Position numbers and translations under genes: made by a program
Origin: a virus
Direction: 5' to 3' (one strand)
Length of the DNA stretch: 53,391 nt
Virus record (IMG/VR): IMGVR_UViG_3300047409_000788
Location: 1-53,391 of that record
Part shown: piece by piece, positions 1 through 53,391 of the stretch
How positions within the stretch are numbered: the stretch's first letter is position 1
How the letters are laid out: each line of letters starts with the position of its first letter
The notes under the pieces: model-generated
Told to the model about the DNA's origin: nothing
The model's database searches: none
Seen by the model: the letters and a program-made list of their open reading frames with translations, nothing else

Positions 1-129
1 CAATCCTTGAACAGTGAGTATCAAAGCGGTAAAACGCAACAACAACCCTTGCAAGACCCTTGTATAGAGGGAATGCCACCATGCCAGAAGACGCCTCAGT
101 AATGCAATAGCACTTGACTTATCAAGCAT
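1..129 (-). CDS. Partial CDS, N-terminal 43 residues, unknown function
   Basis: An open frame begins with ATG directly after the purM stop (TAG-ATG) and runs off the left edge of the window. The visible N-terminus starts MLDKSSAIALL. It then has basic residues followed by a hydrophobic stretch near residues 27-43, so a membrane-associated protein is possible. The zero-base junction suggests translational coupling with purM. Too little is present to name a family. It could be a second purine gene or an unrelated accessory gene. Confidence 0.45.
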   Translation of the reverse strand, partial: MLDKSSAIALLRRLLAWWHSLYTRVLQGLLLRFTALILTVQGL

Positions 130-1239
130 CTATTTCACCTTGAAAAATCGCTTCCCCTCCCCATAGATGCCCTTGGATGGTATAGAGACACGCCGGTTCT
201 TGTCCCTTTCCACATGGCCGATCTTATAGGCTTGCTTTCCGCGGGAACGCACAATGGAGAGGACACGTTCTGCCTCATCAGCACGGACGACTATGCAGAA
301 CCCTATACCCATGTTATACACGCGGAACAGCTCTGTATCGTCAACATTTCCGAGCTGTTTAATGAGAGAAAAAATAGGCAGGTCTTCAGGCAGGTACTCA
401 ATAACATACCCTACCTCTGCCTTAACACGAGTTAGATTGAGAAACCCATCGCTTGTGATATGGATAAGAGCCTTGACTGGTAAGCCATGCTGAAGAATCT
501 CTAGTACCTCTTGTACATAGATATGGGTTGGCTTGAGTAGCTCTTCCCCGAGAGTACACGTAAGAGTTGGAAACAATGCATCCACAGAGTAATTATGATG
601 TTCAAAGAAGACATGACGAGCTAGCGTTAAGCCATTACTATGAATGCCATTGCTCTCTATACCAATGACGGCATCCCCTTCCTGGATATCCTGTCCAATA
701 ATGATTTTATCGAGAGGCACAGTGCCAACAGCCGTCCCGGCTAGATCAAAACCATACCCTTCTCTATCCCTATGGCTCTTCACAATTTCTCGCAGTTGGG
801 CAATCTCGCCGCCACAGATAGAAATATTCGCGCGTCTCGCTCCTTCACAGAGACCCTCGGCTATCGCTTCTAGGAAGTCAGGATGAGGTTCTTGCAGTGC
901 AATATAATCAACCATGGAGATCGGTGTCGCCCCGACGCAGAGTACGTCATTCACATTCATTGCCACGCAATCAATGCCAATGGTGTCGTACTTTCCCATC
1001 ATCTGAGCGACGAGCGCCTTTGTCCCTACACCATCAGTAGAGATAGCAAGCCCGATACCACCAAGGTCAATGACATTGGCAAAGTAACCAAGTGGAAGCT
1101 TGACCGCTCCTATGCCTTCGCTCGAAGGCCATGTTTGCTGCACCTTCTTGGTCAGGCGCTTGAGGCCGATGTCTGCTTGTTCGGTATCAACGCCTGCCGT
1201 TTGATATGCCGTGGGATGTTGGGGAGAAGTAGGGCTCAT
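130..1239 (-). CDS. purM: Phosphoribosylformylglycinamidine cyclo-ligase (AIR synthase)
   Basis: PurM closes the imidazole ring in de novo purine synthesis, turning FGAM and ATP into AIR, ADP and phosphate in the cytoplasm. The N-terminus has the family pattern AYQTAGVDTEQAD (residues 11-23). The glycine-rich ATP motif STDGVGTK is at 67-74, and GGEIAQL at 143-149 stands where bacterial enzymes usually have GGETAEM. SNGIHSNGLTLAR and ITSDGFLNLTR follow later. The length of 369 residues is slightly above the usual ~345. The gene reads in the same direction as the tail operon and is its last complete gene in the window. Codon use looks more A+T-rich than in the tail genes, consistent with recent acquisition. 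Phages such as T4-like cyanophages are known to carry purM as an auxiliary metabolic gene. A chromosomal gene beside an integrated element is the alternative. Confidence 0.9.
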   Translation of the reverse strand: MSPTSPQHPTAYQTAGVDTEQADIGLKRLTKKVQQTWPSSEGIGAVKLPLGYFANVIDLGGIGLAISTDGVGTKALVAQMMGKYDTIGIDCVAMNVNDVLCVGATPISMVDYIALQEPHPDFLEAIAEGLCEGARRANISICGGEIAQLREIVKSHRDREGYGFDLAGTAVGTVPLDKIIIGQDIQEGDAVIGIESNGIHSNGLTLARHVFFEHHNYSVDALFPTLTCTLGEELLKPTHIYVQEVLEILQHGLPVKALIHITSDGFLNLTRVKAEVGYVIEYLPEDLPIFSLIKQLGNVDDTELFRVYNMGIGFCIVVRADEAERVLSIVRSRGKQAYKIGHVERDKNRRVSIPSKGIYGEGKRFFKVK

Positions 1240-1342
1240 ATATCGTTCGTATCTCTACTTGGTTTTTGTGTCTCTACTCAGTTTTATAAGTGCCTTAGGG
1301 AGGGAGCCAGTAGGGAAGACTCCCCCTCCGACCCTAGCTCTC

Positions 1343-1364
1343 TATTCCCTATCTCCCTTCCCTC
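1343..1364. repeat. Purine-rich short repeat, related to the tract at 40.38 kb
   Basis: On the minus strand this reads as units of GGGAATA and GGGAGATA. The same units, in tandem, make up the low-complexity insertion in the minor head gene at 40371-40493. It overlaps the last two bases of the beta-helix gene stop codon and lies upstream of purM. It may be a dispersed mobile short repeat. No gene is seen in the rest of 1240-1362. Confidence 0.55.
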
Positions 1365-2799
1365 ACCGATCGTACACCAGGAACGGCAAAATCCGCCCGT
1401 CCGAACTGCCGCCATCGATCGCCGGGCTGAGCCCCCCGAGCGACACCAGGCCATTGCCCTTCCACATGGTCCGGATCACCACCGGATAACTCGTCGTATT
1501 GAGGTCGAGGGCGGTCCCCGTCCCCAGATAGACCAGGCCTTCGAGCGTCGCCATTTGCACGTTCCGGAGCTTCACCCCCTGACTGTTTTCCGCGCCATGC
1601 AGGTACGCGAGTTGGAGGTTGAGCAAGCCGGTCTGATGCTCAATGCGGACCAGATAGCCCGGACTATTGGTGCTCTGCTCCCAGCGCACATGCAAGAGCG
1701 CCAGATTCCAGCTCTGAACCGTGGTCGTGGTATCGACCCACTTGAGGCCATCACTGCCGCGCGCCCAGGCCTGATCGCCCTCAAACGTGACATTGCTAAG
1801 ATTGACGCCGCTATCGATCAGGACCACGGGTTGCACCATCGCCGTGGCCGTGAGGGTGAGATCGCGAAACATGGTATGGTCGAGGTCCACTGCGCTGTTC
1901 GGGTCGCCGGAAATCTGGAGGGGAATATCCCCGTAAATTTCCGCCCCTTCGACCAGGTTATTATCCCTCCCATGGAGCCACAGGCCAATACTGGTCGCCC
2001 CCGTCCAGGCCTGGTCCGCACCGATCTGGACATCCGTCATCAGGAACCCCGAACAGTCCACCAGGTTCACCCCCACCTTTTGCACCGTGGTATTCGTGGT
2101 GAGAATCGAGAGACCCCGGAGCGAGGAGCGGAAATTGATCCCGGTGCCGTTGGCAAAATGAAACACCCCGTTGGTGCTTCCGCCCGTGGGCGCATAGTGC
2201 ACCATCGTCGAGGCTTTCCCGGCGCCGGTAATTTGGATGCCGCTGGCCGCCGCCAAGACGGGCGCCGTGAGCTGGTAATGCCCGGGCGGGAGCACATACG
2301 TGGTACTGCCTTGCCAACTAGTCAGGGCGGTATCCCATCCGGTCCAGGGCGTCGCCGCCGAGCCATCCCCCGCCGTACTCAAGTCGCGCACGTTGACCGG
2401 GGTATAGAGCAGCGTGAGCTTGCCCGTGCCGGTGTGCCAGGTCGCCGACTCCGTCATCGGCGGGCTGTTGAGGGTCAGCGTCACGCCGGAGTTAATCTGC
2501 ACCACCGTGCCCGTGGGGGCCCAGAGGGTCAGCGTGGCGGGCACGGTCACATTCCCCGCTAACACCCAGACGCCGGCTTTCAGCCACAGCGTTTTCCGCG
2601 CCGTGCCCTGGGCCGCAATCGCGGCGTTGAGCGTCGTATGGGTCAACGCGCTGCCATAGGCCGGTAAGGTGACATCGACCAGGGAGGCAGGCTCTTGCAT
2701 CATCGCTCTATATGTCTGGCTGTAACCATTTGTATAGAATATGGTTACAGCAAAAATGGGGAACAAAAATAGCTTAAAAAAACCCCAGTTGAGTCGCAT
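1363..2799 (-). CDS. Secreted beta-helix protein, tail-spike-like (copy 1)
   Basis: A 478-residue protein. The N-terminus has a clear signal peptide: basic MRLNW, a hydrophobic core to about residue 25, then YSQ. A pectate-lyase-like right-handed beta-helix follows, rich in short repeated turns and N/G/T residues. It shares its layout and the phrase PATLTLW with the two proteins at 10.2-13.6 kb. A strong Shine-Dalgarno (GAGGAGGGA) precedes the ATG. Phage beta-helix spikes usually bind or cut surface polysaccharide, but they rarely carry Sec signals. It could be a virion adhesin or a protein exported by the infected host. No catalytic residues can be assigned by eye. The start overlaps the end of the upstream LAGLIDADG gene. 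Confidence 0.75.
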   Translation of the reverse strand: MRLNWGFFKLFLFPIFAVTIFYTNGYSQTYRAMMQEPASLVDVTLPAYGSALTHTTLNAAIAAQGTARKTLWLKAGVWVLAGNVTVPATLTLWAPTGTVVQINSGVTLTLNSPPMTESATWHTGTGKLTLLYTPVNVRDLSTAGDGSAATPWTGWDTALTSWQGSTTYVLPPGHYQLTAPVLAAASGIQITGAGKASTMVHYAPTGGSTNGVFHFANGTGINFRSSLRGLSILTTNTTVQKVGVNLVDCSGFLMTDVQIGADQAWTGATSIGLWLHGRDNNLVEGAEIYGDIPLQISGDPNSAVDLDHTMFRDLTLTATAMVQPVVLIDSGVNLSNVTFEGDQAWARGSDGLKWVDTTTTVQSWNLALLHVRWEQSTNSPGYLVRIEHQTGLLNLQLAYLHGAENSQGVKLRNVQMATLEGLVYLGTGTALDLNTTSYPVVIRTMWKGNGLVSLGGLSPAIDGGSSDGRILPFLVYDR

Positions 2800-3535
2800 A
2801 GTCCCTCCTCAATCTAAGTCTTGATGTTGGATCTTTCCTATATTGTTCGAGGAGTATCTGCTTCCTCGCACAATGAAAATAGAATCCTGCACTTACAGCA
2901 CTCGGAAGCGACAGCCTATAATGTAGCTGTCGCTTTGTTCCATAGGGGCCGCCATTATTTGCACTTACTGTTGTATGGATGCCAATACTTGCACAGAGCT
3001 TACCAAACTCCTGTACAAATCCATGAGCACCGGCAAACCTCAGATAATTGTCTCGACACTTCTTTTTTTTGCTCACTATCCCCAGCGAAATGGATCCATC
3101 CGTATCCATGAGCCCTGCCAGGAACGCCAGTCGTGCGCCCTCTGACGCCTTCCAGATATACTGCGGCATGCGCTTCTTCTCATTCGTTGCACATAGGAGA
3201 AACTGGGTCAGTGGGATACTGTTCCACTGCACGATATAGATAACCGTTCCTTGATTGACAATCCGTTGCCCTATTCGCGCTTCACGCATCTCCGGGAAGA
3301 ATGCCTTGATCTCTGCGTTACACCTCGTGCCAATTTCTTCCTCGGCACATGCCATGCGCACATAGTAGCGCTTTTTCTCCGGCGCATACGCTGCGTACCC
3401 ATCTCCAAGAAAAGCCCCAAAGAAATACGAGAGCGGACTGAGATCGCGCAAGAACCAAGATGCCCAGGCGGTAGAACCTGCCCAGGACCACGGCAGATGT
3501 TTCGGACCAGATACGGTATGCTTACTGCTAGCCAT
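2774..3535 (-). CDS. Free-standing LAGLIDADG homing endonuclease
   Basis: A monomeric two-motif LAGLIDADG enzyme. Counting from the upstream in-frame ATG at 3550, motif 1 (FFGAFLGDG) is at residues 43-51 and motif 2 (FLAGLMDTDGS) at 143-153. The acidic residues ending each motif are the expected metal ligands. I chose the ATG at 3535 because AGGAG lies seven bases before it; an upstream in-frame ATG at 3550 overlaps that site. Such enzymes make a double-strand break at an intron-less or intein-less allele and spread by repair. The gene has its own promoter and 5' hairpin and ends 26 bases inside the next gene. It looks more A+T-rich than its neighbours. Motif 2 closely matches that of the intein at 50.9 kb. 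Confidence 0.88.
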   Translation of the reverse strand: MASSKHTVSGPKHLPWSWAGSTAWASWFLRDLSPLSYFFGAFLGDGYAAYAPEKKRYYVRMACAEEEIGTRCNAEIKAFFPEMREARIGQRIVNQGTVIYIVQWNSIPLTQFLLCATNEKKRMPQYIWKASEGARLAFLAGLMDTDGSISLGIVSKKKKCRDNYLRFAGAHGFVQEFGKLCASIGIHTTVSANNGGPYGTKRQLHYRLSLPSAVSAGFYFHCARKQILLEQYRKDPTSRLRLRRDYATQLGFF

Positions 3536-3566
3536 GCTCATCTCCTGCATAGATGGGTGTGGTCAG

Positions 3567-3600
3567 AGACGCTCCCGGTATTCCAGTACCGGGAGCGTCT
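3567..3600 (-). promoter_or_regulatory. 5' hairpin upstream of the LAGLIDADG gene
   Basis: A perfect 14-bp inverted repeat (AGACGCTCCCGGTA and its complement) flanks a 6-base loop. Given the promoter at 3616-3644, it would begin about ten bases into the transcript. It could stabilise the mRNA or insulate the gene. On the plus strand it is followed by TGTATTTT, so it could also act as a plus-strand terminator. Confidence 0.75.
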
Positions 3601-3615
3601 TGTATTTTACAACGT

Positions 3616-3644
3616 ATTATATCATATAACTATTTATATTACAA
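3616..3644 (-). promoter_or_regulatory. Sigma70 promoter for the LAGLIDADG gene
   Basis: Minus strand: -35 TTGTAA (3644-3639), a 17-base spacer, -10 TATAAT (3621-3616) in an A+T-rich stretch. The predicted start is near 3609, just before the hairpin. The nearest downstream gene is the homing endonuclease. Confidence 0.75.
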
Positions 3645-3670
3645 TTACTTATAGAAATTGTCATGCGTGC

Positions 3671-3895
3671 CTATGGTGATGTTTCTCGTATCCTCTGGCA
3701 TTGTTCGATCGTGGCGCCCCCGGTGGCCGTAATACCATGCAGGGCCACATAGGGACCGCCGTACCCCTCATAATACAGACAACTCGTCACCTCGCGCAGA
3801 TTCAGCATCTCCGGGAGCGACACCTGTTGCGTGCAGCCGCCGAGCACCAGCCCCAGGGTGACGAGCACACCTCGATACAATCTGCGCTGTAGCAT
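3671..3895 (-). CDS. Small lipoprotein, 74 residues
   Basis: The N-terminus MLQRRLYRGVLVTLG is followed by a hydrophobic core and the lipobox LGGC at residues 18-21, so the mature protein should be lipidated at Cys21 with about 54 residues left. Further cysteines at about 39 and 66 could form a disulphide. The family is not recognised. It sits alone between the J-like tail gene and the endonuclease gene. Small phage lipoproteins commonly block superinfection or act as outer-membrane spanins; either is only an inference here. Confidence 0.7.
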   Translation of the reverse strand: MLQRRLYRGVLVTLGLVLGGCTQQVSLPEMLNLREVTSCLYYEGYGGPYVALHGITATGGATIEQCQRIRETSP

Positions 3896-3959
3896 ACCGC
3901 TCGTTTCTAGTCAGAAATAAATCCCTGACTTTTTTCTGTATTGAAACTATCTCGCCTCC

Positions 3960-6476
3960 CTACGCAGGGACCTGCACCCCACTCACGGCATGCACATGGT
4001 TGCCAAACGGCCCGGGCCCGCCCAGCGTCCCTAGGGCGCGCACCATGAACCACGCATCGGCGCTCAAGAGATTGGCCACGACCATGGACGTCCCCATCGT
4101 CGCATCCAGGGCCGCCAGCAGCGCAAAATGTGCCTCATCCAGTGGCGAGCGCCAGACCTCGAACCCCAGGAGGGTATCGCCGGCCGGCAGCCCTGGCAAA
4201 CTCCACGTGAGCCCAAAGATGTCCGGCCCCGCGACGGCCACGCCACTGAGCCACGGCCCCGTGGGCGGCCCCGCCGAGACGGTCAGCGGCGGCGCCGGCG
4301 GCAGGGGATTGTCCTGCGGCTCCGGGTAGTCGTACAGGGTGGGGACGTAGACGGACCCGGCGAGGCGGTACCCGTCCTGATCCTGGGTGACCTGTTCGAT
4401 GACCAGATGATGCAGACTCGTGTTGGTCACGCCGAGTGCCCACAGATCGCCGGTCACGGGCGGCACACTGAGCGGCACGTCCAACAGCACTGCGCCCCAG
4501 GGGCCGCTCGGCGTGACCACGGCCCGCGTCTCCATGAGGTTCGTCGCCATATGGCGCACCAACACGCTATAGCTGGTGCTCGGCACCAGCGTCGCGATCG
4601 TGCCCAGCACGAGCCGCTCGGTCGTGCTGTCGTCGCCCAGAAACCCGGACACTCCGCGCGCAAAGTTGGTGGTGGGATAACTGACGGCGACATGATCCAG
4701 CGGCTCCGAGACCAGGGCGCCGAGCGGGGCCGTCCAGGCCACATGGCGTTGCACGAGCCGCAGGCGTTCGAGCAAATACCGCGCCATCCAGTAGGCATGC
4801 GCGAAACTGGTCAGACTATACAGCGTGACGGCGGGGGCTTCCCGCTGCGGCTCGCTCTCCGTCCCTGGGGCGCGATAGGTCAGGAGATGGGGACGGAATC
4901 CCATCGCCTCATCCGGAAACTGGACGAAAATCGTATTGGGCGGCAGCCCGTCCCCCGCCCCCTGGGACGGCCGGGCACTGCCTTCCACCATATTCCCAGG
5001 GCTACTGTAGAGCAGTCCCGGCTCCCCCGCCTGGTCGATCACGAGCTTGAGGCCACTCTGCGAGGGCACGAGCGCCGCCCGGCCTTCACTGAGGAGGATA
5101 TTGATCCAATCCGGCGCCGGCCGCCGATCATTGATGAGGAGGTCACAGCGATCCTTGGGAAAGCCGACATGGCTGCCGGCCTGGGTGGCCCAATACGCCG
5201 CCGCGGCCAGAAAGGAGGGCAGATCGAGCGTGGCGGGATCGACGCGATGGCCCAGCCCCACCCGGACATTCGTGAGCAGATCATAGAGGACCCAGGCCCG
5301 GTTGTTACTCCAGGCCGTGGTAAACGTGGTGCCATTCCAGATGGGGACCAGCCGCCCATAGAGAAACGCCGACCCTCGCATACTGTCAAACGACTGAATC
5401 TGCGCTGAGGAGATGCCGCGAAAGGCGAGCAGGGGCTGCCCGAGATACAGCGGGTCGCCCCCTTGCTCTTCCATCACGTTGTAGAGCGTGGGCAAGACGC
5501 CTTCCTGGTTGGTGGTATCGAGGAGCCGCAGGCGGAAGAGCCATTGCGTGGAGTCGGGCAGGTCATAGCGCCGGGTGGCAAAGAACTGGGGACTTTGGGT
5601 CGTGCCACTCCACGTCAGCGTCGCATCGGCCACACTCCAGGTGGCATCGGTGATGCGCCGAAAGTCCACGCTGAGATGTTGCGTCGCCGCCCCACCGCCG
5701 GCCGTCCGGAGCACCGGGATCGTGAGAAACAGGGTGACGGCGTTGGTGCGCGTGCCACGGGTTTGATAGATGACATCTTGCGCCAGGGGGAGTTGGCGCC
5801 CGTCCGTCCACACCTGCGACAGGGTGGCGAAGTCGGGGTGAATGAGGGTGGCGTTGTCGGCCCCGCCGAGCCGCACATACGTTTCAATGCCCGCGTACTG
5901 ATTGACGTCGATATCGTCAATCTGCGCATCCTTCATGCCCGAGATAGGGCCTTCTCCCATGCTGTAGAGAATGCCAAAGGTCAGGGCCCGGGTACTCGGC
6001 GCTACCGCACACCGCGTCGTGAGGATGTGCCCGTACACGCGCTGGGTGCCGTAGCATAAGGACTTTGGGGTGCCCTGGGCGGTGGTGTTTGTGCGTCCGC
6101 TAATGCCGTAAGCCGCTTCCGTTTTGCCTTCCGTCTGGTGCGGGGTAGGCATCAGCGCCCGCAGGACATACCCGAGGCCCAGGCTGACGGCGGAGCTGAC
6201 TACGGCGGTCAGGGCCGCACTGGCGATGATGCCCCAAATCGTGGCGCCCGCGGCGAGGGTCGTAAACAAGGCGCCGGTTTTGAGGTAGACCCGCAGGCGG
6301 TCGCTCTGCTGGGGTTCGTAGGCCGGCCAGTCGTCACGGAATGCTCCATTGACCATGACGGCGGTGATGTGCTCGTAAACGTCGGGGCGAAACCAGGTGC
6401 CCAACGTCTGCCCTGGGACGGCAGGGGCCTGGAGATGGTGTGGCTCGTCCAGGGGGGCGAGGAACGTCAGGTGCAT
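3960..6476 (-). CDS. Tail-tip host-specificity protein, lambda gpJ-like
   Basis: A large (838-residue) tail-tip protein that should form the central fibre and contact the host. A hydrophobic glycine/alanine stretch lies near residues 65-105, as in gpJ relatives. It is followed by the motif SLCYGTQRVYG and a segment with GILYSMGEGPISG and DIDVNQY, typical of this family. A fibronectin-III-like domain (TVSAGPPTGPWLSGV onward) occupies the last ~110 residues. Start: the ATG at 6476 has GGAAAGG upstream and overlaps the stop of the NlpC/P60 gene by ten bases; an in-frame ATG at 6515 is less likely. Gene order L, sulfotransferase, K, J matches lambda apart from the insertions. Confidence 0.85.
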   Translation of the reverse strand: MHLTFLAPLDEPHHLQAPAVPGQTLGTWFRPDVYEHITAVMVNGAFRDDWPAYEPQQSDRLRVYLKTGALFTTLAAGATIWGIIASAALTAVVSSAVSLGLGYVLRALMPTPHQTEGKTEAAYGISGRTNTTAQGTPKSLCYGTQRVYGHILTTRCAVAPSTRALTFGILYSMGEGPISGMKDAQIDDIDVNQYAGIETYVRLGGADNATLIHPDFATLSQVWTDGRQLPLAQDVIYQTRGTRTNAVTLFLTIPVLRTAGGGAATQHLSVDFRRITDATWSVADATLTWSGTTQSPQFFATRRYDLPDSTQWLFRLRLLDTTNQEGVLPTLYNVMEEQGGDPLYLGQPLLAFRGISSAQIQSFDSMRGSAFLYGRLVPIWNGTTFTTAWSNNRAWVLYDLLTNVRVGLGHRVDPATLDLPSFLAAAAYWATQAGSHVGFPKDRCDLLINDRRPAPDWINILLSEGRAALVPSQSGLKLVIDQAGEPGLLYSSPGNMVEGSARPSQGAGDGLPPNTIFVQFPDEAMGFRPHLLTYRAPGTESEPQREAPAVTLYSLTSFAHAYWMARYLLERLRLVQRHVAWTAPLGALVSEPLDHVAVSYPTTNFARGVSGFLGDDSTTERLVLGTIATLVPSTSYSVLVRHMATNLMETRAVVTPSGPWGAVLLDVPLSVPPVTGDLWALGVTNTSLHHLVIEQVTQDQDGYRLAGSVYVPTLYDYPEPQDNPLPPAPPLTVSAGPPTGPWLSGVAVAGPDIFGLTWSLPGLPAGDTLLGFEVWRSPLDEAHFALLAALDATMGTSMVVANLLSADAWFMVRALGTLGGPGPFGNHVHAVSGVQVPA

Positions 6477-6877
6477 GGCAGAAAGCCTTTCCACCGCAAA
6501 CCATGGCGAAACCACCGCCGCCAGGGGCCTTGATCGATGGCAAACCGGGCCACGCCATTAGTCAGCCAACTGCAATGAAACCCCCAGGTGGACGCCACGA
6601 AGAGTCCGACATGGCGGGCCGTGGGTTCGGGGCTAAGGCGCGCGAGCATGACATCAAAGGGCTGGTAGGGCGGCGGGATGATGGTAAAACATGCGTGCCC
6701 CTCTTCGGCCGTGGGCGGGAGGGCAATACCACTCTGCGCAAACGCTAGGACCACAAGGCCATAGCAACCTAACCCGGTCGTAGGGTCAAGTCCCCCCTGA
6801 CACCACGGCACCTGCCGCAGGACCAGGGCTTGTAGAGAGGCCCGCACCGGCTCCGGATCAGGCAGGGGCAGCGGCAT
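6467..6877 (-). CDS. Tail-tip NlpC/P60 peptidase, lambda gpK-like
   Basis: A 136-residue NlpC/P60 cysteine peptidase. Tail-tip members cleave peptidoglycan cross-links during DNA entry. The nucleophile motif reads LGCYGLVVLAF (Cys38); most relatives have DCSG or DCYG. The partner histidine lies in ARHVGLFV (His89), and His101 (WGFHC) may be the polar third residue. The gene overlaps the sulfotransferase gene by 20 bases at its start and gpJ at its end, so all three are translationally linked. It covers the peptidase domain only, without the N-terminal JAB domain of lambda gpK. Confidence 0.85.
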   Translation of the reverse strand: MPLPLPDPEPVRASLQALVLRQVPWCQGGLDPTTGLGCYGLVVLAFAQSGIALPPTAEEGHACFTIIPPPYQPFDVMLARLSPEPTARHVGLFVASTWGFHCSWLTNGVARFAIDQGPWRRWFRHGLRWKGFLPCT

Positions 6878-7673
6878 CCACCGCCCTCCTCCGGTCTACC
6901 CGTACCCATTTTTCAATGTACTGCGTACTCGTCGCTTGACGAATACACGGCTGGTCCGCCAGGTCCCACTCCTCCTCGTACCCGTACCACGTCAGATACG
7001 GGTGGAAGACGGGCCGAAAATAGTCCACATCCTCCGGGGTAAACCAGTGGCGCCATTCCCCAGGTGTGCCCCGGCGCAGAATGCGGGCATAGGGCCGTGG
7101 CGGCGGCCGGACCACCTGCCCGACGACGGGCCTGATGAGGTCTTCATAGTACACGGTCTCGCAGCGTGGGAGCAGGCTATGAAAGGTCAGAAAGCTGTGT
7201 TGGAGTGCTTGAAGCATGGGCAACGCTCCTCTGGGATGCAGGCGAAACCGCACCCACATCAGGTGTTTGAAGAGCGTGGCCGTCGCCACCCGGGCCGGCG
7301 CCGCCACTTTCCGCTGCAGCAGGTCCAGGTAGCGCGCCAGGCCGGTCGGCTGGGCCTGCCAGAGCGGCGGATACGTGGCATTGGACCACAGCGGCAGAAA
7401 GAGGAGCAGACTAATGAGCCGGTCGCGGGGGTCGCGCACCAACACATAGCACTCGTCAAAATCCTCGGCGTGCCACTGGGGCACCAGTTCCTCGCCTGGC
7501 AGGCTGCCGACGAGCGTCTTGACGAGGAGATGGTCCGCCGCACGGATCGTGGCAGCCAAGCTGGGCATGGCGGGCTCAAAGAGCGTCAAGGTCTCTGCCG
7601 GCATGGCGGCCTGCTTGGCCAGAAAGAGGGCCGTGGTTCCACTTCTTGGTTGTCCGCAAATGAGCACTTTCAC
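6858..7673 (-). CDS. PAPS-dependent sulfotransferase
   Basis: A 271-residue protein of the sulfotransferase family, which moves sulfate from PAPS to a hydroxyl or amine. The 5'-phosphosulfate loop is QPRSGTT at residues 8-14. The 3'-phosphate motif is in VRDPRDRLISLLLF (79-92), with an arginine and a serine at the expected spacing. GTG start at 7673 with AAGGA upstream. The substrate is unknown: sulfation of host polysaccharide, lipid or a virion protein is possible. The gene is embedded between tail genes and overlaps the NlpC/P60 gene, so it should be expressed late with virion proteins. No sulfate-activation genes are visible in the window, so PAPS would come from the host. Confidence 0.85.
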   Translation of the reverse strand: MKVLICGQPRSGTTALFLAKQAAMPAETLTLFEPAMPSLAATIRAADHLLVKTLVGSLPGEELVPQWHAEDFDECYVLVRDPRDRLISLLLFLPLWSNATYPPLWQAQPTGLARYLDLLQRKVAAPARVATATLFKHLMWVRFRLHPRGALPMLQALQHSFLTFHSLLPRCETVYYEDLIRPVVGQVVRPPPRPYARILRRGTPGEWRHWFTPEDVDYFRPVFHPYLTWYGYEEEWDLADQPCIRQATSTQYIEKWVRVDRRRAVDAAAPA

Positions 7674-7700
7674 GGGCTGTGATCCTTAGATTGTGGCCAA

Positions 7701-7919
7701 TTAAATATCCTCCGCTTCATCACGGATAGAAGAGACATAATTTTCCGCATCAACCCCGTCAAAGTACCGACCAACGAGGGCACGTAGTTCATTCATGGCC
7801 TGTTCAGGCGTTTTCGTGCTGCTTACCTTCAAAGACTGAACACGAAATTCTTGAACTTCCCATTCTTTGGGGTTCCATGACGCAACCCCGTACAATTCTG
7901 CAACCTCATGAGTTCGCAT
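7701..7919 (-). CDS. Small hypothetical protein, 72 residues
   Basis: Begins MRTHEVAELYGVASWNPKEW and ends in an acidic tail (DEAEDI). No family recognised. ATG at 7919 is preferred over the in-frame ATG at 7946 because it has an AAAGGA-like site. It is divergent from the RHH gene and may share its control region. It lies just upstream of the sulfotransferase. Confidence 0.55.
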   Translation of the reverse strand: MRTHEVAELYGVASWNPKEWEVQEFRVQSLKVSSTKTPEQAMNELRALVGRYFDGVDAENYVSSIRDEAEDI

Positions 7920-7970
7920 TGGGTTTTCCTTTGACTTTTGGTGCAAAGCCCCTTTAAGCGTTGTTTTTGT

Positions 7971-7996
7971 GGCTACACTGTGGTAGCATTGTAGCC
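7971..7996. promoter_or_regulatory. Inverted repeat, likely operator of the RHH gene
   Basis: A perfect 7-bp inverted repeat, GGCTACA ... TGTAGCC, with a 12-base spacer that contains a further GTAGC, ends one base before the ATG of the RHH gene. It lies between divergent genes. Ribbon-helix-helix proteins often bind short repeats like this and control their own genes. A weak promoter (TTGTTT, 17 bases, TAGCAT) would start close to the ATG. Confidence 0.5.
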
Positions 7997-8200
7997 ATGA
8001 AACATTCTACACACTTTCGATTGTCTGATGAGGCCCTGGCCCTTTTGGATGGCTATGCCCAGGCGCGGGGGCTGACCCGCACGGCGATGCTCGAAATGAT
8101 GATCCGTCTCTTTGCTCCCCATGACGCCGTCGCGGGATTTCAGCAGATCGATCTCTCCCCTCGGCGTTGTACATCTGACACGCTACCAGATGGGGCCTGA
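7997..8200 (+). CDS. Ribbon-helix-helix (CopG-like) regulator, 67 residues
   Basis: MKHSTHFRLSDEALALLDGY has the alternating beta-strand followed by helices typical of CopG/Arc proteins: strand at about residues 4-9, helices at about 11-22 and 27-38. The C-terminal ~25 residues are probably unstructured. I chose ATG 7997 because the longer frame from 7961 would include the operator. It opens a three-gene plus-strand cassette inside the minus-strand tail operon. It probably represses its own promoter. Confidence 0.65.
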   Translation: MKHSTHFRLSDEALALLDGYAQARGLTRTAMLEMMIRLFAPHDAVAGFQQIDLSPRRCTSDTLPDGA

Positions 8201-8224
8201 GAGGCCCCATAGGAAGAAGGTTGT

Positions 8225-8731
8225 ATGCGTTCTCTCGCTCGCTGGGGCGGCCCCCTGCTCCTGTTGACCGGCCTCGGCTGTACCCAAGCTCTGACGCCGG
8301 CCTTGCCCAACATGCACAATACCTGGCTCGATACCACCACCACAAAAGCCGAGGTGGCGCGCCAGTACGGCCAGCCGGCGGATGTGATGCAGGAGGAGGC
8401 CGGCCACAGCACCTGGTTCTACTTTGCGATGACCTCGAAGCCGGCCACGGCCAGTTTCGTCCCCTTTGTTGGCTTGTTTGCTGCCGGGTCGACCGTGGAA
8501 CTCCAGCAACTGCGCCTGCATTTTGCAGGCGACTACTTTGAGACGACGGATCAGGATGCGATTACGCGGTACCAAAATATGTATGCCGGCATCACCGAAA
8601 AGGCACCGCTCTTTGCCGCCGAACACGCCCACGTCGCGACCGAAATGGCGGCCCTGGGGCGGGCGTTTGATCCCGAGTCCTGGCGCACGGCGCAACACAC
8701 GTTGCGGATGTGGCAGATGCTGCGCCAGTAG
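8225..8731 (+). CDS. BamE/SmpA-like lipoprotein, 168 residues
   Basis: N-terminus MRSLARWGGPLLLLTG then lipobox GLGC (Cys about residue 19), so it should be an envelope lipoprotein. The segment TKAEVARQYGQPADVMQEEA followed by a W-Y pair and a hydrophobic glycine-containing strand matches the general BamE/SmpA/OmlA fold pattern. A GC hairpin (GGGGCCT-GAG-AGGCCCC) and GGAAGAAGG precede it. It may change the host outer membrane or exclude other phages. The assignment to BamE rests on pattern only. Confidence 0.65.
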   Translation: MRSLARWGGPLLLLTGLGCTQALTPALPNMHNTWLDTTTTKAEVARQYGQPADVMQEEAGHSTWFYFAMTSKPATASFVPFVGLFAAGSTVELQQLRLHFAGDYFETTDQDAITRYQNMYAGITEKAPLFAAEHAHVATEMAALGRAFDPESWRTAQHTLRMWQMLRQ

Positions 8732-8761
8732 AGTATACACCAACCCGTGGAGGGCTACCCC

Positions 8762-9013
8762 ATGCCGACCTTGCTGTGTCTCGACGGCTATACCTGGCTC
8801 AACCTCGACCTGGTCACCCAGATTCAGTACGCCGCCGGCGGCTGGCACGTGCGCCTATGCGGGGACGCGGCCTTCCTCTCTCTGACGCCAGAGCAGGGGG
8901 CCGTGCTGGCGGCCTGGGTCCGCGCCCATGCGCCGACCAGACCTGGGGCGCCCACGGCCAGCCCGCGTCCGGTGGCCCCCAGGCGGCGGATCAGACCGCC
9001 GGTGCACGGGTAA
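8762..9013 (+). CDS. Small hypothetical protein, 83 residues
   Basis: MPTLLCLDGYTWLNLDLVTQ begins a compact beta-rich domain of about 55 residues with a helix (TPEQGAVLAAWVRAHA) and a basic, proline-rich tail. Start at ATG 8762, five codons after a GTG, because GGAGG lies eight bases before it. It is the third gene of the plus-strand cassette and ends 13 bases before the converging L-like tail gene. Family not recognised. Confidence 0.6.
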   Translation: MPTLLCLDGYTWLNLDLVTQIQYAAGGWHVRLCGDAAFLSLTPEQGAVLAAWVRAHAPTRPGAPTASPRPVAPRRRIRPPVHG

Positions 9014-9026
9014 AGGGGGCCAGTAG

Positions 9027-9527
9027 TTACAAGATGCTGGCCCGTCGGAGATCGGGCGCCCCGGGTTCCCCCTCCGCGCTGTAGAGGGTGCGTGGTAACA
9101 CCTCGTTGAGGCCATACTCCAACCCACAGTGCACCGCAGCCATCGTCCAGTCCCAGTCCGCCGTCAGCATCAGGAGGCGGAGGGTGTCCGCCTCGGTCAC
9201 GAGCCCCATGCGATCCAGGTGCACAATCTGTAAGGTAATCGGCTGGCCAAAGAGGTCGTGCTCCTCGAGATAGGCGCCGATCTGGCCCTGGATATTCGCC
9301 ACCGTGATGGTGACCGCCGGTAAGCCCTGCTGGCTCGTCTGCTCCATGCCTTCCCAGCGCATGGGCACGGGTTCATACGTGTGGCCGGCCAACACAAAGG
9401 GCTCTTGCACATCGGCGAGATAGAGCGTGGTCCCGGGGGCAATGGTGACCACGGCCGCCACCGCAAAGACGCCGCCCCCACCGAGGGCGTTCAGCGCACT
9501 GATGATTGAGGAGCTCAAATGTTTCAA
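9027..9527 (-). CDS. Minor tail protein, lambda gpL-like position
   Basis: A 166-residue protein with the shape of tail-tip L/BR0599-type proteins: an N-terminal helical part, then beta segments such as VTIAPGTTLYLADV and TITVANIQGQIGAYLEEHD, and a cysteine near the C-terminus (HCGLEYGLNEVLPRT). Lambda gpL binds an Fe-S cluster through several cysteines; only one is obvious here. No ATG fits; a TTG at 9527 with AGGGGA seven bases upstream is the best start, just after the M-like gene stop. The gene sits between the M-like gene and the NlpC/P60/J genes. Confidence 0.65.
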   Translation of the reverse strand: MKHLSSSIISALNALGGGGVFAVAAVVTIAPGTTLYLADVQEPFVLAGHTYEPVPMRWEGMEQTSQQGLPAVTITVANIQGQIGAYLEEHDLFGQPITLQIVHLDRMGLVTEADTLRLLMLTADWDWTMAAVHCGLEYGLNEVLPRTLYSAEGEPGAPDLRRASIL

Positions 9528-9546
9528 TTTAATTTCCCCTGCACCA

Positions 9547-10119
9547 TTACGGCACAAACTCCAGTAGCGTGACGCCCTCGTGACTATACAGGTGCTCGGC
9601 CAGGTTGCTGGCCGAGAACAGCACCTCCCCCTTGAGCGCAAACGTCACCTTAAAGACACACCGATACGTGGCCGTGAGGGACCCCACCAGGGGGGAGGGA
9701 AGGGTAATCTGCCCCGCCGCGCCATCGATCCCCGGCGTGGGGACCACCAACACCGTATTGCAGTAGACCTGTAAATCCCCCGTAATATAGCGATTAGGCA
9801 GCAAAAACTCGGTCTGCACGCCATCGCCATACCCCACATAAAGGGGGGTACTGATCGTCCCCGCTTCGCCGCCGTCCCAAAAGAATGGGGTATCCCCTTG
9901 CACAAAGGTGACAAACCCAAACAGGGTATCCATGCGGGCTTTATCCGCCTGTGCGTCCCGCAAGGTAAAGCGGGAGAGGGGGCGCCGATACTGGCGCCGG
10001 AACTGGCTGGCGCCGGCCCCGAGGGGCGTCGCGAGGTGGGGCGCAATGAGTTCCTGGGTAACCGGGTAATGGGGCGTAAACCCTAGTTGAATTTCGGGAC
10101 TGACATCAAAGTAGGGCAT
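9547..10119 (-). CDS. Tail protein, DUF2460/lambda gpM-like
   Basis: A 190-residue beta-rich protein. RYRRPLSRF-like and DTLFGFVTFVQGDTPFFW segments match the pattern of distal minor tail proteins, where a short sheet is followed by a region describing a phage-length grid. YGDGVQTEFLLP is the usual second-domain motif of DUF2460 proteins. Position fits: it follows the beta-helix genes and precedes the L-like gene. It should be part of the tail tip around the gpJ trimer. The exact family is uncertain. Confidence 0.6.
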   Translation of the reverse strand: MPYFDVSPEIQLGFTPHYPVTQELIAPHLATPLGAGASQFRRQYRRPLSRFTLRDAQADKARMDTLFGFVTFVQGDTPFFWDGGEAGTISTPLYVGYGDGVQTEFLLPNRYITGDLQVYCNTVLVVPTPGIDGAAGQITLPSPLVGSLTATYRCVFKVTFALKGEVLFSASNLAEHLYSHEGVTLLEFVP

Positions 10120-10161
10120 AGGCGCATTTCCTTACAAGAAAATCTTGTCGCCACGGCCGCG

Positions 10162-11883
10162 TCAATTCTGCGCTTTGAAGCAGCGGAAGACGTCCACAAT
10201 TTTGATCGCCTGCGCCCCCGTGCCACTGCCGGCACACGTATTATCCGCTCCACTGGCGACGGTGCAATCGGCACAATACATCGAGGAGCCTGCCGCGCCA
10301 AACGAGACGAGCGTGCTAAACAGCACGGGGCCACCGAGGAACATGGCGCTTTTGTTGAAGTAGGGATAGGTGACGCCAGATACCCAGTTGCCACTCACCA
10401 TGCCGCGGAGGTCGGTCACGGCGGGGGTCAGAATCCCTGACGAATTACTCGCATTGTTGCCCGTAATCGTATTGCTGCTGATCATAAAGAGGTTCGGGTT
10501 ATTGCCAAAGCCATCCTCCGCGAGCAGGATGGCGGCACTATTGGCCCGGGTCACGCCGAGCACATTCCCGTTAATCGTAATGTTGCTCAGGGCGCCCGAG
10601 AGAGCAATCAGCGCATTCGTGGTCCCCCCTTGTAAGAGCCCGATTTGATTACTGTTGATGTGAATATTCACGCCCGATTTGTCGGCGGCCCCGGTCTGAA
10701 TGAGAATCGCATACTGGTCCTGGTTTTCCAGGCTATTATTGGCAATGAGCAGATCGGCGAGGGGAAAGGTCGTGGCCGGATGGGCTTCAATCCCATACGC
10801 CAACCCGAGAAACTTATTGCCCAGGACCCGAATGCCATTGGTCTGAATCCCGAGGCCCGTCCCCGTCCCAACACTGCCCCCAAAGACGTTGTGCGCCACG
10901 ACGAGATCCCCGGCATCCGGGTTGCTGAACGTGTGGACGAGCATCCCCACGCCCCGAATATTGGAGAGGTGATTGTCGGTAATGTGGCCATAGATGGAAT
11001 TGAGGAGGCTAAAACACGTATAGTGATGGAGGCACCAGATATTGCTAATCGCCAATTGGACTTGTGCGGCATCCGTCGTCGGGGCGGGCGTACTGGCGAG
11101 CAGCGCCGCGCCTCCCGTTTTGGCGGCGCTGGCGGTCAGGGTCATATCGCGAAAGGTCCAGCGTGCTTTATCGCCCACCACGGCGGTCGTCACCAGCATG
11201 TTTCCAGTGGTACTATAATCAACGAGGAACGTATTGGCGGGACCGGCCCCGACCACCGTCCCCCCGCCTTTGAGCGTGACGGTGCTGTTCAGTCGAAAAC
11301 TCCCGGCCGGAAAGCGCAAGACGGCGGCACAGCAGCCGAGGCCCGGGGACGTCCCGCCTGGGGCGAGATAGGCCATGCTGTCTGCAGCCCGTTGTACGGC
11401 CGGGGTATCATCGGCGGAGAGGTCGCCTACTGTGCCAAACCAACACACATTGAGGTCCATCACCTTGGGCAAGAGGATGGTCCCGGCCCCGGCAAACGCC
11501 CCGCACCCATCAATGAGGATGGTGCCGAGGACGGTCACCGTACTGCCTCCGGCGATCGTCATCGTGGTTCCGGCCGGGAGCCAGAGCGTCAGGGTGGCCG
11601 GGATGGTGAGGTTGCTGGTGATGTCCCACGTCCCCGGCGACAGGACCAGCGTCTTGCGCCCGCTGCCCAGGGCCGTCAACGCTGCTTGCAGTGTGGCGCT
11701 GGTCCGCGCCGTCGGGGTGGCGCCATAGCGAAGCGCCTTGATGACGCCCACGTCGTCTTCCATCACCATAAAGCGGGTTGTCTGGGCAGAAGCGGTGTGG
11801 GCGCCCAGACTCACCAGGAGGCCAAGGATCAGGCCCAGGACACGGAAGTTCCAGCGAGCGCGGCTGCTATGAATACATGACAT
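10162..11883 (-). CDS. Secreted beta-helix protein, tail-spike-like (copy 2)
   Basis: 573 residues. ATG 11883 is chosen because AGGAG is eight bases upstream; a longer frame to 11997 overlaps the neighbour. A signal peptide is clear: basic SSRARW, hydrophobic LGLILGLLVSLG, then cleavage after ASA (ASAQ). The segment VCWFGTVGDLSADDTPAVQ is the usual first turn of pectate-lyase-3-type phage spikes. A long beta-helix follows with many N-rich turns (NNSLEN, SNTITGNNASN). It ends with paired cysteines (YCADC, CAGSG). It is collinear with copy 3 and partly with copy 1. Sec export would place it outside the cytoplasm where phage tails are built, which is odd for a spike. Confidence 0.75.
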   Translation of the reverse strand: MSCIHSSRARWNFRVLGLILGLLVSLGAHTASAQTTRFMVMEDDVGVIKALRYGATPTARTSATLQAALTALGSGRKTLVLSPGTWDITSNLTIPATLTLWLPAGTTMTIAGGSTVTVLGTILIDGCGAFAGAGTILLPKVMDLNVCWFGTVGDLSADDTPAVQRAADSMAYLAPGGTSPGLGCCAAVLRFPAGSFRLNSTVTLKGGGTVVGAGPANTFLVDYSTTGNMLVTTAVVGDKARWTFRDMTLTASAAKTGGAALLASTPAPTTDAAQVQLAISNIWCLHHYTCFSLLNSIYGHITDNHLSNIRGVGMLVHTFSNPDAGDLVVAHNVFGGSVGTGTGLGIQTNGIRVLGNKFLGLAYGIEAHPATTFPLADLLIANNSLENQDQYAILIQTGAADKSGVNIHINSNQIGLLQGGTTNALIALSGALSNITINGNVLGVTRANSAAILLAEDGFGNNPNLFMISSNTITGNNASNSSGILTPAVTDLRGMVSGNWVSGVTYPYFNKSAMFLGGPVLFSTLVSFGAAGSSMYCADCTVASGADNTCAGSGTGAQAIKIVDVFRCFKAQN

Positions 11884-11894
11884 ATCGAGGACTC

Positions 11895-13640
11895 CTATGG
11901 GCAAAACCAGCCGGCGCCGCCCCGGTGCGCGGGGCGGCCCCCGCCGCCGGCGATACAGGTGGCGTCCGTGCCACTGGTCGGCCCGCAATCGATACACGTC
12001 ACGCGACTGCCAATCGCCGTGGCCAGGGGGCTCGGTAAAGTGGCGAAGGTAAAGAGGCCATCTTTCAGCAACACGCCGGCCACCGTATACGGCGTGGTGA
12101 AGCCATTGATAATATTCTCGGTGACGACCGTCGACCCCACGTCCAGGTTCACCCCCACACTTCCCCCGGACCCACTCAGGAGATTCCCCCCAATATAATT
12201 GAGATAGGGGAGGGTGACGCCGTCCCCAAACCCGTGAATGCCGGTCGAACTCGGCGAGGTGCCAATCACATTCCCCCCGGTAATCATGATGCCGCCCACA
12301 TTGCCCGCGAAGACAATTCCCTGGGTCGCGGACACCTGTGCCGGTGCCAAATTATTGCCACTCACCGTTACATGGTTGACGCCCGTCGGCGCATGCGCCA
12401 CGATATACAGGCTGGCGACCGTATACATGTCGAAGTTGTTATTGACGATGCGAAACTCCGTCAGCGGCACCACGGTACACGAGGGGTGGGGCGTCAGTTG
12501 GAGATTGTAGCCCCAACCGAGGGCCTGATTGTGGGCCACCACGAGGCCCCCGCCGGCCTGATGCCAGATCGCTTTGGAATCCGTGACCGTGGTCTGGGAG
12601 GGGCCGAGGAACACGTTATTTTCAATCTTGCCAATATTCGCATCACAGTTATTATCGGTGTCCACAATCACAATGCCCGCCGCGTCGGCATCATCGGGGG
12701 CAGCAACAATCGTGCTGTTTTGAATGGTTATCCCCGCCGTCCGTCCCAGGAGGATGCCGATGGGTTGATCCCGAATCTGCACCCGCTCAATGGTCAAGGC
12801 CTGGCTGGCGCCGCCGGCCTGATCGACATAAATCCCTGCCCCGGAAATGCGGGCCACGCTGCTCCGGAGGAGCAAATCCGTGAGGACCATCGCCTGGCCT
12901 TGCACGGTCAGCATGTGGCCCGTGGGGGCACTCGTCACGAGCGTGGTGGCACTAAAGGGGCCATAGCCTGCCCCATGGAAAATGCCGCCGCCCGCCCCCA
13001 GGGTAATGGGTGCCGAGAGCAGAAACGTCCCCGCCCGCAACCGAATGCTACTCACCCCCGCACTGTCCACCGCCTTCTGGAGCGCCACGGTCTCATCGGT
13101 GACGCCATCGCCGGTCACGCCAAACCAGCAAGGGTCGACCTCGACGAGCGGGCTGAAGCGGACCTGGCCTAGCCCCGTAAACACATTGCAGCCATCAATA
13201 CGGACCGGCCCCAGAATCGTCAACGTGACGCCCGTATTGATGCTGACGACGGCCCCCGTGGGGAACCAGGGCGTGATGGTTTTCGGCAGGGAGAGATTGC
13301 TGGTAATCGTCCAGGTGGCGGGGGGCAGATACAGCAGGGTGGGCGTACTGCCGAGGGTCGCGAGGGCGCTGGTCAGGGTGGCGGTCGTAAACGCGGTCGG
13401 CGTCACCCCGGAACGCAAGGCGTTATAGGCGCCAATGTGCTCCTGCATCAGGCCATGGGTACTTGTCTGGGCGAGGGGCAGGCTCGGCACGAGGCACCCG
13501 CAGAGTCCAAGCACGGCGGCGAGCAGGCCGCGGCCCAGCTTAGGCCGGCTGGAGGTAGCCTGGCTGGCGATTATAGACCGATACTTCAATGGGTTCACCC
13601 GGTATATCCTCCAGAAGGGTTCCGGTGAGTTCGAGCACAT
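11895..13640 (-). CDS. Secreted beta-helix protein, tail-spike-like (copy 3)
   Basis: About 581 residues if the ATG at 13640 is used. That start overlaps the giant tail protein gene by 101 bases and puts some 33 residues before the hydrophobic segment GLLAAVLGLCGCLVPSLPLAQ-like stretch. A non-ATG start near 13530 (CTG or GTG) would give a normal signal peptide, so the start is unsure. VDPCWFGVTGDGVTDETVAL is the spike-type first turn. Beta-helix repeats follow, including NNNFDMYTV and SGNNLAPAQ. The C-terminus ends with CIDCGPTSG and a cysteine-containing tail as in copy 2. The two are tandem paralogues. Confidence 0.7.
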   Translation of the reverse strand: MCSNSPEPFWRIYRVNPLKYRSIIASQATSSRPKLGRGLLAAVLGLCGCLVPSLPLAQTSTHGLMQEHIGAYNALRSGVTPTAFTTATLTSALATLGSTPTLLYLPPATWTITSNLSLPKTITPWFPTGAVVSINTGVTLTILGPVRIDGCNVFTGLGQVRFSPLVEVDPCWFGVTGDGVTDETVALQKAVDSAGVSSIRLRAGTFLLSAPITLGAGGGIFHGAGYGPFSATTLVTSAPTGHMLTVQGQAMVLTDLLLRSSVARISGAGIYVDQAGGASQALTIERVQIRDQPIGILLGRTAGITIQNSTIVAAPDDADAAGIVIVDTDNNCDANIGKIENNVFLGPSQTTVTDSKAIWHQAGGGLVVAHNQALGWGYNLQLTPHPSCTVVPLTEFRIVNNNFDMYTVASLYIVAHAPTGVNHVTVSGNNLAPAQVSATQGIVFAGNVGGIMITGGNVIGTSPSSTGIHGFGDGVTLPYLNYIGGNLLSGSGGSVGVNLDVGSTVVTENIINGFTTPYTVAGVLLKDGLFTFATLPSPLATAIGSRVTCIDCGPTSGTDATCIAGGGGRPAHRGGAGWFCP

Positions 13641-16600
13641 CGAATTCTTGTTGTTGCGTGCGCACGAGTGCCCGCCATTGCAGATGGGGGCACCGCACAA
13701 TCACGCCCATCCGCCAGGCCGTGGGCACACTGACGAGCGACCGTGAAAGGCCGTAGCCCCCCAGACTATCCATCCACAGGTACCAGGTCTGGCCGTCCGG
13801 ATCGAGCAGGAGGGCCAGTTCCAGTACATGCGGGGTCTCGCCCACAAACGTGGTTGGGGTGAGCACGACCTCCCCCAGCACGTCCACCCCCACGCGGTAC
13901 CGCCAGCCATCGATCGCCTGGAGTTCCAGGCCCAATCCCTGCTGGACCCCGATGCCGGCCGGGGGTGTGGACGCGAGCACGAGTTCCCCCAGCGTATCGA
14001 CGGAGAGATACCAGGGCGTGGCGGCACTATCGAGGACCTGCCACCAACTGGCGTGCGCGGTGCCGGCGGTGAGGAGCGTGGCGGGGGTGGGGGGACTGGT
14101 GGCCAGGGCGAGATCACCGGTGGCCGTGATCCAGAGATACCAGGGCTGGCCGGTGCTGGTTTGCAGGGCACACACCTCGACGGCGCCTGGGATGCCCACA
14201 AAGGTGCTCTGCGCCAGGAACAACTCCCCCTGCGGGGTGACACTGAGCCGGGTCTGCCAGCCATCGAGGCCGAGCAGGAGTTGGCCGGCGCCGACGTCGA
14301 CCCCGGCCCCTGCAGGGCGCACCGGACTGAGGGTCGGCTCCCCCCCCGGGGCGAGGAAGAAATACCACGTGCCGCCCTGGCTATCCGTGAGGTGGTGATA
14401 GCAGGGGAGGGTCGAGGCCGGGGGTGCCGTGATGGTGACGCTATCGAGGGCGTCATGCAGACACTGCCACTCAAAGGCGAGGTGCCGTTGATCGAGATAG
14501 GTGGCGAGGTCCCGGGCTTCGTCCGCAGACCTGACTTGCAACGTCACCGACAGCGTCAGACTTTGGCGCGTGGCATGAAAATTACTGCGCACGTTGCCGC
14601 CGCCCACGCGATACGCGTCGTTGGTGAGGAACTCATTGAGGCCCTGCAGGGCGACGTGGAGCACGCGATTGGAGATGTCCATGGCGGTCGGCCCCAGGGT
14701 GCTCGTGCCTTGGACGGGTGGCCCCAGGACCAGTGGGACCTCCGTGACATCGGCGAGATACAGCCGGGAGTTGCCCCAGCGGAGCCAGGGCTCGTCGAGG
14801 CGGGCCGGAGGCTCCGCCGGAGGGGCTTGACTGAGGACGAGCGTGCCCGCTTCTACCCAAAAATACCACACGCCGTCCGTCCCGTCCCGCAGGGCAAAGG
14901 CTTCCAGCCTGGGGATGCCTTCCACGCTCACTGCGGTGACGGTGATGGTCCCGTTTGAAAGGACCCCGACCTGATAGCGCGTCCCGTCATTGGCCAGGAG
15001 GCGGACCCCGGCCCCCACGGCCAGGGTGCTCCCGAACGCGGGGACCGTCCCGAGCACGACCCCGCCGCTCCCATCGGGAGAGAGATACCAGGGCTGGCCC
15101 AGTTCGTCCGTGATGCGGTGGGAGGTCGGGGGCAGGCCGCTGGTCACGACCGTGACGTCCCGGAGCGTGGGCACGGTGGCGATGTGGGCCCCGGAGCCGA
15201 CGAGCCCACACCGCAGTTGGAGATAGGCCCCATTACTTTCCAGGGTGCATTCCTCCGCCTTGACGCCCGGATAGATCGTGTAGAGGTTGTGCTGATGGCC
15301 GAGTTGTGCACTAATACTCGGGAGCTGCGTCGGGGGGGCGAGCCGGAGGGTATGCCGGTAGGCCGTGAGGAGCGGCTGTTGTTCGGAGGTCACCTGGCCC
15401 AGCATCAGGCCGAACAGCCCGGCAATCGTGTGGGGCGTCGTGCGCGGTTGGGTCAGGGCCAGCCGCATGCTGGCCCTGGTGCGCTGTTGACTGGAGGCCA
15501 GTCGATACCCCACCCGCGTGAGGTCATTCCCCACGACCGTGTCATCCCAGCGCTCGTGCACGCTGTCGTCATCGATCGCCGTCATCACGGTGGAGGTCAC
15601 GACGGTCCATTCTGCCACGGGCTCGCCATACGTTGGCTCCCGCCGTTGGAGGGTCAACAGGAGTTCATCCGCCCAGTGGCGCTCTTCCAGCGGCCGGGGG
15701 GCGGGGGGCGGGGGAACGACCACGGGAAGTAACAAGACGGCCATGCCGAGGGCCGTGTCCTGTTCCATGCCCACCGCGACCAACCGGGCGAGGGCCGTCC
15801 CCGCCAGGCCCTGGGCCGTGTTGGTACTCAGGACCTGCGTGAGGGCCTGGGTAATCAGCCGGCGGAGGATGTTTTGGGCCGTCTCGCTGGCGGTGCTCTG
15901 GGCGACCAGCCGTCGCAGGGGGCTCCAGACGACCGCTTGCGCCGTCTCGGTGGCGGAGGCCTGGGGCAGGGTCACATTCCCAATGGCGGGGCGTACGACG
16001 GCCAGGGCGGTGGCGGTTTCGGTCGGCGGCGTCAGGAGCAGGACATAGCCGCCGCCTGTGGGCGCCGTCAGGCTCAGCGTCAGTTGGCCATCTTCGATCC
16101 ACAGATACCAGTCCTGGTCGCTACTATCGCGCACCACACAGAATGTCAGGAGGTTCGCCGCCGCTGTCCCCACTACGGTGAGTTCGATGCTGCCTGTGCT
16201 GCTGACCCCCAGCCGATACTGGGTACCATCCACGGCTTGCAGCATCAGGCCGGTGCCCACATCAATGGTCGTGCCCCCGGGCGAGACCGGGGCGAGTGTC
16301 ACGCCGCCGAGGCCATCGGGGTAGAGGTACCACCCGACGCCCAGATCATCGGTGAGGCGCTGGGAATGCGGGGTGGTGCCCACGGGGATCAGTTGCGCGA
16401 CGGCGAGGGCGGTCCCCGTGTCGGTCACCTGGGTCACCAGCCGGGCCAGTGGCGCCCAGGTGAGGGCCTGGGCGGTCTGGAGACTGGTCACCTGGGCCAG
16501 GATATCGCTGAGGAGGTGCCGGCCGATGGTGTTGGCGGTCTCGGTGTCGGTGACCTGGGTCACGAGGCGGCTGCGGGGCGCCACAAAGATGCCCTGGGCC

Positions 16601-17025
16601 GTGTCCGTCTCGGTCACCTGGCCCGTGTCCCGGACCGTACGGCTGACCGTGCGGGCGGCATCCGTCTCTTGGAGCAGCGTCACGAGGCGAATGAGGGGGA
16701 CGCGGCGGATCGGCTGCGCCAGCTCGGTCGTCGGGGTTTGTGTGGCCAGGCGCAGGAGCGTCAGGCTGACGGGCTGTGCCGTCTCCGGGGTCAGCGGCGC
16801 TGTGACGAGGCGGCTGCGGGGCGCAACACTGACGGTCTGGCTCGTGGCGGTCTCGGTGGGGGCGGTGACCGCCACGACGGCCAGGGGGAATTGCAGGGAC
16901 TGCGGGCTGTCGGTTTCCAGGGGGAAGGCGAGGGCCGCCGTATGCGGCGCTGGCGCGGCGGAGAACGGGACCCACCGGGTCAGGCGCCGCGGCGGCCGGC
17001 GCATGGCTTGGAGAATGACAGGCAT
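13540..17025 (-). CDS. Giant tail-tube paralogue with inserted repeat modules
   Basis: 1161 residues. Residues ~35-440 hold about a dozen copies of a short repeat ending in ETAQ/DTAQ and followed by PL-RLVTQ, like those at 27.9-30.0 kb. Residues ~485-615, ~745-860 and ~1100-1161 align by eye with successive parts of the tail-tube protein at 21.3 kb. Examples are WDD.., GVKAEECTLE versus GVKAESFELS, and GGGNVRSNFHATR versus GGGDVRSGLDATR. Between these parts sit four copies of a ~105-residue module (215-325, 625-735, 870-980, 985-1095) with WYL..G..L and DG..YR.GV patterns. It lies right after the tape measure, where a distal tail or tail-tip tube protein is expected. It is probably a tube-like ring decorated with display domains. 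The role of the modules is unknown. Confidence 0.75.
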   Translation of the reverse strand: MPVILQAMRRPPRRLTRWVPFSAAPAPHTAALAFPLETDSPQSLQFPLAVVAVTAPTETATSQTVSVAPRSRLVTAPLTPETAQPVSLTLLRLATQTPTTELAQPIRRVPLIRLVTLLQETDAARTVSRTVRDTGQVTETDTAQGIFVAPRSRLVTQVTDTETANTIGRHLLSDILAQVTSLQTAQALTWAPLARLVTQVTDTGTALAVAQLIPVGTTPHSQRLTDDLGVGWYLYPDGLGGVTLAPVSPGGTTIDVGTGLMLQAVDGTQYRLGVSSTGSIELTVVGTAAANLLTFCVVRDSSDQDWYLWIEDGQLTLSLTAPTGGGYVLLLTPPTETATALAVVRPAIGNVTLPQASATETAQAVVWSPLRRLVAQSTASETAQNILRRLITQALTQVLSTNTAQGLAGTALARLVAVGMEQDTALGMAVLLLPVVVPPPPAPRPLEERHWADELLLTLQRREPTYGEPVAEWTVVTSTVMTAIDDDSVHERWDDTVVGNDLTRVGYRLASSQQRTRASMRLALTQPRTTPHTIAGLFGLMLGQVTSEQQPLLTAYRHTLRLAPPTQLPSISAQLGHQHNLYTIYPGVKAEECTLESNGAYLQLRCGLVGSGAHIATVPTLRDVTVVTSGLPPTSHRITDELGQPWYLSPDGSGGVVLGTVPAFGSTLAVGAGVRLLANDGTRYQVGVLSNGTITVTAVSVEGIPRLEAFALRDGTDGVWYFWVEAGTLVLSQAPPAEPPARLDEPWLRWGNSRLYLADVTEVPLVLGPPVQGTSTLGPTAMDISNRVLHVALQGLNEFLTNDAYRVGGGNVRSNFHATRQSLTLSVTLQVRSADEARDLATYLDQRHLAFEWQCLHDALDSVTITAPPASTLPCYHHLTDSQGGTWYFFLAPGGEPTLSPVRPAGAGVDVGAGQLLLGLDGWQTRLSVTPQGELFLAQSTFVGIPGAVEVCALQTSTGQPWYLWITATGDLALATSPPTPATLLTAGTAHASWWQVLDSAATPWYLSVDTLGELVLASTPPAGIGVQQGLGLELQAIDGWRYRVGVDVLGEVVLTPTTFVGETPHVLELALLLDPDGQTWYLWMDSLGGYGLSRSLVSVPTAWRMGVIVRCPHLQWRALVRTQQQEFDVLELTGTLLEDIPGEPIEVSVYNRQPGYLQPA

Positions 17026-17076
17026 ACGGGTACGGCTTCCCTAGGAAGAGTGCGCGCCGCCGTCCTGGCCGGGCTA

Positions 17077-20000
17077 TCACCCGGCTTTGAACGTCCTTCT
17101 TATGGGTCCATTCGATCTATAATCATCGATAATATGCTTAATGATCTCACGCTTGCCCGTCTTCAGTTGTGATGGGGGCAGGGCGTTACTGTAGTCATTA
17201 TGAATTTCTATCACGATGGGTGGTTGCGGCTGGGCTTGTGACCCCCGCATGTCCACGGGGATGCTCCGTCCCCCACTTAAAGGCACCACCGCCTCCGGTG
17301 TCCCCAGCTCTGCGAGCGTTGCCAGACTCGGCCTCTGCACAATCCCCCCGCCGGCGAGGTGGAGGATGCTACCAAAGCCATGAGGCGCCACGCCGCCGGC
17401 GGCAAACATCGCCTCGAACCCAGGGGCGGCGGTACTCGCCGGACTCCCCCCGAGGGCCGACAGCCCCACGCCGACTACCCCCCGGGCCAGGACGCCTTCC
17501 CAGCCGCCTTGCTCATTCGTCGTGCCCGTCGCCGCGTTCAGGAGCATATTCATGATTTGCGAGGTCAGTTGCGCGAACATCTTTTGCAGGGACTGGACCA
17601 CGACCTGCCCGAGCTGTCTAAAACTGGTCACGCCCCCGGTAAAGACCTGCTCCCACAGGCTATCAAACGTCTGGCGTAGGTTGCCGGCGAGGCGCTTGGC
17701 GATCTGCTCCATTTCTTTTTCTTGGGCGAGCGTTTTACTGCGGGCGGTAATCGCCCCGAGTAGGGCGTCTTCCTGTGGCCCGATCTGCACGCCTTGGCGG
17801 GCGGCGAGTGCCCGCAATTGGGTTTCGACTTTCTCGGCATGGGGCGCATTCAGGACGGCCAGCGTGTCGCGGAGTTTCGCGGTATAGTCGGCCTGGGCTT
17901 GCTCGGCGGCGCGGGTGGCATCGGCGGTTTGCTTGAGGGCGACAAACCGTTCATCGAGCGCCTCCACCTCGGCCTTGTACGCTTCCCGCGTCCTGGCTAA
18001 GCCCAGCACGGTCTCGGCGGCTTGTTGAATGGCCTCGTTCTGCGGGAATCGGGCTTGGAGCACGGCGGCGGTGTCCTGGTCCCGGGCCTCTTTGGTCTGC
18101 GTATAGCCGGCAATGAGGCGTTGTAAGGCGGCCGCGGCTTGGTCCGTGGCCCGTATCTCTTCATCGATGGCCTGGAGATGGGCGCGCCCAGTCGCCATCG
18201 TCTGCGCGAGGGTCTCCCGATCGGGTTTCCCCGCGTCCACGGCGGCCCGGAGCTGGGCTTCTTGCCCCGTCGCCTGCCCCAGCACGCCGCTGACGGACGA
18301 GGGGAGGCGGGCCAGGACCTCCCGCGCAAAGGTGGCATTTTCCCCCGCTGCTTGGGGAATCCCCCCGCCCCGGGGCCCGGCGTTATAGGCCGTGAGGGCT
18401 TTGTTCACATCCCCGCTAAACTGCTTCAGGAGATCGGCGAGATAGTTGACGGTCGCCCGGATATTGCTTTCGGGGTCGAATTCCCGGCCCGTAATCCCAT
18501 ATTGGGCCGCCGTCCCGGGCATGAACTGGCCGAGCCCTTTGGCGCCTTGTCGCGACACGGCTTGGGGATTATTCCCCGACTCCTGGGTAATCAGGGCCTC
18601 CACCAGGGCCGGATCGAGGCCACGCTCTGCCGCCAGCGGGCCAATCATGGCCCGGAAGGGGGAGATCGCGCCACTGGGGGGATTCACCTGGGCGCGGCGC
18701 AAGGCCTCGGGGATTTTCTCAAACTCCTCCCGGATGGCCTTGAGTGTCTCTTGCCAGGACTTGAGCTTGTCTTCGGCCGTGGTGAGCGAGGGGAGAAAGG
18801 TGGCATTCAGGTCAATGTCGACAAGCTTTTTCTGACCTTCGACCATTAATTGCTGAATGGTCGCCAGGTGGGACGCGAGCGGTCCTGGTGCCGGCATGCC
18901 CACGCTCGGCGGTTCCAGCCCGTGATCTTGGAAATCCTTAATCGCCTTCTCTTGCTCTTGGAGCAGCCCGCGGATACGTTGGCGCATGGCCTCCCGGTCC
19001 GTCTCGCGCAGGGGGCCACCGAGGTCGGGGATCTCTGCCATTTGGGCGAGGGCAGAGGGATTGAGCTGCGCTTGAAGTTGCGCGATTTCCCGCTGGCGCC
19101 GCTGAATATCCGGCGCTAGCCCTTGCAGATTCCCGGGGAGGGCTGGGAGCGGCCCGCCCGCGTCGCGCTGCCGCGCCTCCGTCGCTTGCCGCCCCGCTTC
19201 CAGGGCTTTGGCCGCCGCCGCCGTGATGGCGGTCACGGCTTCGAGGACCCCCGACTCGGCAATCCGGTTTTTGAGGAGCACCACCTCATTGCCCAGGCGG
19301 GCAAAGGCCGTCGTGGCCTGGACGCCAATATTCTCTGCAATCCCACTCGACATCCGCCGCATTTCTTCCGCCACGGCGGGCAAGCTCTCCGTCGCCAGGA
19401 GGGTGCCTGATTTGGTCATCTCCGCGAGCCCGGCGGTCGTAGTCCCGAGGGCATGGGCAAAGGCTTCCATGGAGCCCGGCATCGCCATGCTCAATTGCCG
19501 CAGTTCCCGCATGTTGATGACATTCGTCTGCATCATGCGATCGAGGGCAAAAAAGACGCGCGTCAGATCGGCGCCCTGGATGCCTAAGCCGCGGGCGGCG
19601 GTGGCAAAGCCTGTAAAAATATCGCGGGCGGCCTGGCCTTCCAGGACGGTGCCTTTCGCCGCCGCTTCAAAATTGCGAAAGGTCGTCGCCGTCGAGAGGA
19701 GTTCCAGGCCCAGGCGTTGCGACTCGCGCACGATAAAGCCAAAGGCGGCGGCCCCATTTTCGGTGGACTGATGCAACCCGGTAAACGCCAGTTGTAACCC
19801 TTGGATTTTGGCGCCGACCTCCACCACACTCGTGCCAAACGCGATCACGCTCCGGAGCGCCCCTTCCAGAGACGTGACCAACCCGAGGGCGCCGCCGATG
19901 CTCAGGAATTGCTGCCAGGCGGCACTCCACGCCTGGGTCGCCGCCGTGGCGTGCTGTTGCGCCTGCTGGTGGGCGATGAGGGCCGCATTGGCCTGGACAT

Positions 20001-20250
20001 AGCCCTGCGTCTGCTGCTGGATGGCCTGGGCCATGGCCGTATAGGCGGTGGCGAGTTGGTTGGTGCTCTGGGTCGTGGCCTGGGCCGCTTGCTGCTGGGT
20101 GCCCAGGAGGGTCGACAACTGGGTGACCCACGCCGCATTGGACTCCCCCGCTTGTTCGAGGCGCTGGAGGCCGGCGATAATGCGATCGAAGGCCGGTGTT
20201 GCCTGATCTTGGGCTGTGATGATGATCTGAGGATTGTTCGTATCGGCCAC
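17077..20250 (-). CDS. Tape measure protein with lytic transglycosylase domain
   Basis: 1057 residues. It sets tail length and passes into the host during infection. The N-terminal ~110 residues are Q/A-rich coiled coil. The conserved tape-measure domain covers about 150-330 (GLELLSTATTFRNFEAAAKG, MRELRQLSMAMPGSMEAF). A soluble lytic transglycosylase domain occupies ~530-650: ALITQESGNNPQAVS with catalytic Glu557, GLGQFMPGTA and ALTAYNAGP. The C-terminus has the tape-measure end pattern (FDSLWEQVFTGG, and G-rich HLAGGGIVQRPSL). The gene follows the chaperone genes, as is typical. Confidence 0.93.
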   Translation of the reverse strand: MADTNNPQIIITAQDQATPAFDRIIAGLQRLEQAGESNAAWVTQLSTLLGTQQQAAQATTQSTNQLATAYTAMAQAIQQQTQGYVQANAALIAHQQAQQHATAATQAWSAAWQQFLSIGGALGLVTSLEGALRSVIAFGTSVVEVGAKIQGLQLAFTGLHQSTENGAAAFGFIVRESQRLGLELLSTATTFRNFEAAAKGTVLEGQAARDIFTGFATAARGLGIQGADLTRVFFALDRMMQTNVINMRELRQLSMAMPGSMEAFAHALGTTTAGLAEMTKSGTLLATESLPAVAEEMRRMSSGIAENIGVQATTAFARLGNEVVLLKNRIAESGVLEAVTAITAAAAKALEAGRQATEARQRDAGGPLPALPGNLQGLAPDIQRRQREIAQLQAQLNPSALAQMAEIPDLGGPLRETDREAMRQRIRGLLQEQEKAIKDFQDHGLEPPSVGMPAPGPLASHLATIQQLMVEGQKKLVDIDLNATFLPSLTTAEDKLKSWQETLKAIREEFEKIPEALRRAQVNPPSGAISPFRAMIGPLAAERGLDPALVEALITQESGNNPQAVSRQGAKGLGQFMPGTAAQYGITGREFDPESNIRATVNYLADLLKQFSGDVNKALTAYNAGPRGGGIPQAAGENATFAREVLARLPSSVSGVLGQATGQEAQLRAAVDAGKPDRETLAQTMATGRAHLQAIDEEIRATDQAAAALQRLIAGYTQTKEARDQDTAAVLQARFPQNEAIQQAAETVLGLARTREAYKAEVEALDERFVALKQTADATRAAEQAQADYTAKLRDTLAVLNAPHAEKVETQLRALAARQGVQIGPQEDALLGAITARSKTLAQEKEMEQIAKRLAGNLRQTFDSLWEQVFTGGVTSFRQLGQVVVQSLQKMFAQLTSQIMNMLLNAATGTTNEQGGWEGVLARGVVGVGLSALGGSPASTAAPGFEAMFAAGGVAPHGFGSILHLAGGGIVQRPSLATLAELGTPEAVVPLSGGRSIPVDMRGSQAQPQPPIVIEIHNDYSNALPPSQLKTGKREIIKHIIDDYRSNGPIRRTFKAG

Positions 20251-20253
20251 GGC

Positions 20254-20580
20254 TCACCTTGTCCAGTTTAAGCCCATAGGCCGTGTCATCTGTTTTAAGA
20301 CGACACTATTACTGCGATCGCTCTCCGCCGCGGTAACATTATAGGCACTGGCGGTATAGGTGCCCGCAGGACACAGCAGGGTGACGGTGGTCTGGTCCGT
20401 ATCGGCGACGACTTGTTCCACCGTACTTCCCGTGGGAATAAAGTACAATTTATACTTGATCCCAGCCGCCGCAGTCCCATCGGTGGTGGTGGTCACCGGA
20501 CTCCAGGTGAGGGTACATGCCAGGGCGGGACTTCCAAGACTGAGAAGGAGTGCGAGACAGCCGAGAACTCGTTGTATCAC
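20254..20580 (-). CDS. Secreted fibronectin-III-like protein, 108 residues
   Basis: GTG start at 20580 with GGAGGAG eight bases upstream. A signal peptide (MIQRVLGCLALLLSLGSPALA) is followed by one small Fn3-like domain: LTWSPVTTTTDG, YKLYFIPTGS, CPAGTYTASAYNVTAAESDR. Two cysteines could bridge. It lies between the tail assembly chaperone and the tape measure. Fn3 domains are common on phage surfaces, but this one should be exported. Function unknown. Confidence 0.7.
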   Translation of the reverse strand: MIQRVLGCLALLLSLGSPALACTLTWSPVTTTTDGTAAAGIKYKLYFIPTGSTVEQVVADTDQTTVTLLCPAGTYTASAYNVTAAESDRSNSVVLKQMTRPMGLNWTR

Positions 20581-20644
20581 AATGTGCTCCTCCGCGCGCG
20601 TCCTGGCGCGGTATCGGGCGCTGCTTCTTCTCCCCAGAGACGTG

Positions 20645-20878
20645 CTAGGACCCGTTGTGCCGTACTTCCCGGCGTATCTGATTGAGAAACGCCGTCAGCG
20701 AAGGGTCATCGGGCAGCTGCTCGCGCTGGAGTGCGGGCGCGGACGGTATCTGGTCGGGCCAGGTGAGGAGCACATTGAAATACAGCTCCCTGCTCGTACA
20801 CTTCATCACCTCACTCGGCAAGACTTGATACTGTTCCGCTAACGCCCGGACGATCTTCGCGCTGTGGGTCTTGGCGAA
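20645..20878 (-). CDS. Tail assembly chaperone, frameshifted C-terminal part (gpT-like)
   Basis: This minus-strand frame, +1 relative to the upstream gene, encodes AKTHSAKIVRALAEQYQVLP, SEVMKCTSRELYFNVLLTWP and a further ~35 residues before TAG at 20647-20645. It has the look of a tail assembly chaperone C-terminal domain (LAEQY..LPSEV..). It opens upstream of the 0-frame stop at 20811, so it can be reached by a +1 shift. The likely product is a 219-residue fusion. An independent start at the ATG near 20804 (MKCTSREL) would lose the conserved-looking first 26 residues, so I favour frameshifting. Position between tube and tape measure matches lambda G/GT. Confidence 0.65.
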   Translation of the reverse strand, partial: FAKTHSAKIVRALAEQYQVLPSEVMKCTSRELYFNVLLTWPDQIPSAPALQREQLPDDPSLTAFLNQIRREVRHNGS

Positions 20879-21305
20879 ACGCCTCGACTGCTACGGCATC
20901 CCCCGTCGTCATCCCCATCTTGGCCGAGATGGCCTGGAAGAGGAACTCAAAATCCGCCTGATCCAACTCACTCACATGGAGATAGCTTCTGGTGGAATAG
21001 ACGGGTTCGCCCTGGTCATTGCGCACGTCGGACATGGGCGGGGCAATGACGCCGGCCGCCACAATGCCTTGCTTGAGCCGCAGAAACTCGGTGGCGGGGA
21101 TGTTGGCCGCCGGCGGCTCCGCGGGGGGGCCGTCTGGGGCATCCGCCGCCGGAGCCGCCGGCGGGACGGCGGAGGGGATGAGCAGTTCGCCCAGATGCAG
21201 CAGCTTCATTTGATCCGGGCGCCGAATCGCCACGAGGAGCCCGGAGACCGGTAAGGTCACTTCTTCATGGAGATAGCGCAGAAACTCGTCCAGGGTGGCA
21301 GCCAT
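20811..21305 (-). CDS. Tail assembly chaperone, upstream part (gpG-like)
   Basis: 164 residues from the ATG at 21305 (AAAGGGA eight bases upstream). Begins MAATLDEFLRYLHEEVTLPV. A proline/alanine-rich linker lies at about 50-70, then RSYLHVSELDQADFEFLFQA. The final ~20 residues (QDPQREDRPGVSG) look non-conserved. That is expected for the unshifted product of a programmed frameshift. It sits between the tail-tube and tape-measure genes, the standard place for the chaperone. No sequence family was matched directly. Confidence 0.7.
   Translation of the reverse strand: MAATLDEFLRYLHEEVTLPVSGLLVAIRRPDQMKLLHLGELLIPSAVPPAAPAADAPDGPPAEPPAANIPATEFLRLKQGIVAAGVIAPPMSDVRNDQGEPVYSTRSYLHVSELDQADFEFLFQAISAKMGMTTGDAVAVEAFRQDPQREDRPGVSGTVSSLAE
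20876..20879 (-). promoter_or_regulatory. Candidate +1 ribosomal frameshift site (UUU-C)
   Basis: The 0-frame reads GCG TTT CGC CAA. Slipping one base lets the Phe tRNA pair with TTC, and reading continues GCC AAG ACC in the chaperone C-terminal frame. In the +1 frame a TAG lies 14 bases upstream, so the shift must happen between there and 20811. The exact site inside that interval is inferred from the switch in protein-like sequence. Confidence 0.5.
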
Positions 21306-21347
21306 ACAATCCCTTTCTGTGATCCAGAACAAGAGAAACTTGTACTA

Positions 21348-22421
21348 CTAGACCAAGTAGGCCGCCTGGGTGCCGTAGACAAAGCCGACGGCCATGGGGT
21401 TGGTCTTGTCGTCGAACACCGTGGCCTCTAACTGCAGGTCTTCGAGTTGATTGGTTTGTGCCCGCGTAAAGGGCTGGAACTGGACGCGGGGAATCAGGAG
21501 CGTGACGCCGTAGAACATGGCCCCGCCCACGGTAATGACCCCGCCCACGACGTCGGCCCGGGCCATCTTGAGATTTAATTCGAGGGCAAGCTTGCTCTGG
21601 CCCGTATAGTGCGCCAGATAGGTGGCTTCGTCTTCGGACCGGAGTTGGAGCCGCAAGGAGACCGTCCCCGCCCGCCGGGTGGCATCGAGACCGCTGCGGA
21701 CATCGCCCCCGCCCGGACGATACCCAAAATCCGCCGGGATGTTATTCAACCACCGAAACGTCCACGCGAGAATCCGCGATGACCAATCGACTTCCGATCC
21801 GCCGAGATTGGCCGTCGTTTGGGAAGGGGTGGTAGGGATACTAATAGGCGTCCCTCCCGTATCTTTGAAGTACAATTTCGCCGCGCCAATCCGGAGCCAA
21901 TTTTCGGTGACCGATGCTGGAAACGCGTCGGCGGCAATCACCCGGCTGCCCGAGCCAATGAGCACGGTGGAACAGCGGACATACGGGTCGGCCTGGGCCA
22001 TGGACAGCTCAAAGCTCTCGGCCTTGACGCCTGTGTACTTATATTGGACCCCGCCATCATGCAAGGCCTGCACCCCGATGCTTGGGAGGTCGAGCGAGGA
22101 CCCCGGCGTAATTTTTTGACGGTACGCCGCCAGCGCCCCATCTTGGGTGCCTACAATGGTGCCGAGCGTGAGCCCGAGCATGGCGGCAACCGTATAAGGT
22201 TTGGTCCGCGTCTCGGTATAAGTGAACCGATCGGAAAAACGCGCAATCTCTTGCTGCGTGACGCCTTCATAGCCAGAAATCATCTGCGCATCATTGGCAA
22301 TATTGTCATCCCACTGCTGCACGCTGGCTTCTTCATACTGGGTAAAGGTCGCCGCGGCGGGAAAGGTCCAGAGCGCAGGGCCAGCATCATAGACTGCCTC
22401 TTTATCTCCGACACTCATCAT
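21348..22421 (-). CDS. Major tail tube protein
   Basis: 357 residues from MMSVGDKEAVYDAG. It should form the tail tube. Its place upstream of the chaperone and tape measure fits, as does the mix of strands (SLRLQLRSEDEATYLAHYTG, GVTLLIPRVQFQPFTRAQTN). A shorter set of segments with the same order recurs in the giant protein at 13.5-17.0 kb. Start: ATG 22421, since the frame upstream overlaps nothing coding-like; the Shine-Dalgarno is weak. It is longer than lambda-type tube proteins but within range for other siphoviruses. Confidence 0.8.
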   Translation of the reverse strand: MMSVGDKEAVYDAGPALWTFPAAATFTQYEEASVQQWDDNIANDAQMISGYEGVTQQEIARFSDRFTYTETRTKPYTVAAMLGLTLGTIVGTQDGALAAYRQKITPGSSLDLPSIGVQALHDGGVQYKYTGVKAESFELSMAQADPYVRCSTVLIGSGSRVIAADAFPASVTENWLRIGAAKLYFKDTGGTPISIPTTPSQTTANLGGSEVDWSSRILAWTFRWLNNIPADFGYRPGGGDVRSGLDATRRAGTVSLRLQLRSEDEATYLAHYTGQSKLALELNLKMARADVVGGVITVGGAMFYGVTLLIPRVQFQPFTRAQTNQLEDLQLEATVFDDKTNPMAVGFVYGTQAAYLV

Positions 22422-22520
22422 CAATTTTCTCAAGAAGACCTTCTGGGGTGGCACTGCTGACCCTCCTGTCCATCTCCCATACCGGCTGCACCAGCGCAGT
22501 CCCCCCGACATGCATGTCGC

Positions 22521-22715
22521 TTACGGCGCATCCTCCTCCACCGTCCACGAGACAAATCGTCCTGCCGGGTACTCGGCCACAATACGATATTGCTGCCGGA
22601 TCAGGAGCAGCCCATCAATCACCTGCCCGTCGGCATTCGTATAGTGCACCTCGGGACTCTCTAGCCCCGCGGCGGCTTGCTCCTCCTCAGTGATGATGAC
22701 AGAGACGGTACTCAT
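22521..22715 (-). CDS. Small hypothetical protein, 64 residues
   Basis: MSTVSVIITEEEQAAAGLES begins a short acidic protein with HYTNADGQVIDGLLLIRQQY. Its ATG overlaps the LamG gene stop by four bases (ATGA), which fixes the start and implies coupling. Family not recognised. It precedes the tail tube gene. Confidence 0.6.
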   Translation of the reverse strand: MSTVSVIITEEEQAAAGLESPEVHYTNADGQVIDGLLLIRQQYRIVAEYPAGRFVSWTVEEDAP

Positions 22716-23581
22716 AGGCGTTTCCTCCAGATGCGCCACGGCGGCCGCCGTGGGGGCGTTGAGACCAGGCGCACGGCCGGCGGCGCCGCCGGCCAGGTCA
22801 GGAGCCGGAGGCTCCGGTGCCGCGTCACCGTAAAGAGTTGGGCGAGCGCCGCCGGGGTCAGCGCATAGTTGAAAATCAGCACCCCATCGAGACTGCCGAC
22901 CCAATACGCCGTCCCGGCCCCGGGAAAGTGTCCAATTTCACACGGGAATGCCCCAGACGTGAAGGAGGTCGTGGTATCAATATCACTGACCGTGCCTTCG
23001 GCCTTGCCATTGAGATACAGCGTGCCATTCACTCCAGTGATGACGAACGCGCCCATATACCAGCTATTGAGCGCAATGGTGGTCGTGCCGTAACAGAACG
23101 CCAGGACATTCCCCGCTTGTTTATAGAGCCCGGCCAGACGACAGGGCCCCGCGCCATAGTTATCGGTGTACAGTCCCCAGCCGGTGGAGCCGACATCCCG
23201 ACACATCGTCAGGATGCGTTGCTCACTTTCCAGGTCCATTTGGGTTTGCTTGAACCAGGCCACCACCGTGCGGGCCGTCGTGGTCGCGTCGTTATAGGCC
23301 GACGAATTGCCGATGGCCACCGCCCCGATGCCGGTATTGGGAAACCGGAGCTCGCCATAGCCGCCCGGCCGGGTCGTGGCGCCCCAGCCACTCACATCGC
23401 TACTGGGGAGCAAACTCGTGAGGGTGCCGTGATTCCGCCCCGTGAGATCGAGCCACCGCAGCCCGCCGGCGGTGCGCGGCAGGACCACCCAGGCCGCCAG
23501 CACGCCATGCCCCAGGAGCCCCCGCGGATTGAGCGGGCGGGGGTAGGCCAGTTGTCGGAGCGGCCAGACACTGACGGGCAT
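22712..23581 (-). CDS. LamG/concanavalin-like virion protein (copy 1)
   Basis: 289 residues. The middle part has the laminin-G-like jellyroll pattern: ARTVVAWFKQTQ, RILTMCRD, SWYMGAFVITGVNGTLYLNG, and the closing YWVGSLDGVLIFNYALT. This fold usually binds sugars and decorates virions. The N-terminal ~70 residues (VLAAWVVLPRTAGGLRWLDL) are typical of phage LamG proteins. The C-terminal ~40 are basic and proline-rich. It lies in the small structural gene run upstream of the tail tube. A second LamG gene is at 30.0 kb. Confidence 0.75.
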   Translation of the reverse strand: MPVSVWPLRQLAYPRPLNPRGLLGHGVLAAWVVLPRTAGGLRWLDLTGRNHGTLTSLLPSSDVSGWGATTRPGGYGELRFPNTGIGAVAIGNSSAYNDATTTARTVVAWFKQTQMDLESEQRILTMCRDVGSTGWGLYTDNYGAGPCRLAGLYKQAGNVLAFCYGTTTIALNSWYMGAFVITGVNGTLYLNGKAEGTVSDIDTTTSFTSGAFPCEIGHFPGAGTAYWVGSLDGVLIFNYALTPAALAQLFTVTRHRSLRLLTWPAAPPAVRLVSTPPRRPPWRIWRKRL

Positions 23582-23593
23582 CGCACGTGACTC

Positions 23594-24361
23594 CTAAATA
23601 GCCGTGAAGTAGCACCCGATCTGGGTGAGGACATGATTCCCGCCCGTCGCATGCAGGGCCGCCACGGTGTTATGCGTCAGATACAGCCCCCAGCGCGTGG
23701 GGCAATGGCCAAACGCCTCCGCCAGCGTGAGCAACTTGGGATAGTAGCCCACATTCGAGGTCGCGGAGTTCGAGGTACTTCCCATCAGGACAAAGCCGCT
23801 ATCGAGCACATACGTACTGGTGATGGTCACGGCGGCATCACTGCCGGTGATCGTATCCGGGTAGAGCGGCGTATCGTTGAGCACCGCGTAGGCGTACACG
23901 CGGATTTCTTTATCGACGGTCGCGGTGGTGCCGGTCGTGATCTTGGCGGTAATGCGGTAGTCCACATACAGGTTCGTCGTGTTGACAATCGCGGTGGCTT
24001 CGCGGCCGGCCACAAACGTGGTCGAGCTGGCGAGGGAGGCGAGGGTACAGGTGAGGGCTGCGGAGGCCGCGTAGGCGATTTTGAGATTGGCGTTCTCAGC
24101 ATAGGTGCACCACCACGGCGCCCAGCCAAGCCGCTCAAAGAAGCGATCCCGAAAGCGGCGGGGGAGCGTGCGCCGGGGGGAGAGAACCTCAAAGGCGTGC
24201 TCCCGGTGTTTGGCTTCCCATTCCCACAGCTCTTGCGTAAAGCCCTGGGGCGTGCGGCCCAGGCGGTGGCGGTGGCGGCAGGTGTGGCACACGGCATCGA
24301 GGTCAATGCGCACCAGCGCCTCATCAGGGCTATGCACCAGGGGAGGGCTCAGCATCGCCAT
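23594..24361 (-). CDS. Putative virion structural protein, 255 residues
   Basis: The first ~85 residues contain CHTCRHRHRLGRTPQGF, which could bind a metal with nearby cysteines, and a helical basic stretch. The rest is threonine/alanine-rich beta sequence (NTTNLYVDYRITAKITTG, RVYAYAVLNDTPLYPDT), like small phage decoration proteins. Family not recognised. It is packed between LamG copy 1 and the 193-residue gene, so a virion role is likely. Confidence 0.6.
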   Translation of the reverse strand: MAMLSPPLVHSPDEALVRIDLDAVCHTCRHRHRLGRTPQGFTQELWEWEAKHREHAFEVLSPRRTLPRRFRDRFFERLGWAPWWCTYAENANLKIAYAASAALTCTLASLASSTTFVAGREATAIVNTTNLYVDYRITAKITTGTTATVDKEIRVYAYAVLNDTPLYPDTITGSDAAVTITSTYVLDSGFVLMGSTSNSATSNVGYYPKLLTLAEAFGHCPTRWGLYLTHNTVAALHATGGNHVLTQIGCYFTAI

Positions 24362-24369
24362 CCTTGCTC

Positions 24370-24951
24370 CTACGGTAAGGCCCAGGCGGCCAGAATGTTC
24401 GCAATACTCAACGGCCCTTCGGCCCCGGGCGCCATCGTGGCGGGACTCGCGGTACTCCCGGTGCCCGTGGCGTAGAGTTTTTCGGCCCGCGTCAGTTTGC
24501 GGCGGCCCATGAGAATCAGATTGGCGCGGGTCGTGGTGCCGGCGGCGAACGTATCGGTAATCCCCCCGCGCACGTTACTATCCGCCGCATTGATGGGCAG
24601 GGTGAGCTGGCCCGTCAACCATTCAAAAATGCGGGCCTTGCCGACCGTTAAGGCATCGACTTCCGTCCACACGATGCCGCCGGTGCCGCGATACTCGGCG
24701 GCCGGGACGATCGTGCGCCAGGCCCAAAAATCGGGCGCACTGAGCAGGTTGTAGACGCCGGCAATGGCGTCGGCGCTGTCGGAGTTCTGGGGCAGTTGGC
24801 TCAGCGTCCCATCGGCCGCCATATCCGCCTTGAGCGTAGTCAGTTGGGCCACGCTCAAGGTCATGGCGGCACCGCCGCCCGCCACGGCGCCCAGGAGGGC
24901 GAGGGCGAGGAGGAGGATGGGTCCGAGTCGTCTGGGGTGCACCATCACCAT
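24370..24951 (-). CDS. Conserved phage protein with added signal-like N-terminus
   Basis: 193 residues. From about residue 30 it has a pattern I recognise from siphovirus structural gene runs: MTLSVAQLTTLKADMAADGT, APDFWAWRTIVP, WTEVDALTVGKARIFEWLTG and RAEKLYATGTGS. Its function is unknown. The first 29 residues (RRLGPILLLALALLGAVAGG) look like a signal peptide or membrane anchor. That start (24951) has AAAGG upstream, whereas the internal ATG at 24864 has no Shine-Dalgarno, so the extension is probably real. Confidence 0.7.
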   Translation of the reverse strand: MVMVHPRRLGPILLLALALLGAVAGGGAAMTLSVAQLTTLKADMAADGTLSQLPQNSDSADAIAGVYNLLSAPDFWAWRTIVPAAEYRGTGGIVWTEVDALTVGKARIFEWLTGQLTLPINAADSNVRGGITDTFAAGTTTRANLILMGRRKLTRAEKLYATGTGSTASPATMAPGAEGPLSIANILAAWALP

Positions 24952-24963
24952 ACGTGGGCCTTT

Positions 24964-25296
24964 CTAGCTGTGGCGCACGGCGACCATGAGCCGGATGGAC
25001 CAGGTGCCGTGCTGGTCCGATCCATTGTCCGCCGTGGCGACAAACAGATACTCTTGCCAGGGGTCCAGGGTGACCGTATCCCGCAGCACCCCGATAAAAT
25101 CGCCGTCGCTGCCCGGAAGATAGGCCATGGCGACCGGCCAGGTTTCTCCCGGGACATCGACGCCGTCCAGCGTCTGGATACGAAACGTGATGACCGCGCC
25201 CGCGCCCAGGGGCGTCGCCAGCCCGGTCGTGAGGGCGATCGCCTGCGCCCCCGTCAGGCGGACCACGTTATCGTTGCCGATATAGGCGGTGAGCAT
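24964..25296 (-). CDS. Small phage structural protein, 110 residues
   Basis: MLTAYIGNDNVVRLTGAQAI begins a beta-sandwich-like protein that ends TWSIRLMVAVRHS. I recall similar small proteins in other phage tail operons but cannot name a role. ATG 25296 has GGAGA upstream. A strong terminator lies just upstream (25336-25377), so it may need read-through or its own promoter. Confidence 0.6.
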   Translation of the reverse strand: MLTAYIGNDNVVRLTGAQAIALTTGLATPLGAGAVITFRIQTLDGVDVPGETWPVAMAYLPGSDGDFIGVLRDTVTLDPWQEYLFVATADNGSDQHGTWSIRLMVAVRHS

Positions 25297-25335
25297 CGAT
25301 GCACTCTCCGGGGGACACGCCTGTGCCCCAGGCAC

Positions 25336-25377
25336 AAAAAAAGCGGCACACCACGCACGTGCACGTGAGGTACCGCT
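25336..25377 (-). terminator. Rho-independent terminator
   Basis: Read on the minus strand: a ~14-bp stem starting AGCGGTACC and closing GTGCCGCT, a 7-base loop, then seven T. It follows the 82-residue gene at 25.4 kb and would stop transcripts starting at 25.76 and 26.8 kb. It would split the structural operon unless antitermination occurs. Confidence 0.8.
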
Positions 25378-25444
25378 TCCACTAGGCCCGACGCCTGGAG
25401 GCCAAGCCAGGCGCGGGACACAGGACGTCTCAGAGTATGGGCAA

Positions 25445-25693
25445 CTACTTTCTCTGTTCCTCGTCCGCATGGCGACTGATGATGCGTCGAAGGGCCGCCA
25501 TAATCACCACGACATCGGCGTCATTCTCTGGGGTCATCGGGACGGCAATCTCCAGCGCGCCATCCACGATGGTCTCGCCAGGGGCATCGAAGGCATAAAT
25601 ATGATAAAAGCTCGGACGGCCTTTGAAATCGCTGAGGTTTTCATAATCCCAAGCCAATCCATACTCATCCTCAGATGTGCTATAGTCTGACAT
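25445..25693 (-). CDS. Small acidic hypothetical protein, 82 residues
   Basis: MSDYSTSEDEYGLAWDYENL is rich in acidic and aromatic residues. The C-terminus has a helix (ADVVVIMAALRRIISRHADE). Family not recognised. It has its own extended -10 promoter with a 5' hairpin and is followed by a terminator, so it is probably a single-gene unit inserted in the structural run. Confidence 0.6.
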   Translation of the reverse strand: MSDYSTSEDEYGLAWDYENLSDFKGRPSFYHIYAFDAPGETIVDGALEIAVPMTPENDADVVVIMAALRRIISRHADEEQRK

Positions 25694-25727
25694 CCGTTCA
25701 ACCTCCTACTCAGGTTGGAAGGGTTTG

Positions 25728-25770
25728 GCGTAGGCGAGTACGTCTCCACTCGCCTACGCTGAGTATAACA
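25728..25770 (-). promoter_or_regulatory. Extended -10 promoter and 5' hairpin
   Basis: Minus strand TGTTATACT (25770-25762) is an extended -10 element without a good -35. The predicted start falls at the outer edge of a perfect 12-bp stem (GCGTAGGCGAGT and complement, 25728-25759) with an 8-base loop. The same TGTTATACT-plus-hairpin layout occurs upstream of the HNH gene at 26.8 kb. Confidence 0.65.
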
Positions 25771-25792
25771 GGTTCTTGCGGGCGTGCCCTCG

Positions 25793-26734
25793 CTACATGC
25801 CAAACAGTGTCGTCTGGCTTGGTTCATTCCTCACAATTGTTGGTCCTGTACGACGGTGCTCATGACAGGTTCGACACTTCCGAAATCCTTCAGAATCCCG
25901 CAGGGTATTCTCTGGGGTATACGGATGGCCATGTACGCAGGCGGTCTTTTGCCCAGGCGGGAGGCCGCGTTCCTGAAAGTGTTGGCGCTTGCGTGTGTGA
26001 TTCCTCCGACATTCTTTACACGAGCGCTTCCCGTTGTACAGATAGAGGTTGTCACCTTCAAGGGGATGGCCTTGCGGACAATGCGTTTTCTGGGCATTGA
26101 GGCCGGTAATCGTCTCGCCGCGCAAGGTGTTTTCTTTGCTGGTCACGGCTTCGAGATGCTCAGGGTTGACACAACGGCGCACCCGGCAGAGATGGTCAAT
26201 CTGGAGGCCGTCAGGGATCGCTCCTTTAAAGATTTCATAAGCAACACGATGTGCCCGTTTGTACGGTGTACCAAACATGCCATACCCATCTTCGGTGCAT
26301 CTTCCCCACCATATCCAGCATCCATTCGGAATAATCTCAACATGATGAAAGAAATACATTACACGCTTATCAAGGTGTGACCGTTTTGTTTGCTTCCGAG
26401 TCCGCCGCTTTTCCTCATAGTGTTGACGTTCTTCTTCTGAGAGTGGCGACTCTTTCCAGCGGCGTACGTTTTCTCCTTGAGTTACGGCCTCAAGGTGAGC
26501 AGGATTGACACAACGTCTATTGCGACACAAATGGTCAATAACAAGTCCTTTTGCTATCGGACCAACAAAGTTCTCATACGACCATCGATGCGCAACAAGA
26601 GCAATGCGTCCGTTGGCAGTAAATTGGCCATAGCCTTGCTGCTTCAATCCAGCAGTCCAATTCCAGCATTCGGTGACAGTATCTTTCTCGACTTTGGCCA
26701 TAAAAAGGGCTTCTGTGGTAGACTTGTCCAGCAT
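25793..26734 (-). CDS. HNH homing endonuclease with duplicated HNH domain
   Basis: 313 residues with two HNH domains. The first is residues ~20-90 (AHRWSYENF, LVIDHLCRNRRCVNPAHLEA). The second is ~130-205 (AHRVAYEIF, LQIDHLCRVRRCVNPEHLEA). The repeat of IDHLCR.RRCVNP.HLEAVT shows internal duplication. Two zinc knuckles follow (CPQGHPLEGDN...CKEC at 219-242 and CVHGHPYTPEN...CRTC at 266-290). Start at 26734 with GAGAGG upstream. It has its own promoter and 5' hairpin. It interrupts the structural operon in the same direction and looks more A+T-rich than its neighbours. Confidence 0.88.
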   Translation of the reverse strand: MLDKSTTEALFMAKVEKDTVTECWNWTAGLKQQGYGQFTANGRIALVAHRWSYENFVGPIAKGLVIDHLCRNRRCVNPAHLEAVTQGENVRRWKESPLSEEERQHYEEKRRTRKQTKRSHLDKRVMYFFHHVEIIPNGCWIWWGRCTEDGYGMFGTPYKRAHRVAYEIFKGAIPDGLQIDHLCRVRRCVNPEHLEAVTSKENTLRGETITGLNAQKTHCPQGHPLEGDNLYLYNGKRSCKECRRNHTRKRQHFQERGLPPGQKTACVHGHPYTPENTLRDSEGFRKCRTCHEHRRTGPTIVRNEPSQTTLFGM

Positions 26735-26767
26735 TGTGTTGCCTCTCTATCAGGTAACATGGTGTGA

Positions 26768-26815
26768 GGGAATAGAAGCATGTTCTCGCATGCTTCTATT
26801 CCCGTTAGTATAACA
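26768..26815 (-). promoter_or_regulatory. Extended -10 promoter and 5' hairpin of the HNH gene
   Basis: Minus strand TGTTATACT at 26815-26807 is an extended -10. The predicted start (~26800) falls in the arm of a perfect 15-bp inverted repeat (GGGAATAGAAGCATG and complement, 26768-26803, 6-base loop). No T-run follows, so it is not a simple terminator. Confidence 0.65.
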
Positions 26816-26841
26816 CAAAAGTACTCACAACGCACTGATTT

Positions 26842-27322
26842 TTAAGAGCTTGTTGCTCGGAACCAGCCTGTTGCGGAAATTTGGGCTGTAATATTTGAGC
26901 CGTCTGGAATCACCACAAAATCGTGATGCGTCAACGGCACAATCAGCGACGCCGTGACCCCGGTAGACGTGGGGTCATAGCCGATGACAATATCATTCCA
27001 GCCATCTCCCGCCGCCACGCTGGTCCACGTCTGATCCGCACAGTCCAGGTCCACGCGGTCGTTCGTATCATCCGGGGCAAACGCGGCGATATCCGTATCC
27101 GTCAATATCTTCCGCGCATAGCCGGCGTTCGTCACCTCATTGGTCGTACCGGCCACGACGGCGGCTAGCGTGTCCAGGTCGCGTAACACCGAGTCCGACT
27201 CAATGCCGGCCGTGGCGAGCACGGCGAACACGAGGACGGCGGTACTTGGATCATTTGCGTCTACTCTATTGTAAAGCTCAGCTACTCGACCTAGGGCTAT
27301 GTTATATACGAAAATTAGCCAT
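26842..27322 (-). CDS. Phage structural protein needing a +1 shift near its start
   Basis: The coding sequence ALGRVAELYNRVDANDPSTA ... DTNDRVDLDCADQTWTSV ... LTHHDFVVIPDGS is a well-known small siphovirus structural protein pattern. No ATG lies in this frame near its start. The ATG at 27322 reads only MANFRI then TAA. A +1 shift at TTT-CG (27313-27309) would give MANFVYNIALGRVAELYN, which looks like the usual N-terminus. A Shine-Dalgarno (AGGAGGA) lies 11 bases before the ATG. Causes could be a programmed shift, a mutation that inactivates the gene, or a one-base sequencing error in TTTT. The product would be 159 residues. Confidence 0.65.
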
Positions 27323-27340
27323 ATGGCTCTGTGTCCTCCT

Positions 27341-27356
27341 ACAGGGCATGCCCTGT
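27341..27356. repeat. 16-bp perfect palindrome beside a ribosome-binding site
   Basis: ACAGGGCATGCCCTGT is a perfect palindrome and touches the AGGAGGA upstream of the frameshifted gene. It lies in the short gap after the 183-residue gene. It could be an operator or an RNA hairpin that limits access to the site. Confidence 0.45.
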
Positions 27357-27368
27357 CGTTGGTGGTTG

Positions 27369-27920
27369 TTACTCTCCCACGAGCTGGCGGGGTTGGTCTT
27401 CCACGACCCCGCCCGTCGCCGGGCCTTTCTTTCCCTCCCCCCGGCGTACCGCCGGCGCCGCCGCCTTCGCCGCCTGCACCGCCTGGTGATTCCACCGGGC
27501 GTGCTGGCTCTCCTCCAGCACGCACTCGTAGGCATGGGACATCCGAAAGCCGGCCGGGTTGGCGGGATCGGGCGAGGCGGCGCCGGCATGGGCTTGGGCC
27601 ACATGGTCCCGCCCCGCCTGGCCCGAGGGGTCGTCCCCCACATCGGCCTGGCAGTGACAGCAGTACTGGCCCGGGGGCCGCACGATCGTGTACGTGAGGT
27701 CCTCATCCTCCGTATGCAGGATGAGCTGGCCCTTCGCCATACTCACCCAGCCTTGCGCCAAGCCTGCTTCGACCAGGCGGCGCGAGAAGTTCTGCTCCTT
27801 ATGCGTGCCCGTGTGATGGAGACTCAGCCCTACGACGGGCAAGGGGTTGAGCAACCGGCCATCCGGTGCCCGCTCCGGCTCCCAGTCTGCGGGCTTGTCA
27901 TATAACCGTTTCAACAGCAT
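27369..27920 (-). CDS. Hypothetical protein with a possible zinc finger, 183 residues
   Basis: The centre holds YCCHCQADVGDD followed by RDHVAQAH, a C-x2-C ... H-x(4)-H pattern that may bind zinc. The N-terminus (MLLKRLYDKPADWEPERAPD) and C-terminus (basic, alanine-rich) are not recognised. It lies between the repeat protein and the frameshifted structural gene, in the operon direction. It may be structural or regulatory. Confidence 0.55.
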   Translation of the reverse strand: MLLKRLYDKPADWEPERAPDGRLLNPLPVVGLSLHHTGTHKEQNFSRRLVEAGLAQGWVSMAKGQLILHTEDEDLTYTIVRPPGQYCCHCQADVGDDPSGQAGRDHVAQAHAGAASPDPANPAGFRMSHAYECVLEESQHARWNHQAVQAAKAAAPAVRRGEGKKGPATGGVVEDQPRQLVGE

Positions 27921-27935
27921 TGTTTCCTCTCCTCT

Positions 27936-30023
27936 CTATCCGGGATCCATGTCAAACGCGCCCACGAGCGCAGGCTCCGCGTCCCAGTCTTCGTCGGGGG
28001 CAATAACCGGCTGCACCTCCCACGGCTCCTCGGGGGTGACGACCGGGGTCGCGGTCCAGGCGGTCGCCGTGAGTCCGGGGGCGATGGCCCACGGCCCGGC
28101 CAGGCTGAGCACGGGGGTGCAACTCCAGGTCCCTTCGATCAGCACCGTGCGGAAACCGACAAACACGGCCCAGAGCTGGGAGGCGTCCCCTTCCGTGCTG
28201 AGCGCCACGAGGCGGGTGAGTTGGTGCCCCAGGAGCGCCAGCGCGGCATCGATCGCCGTGGCGGCCCCCAGGAGGTCCCCCTTCACGATCGCCAGAGGGG
28301 ATGCCGTCGCGTCGTCAAGACTTCCCGTGAGCGGCACGAGCAGCGCGCGCGCCAGGGGCTGCCCGGCGTCCGTCTCCCCCGTGAGGGCCAGGCCCAGGAG
28401 TTTGGCGACGCTCATGGGCTGGCCGGTGGCCTGATCACTCGCCGGCCCGAGCAGGGCCTGCTTGATGTTCGCCAGTGTTTGCGCCACGTCACTGGCGAGT
28501 GCCGGCGCCACGAGGGCCGCCCCGGGGGCCGTAAGCACTTGGGAGGCGTCGGCCTCGGTGAGTTGGGCCACCAGCCGCGAGAGGGGACTGCTGGCCATCG
28601 CCTGCGCTGTCTCTAGCTCGGCGATGTGTGCCACCAGCCTGGTCAACGGCGTCCAGGCCAGGCTCTGGGCGGTCGCCGTCTCGGGAGCGCTCCCGAGCAA
28701 GCGGCTGCGCGGGGCGCTGGCGAGCCCTTGCGCCGTGTCCGTCTGCGTCAGGAACGCCAGCAAGCGGGTGAGCGGTGCCCAGGTGAAAAGCTGCGCCGTG
28801 TCCGTCGTCATGGCCTGGGCTACAAGGATGGCCCCTGGAGCCGTCATTCCCTGGGCGGTCTCGGTCGCCGTGAGCAGCCCGACCAGTCGCACCGGAGACC
28901 ACGCGAGGCTGAGCGCGGCGTCCAGGGCCAGCGACTGATCGAGCCCCAGGGTTTTGACGCGTGCCGCCGGCTGCGCCAGCTCGAAACTTCCGGCCTGCGT
29001 CAGCAGCGCGGTCTTCAGGGCGCTGACGCCCTGACCCACGGCTCCCTCGCTGGCCTGGAGGAGCAACCGGCTTAGCGGATTCTGGGTCAGACTCTGGGCC
29101 GTCTCGGTCGTCAGCACTTGCACCAGCAGGCGTGTCAACGGTCTCCACGCCAGGGTCTGGCCCGTCTCGGTCGCGTCCACCGCGGCCAGGAGCCGTGTCA
29201 GGGGTGTGGCCGTGAGACTCTGTGCGGTGGCCGTGGCCACGGCCTGCTGCAGCAAGCGGGTGAGTGGAGCCACGGCGGCCGCCGTGGCGGTATCGGTGGC
29301 CTGGACTTGGGTCACCAGGCGGACGAACGGCGTCCAGGCGAGACTCTGGGCGGTCGCGGTCGCGAGGGCCTGGGTGAGGAGCCGCGTCAACGGATTGGTG
29401 GACAGCGGTTGGCTGGTTTCGGTGCTACTGATCTGGGCAAGCAACGCCGTTTTGAGTGCCAGGCAGTTTTGGGCCGTGGCGGTCGCACTGGCTTGGCCCA
29501 GCACCACGGTCTTGAGGACGGTGCACGCTTGCGCCAGATCGGCGGCGAGGGTCTGCGTGACGAGGCGTATCTGAGGCGCGACCGCGTGCGGCTGCGCCGT
29601 GTCGGTTTCCAGCGGCTGGGCCACGGTACGGGCTTTGGGGCTCCAGGCATGTGCTTGGGCGGTGTCCGTTTCTAGGGGCTGTGCCGCTAGGCGACTGAGC
29701 GGGGTGATGGTGGTCACCTGCGCGGTGTCCGTCTCGATCGGCAGGGCTACGAGGCGGGTCTGCGGCGCCACCGCGTGTGGTTGCGCGGTATCGGTTTCTA
29801 GGGGTTGTGCCGCTAGCCGGCTCAATGGGCTCCAGGCCATCGTCTGGGCGGTGTCCGTCGCCACGGCTTGGATCACGAGCCGCGTGAGTGGGGTGACACT
29901 GAGGACTTGTGAAGCACCCGTCTCAGTCACTTGCCCGATCGTCAGCACGAGGGGGGCTTTGCTGGGAATAGCCCAGCGGCGCGGGCGCCCTCGACGAACC
30001 AATTTTTGCTTGATGAGCGGCAT
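27936..30023 (-). CDS. Tandem-repeat virion protein (ETDTAQ-type repeats)
   Basis: 695 residues, of which about 620 consist of some 29 tandem copies of a ~22-residue unit with consensus near TETDTAQ....PLTRLV.Q. I recall similar ETDTAQ repeats in phage and actinobacterial proteins of unknown function. The last ~60 residues have a different tryptophan pattern (GPWAIAP, EPWEVQP, EDWDAEP). No signal peptide. It lies in the structural run beside a LamG gene, so a fibre or decoration role is likely. The same repeat occurs in the giant tail-tube paralogue. Repeat sequences at DNA level are diverged, not identical. Confidence 0.65.
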   Translation of the reverse strand: MPLIKQKLVRRGRPRRWAIPSKAPLVLTIGQVTETGASQVLSVTPLTRLVIQAVATDTAQTMAWSPLSRLAAQPLETDTAQPHAVAPQTRLVALPIETDTAQVTTITPLSRLAAQPLETDTAQAHAWSPKARTVAQPLETDTAQPHAVAPQIRLVTQTLAADLAQACTVLKTVVLGQASATATAQNCLALKTALLAQISSTETSQPLSTNPLTRLLTQALATATAQSLAWTPFVRLVTQVQATDTATAAAVAPLTRLLQQAVATATAQSLTATPLTRLLAAVDATETGQTLAWRPLTRLLVQVLTTETAQSLTQNPLSRLLLQASEGAVGQGVSALKTALLTQAGSFELAQPAARVKTLGLDQSLALDAALSLAWSPVRLVGLLTATETAQGMTAPGAILVAQAMTTDTAQLFTWAPLTRLLAFLTQTDTAQGLASAPRSRLLGSAPETATAQSLAWTPLTRLVAHIAELETAQAMASSPLSRLVAQLTEADASQVLTAPGAALVAPALASDVAQTLANIKQALLGPASDQATGQPMSVAKLLGLALTGETDAGQPLARALLVPLTGSLDDATASPLAIVKGDLLGAATAIDAALALLGHQLTRLVALSTEGDASQLWAVFVGFRTVLIEGTWSCTPVLSLAGPWAIAPGLTATAWTATPVVTPEEPWEVQPVIAPDEDWDAEPALVGAFDMDPG

Positions 30024-30043
30024 GGCGTCAGGTCCCTACGATC

Positions 30044-30760
30044 TCACGCGGTATACACTTTTTGTTGCACACGGCGCCACGGGTTGCGAAACCCTGGGAA
30101 GGAGGGGTGCGCCACGACCCCGGCGCTGCGGCGGGGCATCGTGGGCCGCAGCGACCAGGCAATCGGCGGGCCTTGTTCGGTCGCTAACGTGCCGCCGACG
30201 GTCCACGTCGCCCCATATTGGCTGACATCCGTATGCAGCAACATCGGATGCCAGGAAAGCAGATTTGCCGTCCGCACGGGCATATACACGCGCATTTCCG
30301 CTTTGATCTCATCGGCAGTCAACACGGCACTATAGACCTTGATCCCCGCGACCCGACAATTACAGGCATCACCCCCTTGATTGTTGCCGACATAGATGGA
30401 CGCTGCCGTGACGACCGCATCGGCCGTGAGTGTTTGATTCAACACCCCATCGCCATAGATCAGCAAGGCACCGGCGCCCGTCCCACTACACGTCATGGCC
30501 ATGTGATACCATGTGCCCGTCGTCAGCGTTGCGGCGCTGTAGCTCAGGCCACTATCATTAAAGGCCACCTGCTTCAGCGTTCCCGATACCCCCAGGCCCA
30601 GTGCATAAAAAGCCGTTGCGTTCCCAAAGCTCAACGCTGATTGAATGGCGGTGCCGCTATTGACGATCAAATTGACCCACGTCATGAGCGTACAGGCCGT
30701 GATCGTCGGCAACACCGTCGTGCGACTCAGGGAGTCGGTACTATCACAGCGGGCGGCCAT
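30044..30760 (-). CDS. LamG-like virion protein (copy 2)
   Basis: 238 residues. The jellyroll pattern is clear: CTLMTWVNLIV, FYALGLGVSG, GTWYHMAMTCSGTGAGALLI, YVGNNQGGDACNCRVAGIKV and YSAVLTADEIKAEM. The last ~70 residues resemble the tail of other phage LamG proteins (LLSWHPML...). Similar in design to copy 1 but clearly diverged. It probably decorates the virion and may bind glycans. Confidence 0.75.
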   Translation of the reverse strand: MAARCDSTDSLSRTTVLPTITACTLMTWVNLIVNSGTAIQSALSFGNATAFYALGLGVSGTLKQVAFNDSGLSYSAATLTTGTWYHMAMTCSGTGAGALLIYGDGVLNQTLTADAVVTAASIYVGNNQGGDACNCRVAGIKVYSAVLTADEIKAEMRVYMPVRTANLLSWHPMLLHTDVSQYGATWTVGGTLATEQGPPIAWSLRPTMPRRSAGVVAHPSFPGFRNPWRRVQQKVYTA

Positions 30761-30763
30761 CGG

Positions 30764-31273
30764 TTACGTCTCTTTGCCCAGCAACGCCCAGGCTTCGGCA
30801 TTACCGGCCATGGTATCATTGGCATGGTTGGCTTCCCGCCGCACCCGCACGATGGCGAGTTCCCCATCCGCCCAGTTATCCATATCGGCCCCATTGGTAA
30901 ACGTGATGCTGCTATAGAGCGGGGTGCCGGAGGTGGCCGGCGCTGTGGCATCGAGCACGTTATAGTCGTAGGTCTGACTGGTATCAATATCTTCCGTGCT
31001 ATCGTTCAACCGCCGAATAGCAATCCCCCACCGCGTCACGTTCGTCGTGGCACTGGCGGCCGACCACGGAATGACAAACGTCAGCCCGCCGCCCCCATAC
31101 CCGCGTAAGGCACACAGAAAATCGAGATACCAGATCGTGGCGGCGTCAAACTGCCAGACGTTAAACCCCTCTGCCGGCGTGGAGCCCCCGACCCGCCGCC
31201 CGAGCACGGCAGAGAGCGACGTCGGGGGGAAAATCTCGATCACCTGCACGACCGGGTCGCCACTAGCCATCAC
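30764..31273 (-). CDS. Conserved phage structural protein, 169 residues
   Basis: MMASGDPVVQVIEIFPPTS, then FDAATIWYLDFLCALRGYGG, LTFVIPWSAASATTNV and NGADMDNWADGELAIVRVRR. I recognise this as a small conserved protein of siphovirus structural operons with no known function. Its start overlaps the stop of the upstream gene by four bases (ATGA), so they are coupled. Confidence 0.7.
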   Translation of the reverse strand: MMASGDPVVQVIEIFPPTSLSAVLGRRVGGSTPAEGFNVWQFDAATIWYLDFLCALRGYGGGGLTFVIPWSAASATTNVTRWGIAIRRLNDSTEDIDTSQTYDYNVLDATAPATSGTPLYSSITFTNGADMDNWADGELAIVRVRREANHANDTMAGNAEAWALLGKET

Positions 31274-31521
31274 GCCCCCTTGTCATAGCGCTTTTGCAGC
31301 ACGAGGCTGAAGATTAAGGCTTTCTGCGCCGCCGACAGTGCCCCCCGGCCTGGTTGCGGCAGGGCCGTATTGAAGGCGCTGGCATTGGTGACGACCCAAT
31401 CATCGACAGCATTGATGACGGCCCGGAGGTCCTGCTTGGTGATACTCACGGTGCCGAGGTCCAGGCGCCGCATCAGGTCTGCCCAACAGTCGACCCGGTC
31501 TCCATCCACTAAGGCTGCCAT
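31270..31521 (-). CDS. Conserved small phage protein, 83 residues
   Basis: MAALVDGDRVDCWADLMRRL, then DLRAVINAVDDWVVTNASAF and ALSAAQKALIFSLVLQKRYD. A familiar helical protein next to structural genes in many siphoviruses; role unknown. ATG 31521 is seven bases after GAGGAGGA; the in-frame ATG at 31527 is too close to it. Confidence 0.7.
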   Translation of the reverse strand: MAALVDGDRVDCWADLMRRLDLGTVSITKQDLRAVINAVDDWVVTNASAFNTALPQPGRGALSAAQKALIFSLVLQKRYDKGA

Positions 31522-31554
31522 CGGCATTCCTCCTCTCCGGCCAGAACGGGGACC

Positions 31555-32040
31555 TCAGAACTCTTTGACAAACGCCGTGATTTCGATGGTGATATCATCG
31601 ATCACGGTGGACTCACAGCGCACTAACAAGACTTCACCCTGCCGGGCCGTCGGCGCCATATCATCGTCCCACCAGGGCGTCTCATACGGCGTTTGGCGAA
31701 TATTCCAGGCAAACTCTTCCATGATGGTACTCGTGCCGCTGGTCGTGGCCACGGTCGTATTGTTCGCCTCGGCGGTAAAGCCGGCGGCGACGTCCACGCC
31801 CGGATCATTCTTGATCGGCGTGACGGCCGAGCCGCCAGAGCCGGAGGTCACCGTCGCCGCCATATGGCGGATCGTGATGCGCAGGCTCTCTTCCGCTGAG
31901 TCCCCGAATTCTGAGCTTTGGGAGAGTTTCAGATAGACCAATTTGCACGGGCGATCATCTGCTGGGGTCAGTTCAAAAAGGTCCGAATCTGTCCCTGCTA
32001 GTGTTAATGTTCCTGTAAATGGCACCCTGTATATGCGCAT
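31555..32040 (-). CDS. Phage structural protein, 161 residues
   Basis: MRIYRVPFTGTLTLAGTDSD begins a beta-rich protein with LKLSQSSEFGDSAEESLRIT and VLLVRCESTVIDDITIEITA. This is typical of small capsid-decorating or tail proteins. Exact family unknown. It follows the 86-residue gene in the run of small structural genes. Confidence 0.6.
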   Translation of the reverse strand: MRIYRVPFTGTLTLAGTDSDLFELTPADDRPCKLVYLKLSQSSEFGDSAEESLRITIRHMAATVTSGSGGSAVTPIKNDPGVDVAAGFTAEANNTTVATTSGTSTIMEEFAWNIRQTPYETPWWDDDMAPTARQGEVLLVRCESTVIDDITIEITAFVKEF

Positions 32041-32054
32041 GAGTACTAGTCTTT

Positions 32055-32315
32055 CTACCTCAGCCGGTGGGCAAAGCGCGGCAGCGGCTCCGCAAAATAG
32101 TCCAGCACTTCCGCCCGCAGTTCCGGCGCCAGGTCCCGGAGCATGCGGACGAGCACCCGTGCCTTGTGCGAGACATGCTTATCGTCATGCGCCAGGAGTT
32201 CCGCCGCGTCGAGCTGGCGCGGCCCCAGTACAGTGCCATCGCGCGCACGCAGTTCACAGCCTGCCGTACACACCGCAACGTAGACACGCGGGGGGCCTGG
32301 GGGTTTATGGGCCAT
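32055..32315 (-). CDS. Hypothetical protein, 86 residues
   Basis: A basic, helical protein with CTAGCELRARDGTVLGPRQL then VSHKARVLVRMLRDLAPELR. AAGGA precedes the ATG. Family not recognised. It lies directly after the tail-completion gene. Confidence 0.5.
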   Translation of the reverse strand: MAHKPPGPPRVYVAVCTAGCELRARDGTVLGPRQLDAAELLAHDDKHVSHKARVLVRMLRDLAPELRAEVLDYFAEPLPRFAHRLR

Positions 32316-32326
32316 ACGGACACTCC

Positions 32327-32788
32327 TTACACCTGGATACGTGGGTCAGCTAAGGAAACTTTATAGTCACATTGATAGGATATATCGGCCCCTGCTAATC
32401 GTTCGGTACTTTCTAGATATATATATTGCGCAGATTGCACTAACGTGTACTCTGCATACCCGCCCCGCTGGCTATCCACCTCCAGCACGCGTTGGACATC
32501 GCATATCAGGTCTTCGAGGCGATGGCCCGTGTCAGCGAGCGCCACGTCCACCCAAAGGCGCACCGTGAACAGGAATTCCCACCAGCGGGCGCCGACGCGT
32601 ATCTCCGTGGTGGCCGAGACGGGGATCAGGGACGCCGTGGGAAACGCAAAGGTTTCCAGGGGTGTCAGGTGCCCACGTGACACGGCGCCGATGTCCCAGG
32701 CGTAGCCACTGGCGATGGTGATGCCGGCCAGCGTGGTCAGGATGTTCTCCTGGAGGAGTTCGAGAATCGACGCTTGCGGTGCCGCCAC
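32327..32788 (-). CDS. Probable tail terminator/completion protein
   Basis: 153 residues, GTG start with AAGGA upstream. IASGYAWDIGAV, EIRVGARWWEFLFTVRLWVD and RLEDLICDVQRVLEVDSQRG follow the pattern of small tail-completion proteins, which cap the tube and join it to the head. It lies directly after the gp10-like gene in reading order, interrupted only by the HNH gene. That order supports the role. Confidence 0.6.
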   Translation of the reverse strand: MAAPQASILELLQENILTTLAGITIASGYAWDIGAVSRGHLTPLETFAFPTASLIPVSATTEIRVGARWWEFLFTVRLWVDVALADTGHRLEDLICDVQRVLEVDSQRGGYAEYTLVQSAQYIYLESTERLAGADISYQCDYKVSLADPRIQV

Positions 32789-32797
32789 AAGGAATCC

Positions 32798-32826
32798 TTG
32801 TATTTAAGTACAAAATGATATATAAT
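32798..32826 (+). promoter_or_regulatory. Sigma70 promoter of the plus-strand HNH gene
   Basis: TTGTAT (32798-32803), a 17-base spacer, TATAAT (32821-32826). Predicted start near 32833. It is followed by hairpins at 32837-32842 with 32891-32896 (TGCGGC/GCCGCA), enclosing CCCTCG/CGAGGG at 32869-32888. It lies just upstream of the minus-strand tail-completion gene. Confidence 0.75.
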
Positions 32827-32941
32827 TACAGACTAATGCGGCACGCTGGAGCCTGATCCGTTTCAGTGCCCTCGCCCACAGACGAGGGACGCCGCAGCCT
32901 CTTCCTCTGTGGTCACATAACCCGCTGTGGAGGGTATCAGA

Positions 32942-33670
32942 ATGAGCCGTAAGCCAACTACTCCAAGCACCGCCTGTCAATACTGTCAAAACCTTTTTGT
33001 TGCATGGCCTAGCAGTATCCAACGTGGCGGCGGAAAATTTTGTTCTAGGGAATGCCGCATATTGGCGAAACAGCCCGTGCCTAATATGGGTTGTTTGTAT
33101 TGCAAGCAGCCATTTTATGTATGCGAAAGTGATAAGGCAAAACGTAATGTCACCTATTGCTCTCGGCAATGTCGCGAAAAAGCACGCGGCACGCCTGAAG
33201 AACGGTTCTTGACAAATGTCAACCAGAACACTTGCCTTGGTGAAGAATGTGGTTGCCAGAAAGGTCTCGGCCATTGCTGGCCCTGGACAGGTGATTTTCA
33301 TACGGAAGGCTATGGCCGACTCTCGGTCAAAAACAAACATATCTTGACTCATCGTTTTGCTTTTGAACTGAGCAATGGCCCACTGCAACCAGGAGAATGC
33401 GCGTGCCATCACTGTGATAATCGCCCTTGTTGTCGCCCTAGCCATTTGTTTGCAGGTGATAAGCCTAAAAATGTTGCTGATGCTGTATATAAGAGACGAC
33501 ATTCCCATGGGGAAACTCATAACGTCGCAAAACTGCATGATCCAGATGTTTTTGCAATACGCGGCTTGCAAGGCAAGAGTTCTCAGTCTCAAGTAGCTAT
33601 TGAGTTTCATGTTTCGAGACAAACGATAGGCCGTATCTGGCGCCGTGAAATATGGAAACATCTACTCTAA
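32942..33670 (+). CDS. HNH homing endonuclease with zinc fingers and C-terminal HTH
   Basis: 242 residues, inserted on the plus strand between two minus-strand tail genes. N-terminal zinc-binding pairs: CQYCQNLF, FCSRECR, CLYCKQPF and YCSRQCR. The HNH core is THRFAFELSNG then CACHHCDNRPCCRPSHLF. The C-terminus has a helix-turn-helix (SQVAIEFHVSRQTIGRIW), as in endonucleases with IENR/NUMOD DNA-binding tails. ATG 32942 has GGAGG seven bases upstream. Own promoter and 5' hairpins. The stop overlaps the converging gp10-like gene by three bases. It looks more A+T-rich than the flanks. Confidence 0.88.
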   Translation: MSRKPTTPSTACQYCQNLFVAWPSSIQRGGGKFCSRECRILAKQPVPNMGCLYCKQPFYVCESDKAKRNVTYCSRQCREKARGTPEERFLTNVNQNTCLGEECGCQKGLGHCWPWTGDFHTEGYGRLSVKNKHILTHRFAFELSNGPLQPGECACHHCDNRPCCRPSHLFAGDKPKNVADAVYKRRHSHGETHNVAKLHDPDVFAIRGLQGKSSQSQVAIEFHVSRQTIGRIWRREIWKHLL

Positions 33671-34284
33671 CCTTTCAAAACCTGGGCTATATTACTTTGC
33701 AAATCCGAGACAATGAGCGGAAGAAACTTGTCTACAGTAGGGCGAAGTGCTGGCCTTGGCTTAATCCGTACTTCAGACCTGAGCAAGAACAAGGGGCGAA
33801 TCTCTTTATTTCCTAGTCTTTCAAAAACTATCAAATTGCCTGCGCGGCTTCTCGCAATAAACGTATTCGGGAAGTCTCGGGGGCCGCCTTTCGCCACACC
33901 AGCCGCTGTGCGGGCTGCTGGCAAGGGAATAGCCAAAAATTTCCCTCGCGTAGGCCGGATAACGGTTTCGCTGCGCCCATCGATGCCCTCATGCACGCCC
34001 GCGTATGCGGCCACCCCTGTCCCGACATACCCGAGTGTCCCGGTCACCGTGTGCCCTGTGACCTGCACGCTGCTGCCCAGCGCTGCCCGCAAGGCCCCGG
34101 TCCTGACCGCCGTCGCCGTGGGCGTCGTGGCACTCGCACTGCGGTAGGTTGCCCGGGCATACGTCACGGCTTCGGTGAGGCGCCGGGTCAGGACCTGACC
34201 CGTGATCTCCACCAGGCGGTGCCCGGCCAGCGCATACTGCTCCCGTACATTGGCAACCCCTGTCATCTGTATCGTCCAGGGCAT
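33667..34284 (-). CDS. HK97 gp10-like head-tail protein
   Basis: 205 residues. GALRAALGSSVQVTGHTVTG, YAGVHEGIDGRSETVIRPTR and GKFLAIPL follow the pattern of the HK97-gp10 family, in which YA..VE or YA..HE follows a short sheet. It acts at the head-tail joint. AAGGAG precedes the ATG. Gene order (DnaT-like, closure, gp10-like, terminator) is normal for siphoviruses read right to left. Confidence 0.75.
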   Translation of the reverse strand: MPWTIQMTGVANVREQYALAGHRLVEITGQVLTRRLTEAVTYARATYRSASATTPTATAVRTGALRAALGSSVQVTGHTVTGTLGYVGTGVAAYAGVHEGIDGRSETVIRPTRGKFLAIPLPAARTAAGVAKGGPRDFPNTFIARSRAGNLIVFERLGNKEIRPLFLLRSEVRIKPRPALRPTVDKFLPLIVSDLQSNIAQVLKG

Positions 34285-34287
34285 CGG

Positions 34288-34509
34288 CTACTCCTTCCCG
34301 CTTCCCGTGAGGTGCGGCGGCGTCGACAACGAGGCTTGCAGGTCTTTGCACAGGAACATGATGCCGGACACCGTCGCTATCAGCCACGCGCCCGGCTTCA
34401 CCTGACCATCGCCGGTCATGGACCCGAGCAACAGCGTGCCCGCCCCCATCAGGCCCGTGGTGAGGGCGGATACCGCCATGCGCAGCAGCCGCGCCGTGTT
34501 CGGGGTCAT
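34288..34509 (-). CDS. Small two-helix membrane protein, holin-like
   Basis: 73 residues. Two hydrophobic segments (MAVSALTTGLMGAGTLLLG and PGAWLIATVSGIMFLC) flank a polar turn (SMTGDGQ). The size and topology would fit a class II holin, but the gene lies among head-completion genes and no endolysin is next to it. The ATG overlaps the stop of the upstream gene by four bases (ATGA), which sets the start. Confidence 0.5.
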   Translation of the reverse strand: MTPNTARLLRMAVSALTTGLMGAGTLLLGSMTGDGQVKPGAWLIATVSGIMFLCKDLQASLSTPPHLTGSGKE

Positions 34510-34889
34510 GCGGGCGGCAGGCGGCGGCCCTGCATCTGCCAGAAAGGATACCCGGGCCCGCCCTGGGGATTCATGATCCGCCAATGGCTGCCATCGGCCC
34601 GGAGCACCTCATCAAAGGTGGTGACCGGCCAGGTGACCTCCTGGGTGGCGATCCGGAGCCGCCGGTCTTCCCGCAGGACGTGGGTGCTGCGGTCCCCTGC
34701 CGTGAGCCCCTGCAGGGCAATGACCTGCTCGCTATACTGCTCAAATTGGACGGACAGCCCTGGATAGTCGATCGGCGTGGCGGAGCTGTGCGTGCGCGAG
34801 CGATAGGTGACCGCTTCCCACCGAGCCGGGAGCACTTGCTGGACCATGGTGGCCATACGATCCATCAGGGCTTGGGTCAGGACTGGCAT
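34506..34889 (-). CDS. Probable head closure/completion protein
   Basis: 127 residues. The central and C-terminal parts (RLRIATQEVTWPVTTFDEVL, RADGSHWRIMNPQGG) follow the pattern of small head-closure proteins that seal the portal after packaging. It lies between the DnaT-like connector and the gp10-like gene. Family assigned mainly by order. Confidence 0.55.
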   Translation of the reverse strand: MPVLTQALMDRMATMVQQVLPARWEAVTYRSRTHSSATPIDYPGLSVQFEQYSEQVIALQGLTAGDRSTHVLREDRRLRIATQEVTWPVTTFDEVLRADGSHWRIMNPQGGPGYPFWQMQGRRLPPA

Positions 34890-34893
34890 AAGG

Positions 34894-35415
34894 TTAGACC
34901 CGCAGCAAGGGGATATTCACGCCGCCGCTCATCGTGCCATAGCAGCGGAGGAGAAACCGCACCTCGGCAGGCATGCGCCGCCAGGGGGTCGCTGGGAGCC
35001 CCGCCGTGCGAAAGACGATGGTGGTATCCCCCGCTTTCACGGACGCCAGGGCGCCTTGCTCCTGCATCCCCACGTTTTCACTGGTGTCCCGGCGCAAGGC
35101 CAGCGCATAAAGGGCCGTCGCCAGTGCGATATCCGGAGGGATCGTGGTGGGGTCGAGCGGCCGGCCCAACGCATCCTGTTGGCCCGCCATAGGCCAGGGC
35201 AGGGCCTGGGTCAGGGTGGTGGGCCTGCCGTCCCAGAGTATATGCTCATTGAGGAGACGGGTTGCCCAGATCAGGGCCCGGGCGGAGTCCTCCATCCAGT
35301 CGTCGCCTGCGGTCCACGGCTCCGTGTGCAACCGGCCCGTGAGGAGATCGGTGGCGTGTTGCAAGGTCACATAGGAGTTGGCCAGCGGGCTGCCGGCGAT
35401 CGCAATGAGATCCAC
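34894..35415 (-). CDS. Head-tail connector, DnaT-like
   Basis: 173 residues. NSYVTLQHATDLLTGRLH, then ALIWATRLLNEHILWDGRPT, QALPWPMAG and TIPPDIALATALYALAL. This is the 'DnaT-like' phage protein pattern and is thought to be a head-tail adaptor. GTG start at 35415 just after GGAGGGAGG. It comes second in the minus-strand block, after the small 35.4 kb gene. Confidence 0.7.
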   Translation of the reverse strand: MDLIAIAGSPLANSYVTLQHATDLLTGRLHTEPWTAGDDWMEDSARALIWATRLLNEHILWDGRPTTLTQALPWPMAGQQDALGRPLDPTTIPPDIALATALYALALRRDTSENVGMQEQGALASVKAGDTTIVFRTAGLPATPWRRMPAEVRFLLRCYGTMSGGVNIPLLRV

Positions 35416-35429
35416 ACTTCCTCCCTCCG

Positions 35430-35705
35430 CTACTTTTTCTCCGGGGGTTGCGGCCCACTCGGGTGCAGAGGGCTCGCGTGGACCTCTGGGACTTTCGCGG
35501 GGTCTGCGCCTTTGAGAGCGCCTTTCCCACTGGAGGCCGCCCCTTCGACATAGACGGGCCAGTCGGCGGGGTTATAGGCCAGGCCCTGCTGATACATATA
35601 CTGCGGCAAGCCTTCCCGGTAGTCGGCCTGATTAATAATCATGTAGCCTTCCGGTGTGTCCGGCCGGGCCACTTTCACCGTCGGTATTTGCTGATACTCG
35701 GCCAT
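35430..35705 (-). CDS. Small head-associated protein, 91 residues
   Basis: MAEYQQIPTVKVARPDTPEG then YMIINQADYREGLPQYMYQQ. Short proteins with VKVARPG.PEGYMIIN are usually found just after the major capsid gene in siphoviruses. Here it is the first gene of the block and no capsid gene precedes it. GGAGAAC lies upstream of ATG 35705. Confidence 0.6.
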   Translation of the reverse strand: MAEYQQIPTVKVARPDTPEGYMIINQADYREGLPQYMYQQGLAYNPADWPVYVEGAASSGKGALKGADPAKVPEVHASPLHPSGPQPPEKK

Positions 35706-36308
35706 GGGATGTTCTCCTAAAAAGGCGTGTGAGAGACCCCTCACTTTGAGCGAGGGGAGGCACACACGTGGCTCGCACGAGCCACAATCTTTGTTCAAGG
35801 TTTTTCATAGCTTTGTGTAGTCTTTGTTCACTGTTCCTAAACAAACCAATGTGGTATACTTTCTCTGTTGTGCCATGCTCTTTCTAATCCGTGTAGGTGG
35901 TTGGCTATCGGAGGGACAGCCGTAAAACACGTACCGTACCGTAGCACGCACATGAAGTATGGCGTCGCGCGACAGTTGTTCAGCCATCGGCTGGCTGTCC
36001 CACATGGACGCTCCACGATACTTCTTAACGCGCTTGTTGCTGGCGCGGGCGCCAACGGGACGAGAACTGTTGGTAAGTAAGAGACACGGCATAGGTCTCC
36101 CCTCGGGACGTCGAGGGCCGGTTTAGGGAATCCCCCGGATTTATCTGGGGGAGGACGTCAAGATCCCCTGGTAGCCCTCTGGCGTGCCCCGAGCCGCCCC
36201 CGCAACTGGCGTCCCTGGACCATCCTCGCACAAGAAATCCTTGTCTTCCGCGTGCCAAGCGTGTAAGGTTAGCGTACGCGGGTTGGTACGCTTGCCTGAG
36301 AGGTTTTT
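35706..36308. other. Divergent intergenic region with hairpins
   Basis: A ~600-base stretch between the leftward tail block and the rightward head block; it should hold promoters for both. No convincing gene. Hairpins seen: GTGGCTCG/CGAGCCAC near 35769-35784, CCCCTC/GAGGGG near 35737-35758, TCCCCC..GGGGGA near 36130-36152, and AGCGTAC/GTACGCT near 36271-36292, the last followed by TTTTT just before ATG 36309. TATACT occurs at 35854-35859 on the plus strand without a good -35. Short frames here (such as 35868-36080) show no recognisable product. Confidence 0.55.
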
Positions 36309-36740
36309 ATGACGCCTTTTACTGCTCCGCTCTCCTGGTTGCCGGCGGCGAACGATCCGTGGATGATCGCCCCGTGCGTCGTCACCGCCGCGACGGCGGC
36401 AGACTGGGATGCGGCCGTGCTCACCGATGCCGCGTATGAGCCGATCTGGCGCGAAGTCCTGGCCGCCACCGCTTGCCAAGGAGTCTCCACGCTCATGCAC
36501 CTTTGCTCTGATACGTGTCAGAGGCACTCCCATCTCCTCACCCAGGACCTGCACTGCCCCTGCGCCGCGAATGACGATGTGCTGGGCGGGGCCGCCGCCG
36601 TGGCCGTGCCCGTCGTCCAGCCGTCGGAGGGCAGCGCCTACGTCTGCCCGGCGCAGCATTGGCATCGCTGGCTCGTGGGAGCCGTCCTGTGTGCGCTGGT
36701 GCACCTCGGCGGGAGCCTGCTCGGCTGGAAACGGACGTGA
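36309..36740 (+). CDS. Hypothetical protein with C-terminal membrane helix
   Basis: 143 residues. Several cysteines and histidines are clustered in the middle (CSDTCQRHSHLL, LHCPCAAND, CPAQHWHRW), which might bind metal. The C-terminus is one hydrophobic helix ending GWKRT (WLVGAVLCALVHLGGSLLGW). Its last bases overlap the small terminase ATG. Family not recognised; a lysis role (spanin-like or pinholin-like) is only one possibility. Confidence 0.5.
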   Translation: MTPFTAPLSWLPAANDPWMIAPCVVTAATAADWDAAVLTDAAYEPIWREVLAATACQGVSTLMHLCSDTCQRHSHLLTQDLHCPCAANDDVLGGAAAVAVPVVQPSEGSAYVCPAQHWHRWLVGAVLCALVHLGGSLLGWKRT

Positions 36741-37282
36741 TGAAGCGAGAGCGGCCCTTATCTCCGAAGCAGCAACGATTTATCGATGAGTATTTGGTGG
36801 ATTTAAACGCGACCCAGGCCTACCAGCGTGCTGGGTATCACGGTACTGGGAATGGAGCCGAAGTCAATGCGCATCGTTTACTAAGGAGCGCTAAGGTTGC
36901 GGCAGCTATCCATGCGGCACAAGTGGCCCGCTCCCACCGCACCCATATTACCCAAGATGCCGTCCTGCATGAGATTGCCCTCCTCCAACATTCCGACGTG
37001 ACCCACTACCAGGTTGACGATTACGGCAATGTGACCTTAGCTGCCAGCGCTCCCCCGGAGGCCATGCGGGCGGTGGCGAGTCTCCGGAAGAAAATCGTGC
37101 ATACCGAGGCGGGCATCAGCTACGAAACCGAACTGAAACTCTGGAATAAGCCGGCAGCCTTGCGCATGGGCGGGGACCATTTGGGCTTGTTTAAGAAAGG
37201 CGAGGGATTACAAGAGTTGGGCGCGGGATTGGCGGCCTTGTTAGCCGCAGCAGGCGCCCAGAAGAACGTCGAAGACCCTTGA
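36740..37282 (+). CDS. Terminase small subunit
   Basis: 180 residues from MKRERPLSPKQQRFIDEYLV. DLNATQAYQRAGYHG and EVNAHRLLRSAKVAAAI are the classic pattern of the terminase_2 DNA-recognition domain. It recognises packaging sites and loads the large subunit. The start overlaps the previous stop (TGATG). The downstream large subunit begins ten bases after its stop. Confidence 0.88.
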   Translation: MKRERPLSPKQQRFIDEYLVDLNATQAYQRAGYHGTGNGAEVNAHRLLRSAKVAAAIHAAQVARSHRTHITQDAVLHEIALLQHSDVTHYQVDDYGNVTLAASAPPEAMRAVASLRKKIVHTEAGISYETELKLWNKPAALRMGGDHLGLFKKGEGLQELGAGLAALLAAAGAQKNVEDP

Positions 37283-37292
37283 GTGAGCGTGT

Positions 37293-38747
37293 ATGTCCGT
37301 CACCACACCGTCCCCGCCGCATCTGGAAGAGTATCTGGCGTTGCGCCAACTCTGGAAAGACGCGCCACGCCTCTACGTCAAGCAACGCTTTGGCGTGACA
37401 CCGACGTCGCAGCAGTATCAAATTCTTGATGCGATTGTGCCGCCTGGCGCGAAGGTGACGGTGCGGAGCGGGCATCTGACCGGCAAAAGCTCGGCAGCCT
37501 CATGGATCATTTTTTGGTTTTTAGAGACGTTTGACTTCTCGCGCATCCCATGCACCGCACCATCGGCTCACCAACTCACCGATGTGCTGTGGGCTGAATT
37601 GTCCAAGTGGCGCCGGGCCGCTGATGCATTGAGTGCCCAGCGGAAGGACCCCCGTAGGTTCTGGCTTTCTGCCCTGTTTACCTTGACGACCGAAAGCTTG
37701 TATGATCCTGGGGCCCGGGAATGGGGTGCGGTGGCCCGCACCGCCAAAAAGGAAAACCCCGAAGCGTTGCAGGGCATGCACGCCGAGCATATCTTATATG
37801 TGATCGATGAGGCATCCGGCGTCCCCGAGGAAGTGTATGAAGCGGCAGAAGGGGCGCTGGCGTCTCAGAACGCCCGCGTGCTGATGCTCGGCAACCCGAC
37901 CCGTACCACGGGCACGTTTCATGCCTCCCATCATCAAAACCGTCGGGAATATACGCCCCTCCATTTTCGCTCGCAGGATTCGACGCTCCCGACGGCAGAC
38001 CCGGATTACCGGCCCCGCCTCGTCCGCAAGTGGGGCGAAGGGTCGAACGTGGTCCGCGTCCGCGCCGACGGAGAGTTTCCCCGTCAAGAGGATGACGTCC
38101 TCATCTCCCTGGATCATACAGAGCCGTGCACCACGCGCGAGCCCCGGCCGGGGGAGGGCCGGCGGCGGCTGGGCGTGGACGTCGCCCGGCAGGGGAGCGA
38201 TCGCAGCGTCCTGGTCTTGCGCCACGGCGGCGTGGTGGAGCATATCCAGATTTTCAGCAAGCAAGACACGATGCACACCGTGGGCTGTATTGTCGCGGTC
38301 CTGGCGCCCTGGCAGGTGGAAGAGGTCGACGTCGACGTGATTGGCCTCGGCGCCGGCGTCTATGACCGCCTCGCCGAGCTGAAGCGGCAGGGGGCGATCT
38401 CCTGTGCCGTGCTGGCCGTCAACGTGGCGCAGGAGGCCCCGCCGGTCCGCCATCCGGCCGATGCCAAGCCGCGCCTCCTCCGGGATTTTCTGTGGCTGGA
38501 AATGGCGCGCTGGCTGCGAGAGGAGAGCCCGGTGTTCACCGCCAGCGATCGGGAGGCATGCCAGGACCTGGCCGGGGAACTGGCCACGGTGAAGTTTCAC
38601 CTGGATAGCAACGGGTGCGTGGTGATTGAAGACAAGGATGCGATGAAAAAAAGGCTGGGGATGAGCCCCGATCTGGCCGATGCGCTCGGCTGCACCTTCT
38701 GTCCCCCGGCCCCGCGGGGGGGACCCATTGCGGTGAGAGGGTATTAA
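37293..38747 (+). CDS. Terminase large subunit
   Basis: 484 residues. The ATPase part has a deviant Walker A (SGHLTGKSS, 59-67) and Walker B (HILYVIDEAS, 166-175). A coupling motif is likely at LGNPTRTTG (199-207). The RuvC-like nuclease has LGVDVARQGSDRS (293-305), IGLGAGVYDRL and a final acidic motif in SPDLADALG. It pumps DNA into the procapsid and cuts concatemers. It is the best phylogenetic marker in the window. Confidence 0.93.
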   Translation: MSVTTPSPPHLEEYLALRQLWKDAPRLYVKQRFGVTPTSQQYQILDAIVPPGAKVTVRSGHLTGKSSAASWIIFWFLETFDFSRIPCTAPSAHQLTDVLWAELSKWRRAADALSAQRKDPRRFWLSALFTLTTESLYDPGAREWGAVARTAKKENPEALQGMHAEHILYVIDEASGVPEEVYEAAEGALASQNARVLMLGNPTRTTGTFHASHHQNRREYTPLHFRSQDSTLPTADPDYRPRLVRKWGEGSNVVRVRADGEFPRQEDDVLISLDHTEPCTTREPRPGEGRRRLGVDVARQGSDRSVLVLRHGGVVEHIQIFSKQDTMHTVGCIVAVLAPWQVEEVDVDVIGLGAGVYDRLAELKRQGAISCAVLAVNVAQEAPPVRHPADAKPRLLRDFLWLEMARWLREESPVFTASDREACQDLAGELATVKFHLDSNGCVVIEDKDAMKKRLGMSPDLADALGCTFCPPAPRGGPIAVRGY

Positions 38748-38751
38748 CGCC

Positions 38752-40206
38752 ATGCCCGTCGATAGTCAACACCCCGCGTATGTCCGCTATTTTCCCCAAT
38801 GGCAACGCTGTCGGGATGTCATGGAAGGCACCGACGCGGTGAAGGGCCGGGCGACCGGGGACCAGGCCGTGCCGCATGGCAGTGGCACGGCCTACTTGCC
38901 GCAACCAAGTGGGATGCAGGCGAGGGACTATCAAGCCTATAAGACCAGGGCGGCGTTCTTTGGGGCCAGTGGCCGCGTGCGGCAAGGGCTGGAAGGTCTC
39001 ATCGAACGCAAACCGCCCGCCATCGTCGTTCCGCAGATGATTGAAGCGCATCTAGCCGATATTACGGGAACGGGGGTCAGCCTCCACGCCCTGAGTAGCC
39101 ATCTGATTACCGAGCATTTGACGACGGGGCGGATTGGGATTCTGGTGGACTTGCCCGAAGAGGACCAGGTGGCCGGGCAGGTGCGGCCGCGCTGGACGCT
39201 CGCGACCGCGGAGCAACTTATCAATTGGCGCCACATGCGGACCCCACTCGGCACGCAGGTCTATCGGCAAGTGGTCTTCGAAGAAGAGATCGACGAGGAA
39301 GACCCCACCGATCCCTATCGCCATCTCGTCATCCCGCAATGGCGGGAAACGGTCTTGGAAGACGGACACTATACCGTGCGCATTTGGCGCAAGGTCCAGG
39401 GCGTGACGGGGGAGACGTTTCTCCTCCGCGATGAGCGCCACCCCCATCGCCGGGGGACCCCGCTTGCGGCGCTCCCGGTCTTTATCCTCAACGCGGATTC
39501 GCTCGATATGACGCTCGGGCCGCCGCCGCTCTTGGATGTGGTGGATTTGAACCTGGCCCATTATCGGACGAACGCCGACTTTAAACATTCGCTGCACATG
39601 TCTTCCCTAGCCACGGCCTACATCACGGGTTGGGAGAATGAAGAGGCAGAAATGCGGGTGGGGGCCCTCACGGCGTGGGTGATTCCCCCCGCCGACGCCC
39701 GGGTGGGGTACCTCGAACCTTCCGGCGCGGGCTGGCAGGGGATGCAGGACGATATGCGCGCCACGGAGGCCCAAATGGCCGTATTGGGGGCGCGGCTCCT
39801 CGAACCGCAACGGCGGACGATCGAAGCGGCGGAAACGCATCAAATCCGGCAATCGGCCGAGCTGAGTATCATGGAAGCCTATGCGCTGGCCGCGTCGGCC
39901 CTCATCACCAAGGCGCTGCGGTGCCACGCCTGGTGGGCCGGGGCGACCGACGACCCCGACGATGCGGGCATTACCTTTACGCTCAATACCGATTTCCTCC
40001 CGACGACCATTGATGCCCCCACGCTGACGGCGTTGACCGCGGCCTGGCAGGCCGGCGCGGTGACCCAAGAAGACCTCTATTATAACCTGGTGCGCGGCAA
40101 TGTGGTCCAGCCGGGGGTGCCGTTTGCCGAGTGGCAGCGCACCCTCCAGGCGCAAGTGCCCGCGATTGACCCCCGCACGCTGGTCCCGGGCGCGCAGGAG
40201 TTCTAG
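38752..40206 (+). CDS. Portal protein, DUF4055 type
   Basis: 484 residues. HPAYVRYFPQWQRCRDVMEG opens the family pattern; RAAFFGASGRVRQGLEGLIE, ITEHLTTGRIGILVDLPE and PPLLDVVDLNLAHYRTNADF follow. DUF4055 proteins stand at the portal position in many siphoviruses. It starts four bases after the terminase stop. The portal ring joins head and tail and admits DNA. Confidence 0.85.
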   Translation: MPVDSQHPAYVRYFPQWQRCRDVMEGTDAVKGRATGDQAVPHGSGTAYLPQPSGMQARDYQAYKTRAAFFGASGRVRQGLEGLIERKPPAIVVPQMIEAHLADITGTGVSLHALSSHLITEHLTTGRIGILVDLPEEDQVAGQVRPRWTLATAEQLINWRHMRTPLGTQVYRQVVFEEEIDEEDPTDPYRHLVIPQWRETVLEDGHYTVRIWRKVQGVTGETFLLRDERHPHRRGTPLAALPVFILNADSLDMTLGPPPLLDVVDLNLAHYRTNADFKHSLHMSSLATAYITGWENEEAEMRVGALTAWVIPPADARVGYLEPSGAGWQGMQDDMRATEAQMAVLGARLLEPQRRTIEAAETHQIRQSAELSIMEAYALAASALITKALRCHAWWAGATDDPDDAGITFTLNTDFLPTTIDAPTLTALTAAWQAGAVTQEDLYYNLVRGNVVQPGVPFAEWQRTLQAQVPAIDPRTLVPGAQEF

Positions 40207-40210
40207 CGCC

Positions 40211-41206
40211 ATGCCCTTTCGCGTCACGTTCACCTATCAGCCCGCGCCCGCGGCCCGCCCCCCGGACCCGCGGCGGGCCGCCCTGGTCCTCCGGCTCCAG
40301 GCCCTCGCAGATCGGGCCACGACCCGCCTCCGCCAGCTCTGGCAGGGCGTCTTGACGGACCTGCACAGCGAGGGGAAGGGAATAGGGAATAGGGAGATAG
40401 GGAATAGGGAGATAGGGGGCGGGGGGAATCTCTCCCTACCTCCCTACCTCCCTACCTCCCTACCTCCCTCTTTCCCTTCCCCCCCGCTGACGGAACAAGG
40501 GGTGACCGGGATCATCGCCGCCGCCCTGACCCAGCCGGCGCAACGGCTCCTGCCGGTGGTGCTGGAGGAGGCGGTGGTGCGTGCGGGAACGCAGACCCTG
40601 GCCACGCTGGGCGTGGCCCTGCCCTTGCAGCCGGGGACGGCGGCGGTCCACCAGGCGATCGATGCGTATGTCGGGACGCAAATTCAGGCCATTAGCGAGA
40701 CGACCCGCGAGGCGATCCGCGCGGTCTTACAGACGGGATGGCAGACGGGCCAGCCGCTGGCGGAGGTCACGCGCGCGGTGCAGGCCGTCCTCGGGCTGAC
40801 CCCGCGCCAGGCCCAAACAGTCGCCCGGCTTCAGGCGCGGCTCACGGCGGAGGGGCGCACGCCCCTCCAGATTCAGCGGGCGGTCGCGACCGCCAGTCGG
40901 GTGGCGCTGCGCCAGCGGGCGTTGCAAATTGCCCGCACCGAAGCGCAGTATGCCAGCAATCTCGGGAGCCATCTCGCCCTCCTGCGGAGCGTGGACGCGG
41001 GGCTCCTGGACGCCCAGGCGGTGCGCCGGGTGTGGACGACGGCCGTCGATGAAGCCCTCTGCCCGGACTGTGCGCCGGTGCCGAGCATGAATCCGGACGG
41101 CGTGGGGGTGCAGGAGCCGTTTCATACGCCGCTCGGGGACACGCTGTTTCCCCCGCTCCATACAAATTGCCGCTGCGTGGCAGATACCATCTTTGCCTCG
41201 CAGTGA
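40211..41206 (+). CDS. Minor head protein, Mu F/SPP1 gp7-like
   Basis: 331 residues. The C-terminal half has the Mu F pattern: ALQIARTEAQYASNLGSHLA, then VWTTAVDEALCPDCAPV and PLHTNCRCVADT. It is thought to enter the head with DNA or help portal assembly. Residues ~54-94 are an in-frame low-complexity insert encoded by a purine/pyrimidine repeat (GNREIGNREIGG then a P/S/L-rich part). ATG 40211 is chosen because it lies two codons after the portal stop. Confidence 0.8.
   Translation: MPFRVTFTYQPAPAARPPDPRRAALVLRLQALADRATTRLRQLWQGVLTDLHSEGKGIGNREIGNREIGGGGNLSLPPYLPTSLPPSFPSPPLTEQGVTGIIAAALTQPAQRLLPVVLEEAVVRAGTQTLATLGVALPLQPGTAAVHQAIDAYVGTQIQAISETTREAIRAVLQTGWQTGQPLAEVTRAVQAVLGLTPRQAQTVARLQARLTAEGRTPLQIQRAVATASRVALRQRALQIARTEAQYASNLGSHLALLRSVDAGLLDAQAVRRVWTTAVDEALCPDCAPVPSMNPDGVGVQEPFHTPLGDTLFPPLHTNCRCVADTIFASQ
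40371..40493. repeat. Purine/pyrimidine short repeat inside the minor head gene
   Basis: Units of GGGAATA and GGGAGATA in tandem, followed by several copies of CTCCCTAC and a C/T-rich end. The two halves are partly complementary and could fold back. Total ~123 bases, in frame. Related sequence at 1343-1364. Confidence 0.7.
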
Positions 41207-41219
41207 GGAGACGAATGTC

Positions 41220-41459
41220 ATGAGTGACGTCCCCCTTGCGCCGTGTCTGCTCTGCCATGCAACCACCTCGCTCACGGTGCAGGCCGCCCGTGATCCCTTC
41301 TTCGGGACCGCCGCCGTCCCGGAGGGCGTCTCTCCGGCAGGGTGGGCCGTGCGGTGTACCGCGTGTGCCCTCCGTGGTCCCTGGCGCGCCACGGCGGCCG
41401 CCGCCCGCCAGGTCTGGAATGTACAGGTGGCCCCCAAAACCATAGACAAGGAGGAGTGA
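41220..41459 (+). CDS. Lar-like zinc-ribbon protein, 79 residues
   Basis: CLLCHATTSLTV and VRCTACALRGPW form two C-x2-C knuckles, followed by AAARQVWN. This is the pattern of Lar-type restriction-alleviation proteins and of Com-like zinc ribbons. Lar dampens host type I restriction; that role is inferred. Start at ATG 41220, soon after the minor head stop. It lies between head genes. Confidence 0.6.
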   Translation: MSDVPLAPCLLCHATTSLTVQAARDPFFGTAAVPEGVSPAGWAVRCTACALRGPWRATAAAARQVWNVQVAPKTIDKEE

Positions 41460-41462
41460 GCC

Positions 41463-42236
41463 ATGGCCCTCAAAGGGTCGTTTGACCATCCGGATGATGC
41501 CCCAGAGTTTTTACGAGACCATGTCGTCGAGAAAGAGGGGAAATGGGTGCTCGATGTTGAGGGTTATGTCAGCAAGGAGACCCTCGACTCGTTTCGGACG
41601 AATAACCGCCAACTGAAGAATGAAGGGGATAAGCTGAAAAAAGACCTCGAACTCCTGCACAAACAATTCACCGACACGGAGACGCGCTATGCGGGCGTGG
41701 ACCCGGAGGAATATCGGGCGATGAAGGCCGCCCCAACGGATGTACAGAAACAGATTGCGGAAGCCGAGGCGCGGCTCAAAGCGAGCTATGAGAAAACCTA
41801 TGGGGAACAGTTCGCCCGCGAACAAGCGCGCACCAAAGAAGCCGAGGCCAAATTCCATCACGCCCTCATCGCCAACGAGGTCGCCCTGGCGGCGCCGGGC
41901 GTGGGGGTCCAGGAGACCGCCCTGGAAGACCTCCAGACCCGCGCGTCCCGCGTCTTCCGCGTCACCGAGGGCAAGGTGGTCCCCTTCCGAGGGGAAGACC
42001 CGCTGTATAGCGAGAAAGAGCCCTCGCAATTTCTCAGTATGAAAGAATGGCTGGGGGGCTTGCAAAAAGAGTATCCCCACTATTTCAAACCGAGTGCGGG
42101 CGGCGGCGCCGGCGGCGGCTTGGGGGGCCGCAGCCAGAACGGCCGGCCCGTTATCCCGGCGAGCGATCAACGCGCCTTCATTGCCCGGCTGGAGGATATC
42201 GCCTCGGGCAAGGTCGAGGTCGATCTGAACGCCTAA
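41463..42236 (+). CDS. Capsid scaffold protein
   Basis: 257 residues. GFVDHPDD-like start, then a long charged coiled coil (residues ~40-140; LKNEGDKLKKDLELLHKQFT, AEARLKASYEKTYGEQFARE) and a glycine-rich linker (GGGAGGGLGG). The C-terminal helix includes AFIARLEDIASGKVEV. This is the standard layout of scaffold proteins that lie just before the major capsid gene. GAGGAG precedes the ATG. No capsid gene follows here. Confidence 0.82.
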   Translation: MALKGSFDHPDDAPEFLRDHVVEKEGKWVLDVEGYVSKETLDSFRTNNRQLKNEGDKLKKDLELLHKQFTDTETRYAGVDPEEYRAMKAAPTDVQKQIAEAEARLKASYEKTYGEQFAREQARTKEAEAKFHHALIANEVALAAPGVGVQETALEDLQTRASRVFRVTEGKVVPFRGEDPLYSEKEPSQFLSMKEWLGGLQKEYPHYFKPSAGGGAGGGLGGRSQNGRPVIPASDQRAFIARLEDIASGKVEVDLNA

Positions 42237-42266
42237 GCGCCGGGCGGCGGCCTGGGGCGGCTGGCG

Positions 42267-42294
42267 TTGACATGATGAACGACTAGGTTATACT
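42267..42294 (+). promoter_or_regulatory. Consensus sigma70 promoter
   Basis: TTGACA (42267-42272), a 16-base spacer, TATACT (42289-42294). The predicted start is at or next to the ATG at 42301, so the mRNA would have almost no leader. Good match to consensus on both boxes. Confidence 0.75.
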
Positions 42295-42300
42295 GAGGCT

Positions 42301-42639
42301 ATGACAGAACATCATCTCCACATTCACCTCGACGTATTCGCCCTCGCTGAGGAGCTACGTCAAGGCTTTGCGCAACTGACCACCACCCTGACAAGACTAG
42401 GAGAGCATATGAGTGACGCTGCCGACGCGTTGACCGCTGCCGTGACGGGCATGCAAGAGCGCCTCGATACGCTCAACACCACGATCCAAACCGAAGTGCA
42501 GCAAATTACCGCGGCCCTGACCACTGCCGGCACGGATCAGGCGCTGCGGGATGCCGCGGCCCTGGCGGTCGACCGGCTCAACGCCATGGGCCAGCAGGTG
42601 GACGCGTTTAATACCACGGTCCAGGATATCATCGCATGA
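42301..42639 (+). CDS. Coiled-coil hypothetical protein, 112 residues
   Basis: MTEHHLHIHLDVFALAEELR then a long helix with regular T/A/L spacing (TAAVTGMQERLDTLNTTIQT, EVQQITAALT). No family recognised; similar small coiled-coil proteins are found near phage head genes. It follows a consensus promoter with essentially no leader. Confidence 0.65.
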   Translation: MTEHHLHIHLDVFALAEELRQGFAQLTTTLTRLGEHMSDAADALTAAVTGMQERLDTLNTTIQTEVQQITAALTTAGTDQALRDAAALAVDRLNAMGQQVDAFNTTVQDIIA

Positions 42640-42977
42640 CCTCCCCTGAGGCCATTCTCTCTGAAGAAGCCCTTGAACGCATTGGCTGGTTTGCCGCCCA
42701 AGCCAGCCAACCGCCCGTGTCCGTGATCCAGGTTCCTGATGACTATGACCCCGTCGAATGGTGCCAAGATGCGCTGTTGCGTACCGTAGGGGAGCGCTGT
42801 TACGGGGTGGCCCTCGGCACAGCGGAGACGGTGCAAGGCGGGGTCGCTCTCATGACCGCCTTCACCGGCAATGGGTCGGCCAGTCTCGCCAATGCCAATT
42901 TCTATATGCTCTGCCATACGGCCATCCCCTTGCTGATCGAAGAGATACGGCGCTTGCGCCGCAAGAGCGATACGTAG
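42636..42977 (+). CDS. Hypothetical protein, 113 residues
   Basis: MTSPEAILSEEALERIGWFA, DDYDPVEWCQDALLRTVGER and FYMLCHTAIPLLIEEIRRLR. Start overlaps the previous stop by four bases (ATGA). Helical; no family recognised. Last gene of this small operon; a palindromic hairpin follows at 43019. Confidence 0.6.
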   Translation: MTSPEAILSEEALERIGWFAAQASQPPVSVIQVPDDYDPVEWCQDALLRTVGERCYGVALGTAETVQGGVALMTAFTGNGSASLANANFYMLCHTAIPLLIEEIRRLRRKSDT

Positions 42978-43018
42978 CAGCGGGCCGCGTTCATCAGCGT
43001 CCATGTTCGCTCCTTCTA

Positions 43019-43036
43019 GGGGGCCGTACGGCCCCC
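43019..43036 (+). terminator. GC-rich palindromic hairpin after the plus-strand operon
   Basis: GGGGGCCGTACGGCCCCC is a perfect 18-base palindrome 42 bases after the stop of the 113-residue gene. No T-run follows, so termination is uncertain. A TATAAT at 43119-43124 downstream may serve the next gene. Confidence 0.45.
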
Positions 43037-43149
43037 GTGGGGTGGGTTAGTCGTACACGAGATAGGCTTTCCGGCACACGACGTGCGTTCTTGAAGTGGG
43101 TGATACGGTATCGCACCATATAATAGCATGCCGCAAGAGAAAGGCCCCC

Positions 43150-43467
43150 ATGCCCAAATTTCAGATTGATGCGTGTTCCCCCATCCACGAATGCCTTCCG
43201 CTCTGTCGTGCGGACGAGCATATGTATTTGCTTCACATTGATAAGGACTGTCGCTATGGGGAACAGGACGTGCTGGCGGCGGCAAAGACCCCGGAGCTGA
43301 CGGCATTTATGGGCATAACGCCACGACGGGTACGTCGGGCACTCGAAGCGGATAAGATGTCCACAGATGCGCCAGACCCGCAACGGTACCAAGAGGCGTG
43401 GCTCGTCTTTGGGGTCTTGGTCTCCACCTGTAAGCAACTGCTGCCAGGAGAGGATGCGTCTCTGTGA
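43150..43467 (+). CDS. Hypothetical protein, 105 residues
   Basis: MPKFQIDACSPIHECLPLCR, then EHMYLLHIDKDCRYGEQDVL and TPRRVRRALEADKM. Four cysteines. No family recognised. ATG 43150 is 25 bases after a TATAAT -10 box (43119-43124). It is coupled to the next gene by a GTGA overlap. Confidence 0.55.
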   Translation: MPKFQIDACSPIHECLPLCRADEHMYLLHIDKDCRYGEQDVLAAAKTPELTAFMGITPRRVRRALEADKMSTDAPDPQRYQEAWLVFGVLVSTCKQLLPGEDASL

Positions 43468-43694
43468 CCCCACAACAGGCCTTCGTCAAGCTCGAAATTG
43501 CCATCCCCTTCGCGCTATGGCACACATGGGACACGGATGAGGGGCTGTTGGCAACCCTCCAAGCCCATGGGCTGTTCCCGCAGGGGATCGACCGTCGTGC
43601 CTGGACCTATCGCACACGCGTCGACGGCGCCAACCAGACCTACATTGTGGCACTCGCCGTCGGCTTCCCGCTGCCAGCCAAGGCGCAGGTATGA
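43464..43694 (+). CDS. Hypothetical protein, 76 residues
   Basis: GTG start overlapping the previous stop by four bases. MTPQQAFVKLEIAIPFALWH, then RAWTYRTRVDGANQTYIVAL. No family recognised. Last gene before convergent minus-strand genes. Confidence 0.5.
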   Translation: MTPQQAFVKLEIAIPFALWHTWDTDEGLLATLQAHGLFPQGIDRRAWTYRTRVDGANQTYIVALAVGFPLPAKAQV

Positions 43695-43736
43695 AGCCGC
43701 TCCCGGCGGCTGGGCTTTCGCTAGAGCGAAGTGTCA

Positions 43737-44012
43737 CTATTGGAGGCAGAGCGGGCATCCATCCCCATCGACGCTCTTGGCCGTACTGGCCTCTAAGAGC
43801 CGGTCACTCCATTGTCGCGCCAGACACGCCGAGCCCTCCCGCCCGACAACCCCCAGAGGGTAGACACTAGCGTGCAGAATCTCTTCCTCGGTCACCGCTG
43901 GCCAGCAGCGGCGCACATCGGCGATGGTCAATGGCTCCCGATAGGTCGTCAACCACGTGACAACAGCCTCGATCGCTTCCTGCGCGTGGGCAACGGTGTG
44001 AATGCAGGCCAT
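43737..44012 (-). CDS. Hypothetical protein, 91 residues
   Basis: MACIHTVAHAQEAIEAVVTW, then a helix-turn-like part (TIADVRRCWPAVTEEEILHA) and a C-terminal CPLC. GGAGGAG precedes the ATG. It is the last gene of the minus-strand small-gene run. No family recognised. Confidence 0.6.
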   Translation of the reverse strand: MACIHTVAHAQEAIEAVVTWLTTYREPLTIADVRRCWPAVTEEEILHASVYPLGVVGREGSACLARQWSDRLLEASTAKSVDGDGCPLCLQ

Positions 44013-44026
44013 ACTGGCTCCTCCTG

Positions 44027-44043
44027 CGGGGGCGCAGCCCCCG
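44027..44043. repeat. Intergenic hairpin 1 of the small-gene run
   Basis: CGGGGGC/GCCCCCG, 7-bp stem with a 3-base loop, between the 67- and 91-residue genes. One of six boundary hairpins in this run. Confidence 0.6.
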
Positions 44044-44069
44044 GGTGGTGGTTTCGCCGATGAAGCTGG

Positions 44070-44273
44070 TTACTCTTGCTCTGTATCGACAGACTCGATT
44101 TCCGTACTATCGACCGCAAATAGGATGGCGTCTCTGCCATTCTTCCTCGTGGGATATTCAGCCGTCAAGCCCTGGTCAAGGGAGCCATAGACGTAGACCA
44201 GGGTGCCGATGGCGAAGTGACGACCCTCGTCAGTGTCAATGGGCTTCGTGAGGCGCATAGGGTGCTTGTTCAT
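44070..44273 (-). CDS. Hypothetical protein, 67 residues
   Basis: MNKHPMRLTKPIDTDEGRHF, then GTLVYVYGSLDQGLTAEY and an acidic end (STEIESVDTEQE). Small beta-rich protein; no family recognised. AGGAGAACG precedes the ATG. Confidence 0.6.
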   Translation of the reverse strand: MNKHPMRLTKPIDTDEGRHFAIGTLVYVYGSLDQGLTAEYPTRKNGRDAILFAVDSTEIESVDTEQE

Positions 44274-44312
44274 GATCGTTCTCCTGTGTGTGGGGCCGCA
44301 CGGGCGTCAGGA

Positions 44313-44338
44313 CGCGTACACGTCATTTCGTGTACGCG
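44313..44338. repeat. Intergenic hairpin 2 of the small-gene run
   Basis: CGCGTACAC/GTGTACGCG, 9-bp perfect stem with an 8-base loop, upstream of the 67-residue gene. Confidence 0.65.
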
Positions 44339-44350
44339 AAAGGACGGCGG

Positions 44351-44569
44351 CTAATAGTGGTTGCTCTCCTCGCCGAGCGCTTCTCGCACCGCATGGGCTC
44401 GGATACGCTCGGCGGTCTCGTCGGTCCAGAGCTCGAGGCACACCCCGCATTCCCATACCGGCAAAACAAGATGAAGCGTGGGACCACCGAGCAGCGGGAT
44501 CGCCTGCTCACGGTGGGTCACGGTTGCCTCATTACACGTGCCACAGAATGGACACACTATTGTTGCCAT
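44351..44569 (-). CDS. Zinc-ribbon hypothetical protein, 72 residues
   Basis: MATIVCPFCGTCNEATVTH has one zinc knuckle (CPFC) and VWECGVCLELWTDE the second, as in YgiT/MqsA-like zinc ribbons. AAGGAGG precedes the ATG. In those families the ribbon can be part of an antitoxin, but no toxin partner is evident. Confidence 0.6.
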   Translation of the reverse strand: MATIVCPFCGTCNEATVTHREQAIPLLGGPTLHLVLPVWECGVCLELWTDETAERIRAHAVREALGEESNHY

Positions 44570-44591
44570 GGCCTTCCTCCTTTGTGTGTAA

Positions 44592-44616
44592 GGGGGAGCA
44601 GCCTCCCTGCTCCCCC
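44592..44616. repeat. Intergenic hairpin 3 of the small-gene run
   Basis: GGGGGAGCA/TGCTCCCCC, 9-bp stem, 7-base loop, with flanking GTGTGTAAG. Almost identical to the hairpin at 45071-45093. Confidence 0.7.
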
Positions 44617-44625
44617 GGTGGCGGC

Positions 44626-44823
44626 TCAGGCGCCCTCGCGCGCCTGTCTGCCTTCGTGTTTGCCGTGCCAGTAGGCGAGCCACCACTGGCTCTCGTCCTC
44701 GACCTCCTCGGGCACATCCGGCGTGTGCCCAGCCTCCTCGACCGGCCCTTCGAGGGCCTCGACATAGCCCAGGCGGTAGGCCTGCGGATAGGCGGCGCAG
44801 CTCGTACAGTGGGGCTCAGGCAT
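44626..44823 (-). CDS. Hypothetical protein, 65 residues
   Basis: MPEPHCTSCAAYPQAYRLGY, then an acidic middle (DVPEEVEDES) and WWLAYWHGKHEGRQAREGA. C-x2-C near the start. The ATG overlaps the previous stop by eight bases. No family recognised. Confidence 0.55.
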   Translation of the reverse strand: MPEPHCTSCAAYPQAYRLGYVEALEGPVEEAGHTPDVPEEVEDESQWWLAYWHGKHEGRQAREGA

Positions 44824-45046
44824 GGCAGTCACCGTCACAGACCGTGTGGCAGCGTGGGCAGAGCGTCCCCGTCACGACCGGGCGCACGAGCCGCCAGCCG
44901 TACACGCCGGGGGCGCGGAGCATCGCCTGCGCCTGGGCGGTGTCAGGCAGTGTCCAGGTGCGACCGTCGAAACGGCCCCCCACCTTGCGAGCGTTGGCGA
45001 CGCCCCTGGAAAACATCTGGCCGCTGGCTATCGTAATGGTGGCCAT
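44816..45046 (-). CDS. Hypothetical protein, 76 residues
   Basis: MATITIASGQMFSRGVANAR, then GRFDGRTWTLPDTAQAQAML and a C-terminal CPRCHTVCDGDC cluster that may bind zinc. GAGGAGAG precedes the ATG. No family recognised. Confidence 0.6.
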   Translation of the reverse strand: MATITIASGQMFSRGVANARKVGGRFDGRTWTLPDTAQAQAMLRAPGVYGWRLVRPVVTGTLCPRCHTVCDGDCHA

Positions 45047-45070
45047 CCTCGTCTCTCCTCTGTGTGTAAG

Positions 45071-45093
45071 GGGGAGCAGCCTCCCTGCTCCCC
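45071..45093. repeat. Intergenic hairpin 4 of the small-gene run
   Basis: GGGGAGCA/TGCTCCCC, 8-bp stem, same loop and same GTGTGTAAG flank as the hairpin at 44592-44616, so it is a duplicated 5' element. Confidence 0.7.
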
Positions 45094-45100
45094 AGTGGCG

Positions 45101-45748
45101 TTACCGGCCTTTGCACCACCCCTCAGCGGTCTTGTGGGACCACCAGGAGCGGCCGTCCTTCCCCTGATTCAGTTTCATCGGCGTGGCGTGGGGGACACAC
45201 CACCCGTCCGGTGTCGGCTGGGCGCCGTGGGGCACGCTCGGCGGACTGGCCGGTGCCGCCGGCGTCTCCATCAGGCCCTCGATCTGGGTGAGGTGTGCCT
45301 GGAACTCCGCCCACGTGGTGCCGCGCGCCGTCAGCAGCGCGTCTCTGCCGCGCACGGTCCCTTTCAGCGTGATCGAGAACGTGGCTTCCGGCATCGACGC
45401 CGCCGTGCGAGGGGCGGGTGACGCCGTCGGCTCCTCCAGGCTGGGCGTCGTGCTGGGTTCCTGGAGCCGGGCGGTGGCCCGCAGGTACAGGCCGCGCGCC
45501 AGCCGATGCTTGCACAGGTGTTCGGGGGCCTGCAGGTCGCCACAGGCGCAATGCCCGTTGACGGTGTACCAGGTCGTGTCATCACTGGCGCGCACCTGGC
45601 ACAGGCCGGCATCGTCGAAGAAGACGCCGCCGTGCAGGACGATGGCGGTGGCCCGCTCTAAGCGGCCATGGAGCGTGGCCGGCAACTTGGCGGAAGCAAT
45701 CGCGGACACCTGCAAAAGTGCGTCGAGGAACGGGGTTGCGGTCGCCAC
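45101..45748 (-). CDS. SWIM zinc-finger protein, 215 residues
   Basis: The SWIM motif GHCACGDLQAPEHLCKHRLA (C67, C69, C79, H81) is clear; SWIM domains bind DNA or protein. The upstream half (MATATPFLDALLQVSAIASA) is helical. The C-terminus GWCVPHATPMKLNQGKDG then RSWWSHKTAEGWCKG looks like a second zinc-ribbon. GTG start with AAAGGA upstream. It is the largest gene of the run and may act in plasmid DNA handling. Confidence 0.75.
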   Translation of the reverse strand: MATATPFLDALLQVSAIASAKLPATLHGRLERATAIVLHGGVFFDDAGLCQVRASDDTTWYTVNGHCACGDLQAPEHLCKHRLARGLYLRATARLQEPSTTPSLEEPTASPAPRTAASMPEATFSITLKGTVRGRDALLTARGTTWAEFQAHLTQIEGLMETPAAPASPPSVPHGAQPTPDGWCVPHATPMKLNQGKDGRSWWSHKTAEGWCKGR

Positions 45749-45767
45749 GGTCAGGTCCTTTCTCTGG

Positions 45768-45788
45768 GCCGGGGCTCTTCACCCCGGC
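45768..45788. repeat. Intergenic hairpin 5 of the small-gene run
   Basis: GCCGGGG/CCCCGGC, 7-bp stem with a 7-base loop, upstream of the SWIM gene. Confidence 0.6.
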
Positions 45789-45828
45789 ATCGTTCGGTTG
45801 TCGAGCGTTCTCTTGTACTCATGATAGG

Positions 45829-46062
45829 CTACCGCAGGGCTGCCAGGGCCGCTGTCACTAATGCCTGCTGGGAGACGTTTTCCTGCAATCCGTATTCACT
45901 CCAACTCCAGCCGCGTCCCTCGTCCTGCCGCAGCGTGATGCTCTCGGCCACATACCGGGCGCGCTGCGCCGGCGTGGTGGTGTGGGTCATGGCCCGGCGG
46001 TGCAAACGCCGGGCCGCTGCAGCGGACTTGTCAGAGGAGATCGTCTCGTGTAAAGTATGCAT
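45829..46062 (-). CDS. Hypothetical protein, 77 residues
   Basis: MHTLHETISSDKSAAAARRL, then a basic helix (TPAQRARYVAESITL) and a C-terminal helix. AAGGAAA precedes the ATG. No family recognised. Confidence 0.55.
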   Translation of the reverse strand: MHTLHETISSDKSAAAARRLHRRAMTHTTTPAQRARYVAESITLRQDEGRGWSWSEYGLQENVSQQALVTAALAALR

Positions 46063-46100
46063 GATCTTTTCCTTCTGGTTGGGGGGAAGGGTGCTTTTCG

Positions 46101-46139
46101 GGGCCTGGGGGAAGCCGCCAAGCTGAAACCCCCAGGCCC
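46101..46139. repeat. Intergenic hairpin 6 of the small-gene run
   Basis: GGGCCTGGGGG/CCCCCAGGCCC, an 11-bp perfect stem with a 17-base loop, upstream of the 77-residue gene. Confidence 0.7.
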
Positions 46140-46178
46140 GCGCTGTCTCTCGTGGCTCATCCAACCTGACGCTCTGAT

Positions 46179-46415
46179 CTACACGTCTTCCCGCATTGTG
46201 CCCGCCGCAAACCGTGCCTGGATGGTCGTCAGGTCCCATCGGGTGACGCCCGTGACGCCATACGCCTGTTGCCGGAGCGTGCTCACCTCGATATGGACCT
46301 GGGGGCCGGCAGGACTGGCCACCCGCCGGACACGGTCAACCACATAGATGGTATCCAGGGGCGTCCCGCGCTGGGTGAGGTCCTGAATCTTCATGCCGAC
46401 TTTCAATGTTGCCAT
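46179..46415 (-). CDS. Hypothetical protein, 78 residues
   Basis: MATLKVGMKIQDLTQRGTPL, then TIYVVDRVRRVASPAGPQVH and TLRQQAYGVTGVTRWDLTTI. Beta-rich. First gene of the run, with AAGGAGAG upstream. It follows a ~180-base leader (46416-46600) with a short hairpin and no other gene seen. Confidence 0.6.
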   Translation of the reverse strand: MATLKVGMKIQDLTQRGTPLDTIYVVDRVRRVASPAGPQVHIEVSTLRQQAYGVTGVTRWDLTTIQARFAAGTMREDV

Positions 46416-46605
46416 GATCGTCTCTCCTTGTCTGTGGTGTTATGAGGTTTCGTCGTTTTCGACTTATCAATACGGGTACACACCCGCAGACCTCCTGTCG
46501 TCTTGGCCTGTCCCTCCTTCCCCCGTGGCTTCTCAGTGTTGAGCCCACTTGTCCCAGAGTCGGAAGCGGCACCCGCTTGCGCGGTCGCTGTTCTGTTATG
46601 CTCTA

Positions 46606-46634
46606 ATAATAACGTATACGTAATTACCATGCAA
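46606..46634 (-). promoter_or_regulatory. Sigma70 promoter of the small-gene run
   Basis: Minus strand: -35 TTGCAT (46634-46629), a 17-base spacer, -10 TATTAT (46611-46606). The spacer contains the perfect palindrome ACGTATACGT (46612-46621), a likely repressor site. Divergent from the XRE promoter. Confidence 0.7.
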
Positions 46635-46678
46635 GGGATTTCTGTATCAAAATGAGGTTTTTTGTGTAGAAATTTTTC

Positions 46679-46707
46679 TCGACACACGCTAACGTAGGCG
46701 CTATACT
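46679..46707 (+). promoter_or_regulatory. Sigma70 promoter of the XRE regulator
   Basis: -35 TCGACA (46679-46684), a 17-base spacer, -10 TATACT (46702-46707). Start expected near 46714, at the first base of the operator. Confidence 0.75.
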
Positions 46708-46714
46708 CTTTTCT

Positions 46715-46743
46715 AGTATTTGCTAGATGTTCTAGCAAATACT
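46715..46743. promoter_or_regulatory. Operator: perfect 13-bp inverted repeat
   Basis: AGTATTTGCTAGA, three bases, then TCTAGCAAATACT: perfect dyad. It covers the predicted transcription start of the XRE gene, so autorepression is likely. Confidence 0.75.
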
Positions 46744-46766
46744 GTCACCTATGCGTGAGGAAAAGC

Positions 46767-47105
46767 ATGCCAAGAGGGAGCGGCATGGATGATCACGAGG
46801 TTATGCTACTTTTCGCCGAACGCGTTGCGCAGGCGAGAGACAAACGCGGCTGGAGCCAGCAACGGCTGGCCGAGGAAGCCCGCACGACGTATCAAACGAT
46901 TTGGCGCATTGAGAAAGGATCGCATAAGGATGTCGGGATGCTACTCGTGCGGCGGTTAGCCCAGGCATTAGGGGTAGGTGTGGATCGGCTTATTGGAACC
47001 TATGAGGACTCTAGCCGGCGGGCCGGTAGCGACCAGGGTGGCACCGAGTGCGCTACCGGCAAAACCAAGACCACTCTTGAGAGAGAGGTCTTGCAGGGAG
47101 TATAG
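46767..47105 (+). CDS. XRE-family transcriptional repressor
   Basis: 112 residues from MPRGSGMDDHEVMLLFAERV. The helix-turn-helix is at about residues 20-75 (GWSQQRLAEEARTTYQTIWR, IEKGSHKDVGMLLVRRLAQA). ATG 46767 has GAGG upstream; the ATG at 46785 is also possible. It is preceded by its own promoter and operator and is divergent from the small-gene run, so it probably represses both. It is followed by a second regulator three bases later. Confidence 0.82.
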   Translation: MPRGSGMDDHEVMLLFAERVAQARDKRGWSQQRLAEEARTTYQTIWRIEKGSHKDVGMLLVRRLAQALGVGVDRLIGTYEDSSRRAGSDQGGTECATGKTKTTLEREVLQGV

Positions 47106-47107
47106 CA

Positions 47108-47743
47108 ATGTCGAAACGTGGCGGCTATATCTATGCTATAGGTATGCAGGAAACGTCCTATGTGAAAATCGGAAGTACGCGAGCACCTATAGCAAAACGT
47201 ATGCAAGAACTGCAAGTTGCACATCCACTCCCCTTGGAAACATTGGCCGTCATAGAAGTCGAGTCCGATCTTGCGCGTATTGAGGCTCAGGTCCATAAGT
47301 TTCTCGCCAAAGAATGGCAACGGGGGGAATGGTTTGACACGGTGATGAATCCTGACCGGCTGGCTCTTTTGGTCAAGGATGCCGTTAGGGTCGTCCTTGA
47401 AGAAGGCGCTACCCATCCTGTACGTAAATCGCCGAGAGATTTTCCTCTGGGACGACGACTGAGGCTAGTACGGCGTGCAAAGAATTACACCCAGCACGAG
47501 CTTGCACAGATGTCCGGGATGAATGCGATTTCTCTTTCACGGCTGGAATCCGGCAATGCGGAGCATGCCTATGCTCGCACGGTACGTGATCTCGCCCAGG
47601 CGCTTGGGGTAAGTGCTGATTATCTGCTGGGATTGACGGAGGAGTCAGGGATGGAACACTCGGAAGAGGCCGCCGCTGAAGCGCTGGTTGGGGCCGGAAC
47701 TTCAGCGGCAGACGATGCCCTCACGAACGAGGGCATCGCGTAG
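47108..47743 (+). CDS. T5orf172/GIY-YIG-like domain fused to XRE HTH
   Basis: 211 residues. N-terminal ~80: GYIYAIGMQETSYVKIGSTR, KRMQELQVAHPLPLETLAVI and HKFLAKEWQRGEWFDT, the pattern of T5orf172/MUG113, a GIY-YIG-type nuclease fold. Residues ~115-180 are an XRE HTH (NYTQHELAQMSGMNAISLSR, LAQALGVSADYLLGLTEES). The rest is acidic and flexible. It begins three bases after the first repressor. The fusion could be a regulator with a degenerate or active nuclease. Which catalytic residues are kept cannot be judged by eye. Confidence 0.75.
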   Translation: MSKRGGYIYAIGMQETSYVKIGSTRAPIAKRMQELQVAHPLPLETLAVIEVESDLARIEAQVHKFLAKEWQRGEWFDTVMNPDRLALLVKDAVRVVLEEGATHPVRKSPRDFPLGRRLRLVRRAKNYTQHELAQMSGMNAISLSRLESGNAEHAYARTVRDLAQALGVSADYLLGLTEESGMEHSEEAAAEALVGAGTSAADDALTNEGIA

Positions 47744-47770
47744 AAGTGTAGCAGAAAGGAGGCCAAATAG

Positions 47771-48076
47771 ATGCCCCAGTCGGTGAAGAAACACGAGCAG
47801 CTCCAACGCCAGCTCGCCGACACGCAGGCCGAGCGGCAGAAGCTGGCCGAGCAGGCGGCGCGCCTCGAAGCCGCCCTGCGCCACATGCAGCGGGAGGAGC
47901 GCCGGAAGCTCCAGGCGGAAGTGGGGAAAATAGCGGACGCGGCGGGGCTGCTGGCGTATGACCTGCCGACGCTAATGCAGGCGTTTACGCGGCTGGCGGC
48001 GGCGTTGGGGGCGGGCGCTGACACACCTCCTGGTGCGACGGGTGACGCGGACGCCCCCCTTTCTCCCAGTGGGTAG
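47771..48076 (+). CDS. TraD-like conjugation accessory protein
   Basis: 101 residues. A long coiled coil (residues ~8-60; QLQRQLADTQAERQKLAEQA) leads into REERRKLQAEVGKIADAAGL, similar to small TraD/MobC-type accessory proteins next to relaxase genes. It may help the relaxase bind oriT. AAAGGAGG precedes the ATG. Acidic C-terminus. Confidence 0.6.
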   Translation: MPQSVKKHEQLQRQLADTQAERQKLAEQAARLEAALRHMQREERRKLQAEVGKIADAAGLLAYDLPTLMQAFTRLAAALGAGADTPPGATGDADAPLSPSG

Positions 48077-48124
48077 ATGGGGATGCCGATTGCAACTCTC
48101 TCAGTAGAAGAGGAGGAATCACCC

Positions 48125-48265
48125 ATGCCGTACCGCTCGCAAGACGAAAACGAGTATTTGCGGGATACCGAAGAGGATGTCCTGGAGGAAGCATGTCTGA
48201 TCCAAGAAGAAGAGGACGTGAAACCTGCACCGCCGGTTGTGCCGCTCCCTGCCACGCACCAGTGA
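48125..48265 (+). CDS. Small acidic protein, 46 residues
   Basis: MPYRSQDENEYLRDTEEDVL is strongly acidic. AGGAGGAA precedes the ATG. No family recognised. It may be an accessory peptide in the transfer operon; about 100 bases without a clear gene follow. Confidence 0.45.
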   Translation: MPYRSQDENEYLRDTEEDVLEEACLIQEEEDVKPAPPVVPLPATHQ

Positions 48266-48369
48266 GGAGGTCGCGGACCGAGGCGATTTACGGCATGTGG
48301 AAGTGGGCAACTTACCAGCCTGGGCGCAGGGCTTGCCCGCTCTTACAGTCCTGATGGCGGGGAGGAGGC

Positions 48370-49230
48370 ATGAGTACCACGACGAGGAAGAGACGCAAAG
48401 GGGGATGTATGGTTTGTGTTTCGCCAGCGCGCGTATGGATCGAGGCCAGACTAGGGGAGGAGCACTCGACGGCGTGTATTGCCTGGGAAGCCTTGCGCCG
48501 GGATATTTCTGTGACCGCGACAGCACTCTATCGCCATCAAAAAGACTGTCTGACCCCTGGGAAAAAGCTGCACCAATTTGATGCCTCTCCCTGGTGGTAT
48601 ATGCCTCCCCCGGTGACATCGTTTCCTGTGACATGGCCCCCAGAAGTCCTGCTCATTCGTGGGCTCCCTGGCACGGGAAAAACGCGGCTGGCGCGGTGTT
48701 TTGAAGATACGCATTTCCATGTCGAGAATGATCAGTTCTTTCTTCAACCCTACGGGGATCTGCGGTACGAGAAACATCGGGCCTCCGAGGCATTTCTTTG
48801 GTGCTATCTTTCCGCAAGGGACGCGTTGAGTGATGGGGTCTCTATTGTGGTCGCCAACACGTTTCTCTGGAATCGGAAGCTGGATGATTACTATGCACTC
48901 GCTTCCAGATATGGTGCGACGGTGCGAGTCCTCACGCTGCCTGATACCCTTCCACGCTCTCTCCGAGAAGCACGGGAAAATGGCAGCACTCTTTTCGAAC
49001 GGATACCCATTTCACGCATAGGGCGGATGCGCAATCTGTGGGAGGATACACTGGCTCCAGAGGGGTATCCCGGTCTGTCCTTTACCCTAGAACATATCTC
49101 TGCAGATGCAGGGGGTATCCCATTGCCCGTGGTGCCCTATTTTTGTCAGCCTGGGCTGTGTCCGCATGCAGAACACTATGACTTTGCCGGTACGGCAGAA
49201 CGGCTGCGAAAACTGGCCCTGGGATGGTAG
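48370..49230 (+). CDS. P-loop kinase/ATPase with N-terminal HTH-like part
   Basis: 286 residues. Walker A GLPGTGKT at 98-105, then HVENDQFF (~118-125), as in small AAA-type polynucleotide kinases or zeta-toxin-like enzymes. The first ~60 residues (ARLGEEHSTACIAWEALRRD, ISVTATALYRHQKDC) look like a winged or HTH domain. GGGGAGGAGG precedes the ATG. It lies between the accessory gene and oriT/relaxase, so it may help transfer or maintenance. Substrate unknown. Confidence 0.65.
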   Translation: MSTTTRKRRKGGCMVCVSPARVWIEARLGEEHSTACIAWEALRRDISVTATALYRHQKDCLTPGKKLHQFDASPWWYMPPPVTSFPVTWPPEVLLIRGLPGTGKTRLARCFEDTHFHVENDQFFLQPYGDLRYEKHRASEAFLWCYLSARDALSDGVSIVVANTFLWNRKLDDYYALASRYGATVRVLTLPDTLPRSLREARENGSTLFERIPISRIGRMRNLWEDTLAPEGYPGLSFTLEHISADAGGIPLPVVPYFCQPGLCPHAEHYDFAGTAERLRKLALGW

Positions 49231-49255
49231 GGGGAAACGGTGCAAAGACCGCTAA

Positions 49256-49277
49256 GTGTTTCTCTAGCGAGAAACAC
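49256..49277. other. Candidate oriT hairpin
   Basis: A perfect 9-bp inverted repeat, GTGTTTCTC/GAGAAACAC with loop TAGC, lies 20 bases before the relaxase ATG, preceded by ACCGCTAAG. The GTTTCTC/GAGAAAC arms resemble the RSF1010/R1162 oriT as I remember it. MobA/MobL relaxases usually nick near such a hairpin beside their own gene. The nick site is not assigned. Confidence 0.55.
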
Positions 49278-49296
49278 CCAACAATAAGGCGGGGAA

Positions 49297-50433
49297 ATGG
49301 CGGTCTACCATGTCGATGCCAGTTACATTTCGAAAGGCAAAAGTGAGGGCGGAGCCAGTCGGTTTTCTGCCTACTTGGAACGGCGAGACCCCGAACACGC
49401 AACCCAGCATGCGCGGTACTTAGCACGGGATGGGAAAGGGCAGGAGGACTTGGTGGCAAGTGCATCGGCGTATCTTCCCCAATGGGCCAAAAATGGAGAG
49501 GGGTTTTGGTTGGCCGCAGATCGGTATGAACGCCAAAATGGCGTGGTCGCGCGTGTGTATCAATTTACCTTGCCACGGGAATTGTCAGCGGAGGGACAGC
49601 GCGCCTTGGCAGATGATTTACGAGCGGTGTTTTTTGAGGGCTACCCCCAGACGTGGGCTATTCACAATCCCCCGGCGCAGGATGGGTCAGGCGAGAACGC
49701 CCACTTGCACATCATGTTTTCGACACGAAGGGAGGAGGAAACACGGACAGGTGGCCCAAAGGTATGGTTTAGTCGCGCGGCGAATGCAGGACAGGATGCG
49801 AGGAGTGGAGGTGTCAGAAAAGATGGATGGTGGGATCAAAAGGCCGCCCTGCAGGGCGTGCGATATGAAACGGCCATTCTCATCAATGCGGCCCTAGAGA
49901 GGGAGGGGATAGCGAAAGCGGTGTCGCATGATCGGTTGCGAGGGCAAGGACACCAACGACAAGGAGTGCACTACCTTCAGTTTGGCAAGGCTGAGCAGCG
50001 GTCGAGGCTGCTTGCCAAGCAAGAAGCCTTGCATACGAACGGCACCCATAAGCAAGAAGAAGCGGCTGCGCGGCAGGCATGGGAAGACCAGAAAAGAAAG
50101 GAGGGGCTGAGTATATTGAGTCGAGAGCATCTCGTGGCATCATCCCGTGCCCGGTACTGGGCGCATCATCCTGACCCTAGGAGGATACGTCCACAGGAAT
50201 GGGAAGCGCGGCGCATCGACCTTACCGACGCCTTCGCCCAGACGCAGACGCGCCTCCACACCCTCGACGCCCAGGCGCGACTCCTGACGCGGATGGTGGG
50301 CCAGGCGCCGGCGCCTGGGGGCACGCCGGCCGCACGGCCGGCGCACGCCGTCGAGGAGGAGGAGACCCAGGGCATCCAGCGGGGCCGCCCCCGGCTCCAC
50401 ATCTTTGACGAGGAGGTCGGCTATGGCCGATAG
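49297..50433 (+). CDS. mobA: MobA/MobL-family relaxase
   Basis: 378 residues. HVDASYISKGKSEGGASRFS is the family start, with the probable catalytic tyrosine in this N-terminal segment (Tyr10 or Tyr4). YQFTLPRELSAEGQRALADD follows. The metal-binding histidines are in ENAHLHIMFSTR (His136, His138) with His123 upstream. It nicks oriT and leads the transferred strand (MOBQ type). The C-terminal ~130 residues are basic and less conserved. Its stop overlaps the coupling protein start by 11 bases. Confidence 0.9.
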   Translation: MAVYHVDASYISKGKSEGGASRFSAYLERRDPEHATQHARYLARDGKGQEDLVASASAYLPQWAKNGEGFWLAADRYERQNGVVARVYQFTLPRELSAEGQRALADDLRAVFFEGYPQTWAIHNPPAQDGSGENAHLHIMFSTRREEETRTGGPKVWFSRAANAGQDARSGGVRKDGWWDQKAALQGVRYETAILINAALEREGIAKAVSHDRLRGQGHQRQGVHYLQFGKAEQRSRLLAKQEALHTNGTHKQEEAAARQAWEDQKRKEGLSILSREHLVASSRARYWAHHPDPRRIRPQEWEARRIDLTDAFAQTQTRLHTLDAQARLLTRMVGQAPAPGGTPAARPAHAVEEEETQGIQRGRPRLHIFDEEVGYGR

Positions 50434-53233
50434 CTGGGGCGCTAAGGGCATCGCCGTGGGGGCCGGGCTGCTCTGCGGCCTCAGTCTCGCCACGGAACTC
50501 TTCGCCTATCACGCGCGCCTGTCCCCCGTCCTGGGGCCGCCGCTGTGGCGCCAGAGTCTCCTGGCGTTCTACCCCCCGTGGGCGGTCCTGGGGTGGGCGT
50601 GGCAGTGGGCCGGCCGGGTGCCGGCGGCGTTTCAGTGGCCCCTGGTGGCCGGGGTGGTGCTCGCCGGGGTGACGATCGCGAAGACCTGGCCACGGGCGCG
50701 GAGCACGACCCAGCCGCAGGCGCACTGGGCAAGTTGGGTCGAACTGAAAAAGGCCGAGCTGCTTGGGCGCACAGGCGTGGTGCTCGGCACGAGCGGGAGA
50801 GCCCTCCTCCAGTATGGGGGCGTGGGGCACATCCTCGTGGTGGCGGGGACGCAATGCCACGCCCCAGGGGCAAAGATTCTCATGGGGGATGGAGCCCTCA
50901 AATGCGTTGAAACGATTACGGTAGGTGACAAGGTAATGGGGCCTGACTCATTGCCGCGCACAGTGCAGGCGCTGTTCCACGGGGATGGGGAGATGGTAAG
51001 GATTCTTCCCAAGAAGGGCGAGCCTTTTACCGTGAGTCTTGACCATATCCTCGTTCTTAAGCGCACAAACAAGATACGCTATGCCCATAACCCCGTCTAT
51101 CCCCGCGCAAGCAAGGAAGGAGAAATTGTCGAAATATCGGTGCGGGATTGGCTTGCATCAAGCAAGAAATTCAAGCACCTCTATAAGCTATTTCGGGTAG
51201 GCGTTGAGTTTCCTATGCAGGAGCCTCTCCCTATCGACCCCTATTTACTTGGGGTCATTCTGGGCGACGGCACTATACGCCGCTACGGTGTCGTTATCAC
51301 CAATAACAATAAGGGGAGGTTAAAGCGAAAGATTGCAAGCATTCTCGATAAAACAGATTTGCATATCTCTGGTGCATATAATGACCAGCGCAATGGTACG
51401 CACACCTTTGCGATCACCTCCCGAACAGTAGCGAGGCATCCAGGCAATGGAAAAAACAGAATCCTTCGGTGGGGCAGGGAGCATAATAGCCTGACCAAAG
51501 CTCTGAAAGCGCTCGGCCTGGCGGGAGCACGGTCTGGAACAAAATTTATCCCAGGGATATACAAAGTGGCGAGCAAAGAAGCCCGGCTATGGATATTAGC
51601 TGGGCTCATGGACACCGATGGCTCCCTATCTGGTAGCAACCTCAAGTGCCTCGCAAAAAACTACGACTACATTACGAAATCTCAGGCATTGGCCGACGAC
51701 GTCTGTTTTATCGCCAGAAGTCTGGGGTTGGCGGCATACAAAAAGGAGTGTGAGAAAGGATATAAGACCGCATCTAGTGCCTTCCGTGCGACGTACTATC
51801 GCGTGTCTATTTTTGGCAATACCAGCACCATTCCATGCCAAATAGAAAGTAAACAAGTGCGACTAAGGAGGCGCCAATGGGGACACCCCCATCTCTACGA
51901 GAAGACCCAGAAGCTTGAGTATAAGCATTCCCCGCTTGTGACGGGGTTTACGGTAGAGGCGGCTGGAGTAGGTCCATGCTGCGGGGTGACCTGTGACGGG
52001 GATCAGCGCTACCTCATGGGTGATTTTACGGTCACGCATAACAGCGGGAAGACCGTCTCGATTGTGCTGCCAACCTTGCTGGCGGAAGAACCAGGGCAGG
52101 CACGGTCCATGATTGTCCATGACCCGAAGGAAAACCTGTACCCGAAGTCGGCGGGCTATCGGAGTACGCTAGGGAAGGTGGTACGGCTGGCCCCGTTGCA
52201 TCCGGAGACCGACTTTCTCAATCCCTGGGATGCCGTGCGGCTGGGCACCGAGGATGAATTCCGTGATGTGGAACTCATTGCGACTTACCTCACGAACCCG
52301 GAAGGCAAGGCCAGCCGGGATGATGTCACGGAGCATTTTCAGGAACTGGTCAACCAGTTTTTCTGCGGCGTCTTTCTCTATGGGCTGCATACCGGCATCG
52401 CGACCACGGGCGGGGCGTTTAACGACCTCGTGAACGGGACGGCCTGGCGCGACCTCCTCACCGTCATGGAGGCCCATGGGCACCCGGAAGTCCAGCGGGC
52501 GGCCGTGATTGCCTCACGGCCGGGGGACAGGGAGCTCGGCGCCTTACAGACGACGGCGGCCCGGGCCCTCCGCATCTTTAGTGACCCCCGGATTGCCCAC
52601 ATGACGAGCACGAGCAGTTTCAGTCTGGCGGAGTTACGCGAGGCGGAGCAGCCGTGCACCGTCTACCTGAGTGTCCCCTTTGGGGACCAACAACGGTTGC
52701 GCCCCCTCACGCGGCTCCTCTTACGGCAGTTGCTGGACCATTGTACGTCCAGGTTGCATGGCTGGAAGCACCGCATGCTCGCCATGATCGAGGAGTTTCC
52801 GTCGTTGGGGCGCTTTGACCCTATCAGTGACGGACTCAACTTTGCCGCCGAGTTTGGGCTGCAATACTGCTTAATTACCCCGAGCATGGAGGAACTGATT
52901 GACACCTACGGCAATCACCACAACCTGCTGGAGGGCTGTCGCGTGCAGGCGGTTTTTGGCCTCAGCGACGACGCCACGGCCAAACGCTTTAGCGGACGCG
53001 TTGGCACCCGGGAGCGCCGCACCCAACGGATCACAACCCAGCAAGGAGGGAGGCAGAGTCGTACAGAAGACGTGAAGGAGGAGCCCCTGCTGAACGCCAC
53101 CGGCTTTCTCGACCTGGGGGAGCGAGAGGTGGCCGTGTTTGCGGGCCGCTACAAGGTGATTTGTGAACAAAGTCGTTATTACGAGCACAAAGACTGGGCA
53201 CGGCGGGCCTTGCTCCCGCCGCCCAGGCCATGA
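50423..53233 (+). CDS. traG: VirD4/TraG coupling protein interrupted by an intein
   Basis: 936 residues before splicing. Two N-terminal membrane segments (~residues 8-25 and ~35-90), then GVGHILVVAGTQ (~133-144), an intein of 396 residues (145-540), and SGKTVSIVLPTLLA. Joining the flanks gives AGTQSGKT, an intact Walker A. Walker B is in MLAMIEEFPSLGRF. It couples the relaxosome to the type IV secretion channel at the inner membrane. ATG 50423 with GAGGAGG upstream; a longer frame from 50405 is less likely. The mature host protein would be ~540 residues, shorter than VirD4 of Ti plasmids but within the family range. Confidence 0.92.
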   Translation: MADSWGAKGIAVGAGLLCGLSLATELFAYHARLSPVLGPPLWRQSLLAFYPPWAVLGWAWQWAGRVPAAFQWPLVAGVVLAGVTIAKTWPRARSTTQPQAHWASWVELKKAELLGRTGVVLGTSGRALLQYGGVGHILVVAGTQCHAPGAKILMGDGALKCVETITVGDKVMGPDSLPRTVQALFHGDGEMVRILPKKGEPFTVSLDHILVLKRTNKIRYAHNPVYPRASKEGEIVEISVRDWLASSKKFKHLYKLFRVGVEFPMQEPLPIDPYLLGVILGDGTIRRYGVVITNNNKGRLKRKIASILDKTDLHISGAYNDQRNGTHTFAITSRTVARHPGNGKNRILRWGREHNSLTKALKALGLAGARSGTKFIPGIYKVASKEARLWILAGLMDTDGSLSGSNLKCLAKNYDYITKSQALADDVCFIARSLGLAAYKKECEKGYKTASSAFRATYYRVSIFGNTSTIPCQIESKQVRLRRRQWGHPHLYEKTQKLEYKHSPLVTGFTVEAAGVGPCCGVTCDGDQRYLMGDFTVTHNSGKTVSIVLPTLLAEEPGQARSMIVHDPKENLYPKSAGYRSTLGKVVRLAPLHPETDFLNPWDAVRLGTEDEFRDVELIATYLTNPEGKASRDDVTEHFQELVNQFFCGVFLYGLHTGIATTGGAFNDLVNGTAWRDLLTVMEAHGHPEVQRAAVIASRPGDRELGALQTTAARALRIFSDPRIAHMTSTSSFSLAELREAEQPCTVYLSVPFGDQQRLRPLTRLLLRQLLDHCTSRLHGWKHRMLAMIEEFPSLGRFDPISDGLNFAAEFGLQYCLITPSMEELIDTYGNHHNLLEGCRVQAVFGLSDDATAKRFSGRVGTRERRTQRITTQQGGRQSRTEDVKEEPLLNATGFLDLGEREVAVFAGRYKVICEQSRYYEHKDWARRALLPPPRP
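50855..52042 (+). other. Intein with LAGLIDADG endonuclease, in Walker A of the T4CP
   Basis: 1188 bases, 396 residues. The first residue is Cys (CHAPGAKILMGDGALKCVET), matching intein block A; the N3-like block is around PFTVSLDHILVLKR. The endonuclease has YLLGVILGDGT and WILAGLMDTDGS. The end reads YLMGDFTVTHN then Ser, the expected terminal His-Asn and +1 nucleophile. In frame throughout. A nearby DNA motif of the insertion (ACG CAA / AGC GGG AAG) encodes a universal Walker A segment. Confidence 0.93.
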
Positions 53234-53248
53234 CAGGAGGTGGACCCA

Positions 53249-53391
53249 TGTTCGTAGGGAGCGCGTGGGCAGCGGCCTCGGCGATTCCGATTGCCGCCAC
53301 CATCAACATTTTAGTCCTGGCCGTGCAAGCGGCCGGCGGGGGCTTTATCGCCCTGAAATGCCTCTACCTGGGCATCACCTGGCGCCGGGGG
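53249..53391 (+). CDS. Partial membrane protein, start of the next transfer gene
   Basis: 47 codons to the window edge. MFVGSAWAAASAIPIAATIN then a second hydrophobic segment ending LGITWRRG. GGAGG precedes the ATG 15 bases after the coupling protein stop. The position suggests a mating-channel subunit (pilin-like or TrbC-like), but the sequence visible is too short to say. Confidence 0.55.

Follow-up and report, generated by a model that had tools for sequence, protein, structure and literature searches.

A P-loop intein in the coupling protein of a phage-like contig bearing conjugation genes

Phage and conjugation genes in the window

The window (the whole stretch of DNA analysed here) is an IMG/VR virus record of 53391 bases. 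Its phage genes encode a tail fibre J-like protein, tape measure, tail tube, terminase large subunit (TerL), portal and head morphogenesis proteins, and they are accompanied by genes for a relaxase and a coupling protein (T4CP) and by the start of a hydrophobic ORF (Table 1). This ORF start lies in the same place as a small TrbC-like ORF that follows the T4CP gene of a second virus contig, IMGVR_UViG_3300011409_000288, referred to below as L030. A 39-nt direct repeat, 97% identical (44577-44615 and 45055-45093), lies between the head and conjugation genes. Elsewhere in the window we noted, all on the (−) strand, an AIR synthase-related (PurM-like) gene that is likely an auxiliary metabolic gene on the phage (130-1239), a gene within the phage tail region whose product has a pair of HNH_3 endonuclease domains (25793-26734), and a second LAGLIDADG protein, apparently free-standing and without a Hint domain (2774-3550), whose gene has a short DNA match to the motif 2 region of the intein described below.

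The T4CP frame is open throughout 50405-53233 on the (+) strand, with an ATG at 50423. In profile searches the exteins, the parts of the protein on either side of the insert, matched T4SS-DNA_transf (PF02534, 4e-45) and TraG-D_C (PF12696, about 3e-13), and by NCBIfam they are nearest to IncP-type TraG, with a score under the curated cut-off. By eye, the N-terminus of the N-extein is hydrophobic, as expected for TraG. The Walker B motif of the window T4CP reads MIEEF, with Glu replacing the usual Asp, and that of the L030 T4CP reads MIDEV; because of this replacement the window protein's own activity is not certain. The two T4CPs are conserved across the ATPase part. The L030 protein, 45% identical over the C-extein, reads through the insertion site uninterrupted as ATTQSGKT, with which the joined AGTQ and SGKT of the window T4CP align, showing that an empty site exists in a relative.

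Table 1. Features of the window that bear on the intein and its host gene
Feature	Position	Strand	Basis
Terminase large subunit	37293..38747	+	phrog_2 6e-34
Phage portal protein	38752..40206	+	phrog_145 3e-106; DUF4055
MobQ/MobA-type relaxase, adjoins T4CP	49297..50433	+	PF03389 3e-19; NF041496 MobQ 2e-19
T4CP N-extein, 144 aa from ATG, ends VVAGTQ	50423..50854	+	ORF; alignment to uninterrupted L030 T4CP
P-loop first half, AGTQ	50843..50854	+	
Class-1 intein, 396 aa, Cys1...His395-Asn396, embedded LAGLIDADG endonuclease	50855..52042	+	profile matches, alignment, model
LAGLIDADG motif 1, YLLGVILGDG, catalytic-type Asp present	51242..51271	+	alignment
LAGLIDADG motif 2, LAGLMDTDG, catalytic-type Asp present	51596..51622	+	alignment; LAGLIDADG_3 match
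P-loop second half, SGKT	52043..52054	+	
T4CP C-extein, begins at Ser+1 of SGKT; PF02534, TraG-D_C, Walker B-like MIEEFPSLG	52043..53233	+	
Hydrophobic TrbC/VirB2-like ORF start, truncated by window end	53248..53391	+	position and composition only, no significant match

The insert in the P-loop is an intein

Within this single open frame, the P-loop of the T4CP is split as AGTQ/SGKT by an insert of exactly 396 aa. The junctions read VVAGTQ / CHAPGAK...GDFTVTHN / SGKTVSIVLPTLL, with CAA and AGC as the flanking codons, and the splice residues are Cys1, a C-terminal His-Asn (TVTHN) and Ser+1. The insert matched Hom_end_hint (PF05203, 1e-16) and LAGLIDADG_3 (PF14528, 7e-7) in profile searches, and these matches, together with the predicted model, indicate a Hint fold with two LAGLIDADG motifs. 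When 38 intein homologues were aligned, the window intein kept all 31 invariant columns, including C1, H64, the Gly-Asp-Gly and Asp residues of LAGLIDADG motifs 1 and 2 respectively, H395 and N396, which led us to reject chance as the origin of the ORF; we also considered, and rejected, an ordinary insertion domain for 50855-52042. Block B reads SLDH, where the His is the invariant His64 and the Ser stands where most relatives show Asn. The ORF, the profiles and the alignment thus bear out the original prediction of a 396-residue LAGLIDADG intein with Cys1, a His-Asn end and Ser+1 at exactly the AGTQ/SGKT junction.

The AlphaFold2 model of the intein had a mean pLDDT of 88 and a pTM of 0.88. 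When Foldseek compared it with the PDB, the leading matches were without exception structures of the yeast VMA1 intein PI-SceI (6e-24), which phmmer also matched at 3e-14. PI-SceI is the best solved match in both fold and sequence, although it shares only ~19% identity with the window intein and its host protein differs. Judged by sequence and predicted structure, the insert is a genuine, well-preserved P-loop intein. Its GC3 of 0.57 is below the values of 0.88 and 0.76 for the two exteins, which is consistent with separate acquisition.

Relatives of the intein in phage helicases and a VirB4 protein

We found the closest relative of the window intein in the VirB4/TrbE protein of L030 (44% identity by tblastn, 50% in the MAFFT alignment). 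Here too the contig is phage-like and the host protein is a conjugation ATPase, interrupted at the same P-loop position (AGPVG/SGKST); that protein, however, is VirB4, and it is the T4CP of that element that is uninterrupted. To compare positions we designated the point before the residue preceding GK, used in the window, as site A and that between GK and the next residue as site B. Among the best 80 IMG/VR relatives, 61 were at site A and 16 at site B, while three were not assigned, one of them being a P-loop variant at site A; the recognisable hosts among these 80 were mostly helicases.

A 41-intein tree grouped the inteins of the window, L030 VirB4 and L033 (helicase-like) in one clade (97/94), and pairing just the first two as sisters had mixed support (94/45). 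The window intein is grouped with phage helicase and TerL inteins (clade support 100/99) and not with the other T4CP inteins. This clade includes the inteins of the DarB-like/ResIII helicases of phiHSIC, E. coli phage PJ16 and Agarilytica plasmid pSU2, and that of the TerL of Aeromonas phage pIS4-A. The phage helicase and pIS4-A TerL inteins share with the window intein the position x/[S/C]GK, Cys1, the HN end and LAGLIDADG, but their hosts are helicases or a terminase and their identity to it in the alignment is 34-48%. Explaining the site labels on the tree takes six or more changes, which suggests that this family is mobile with respect to both insertion site and host. P-loop inteins a and b, one residue apart, are described in mycobacteriophage TerL1 (PMC5050341); these are P-loop ATPase inteins like that of the window, but in terminase hosts. 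According to the same source, K/T P-loop insertion and the preference of inteins for ATPases are already known, and phages have been proposed as intein vectors (PMC5050341).

We also noted that the Ser+1 codon, AGC in the window (at the start of the second P-loop half, 52043-52054), is TCA in the uninterrupted L030 T4CP, and that AGY is common among helicase hosts. Co-conversion during ectopic homing could explain the AGC, a single observation.

Inteins in other coupling proteins and conjugation ATPases

Querying PLSDB with the intein of IncC TraD, we found P-loop inteins at GK/T in IncC TraD (pKAZ5 plus five further plasmid records), in the TraG of the actinobacterium Brachybacterium and in a protein resembling DotL/TrbC that the megaplasmid of M. 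extorquens AM1 encodes. In Pseudomonas and Xanthomonas plasmids, the GK/T inteins of DotL are mini-inteins of 145-150 aa without an endonuclease, and VirB4-like or type IV pilus-type ATPases with P-loop inteins are also present in PLSDB. The IncC TraD, DotL and Brachybacterium inteins resemble that of the window in occupying the P-loop of conjugation or T4B coupling proteins, but they differ in lying at GK/T rather than x/SGK, in beginning with Ala or Pro rather than Cys, and in forming a separate clade. On these grounds (Cys1, a site before SGKT, a separate clade) we rejected an Ala1-type GK/T intein as the identity of the insert in the window.

Several features of these plasmid inteins are recorded here in their own right. 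The IncC traD intein (L003 pKAZ5, L011 pN069_1) is 369 aa, Ala1-type and at GSGK/T, and the DotL mini-inteins (L016, L017) start with Pro, not Cys, Ser or Ala. Among VirB4-like ATPases (L018, L005), that of a Bifidobacterium longum plasmid has a 566-aa intein at GSGK/T and that of a Curtobacterium plasmid has an intein directly behind a Walker B-like VVIIDPK. Other plasmid ATPases also carry inteins (L021, L019), including a Euzebya protein with apparently two inteins (one P-loop region). The intein is present in 6 of the 976 records matching IncC-type traD, and in the other 970 the match does not cover it; in the best of these the match makes up 63% of the query at 98% identity. In the E. coli plasmid NZ_AP028311.1, the intein-bearing traD is additionally broken by an IS3-type insertion.

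A second T4CP with a site-A intein was found neither in 84,980 species genomes nor in 2.9 million viral contigs, scanned with a DNA pattern that covers mainly IncP-type TraG. This strict pattern, HN/[STC]GK...P[TN]L, recovers the window itself. It gave zero matches in the viral contigs and a single one in the genome contigs, in a Clostridia MAG, which was antisense and was set aside as chance, as were all four matches of two looser Ser+1 patterns. Used alone, the extein half of this pattern picked up 3/3 proteobacterial IncP-type TraG genes and only one Firmicutes T4CP locus, and it missed the L030 T4CP, so that the negative result is limited mainly to IncP-type TraG. We found no papers on T4CP inteins, nor any account of conjugation motors as intein hosts, in the open-access literature searched, a set outside which the main intein census lies. 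According to the original prediction, an intein is not known to have been reported at this site in a VirD4/TraG protein. For the exact site this stands within a scan of mainly IncP-type TraG, while the GK/T inteins of IncC TraD, DotL-type proteins and actinobacterial TraG mean that T4CP inteins as a kind are not unique, and the claim of novelty holds only in part. What is new is the T4CP as a host type for this intein lineage, and an apparent hop between conjugation motors.

A second contig with packaging and conjugation genes

L030 is a 59.6 kb virus contig from a metagenome other than the window's. Its phage and replicon genes encode TerL (phrog_38, 2e-64), a ParB-like protein, a replication initiator and a primase/helicase, and its conjugation genes encode a MobA/L relaxase, the uninterrupted T4CP, VirB4/TrbE, TrbL, VirB8 and TrbI; a CagX-like gene matched under Pfam's cut-off. 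The relaxase, the T4CP and several other genes resemble those of the window, the relaxase-T4CP order recurs in both, and one gene of the window's phage tail region has a homologue in L030 (45% over 166 aa). The window portal was looked for in L030 and not found, and portal and capsid genes were unrecognised there. Searches of viral contigs for homologous loci with the whole T4CP and with the relaxase found nothing.

Two contigs from two metagenomes thus combine phage packaging genes with a relaxase and a T4CP, and both are possible conjugative phage-plasmids. An alternative that would be compatible with the intein reading is that the phage and conjugation parts of the window were misassembled or belong to separate replicons, the T4CP with its intein coming from an ordinary conjugative plasmid. 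An independent contig, L014, is 99.98% identical to the window over 37206-47509 only and ends before the relaxase gene (49297), so from that contig the junction of phage and conjugation genes has no independent confirmation. Against misassembly, L030 joins a terminase, relaxase, T4CP and Trb operon to homologues of genes in the phage part of the window, and we consider this alternative unlikely.

Discussion

We think it probable, from sequence and modelling, that the insert is a complete class-1 homing intein belonging to the P-loop family known from phage helicases, probably competent to splice, which invaded the Walker A motif of the T4CP of a phage or phage-plasmid with conjugation genes. 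Following class-1 intein chemistry, the T4CP would be made as a precursor in which Cys1 begins an acyl shift, the ester would pass to Ser+1 and Asn396 would cyclise. The ligated chain would carry a continuous AGTQSGKT, restoring Walker A. The unspliced T4CP would presumably be unable to bind ATP, and the junction inside the P-loop supports the earlier proposal that the precursor has no usable Walker A. The host presumably tolerates the intein because splicing is efficient. Alleles that lack the intein may be cut by the LAGLIDADG enzyme in or close to the codons of the P-loop, after which repair would copy the intein in. Conservation of P-loop DNA across ATPases could then account for a family whose insertion position is shared by helicases, terminases, VirB4 and the window T4CP.

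The original prediction further suggested that splicing efficiency could act as a switch for DNA transfer, a claim made from the locus without its context in a phage genome with conjugation genes, or its kinship with phage helicase inteins and a VirB4 intein. As such a switch, splicing would answer redox, metals, ssDNA or host entry and so gate conjugation. Insertion in the P-loop does tie ATPase activity to splicing, redox state or metals could act on the cysteines of the intein, Cys1 among them, and there is documented precedent for conditional splicing in other P-loop or recombinase inteins, with zinc for the mycobacterial DnaB intein (PMC7360933) and with ssDNA for the P. horikoshii RadA intein (cited in PMC8987985). 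Nothing that we tested points to regulation, however, and no regulatory feature was found. That the L030 T4CP is intein-free, and that 970 of 976 IncC-type traD matches do not cover the intein, suggests that systems of this kind work without one. An intact endonuclease and relatives scattered over unrelated ATPases are what selfish homing predicts and fit it better than a switch, which we regard as quite improbable. The same low expectation applies to a broader scheme in which, in a phage or phage-plasmid lineage with a complete conjugation operon of its own, P-loop inteins hop between T4SS ATPases (T4CP, VirB4) and conditional splicing couples DNA transfer to host state. Least likely of all is that the intein now splices poorly, the T4CP gene is dead and the conjugation genes are phage passengers: the Walker B Glu, the Ser of block B and, elsewhere, the IS3 element in one of six intein-bearing IncC traD genes would agree with decay, but the frame is long and open on either side, every invariant intein position is kept, the ATPase part is conserved relative to L030 and the relaxase-T4CP order recurs.

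Since its closest known relative occupies the same loop of another conjugation motor in a related virus contig, the intein appears to be a selfish element that moves between ATPases. Besides the window's, at least three T4CP types in public sequences have P-loop inteins, as do VirB4-like proteins, and T4CP P-loop inteins overall occupy two positions and belong to two intein lineages. Such inteins in T4CP and VirB4-like proteins suggest that the T4SS motor is a recurrent intein target. Conjugation and co-infection unite intein-plus and intein-minus alleles, which suits homing, and IncC traD, with six matching records that carry the intein and 970 that do not, is a natural plus/minus set bearing on intein cost or transfer regulation. 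The host element is also of interest, as phage-like contigs bearing a relaxase, T4CP and Trb genes.
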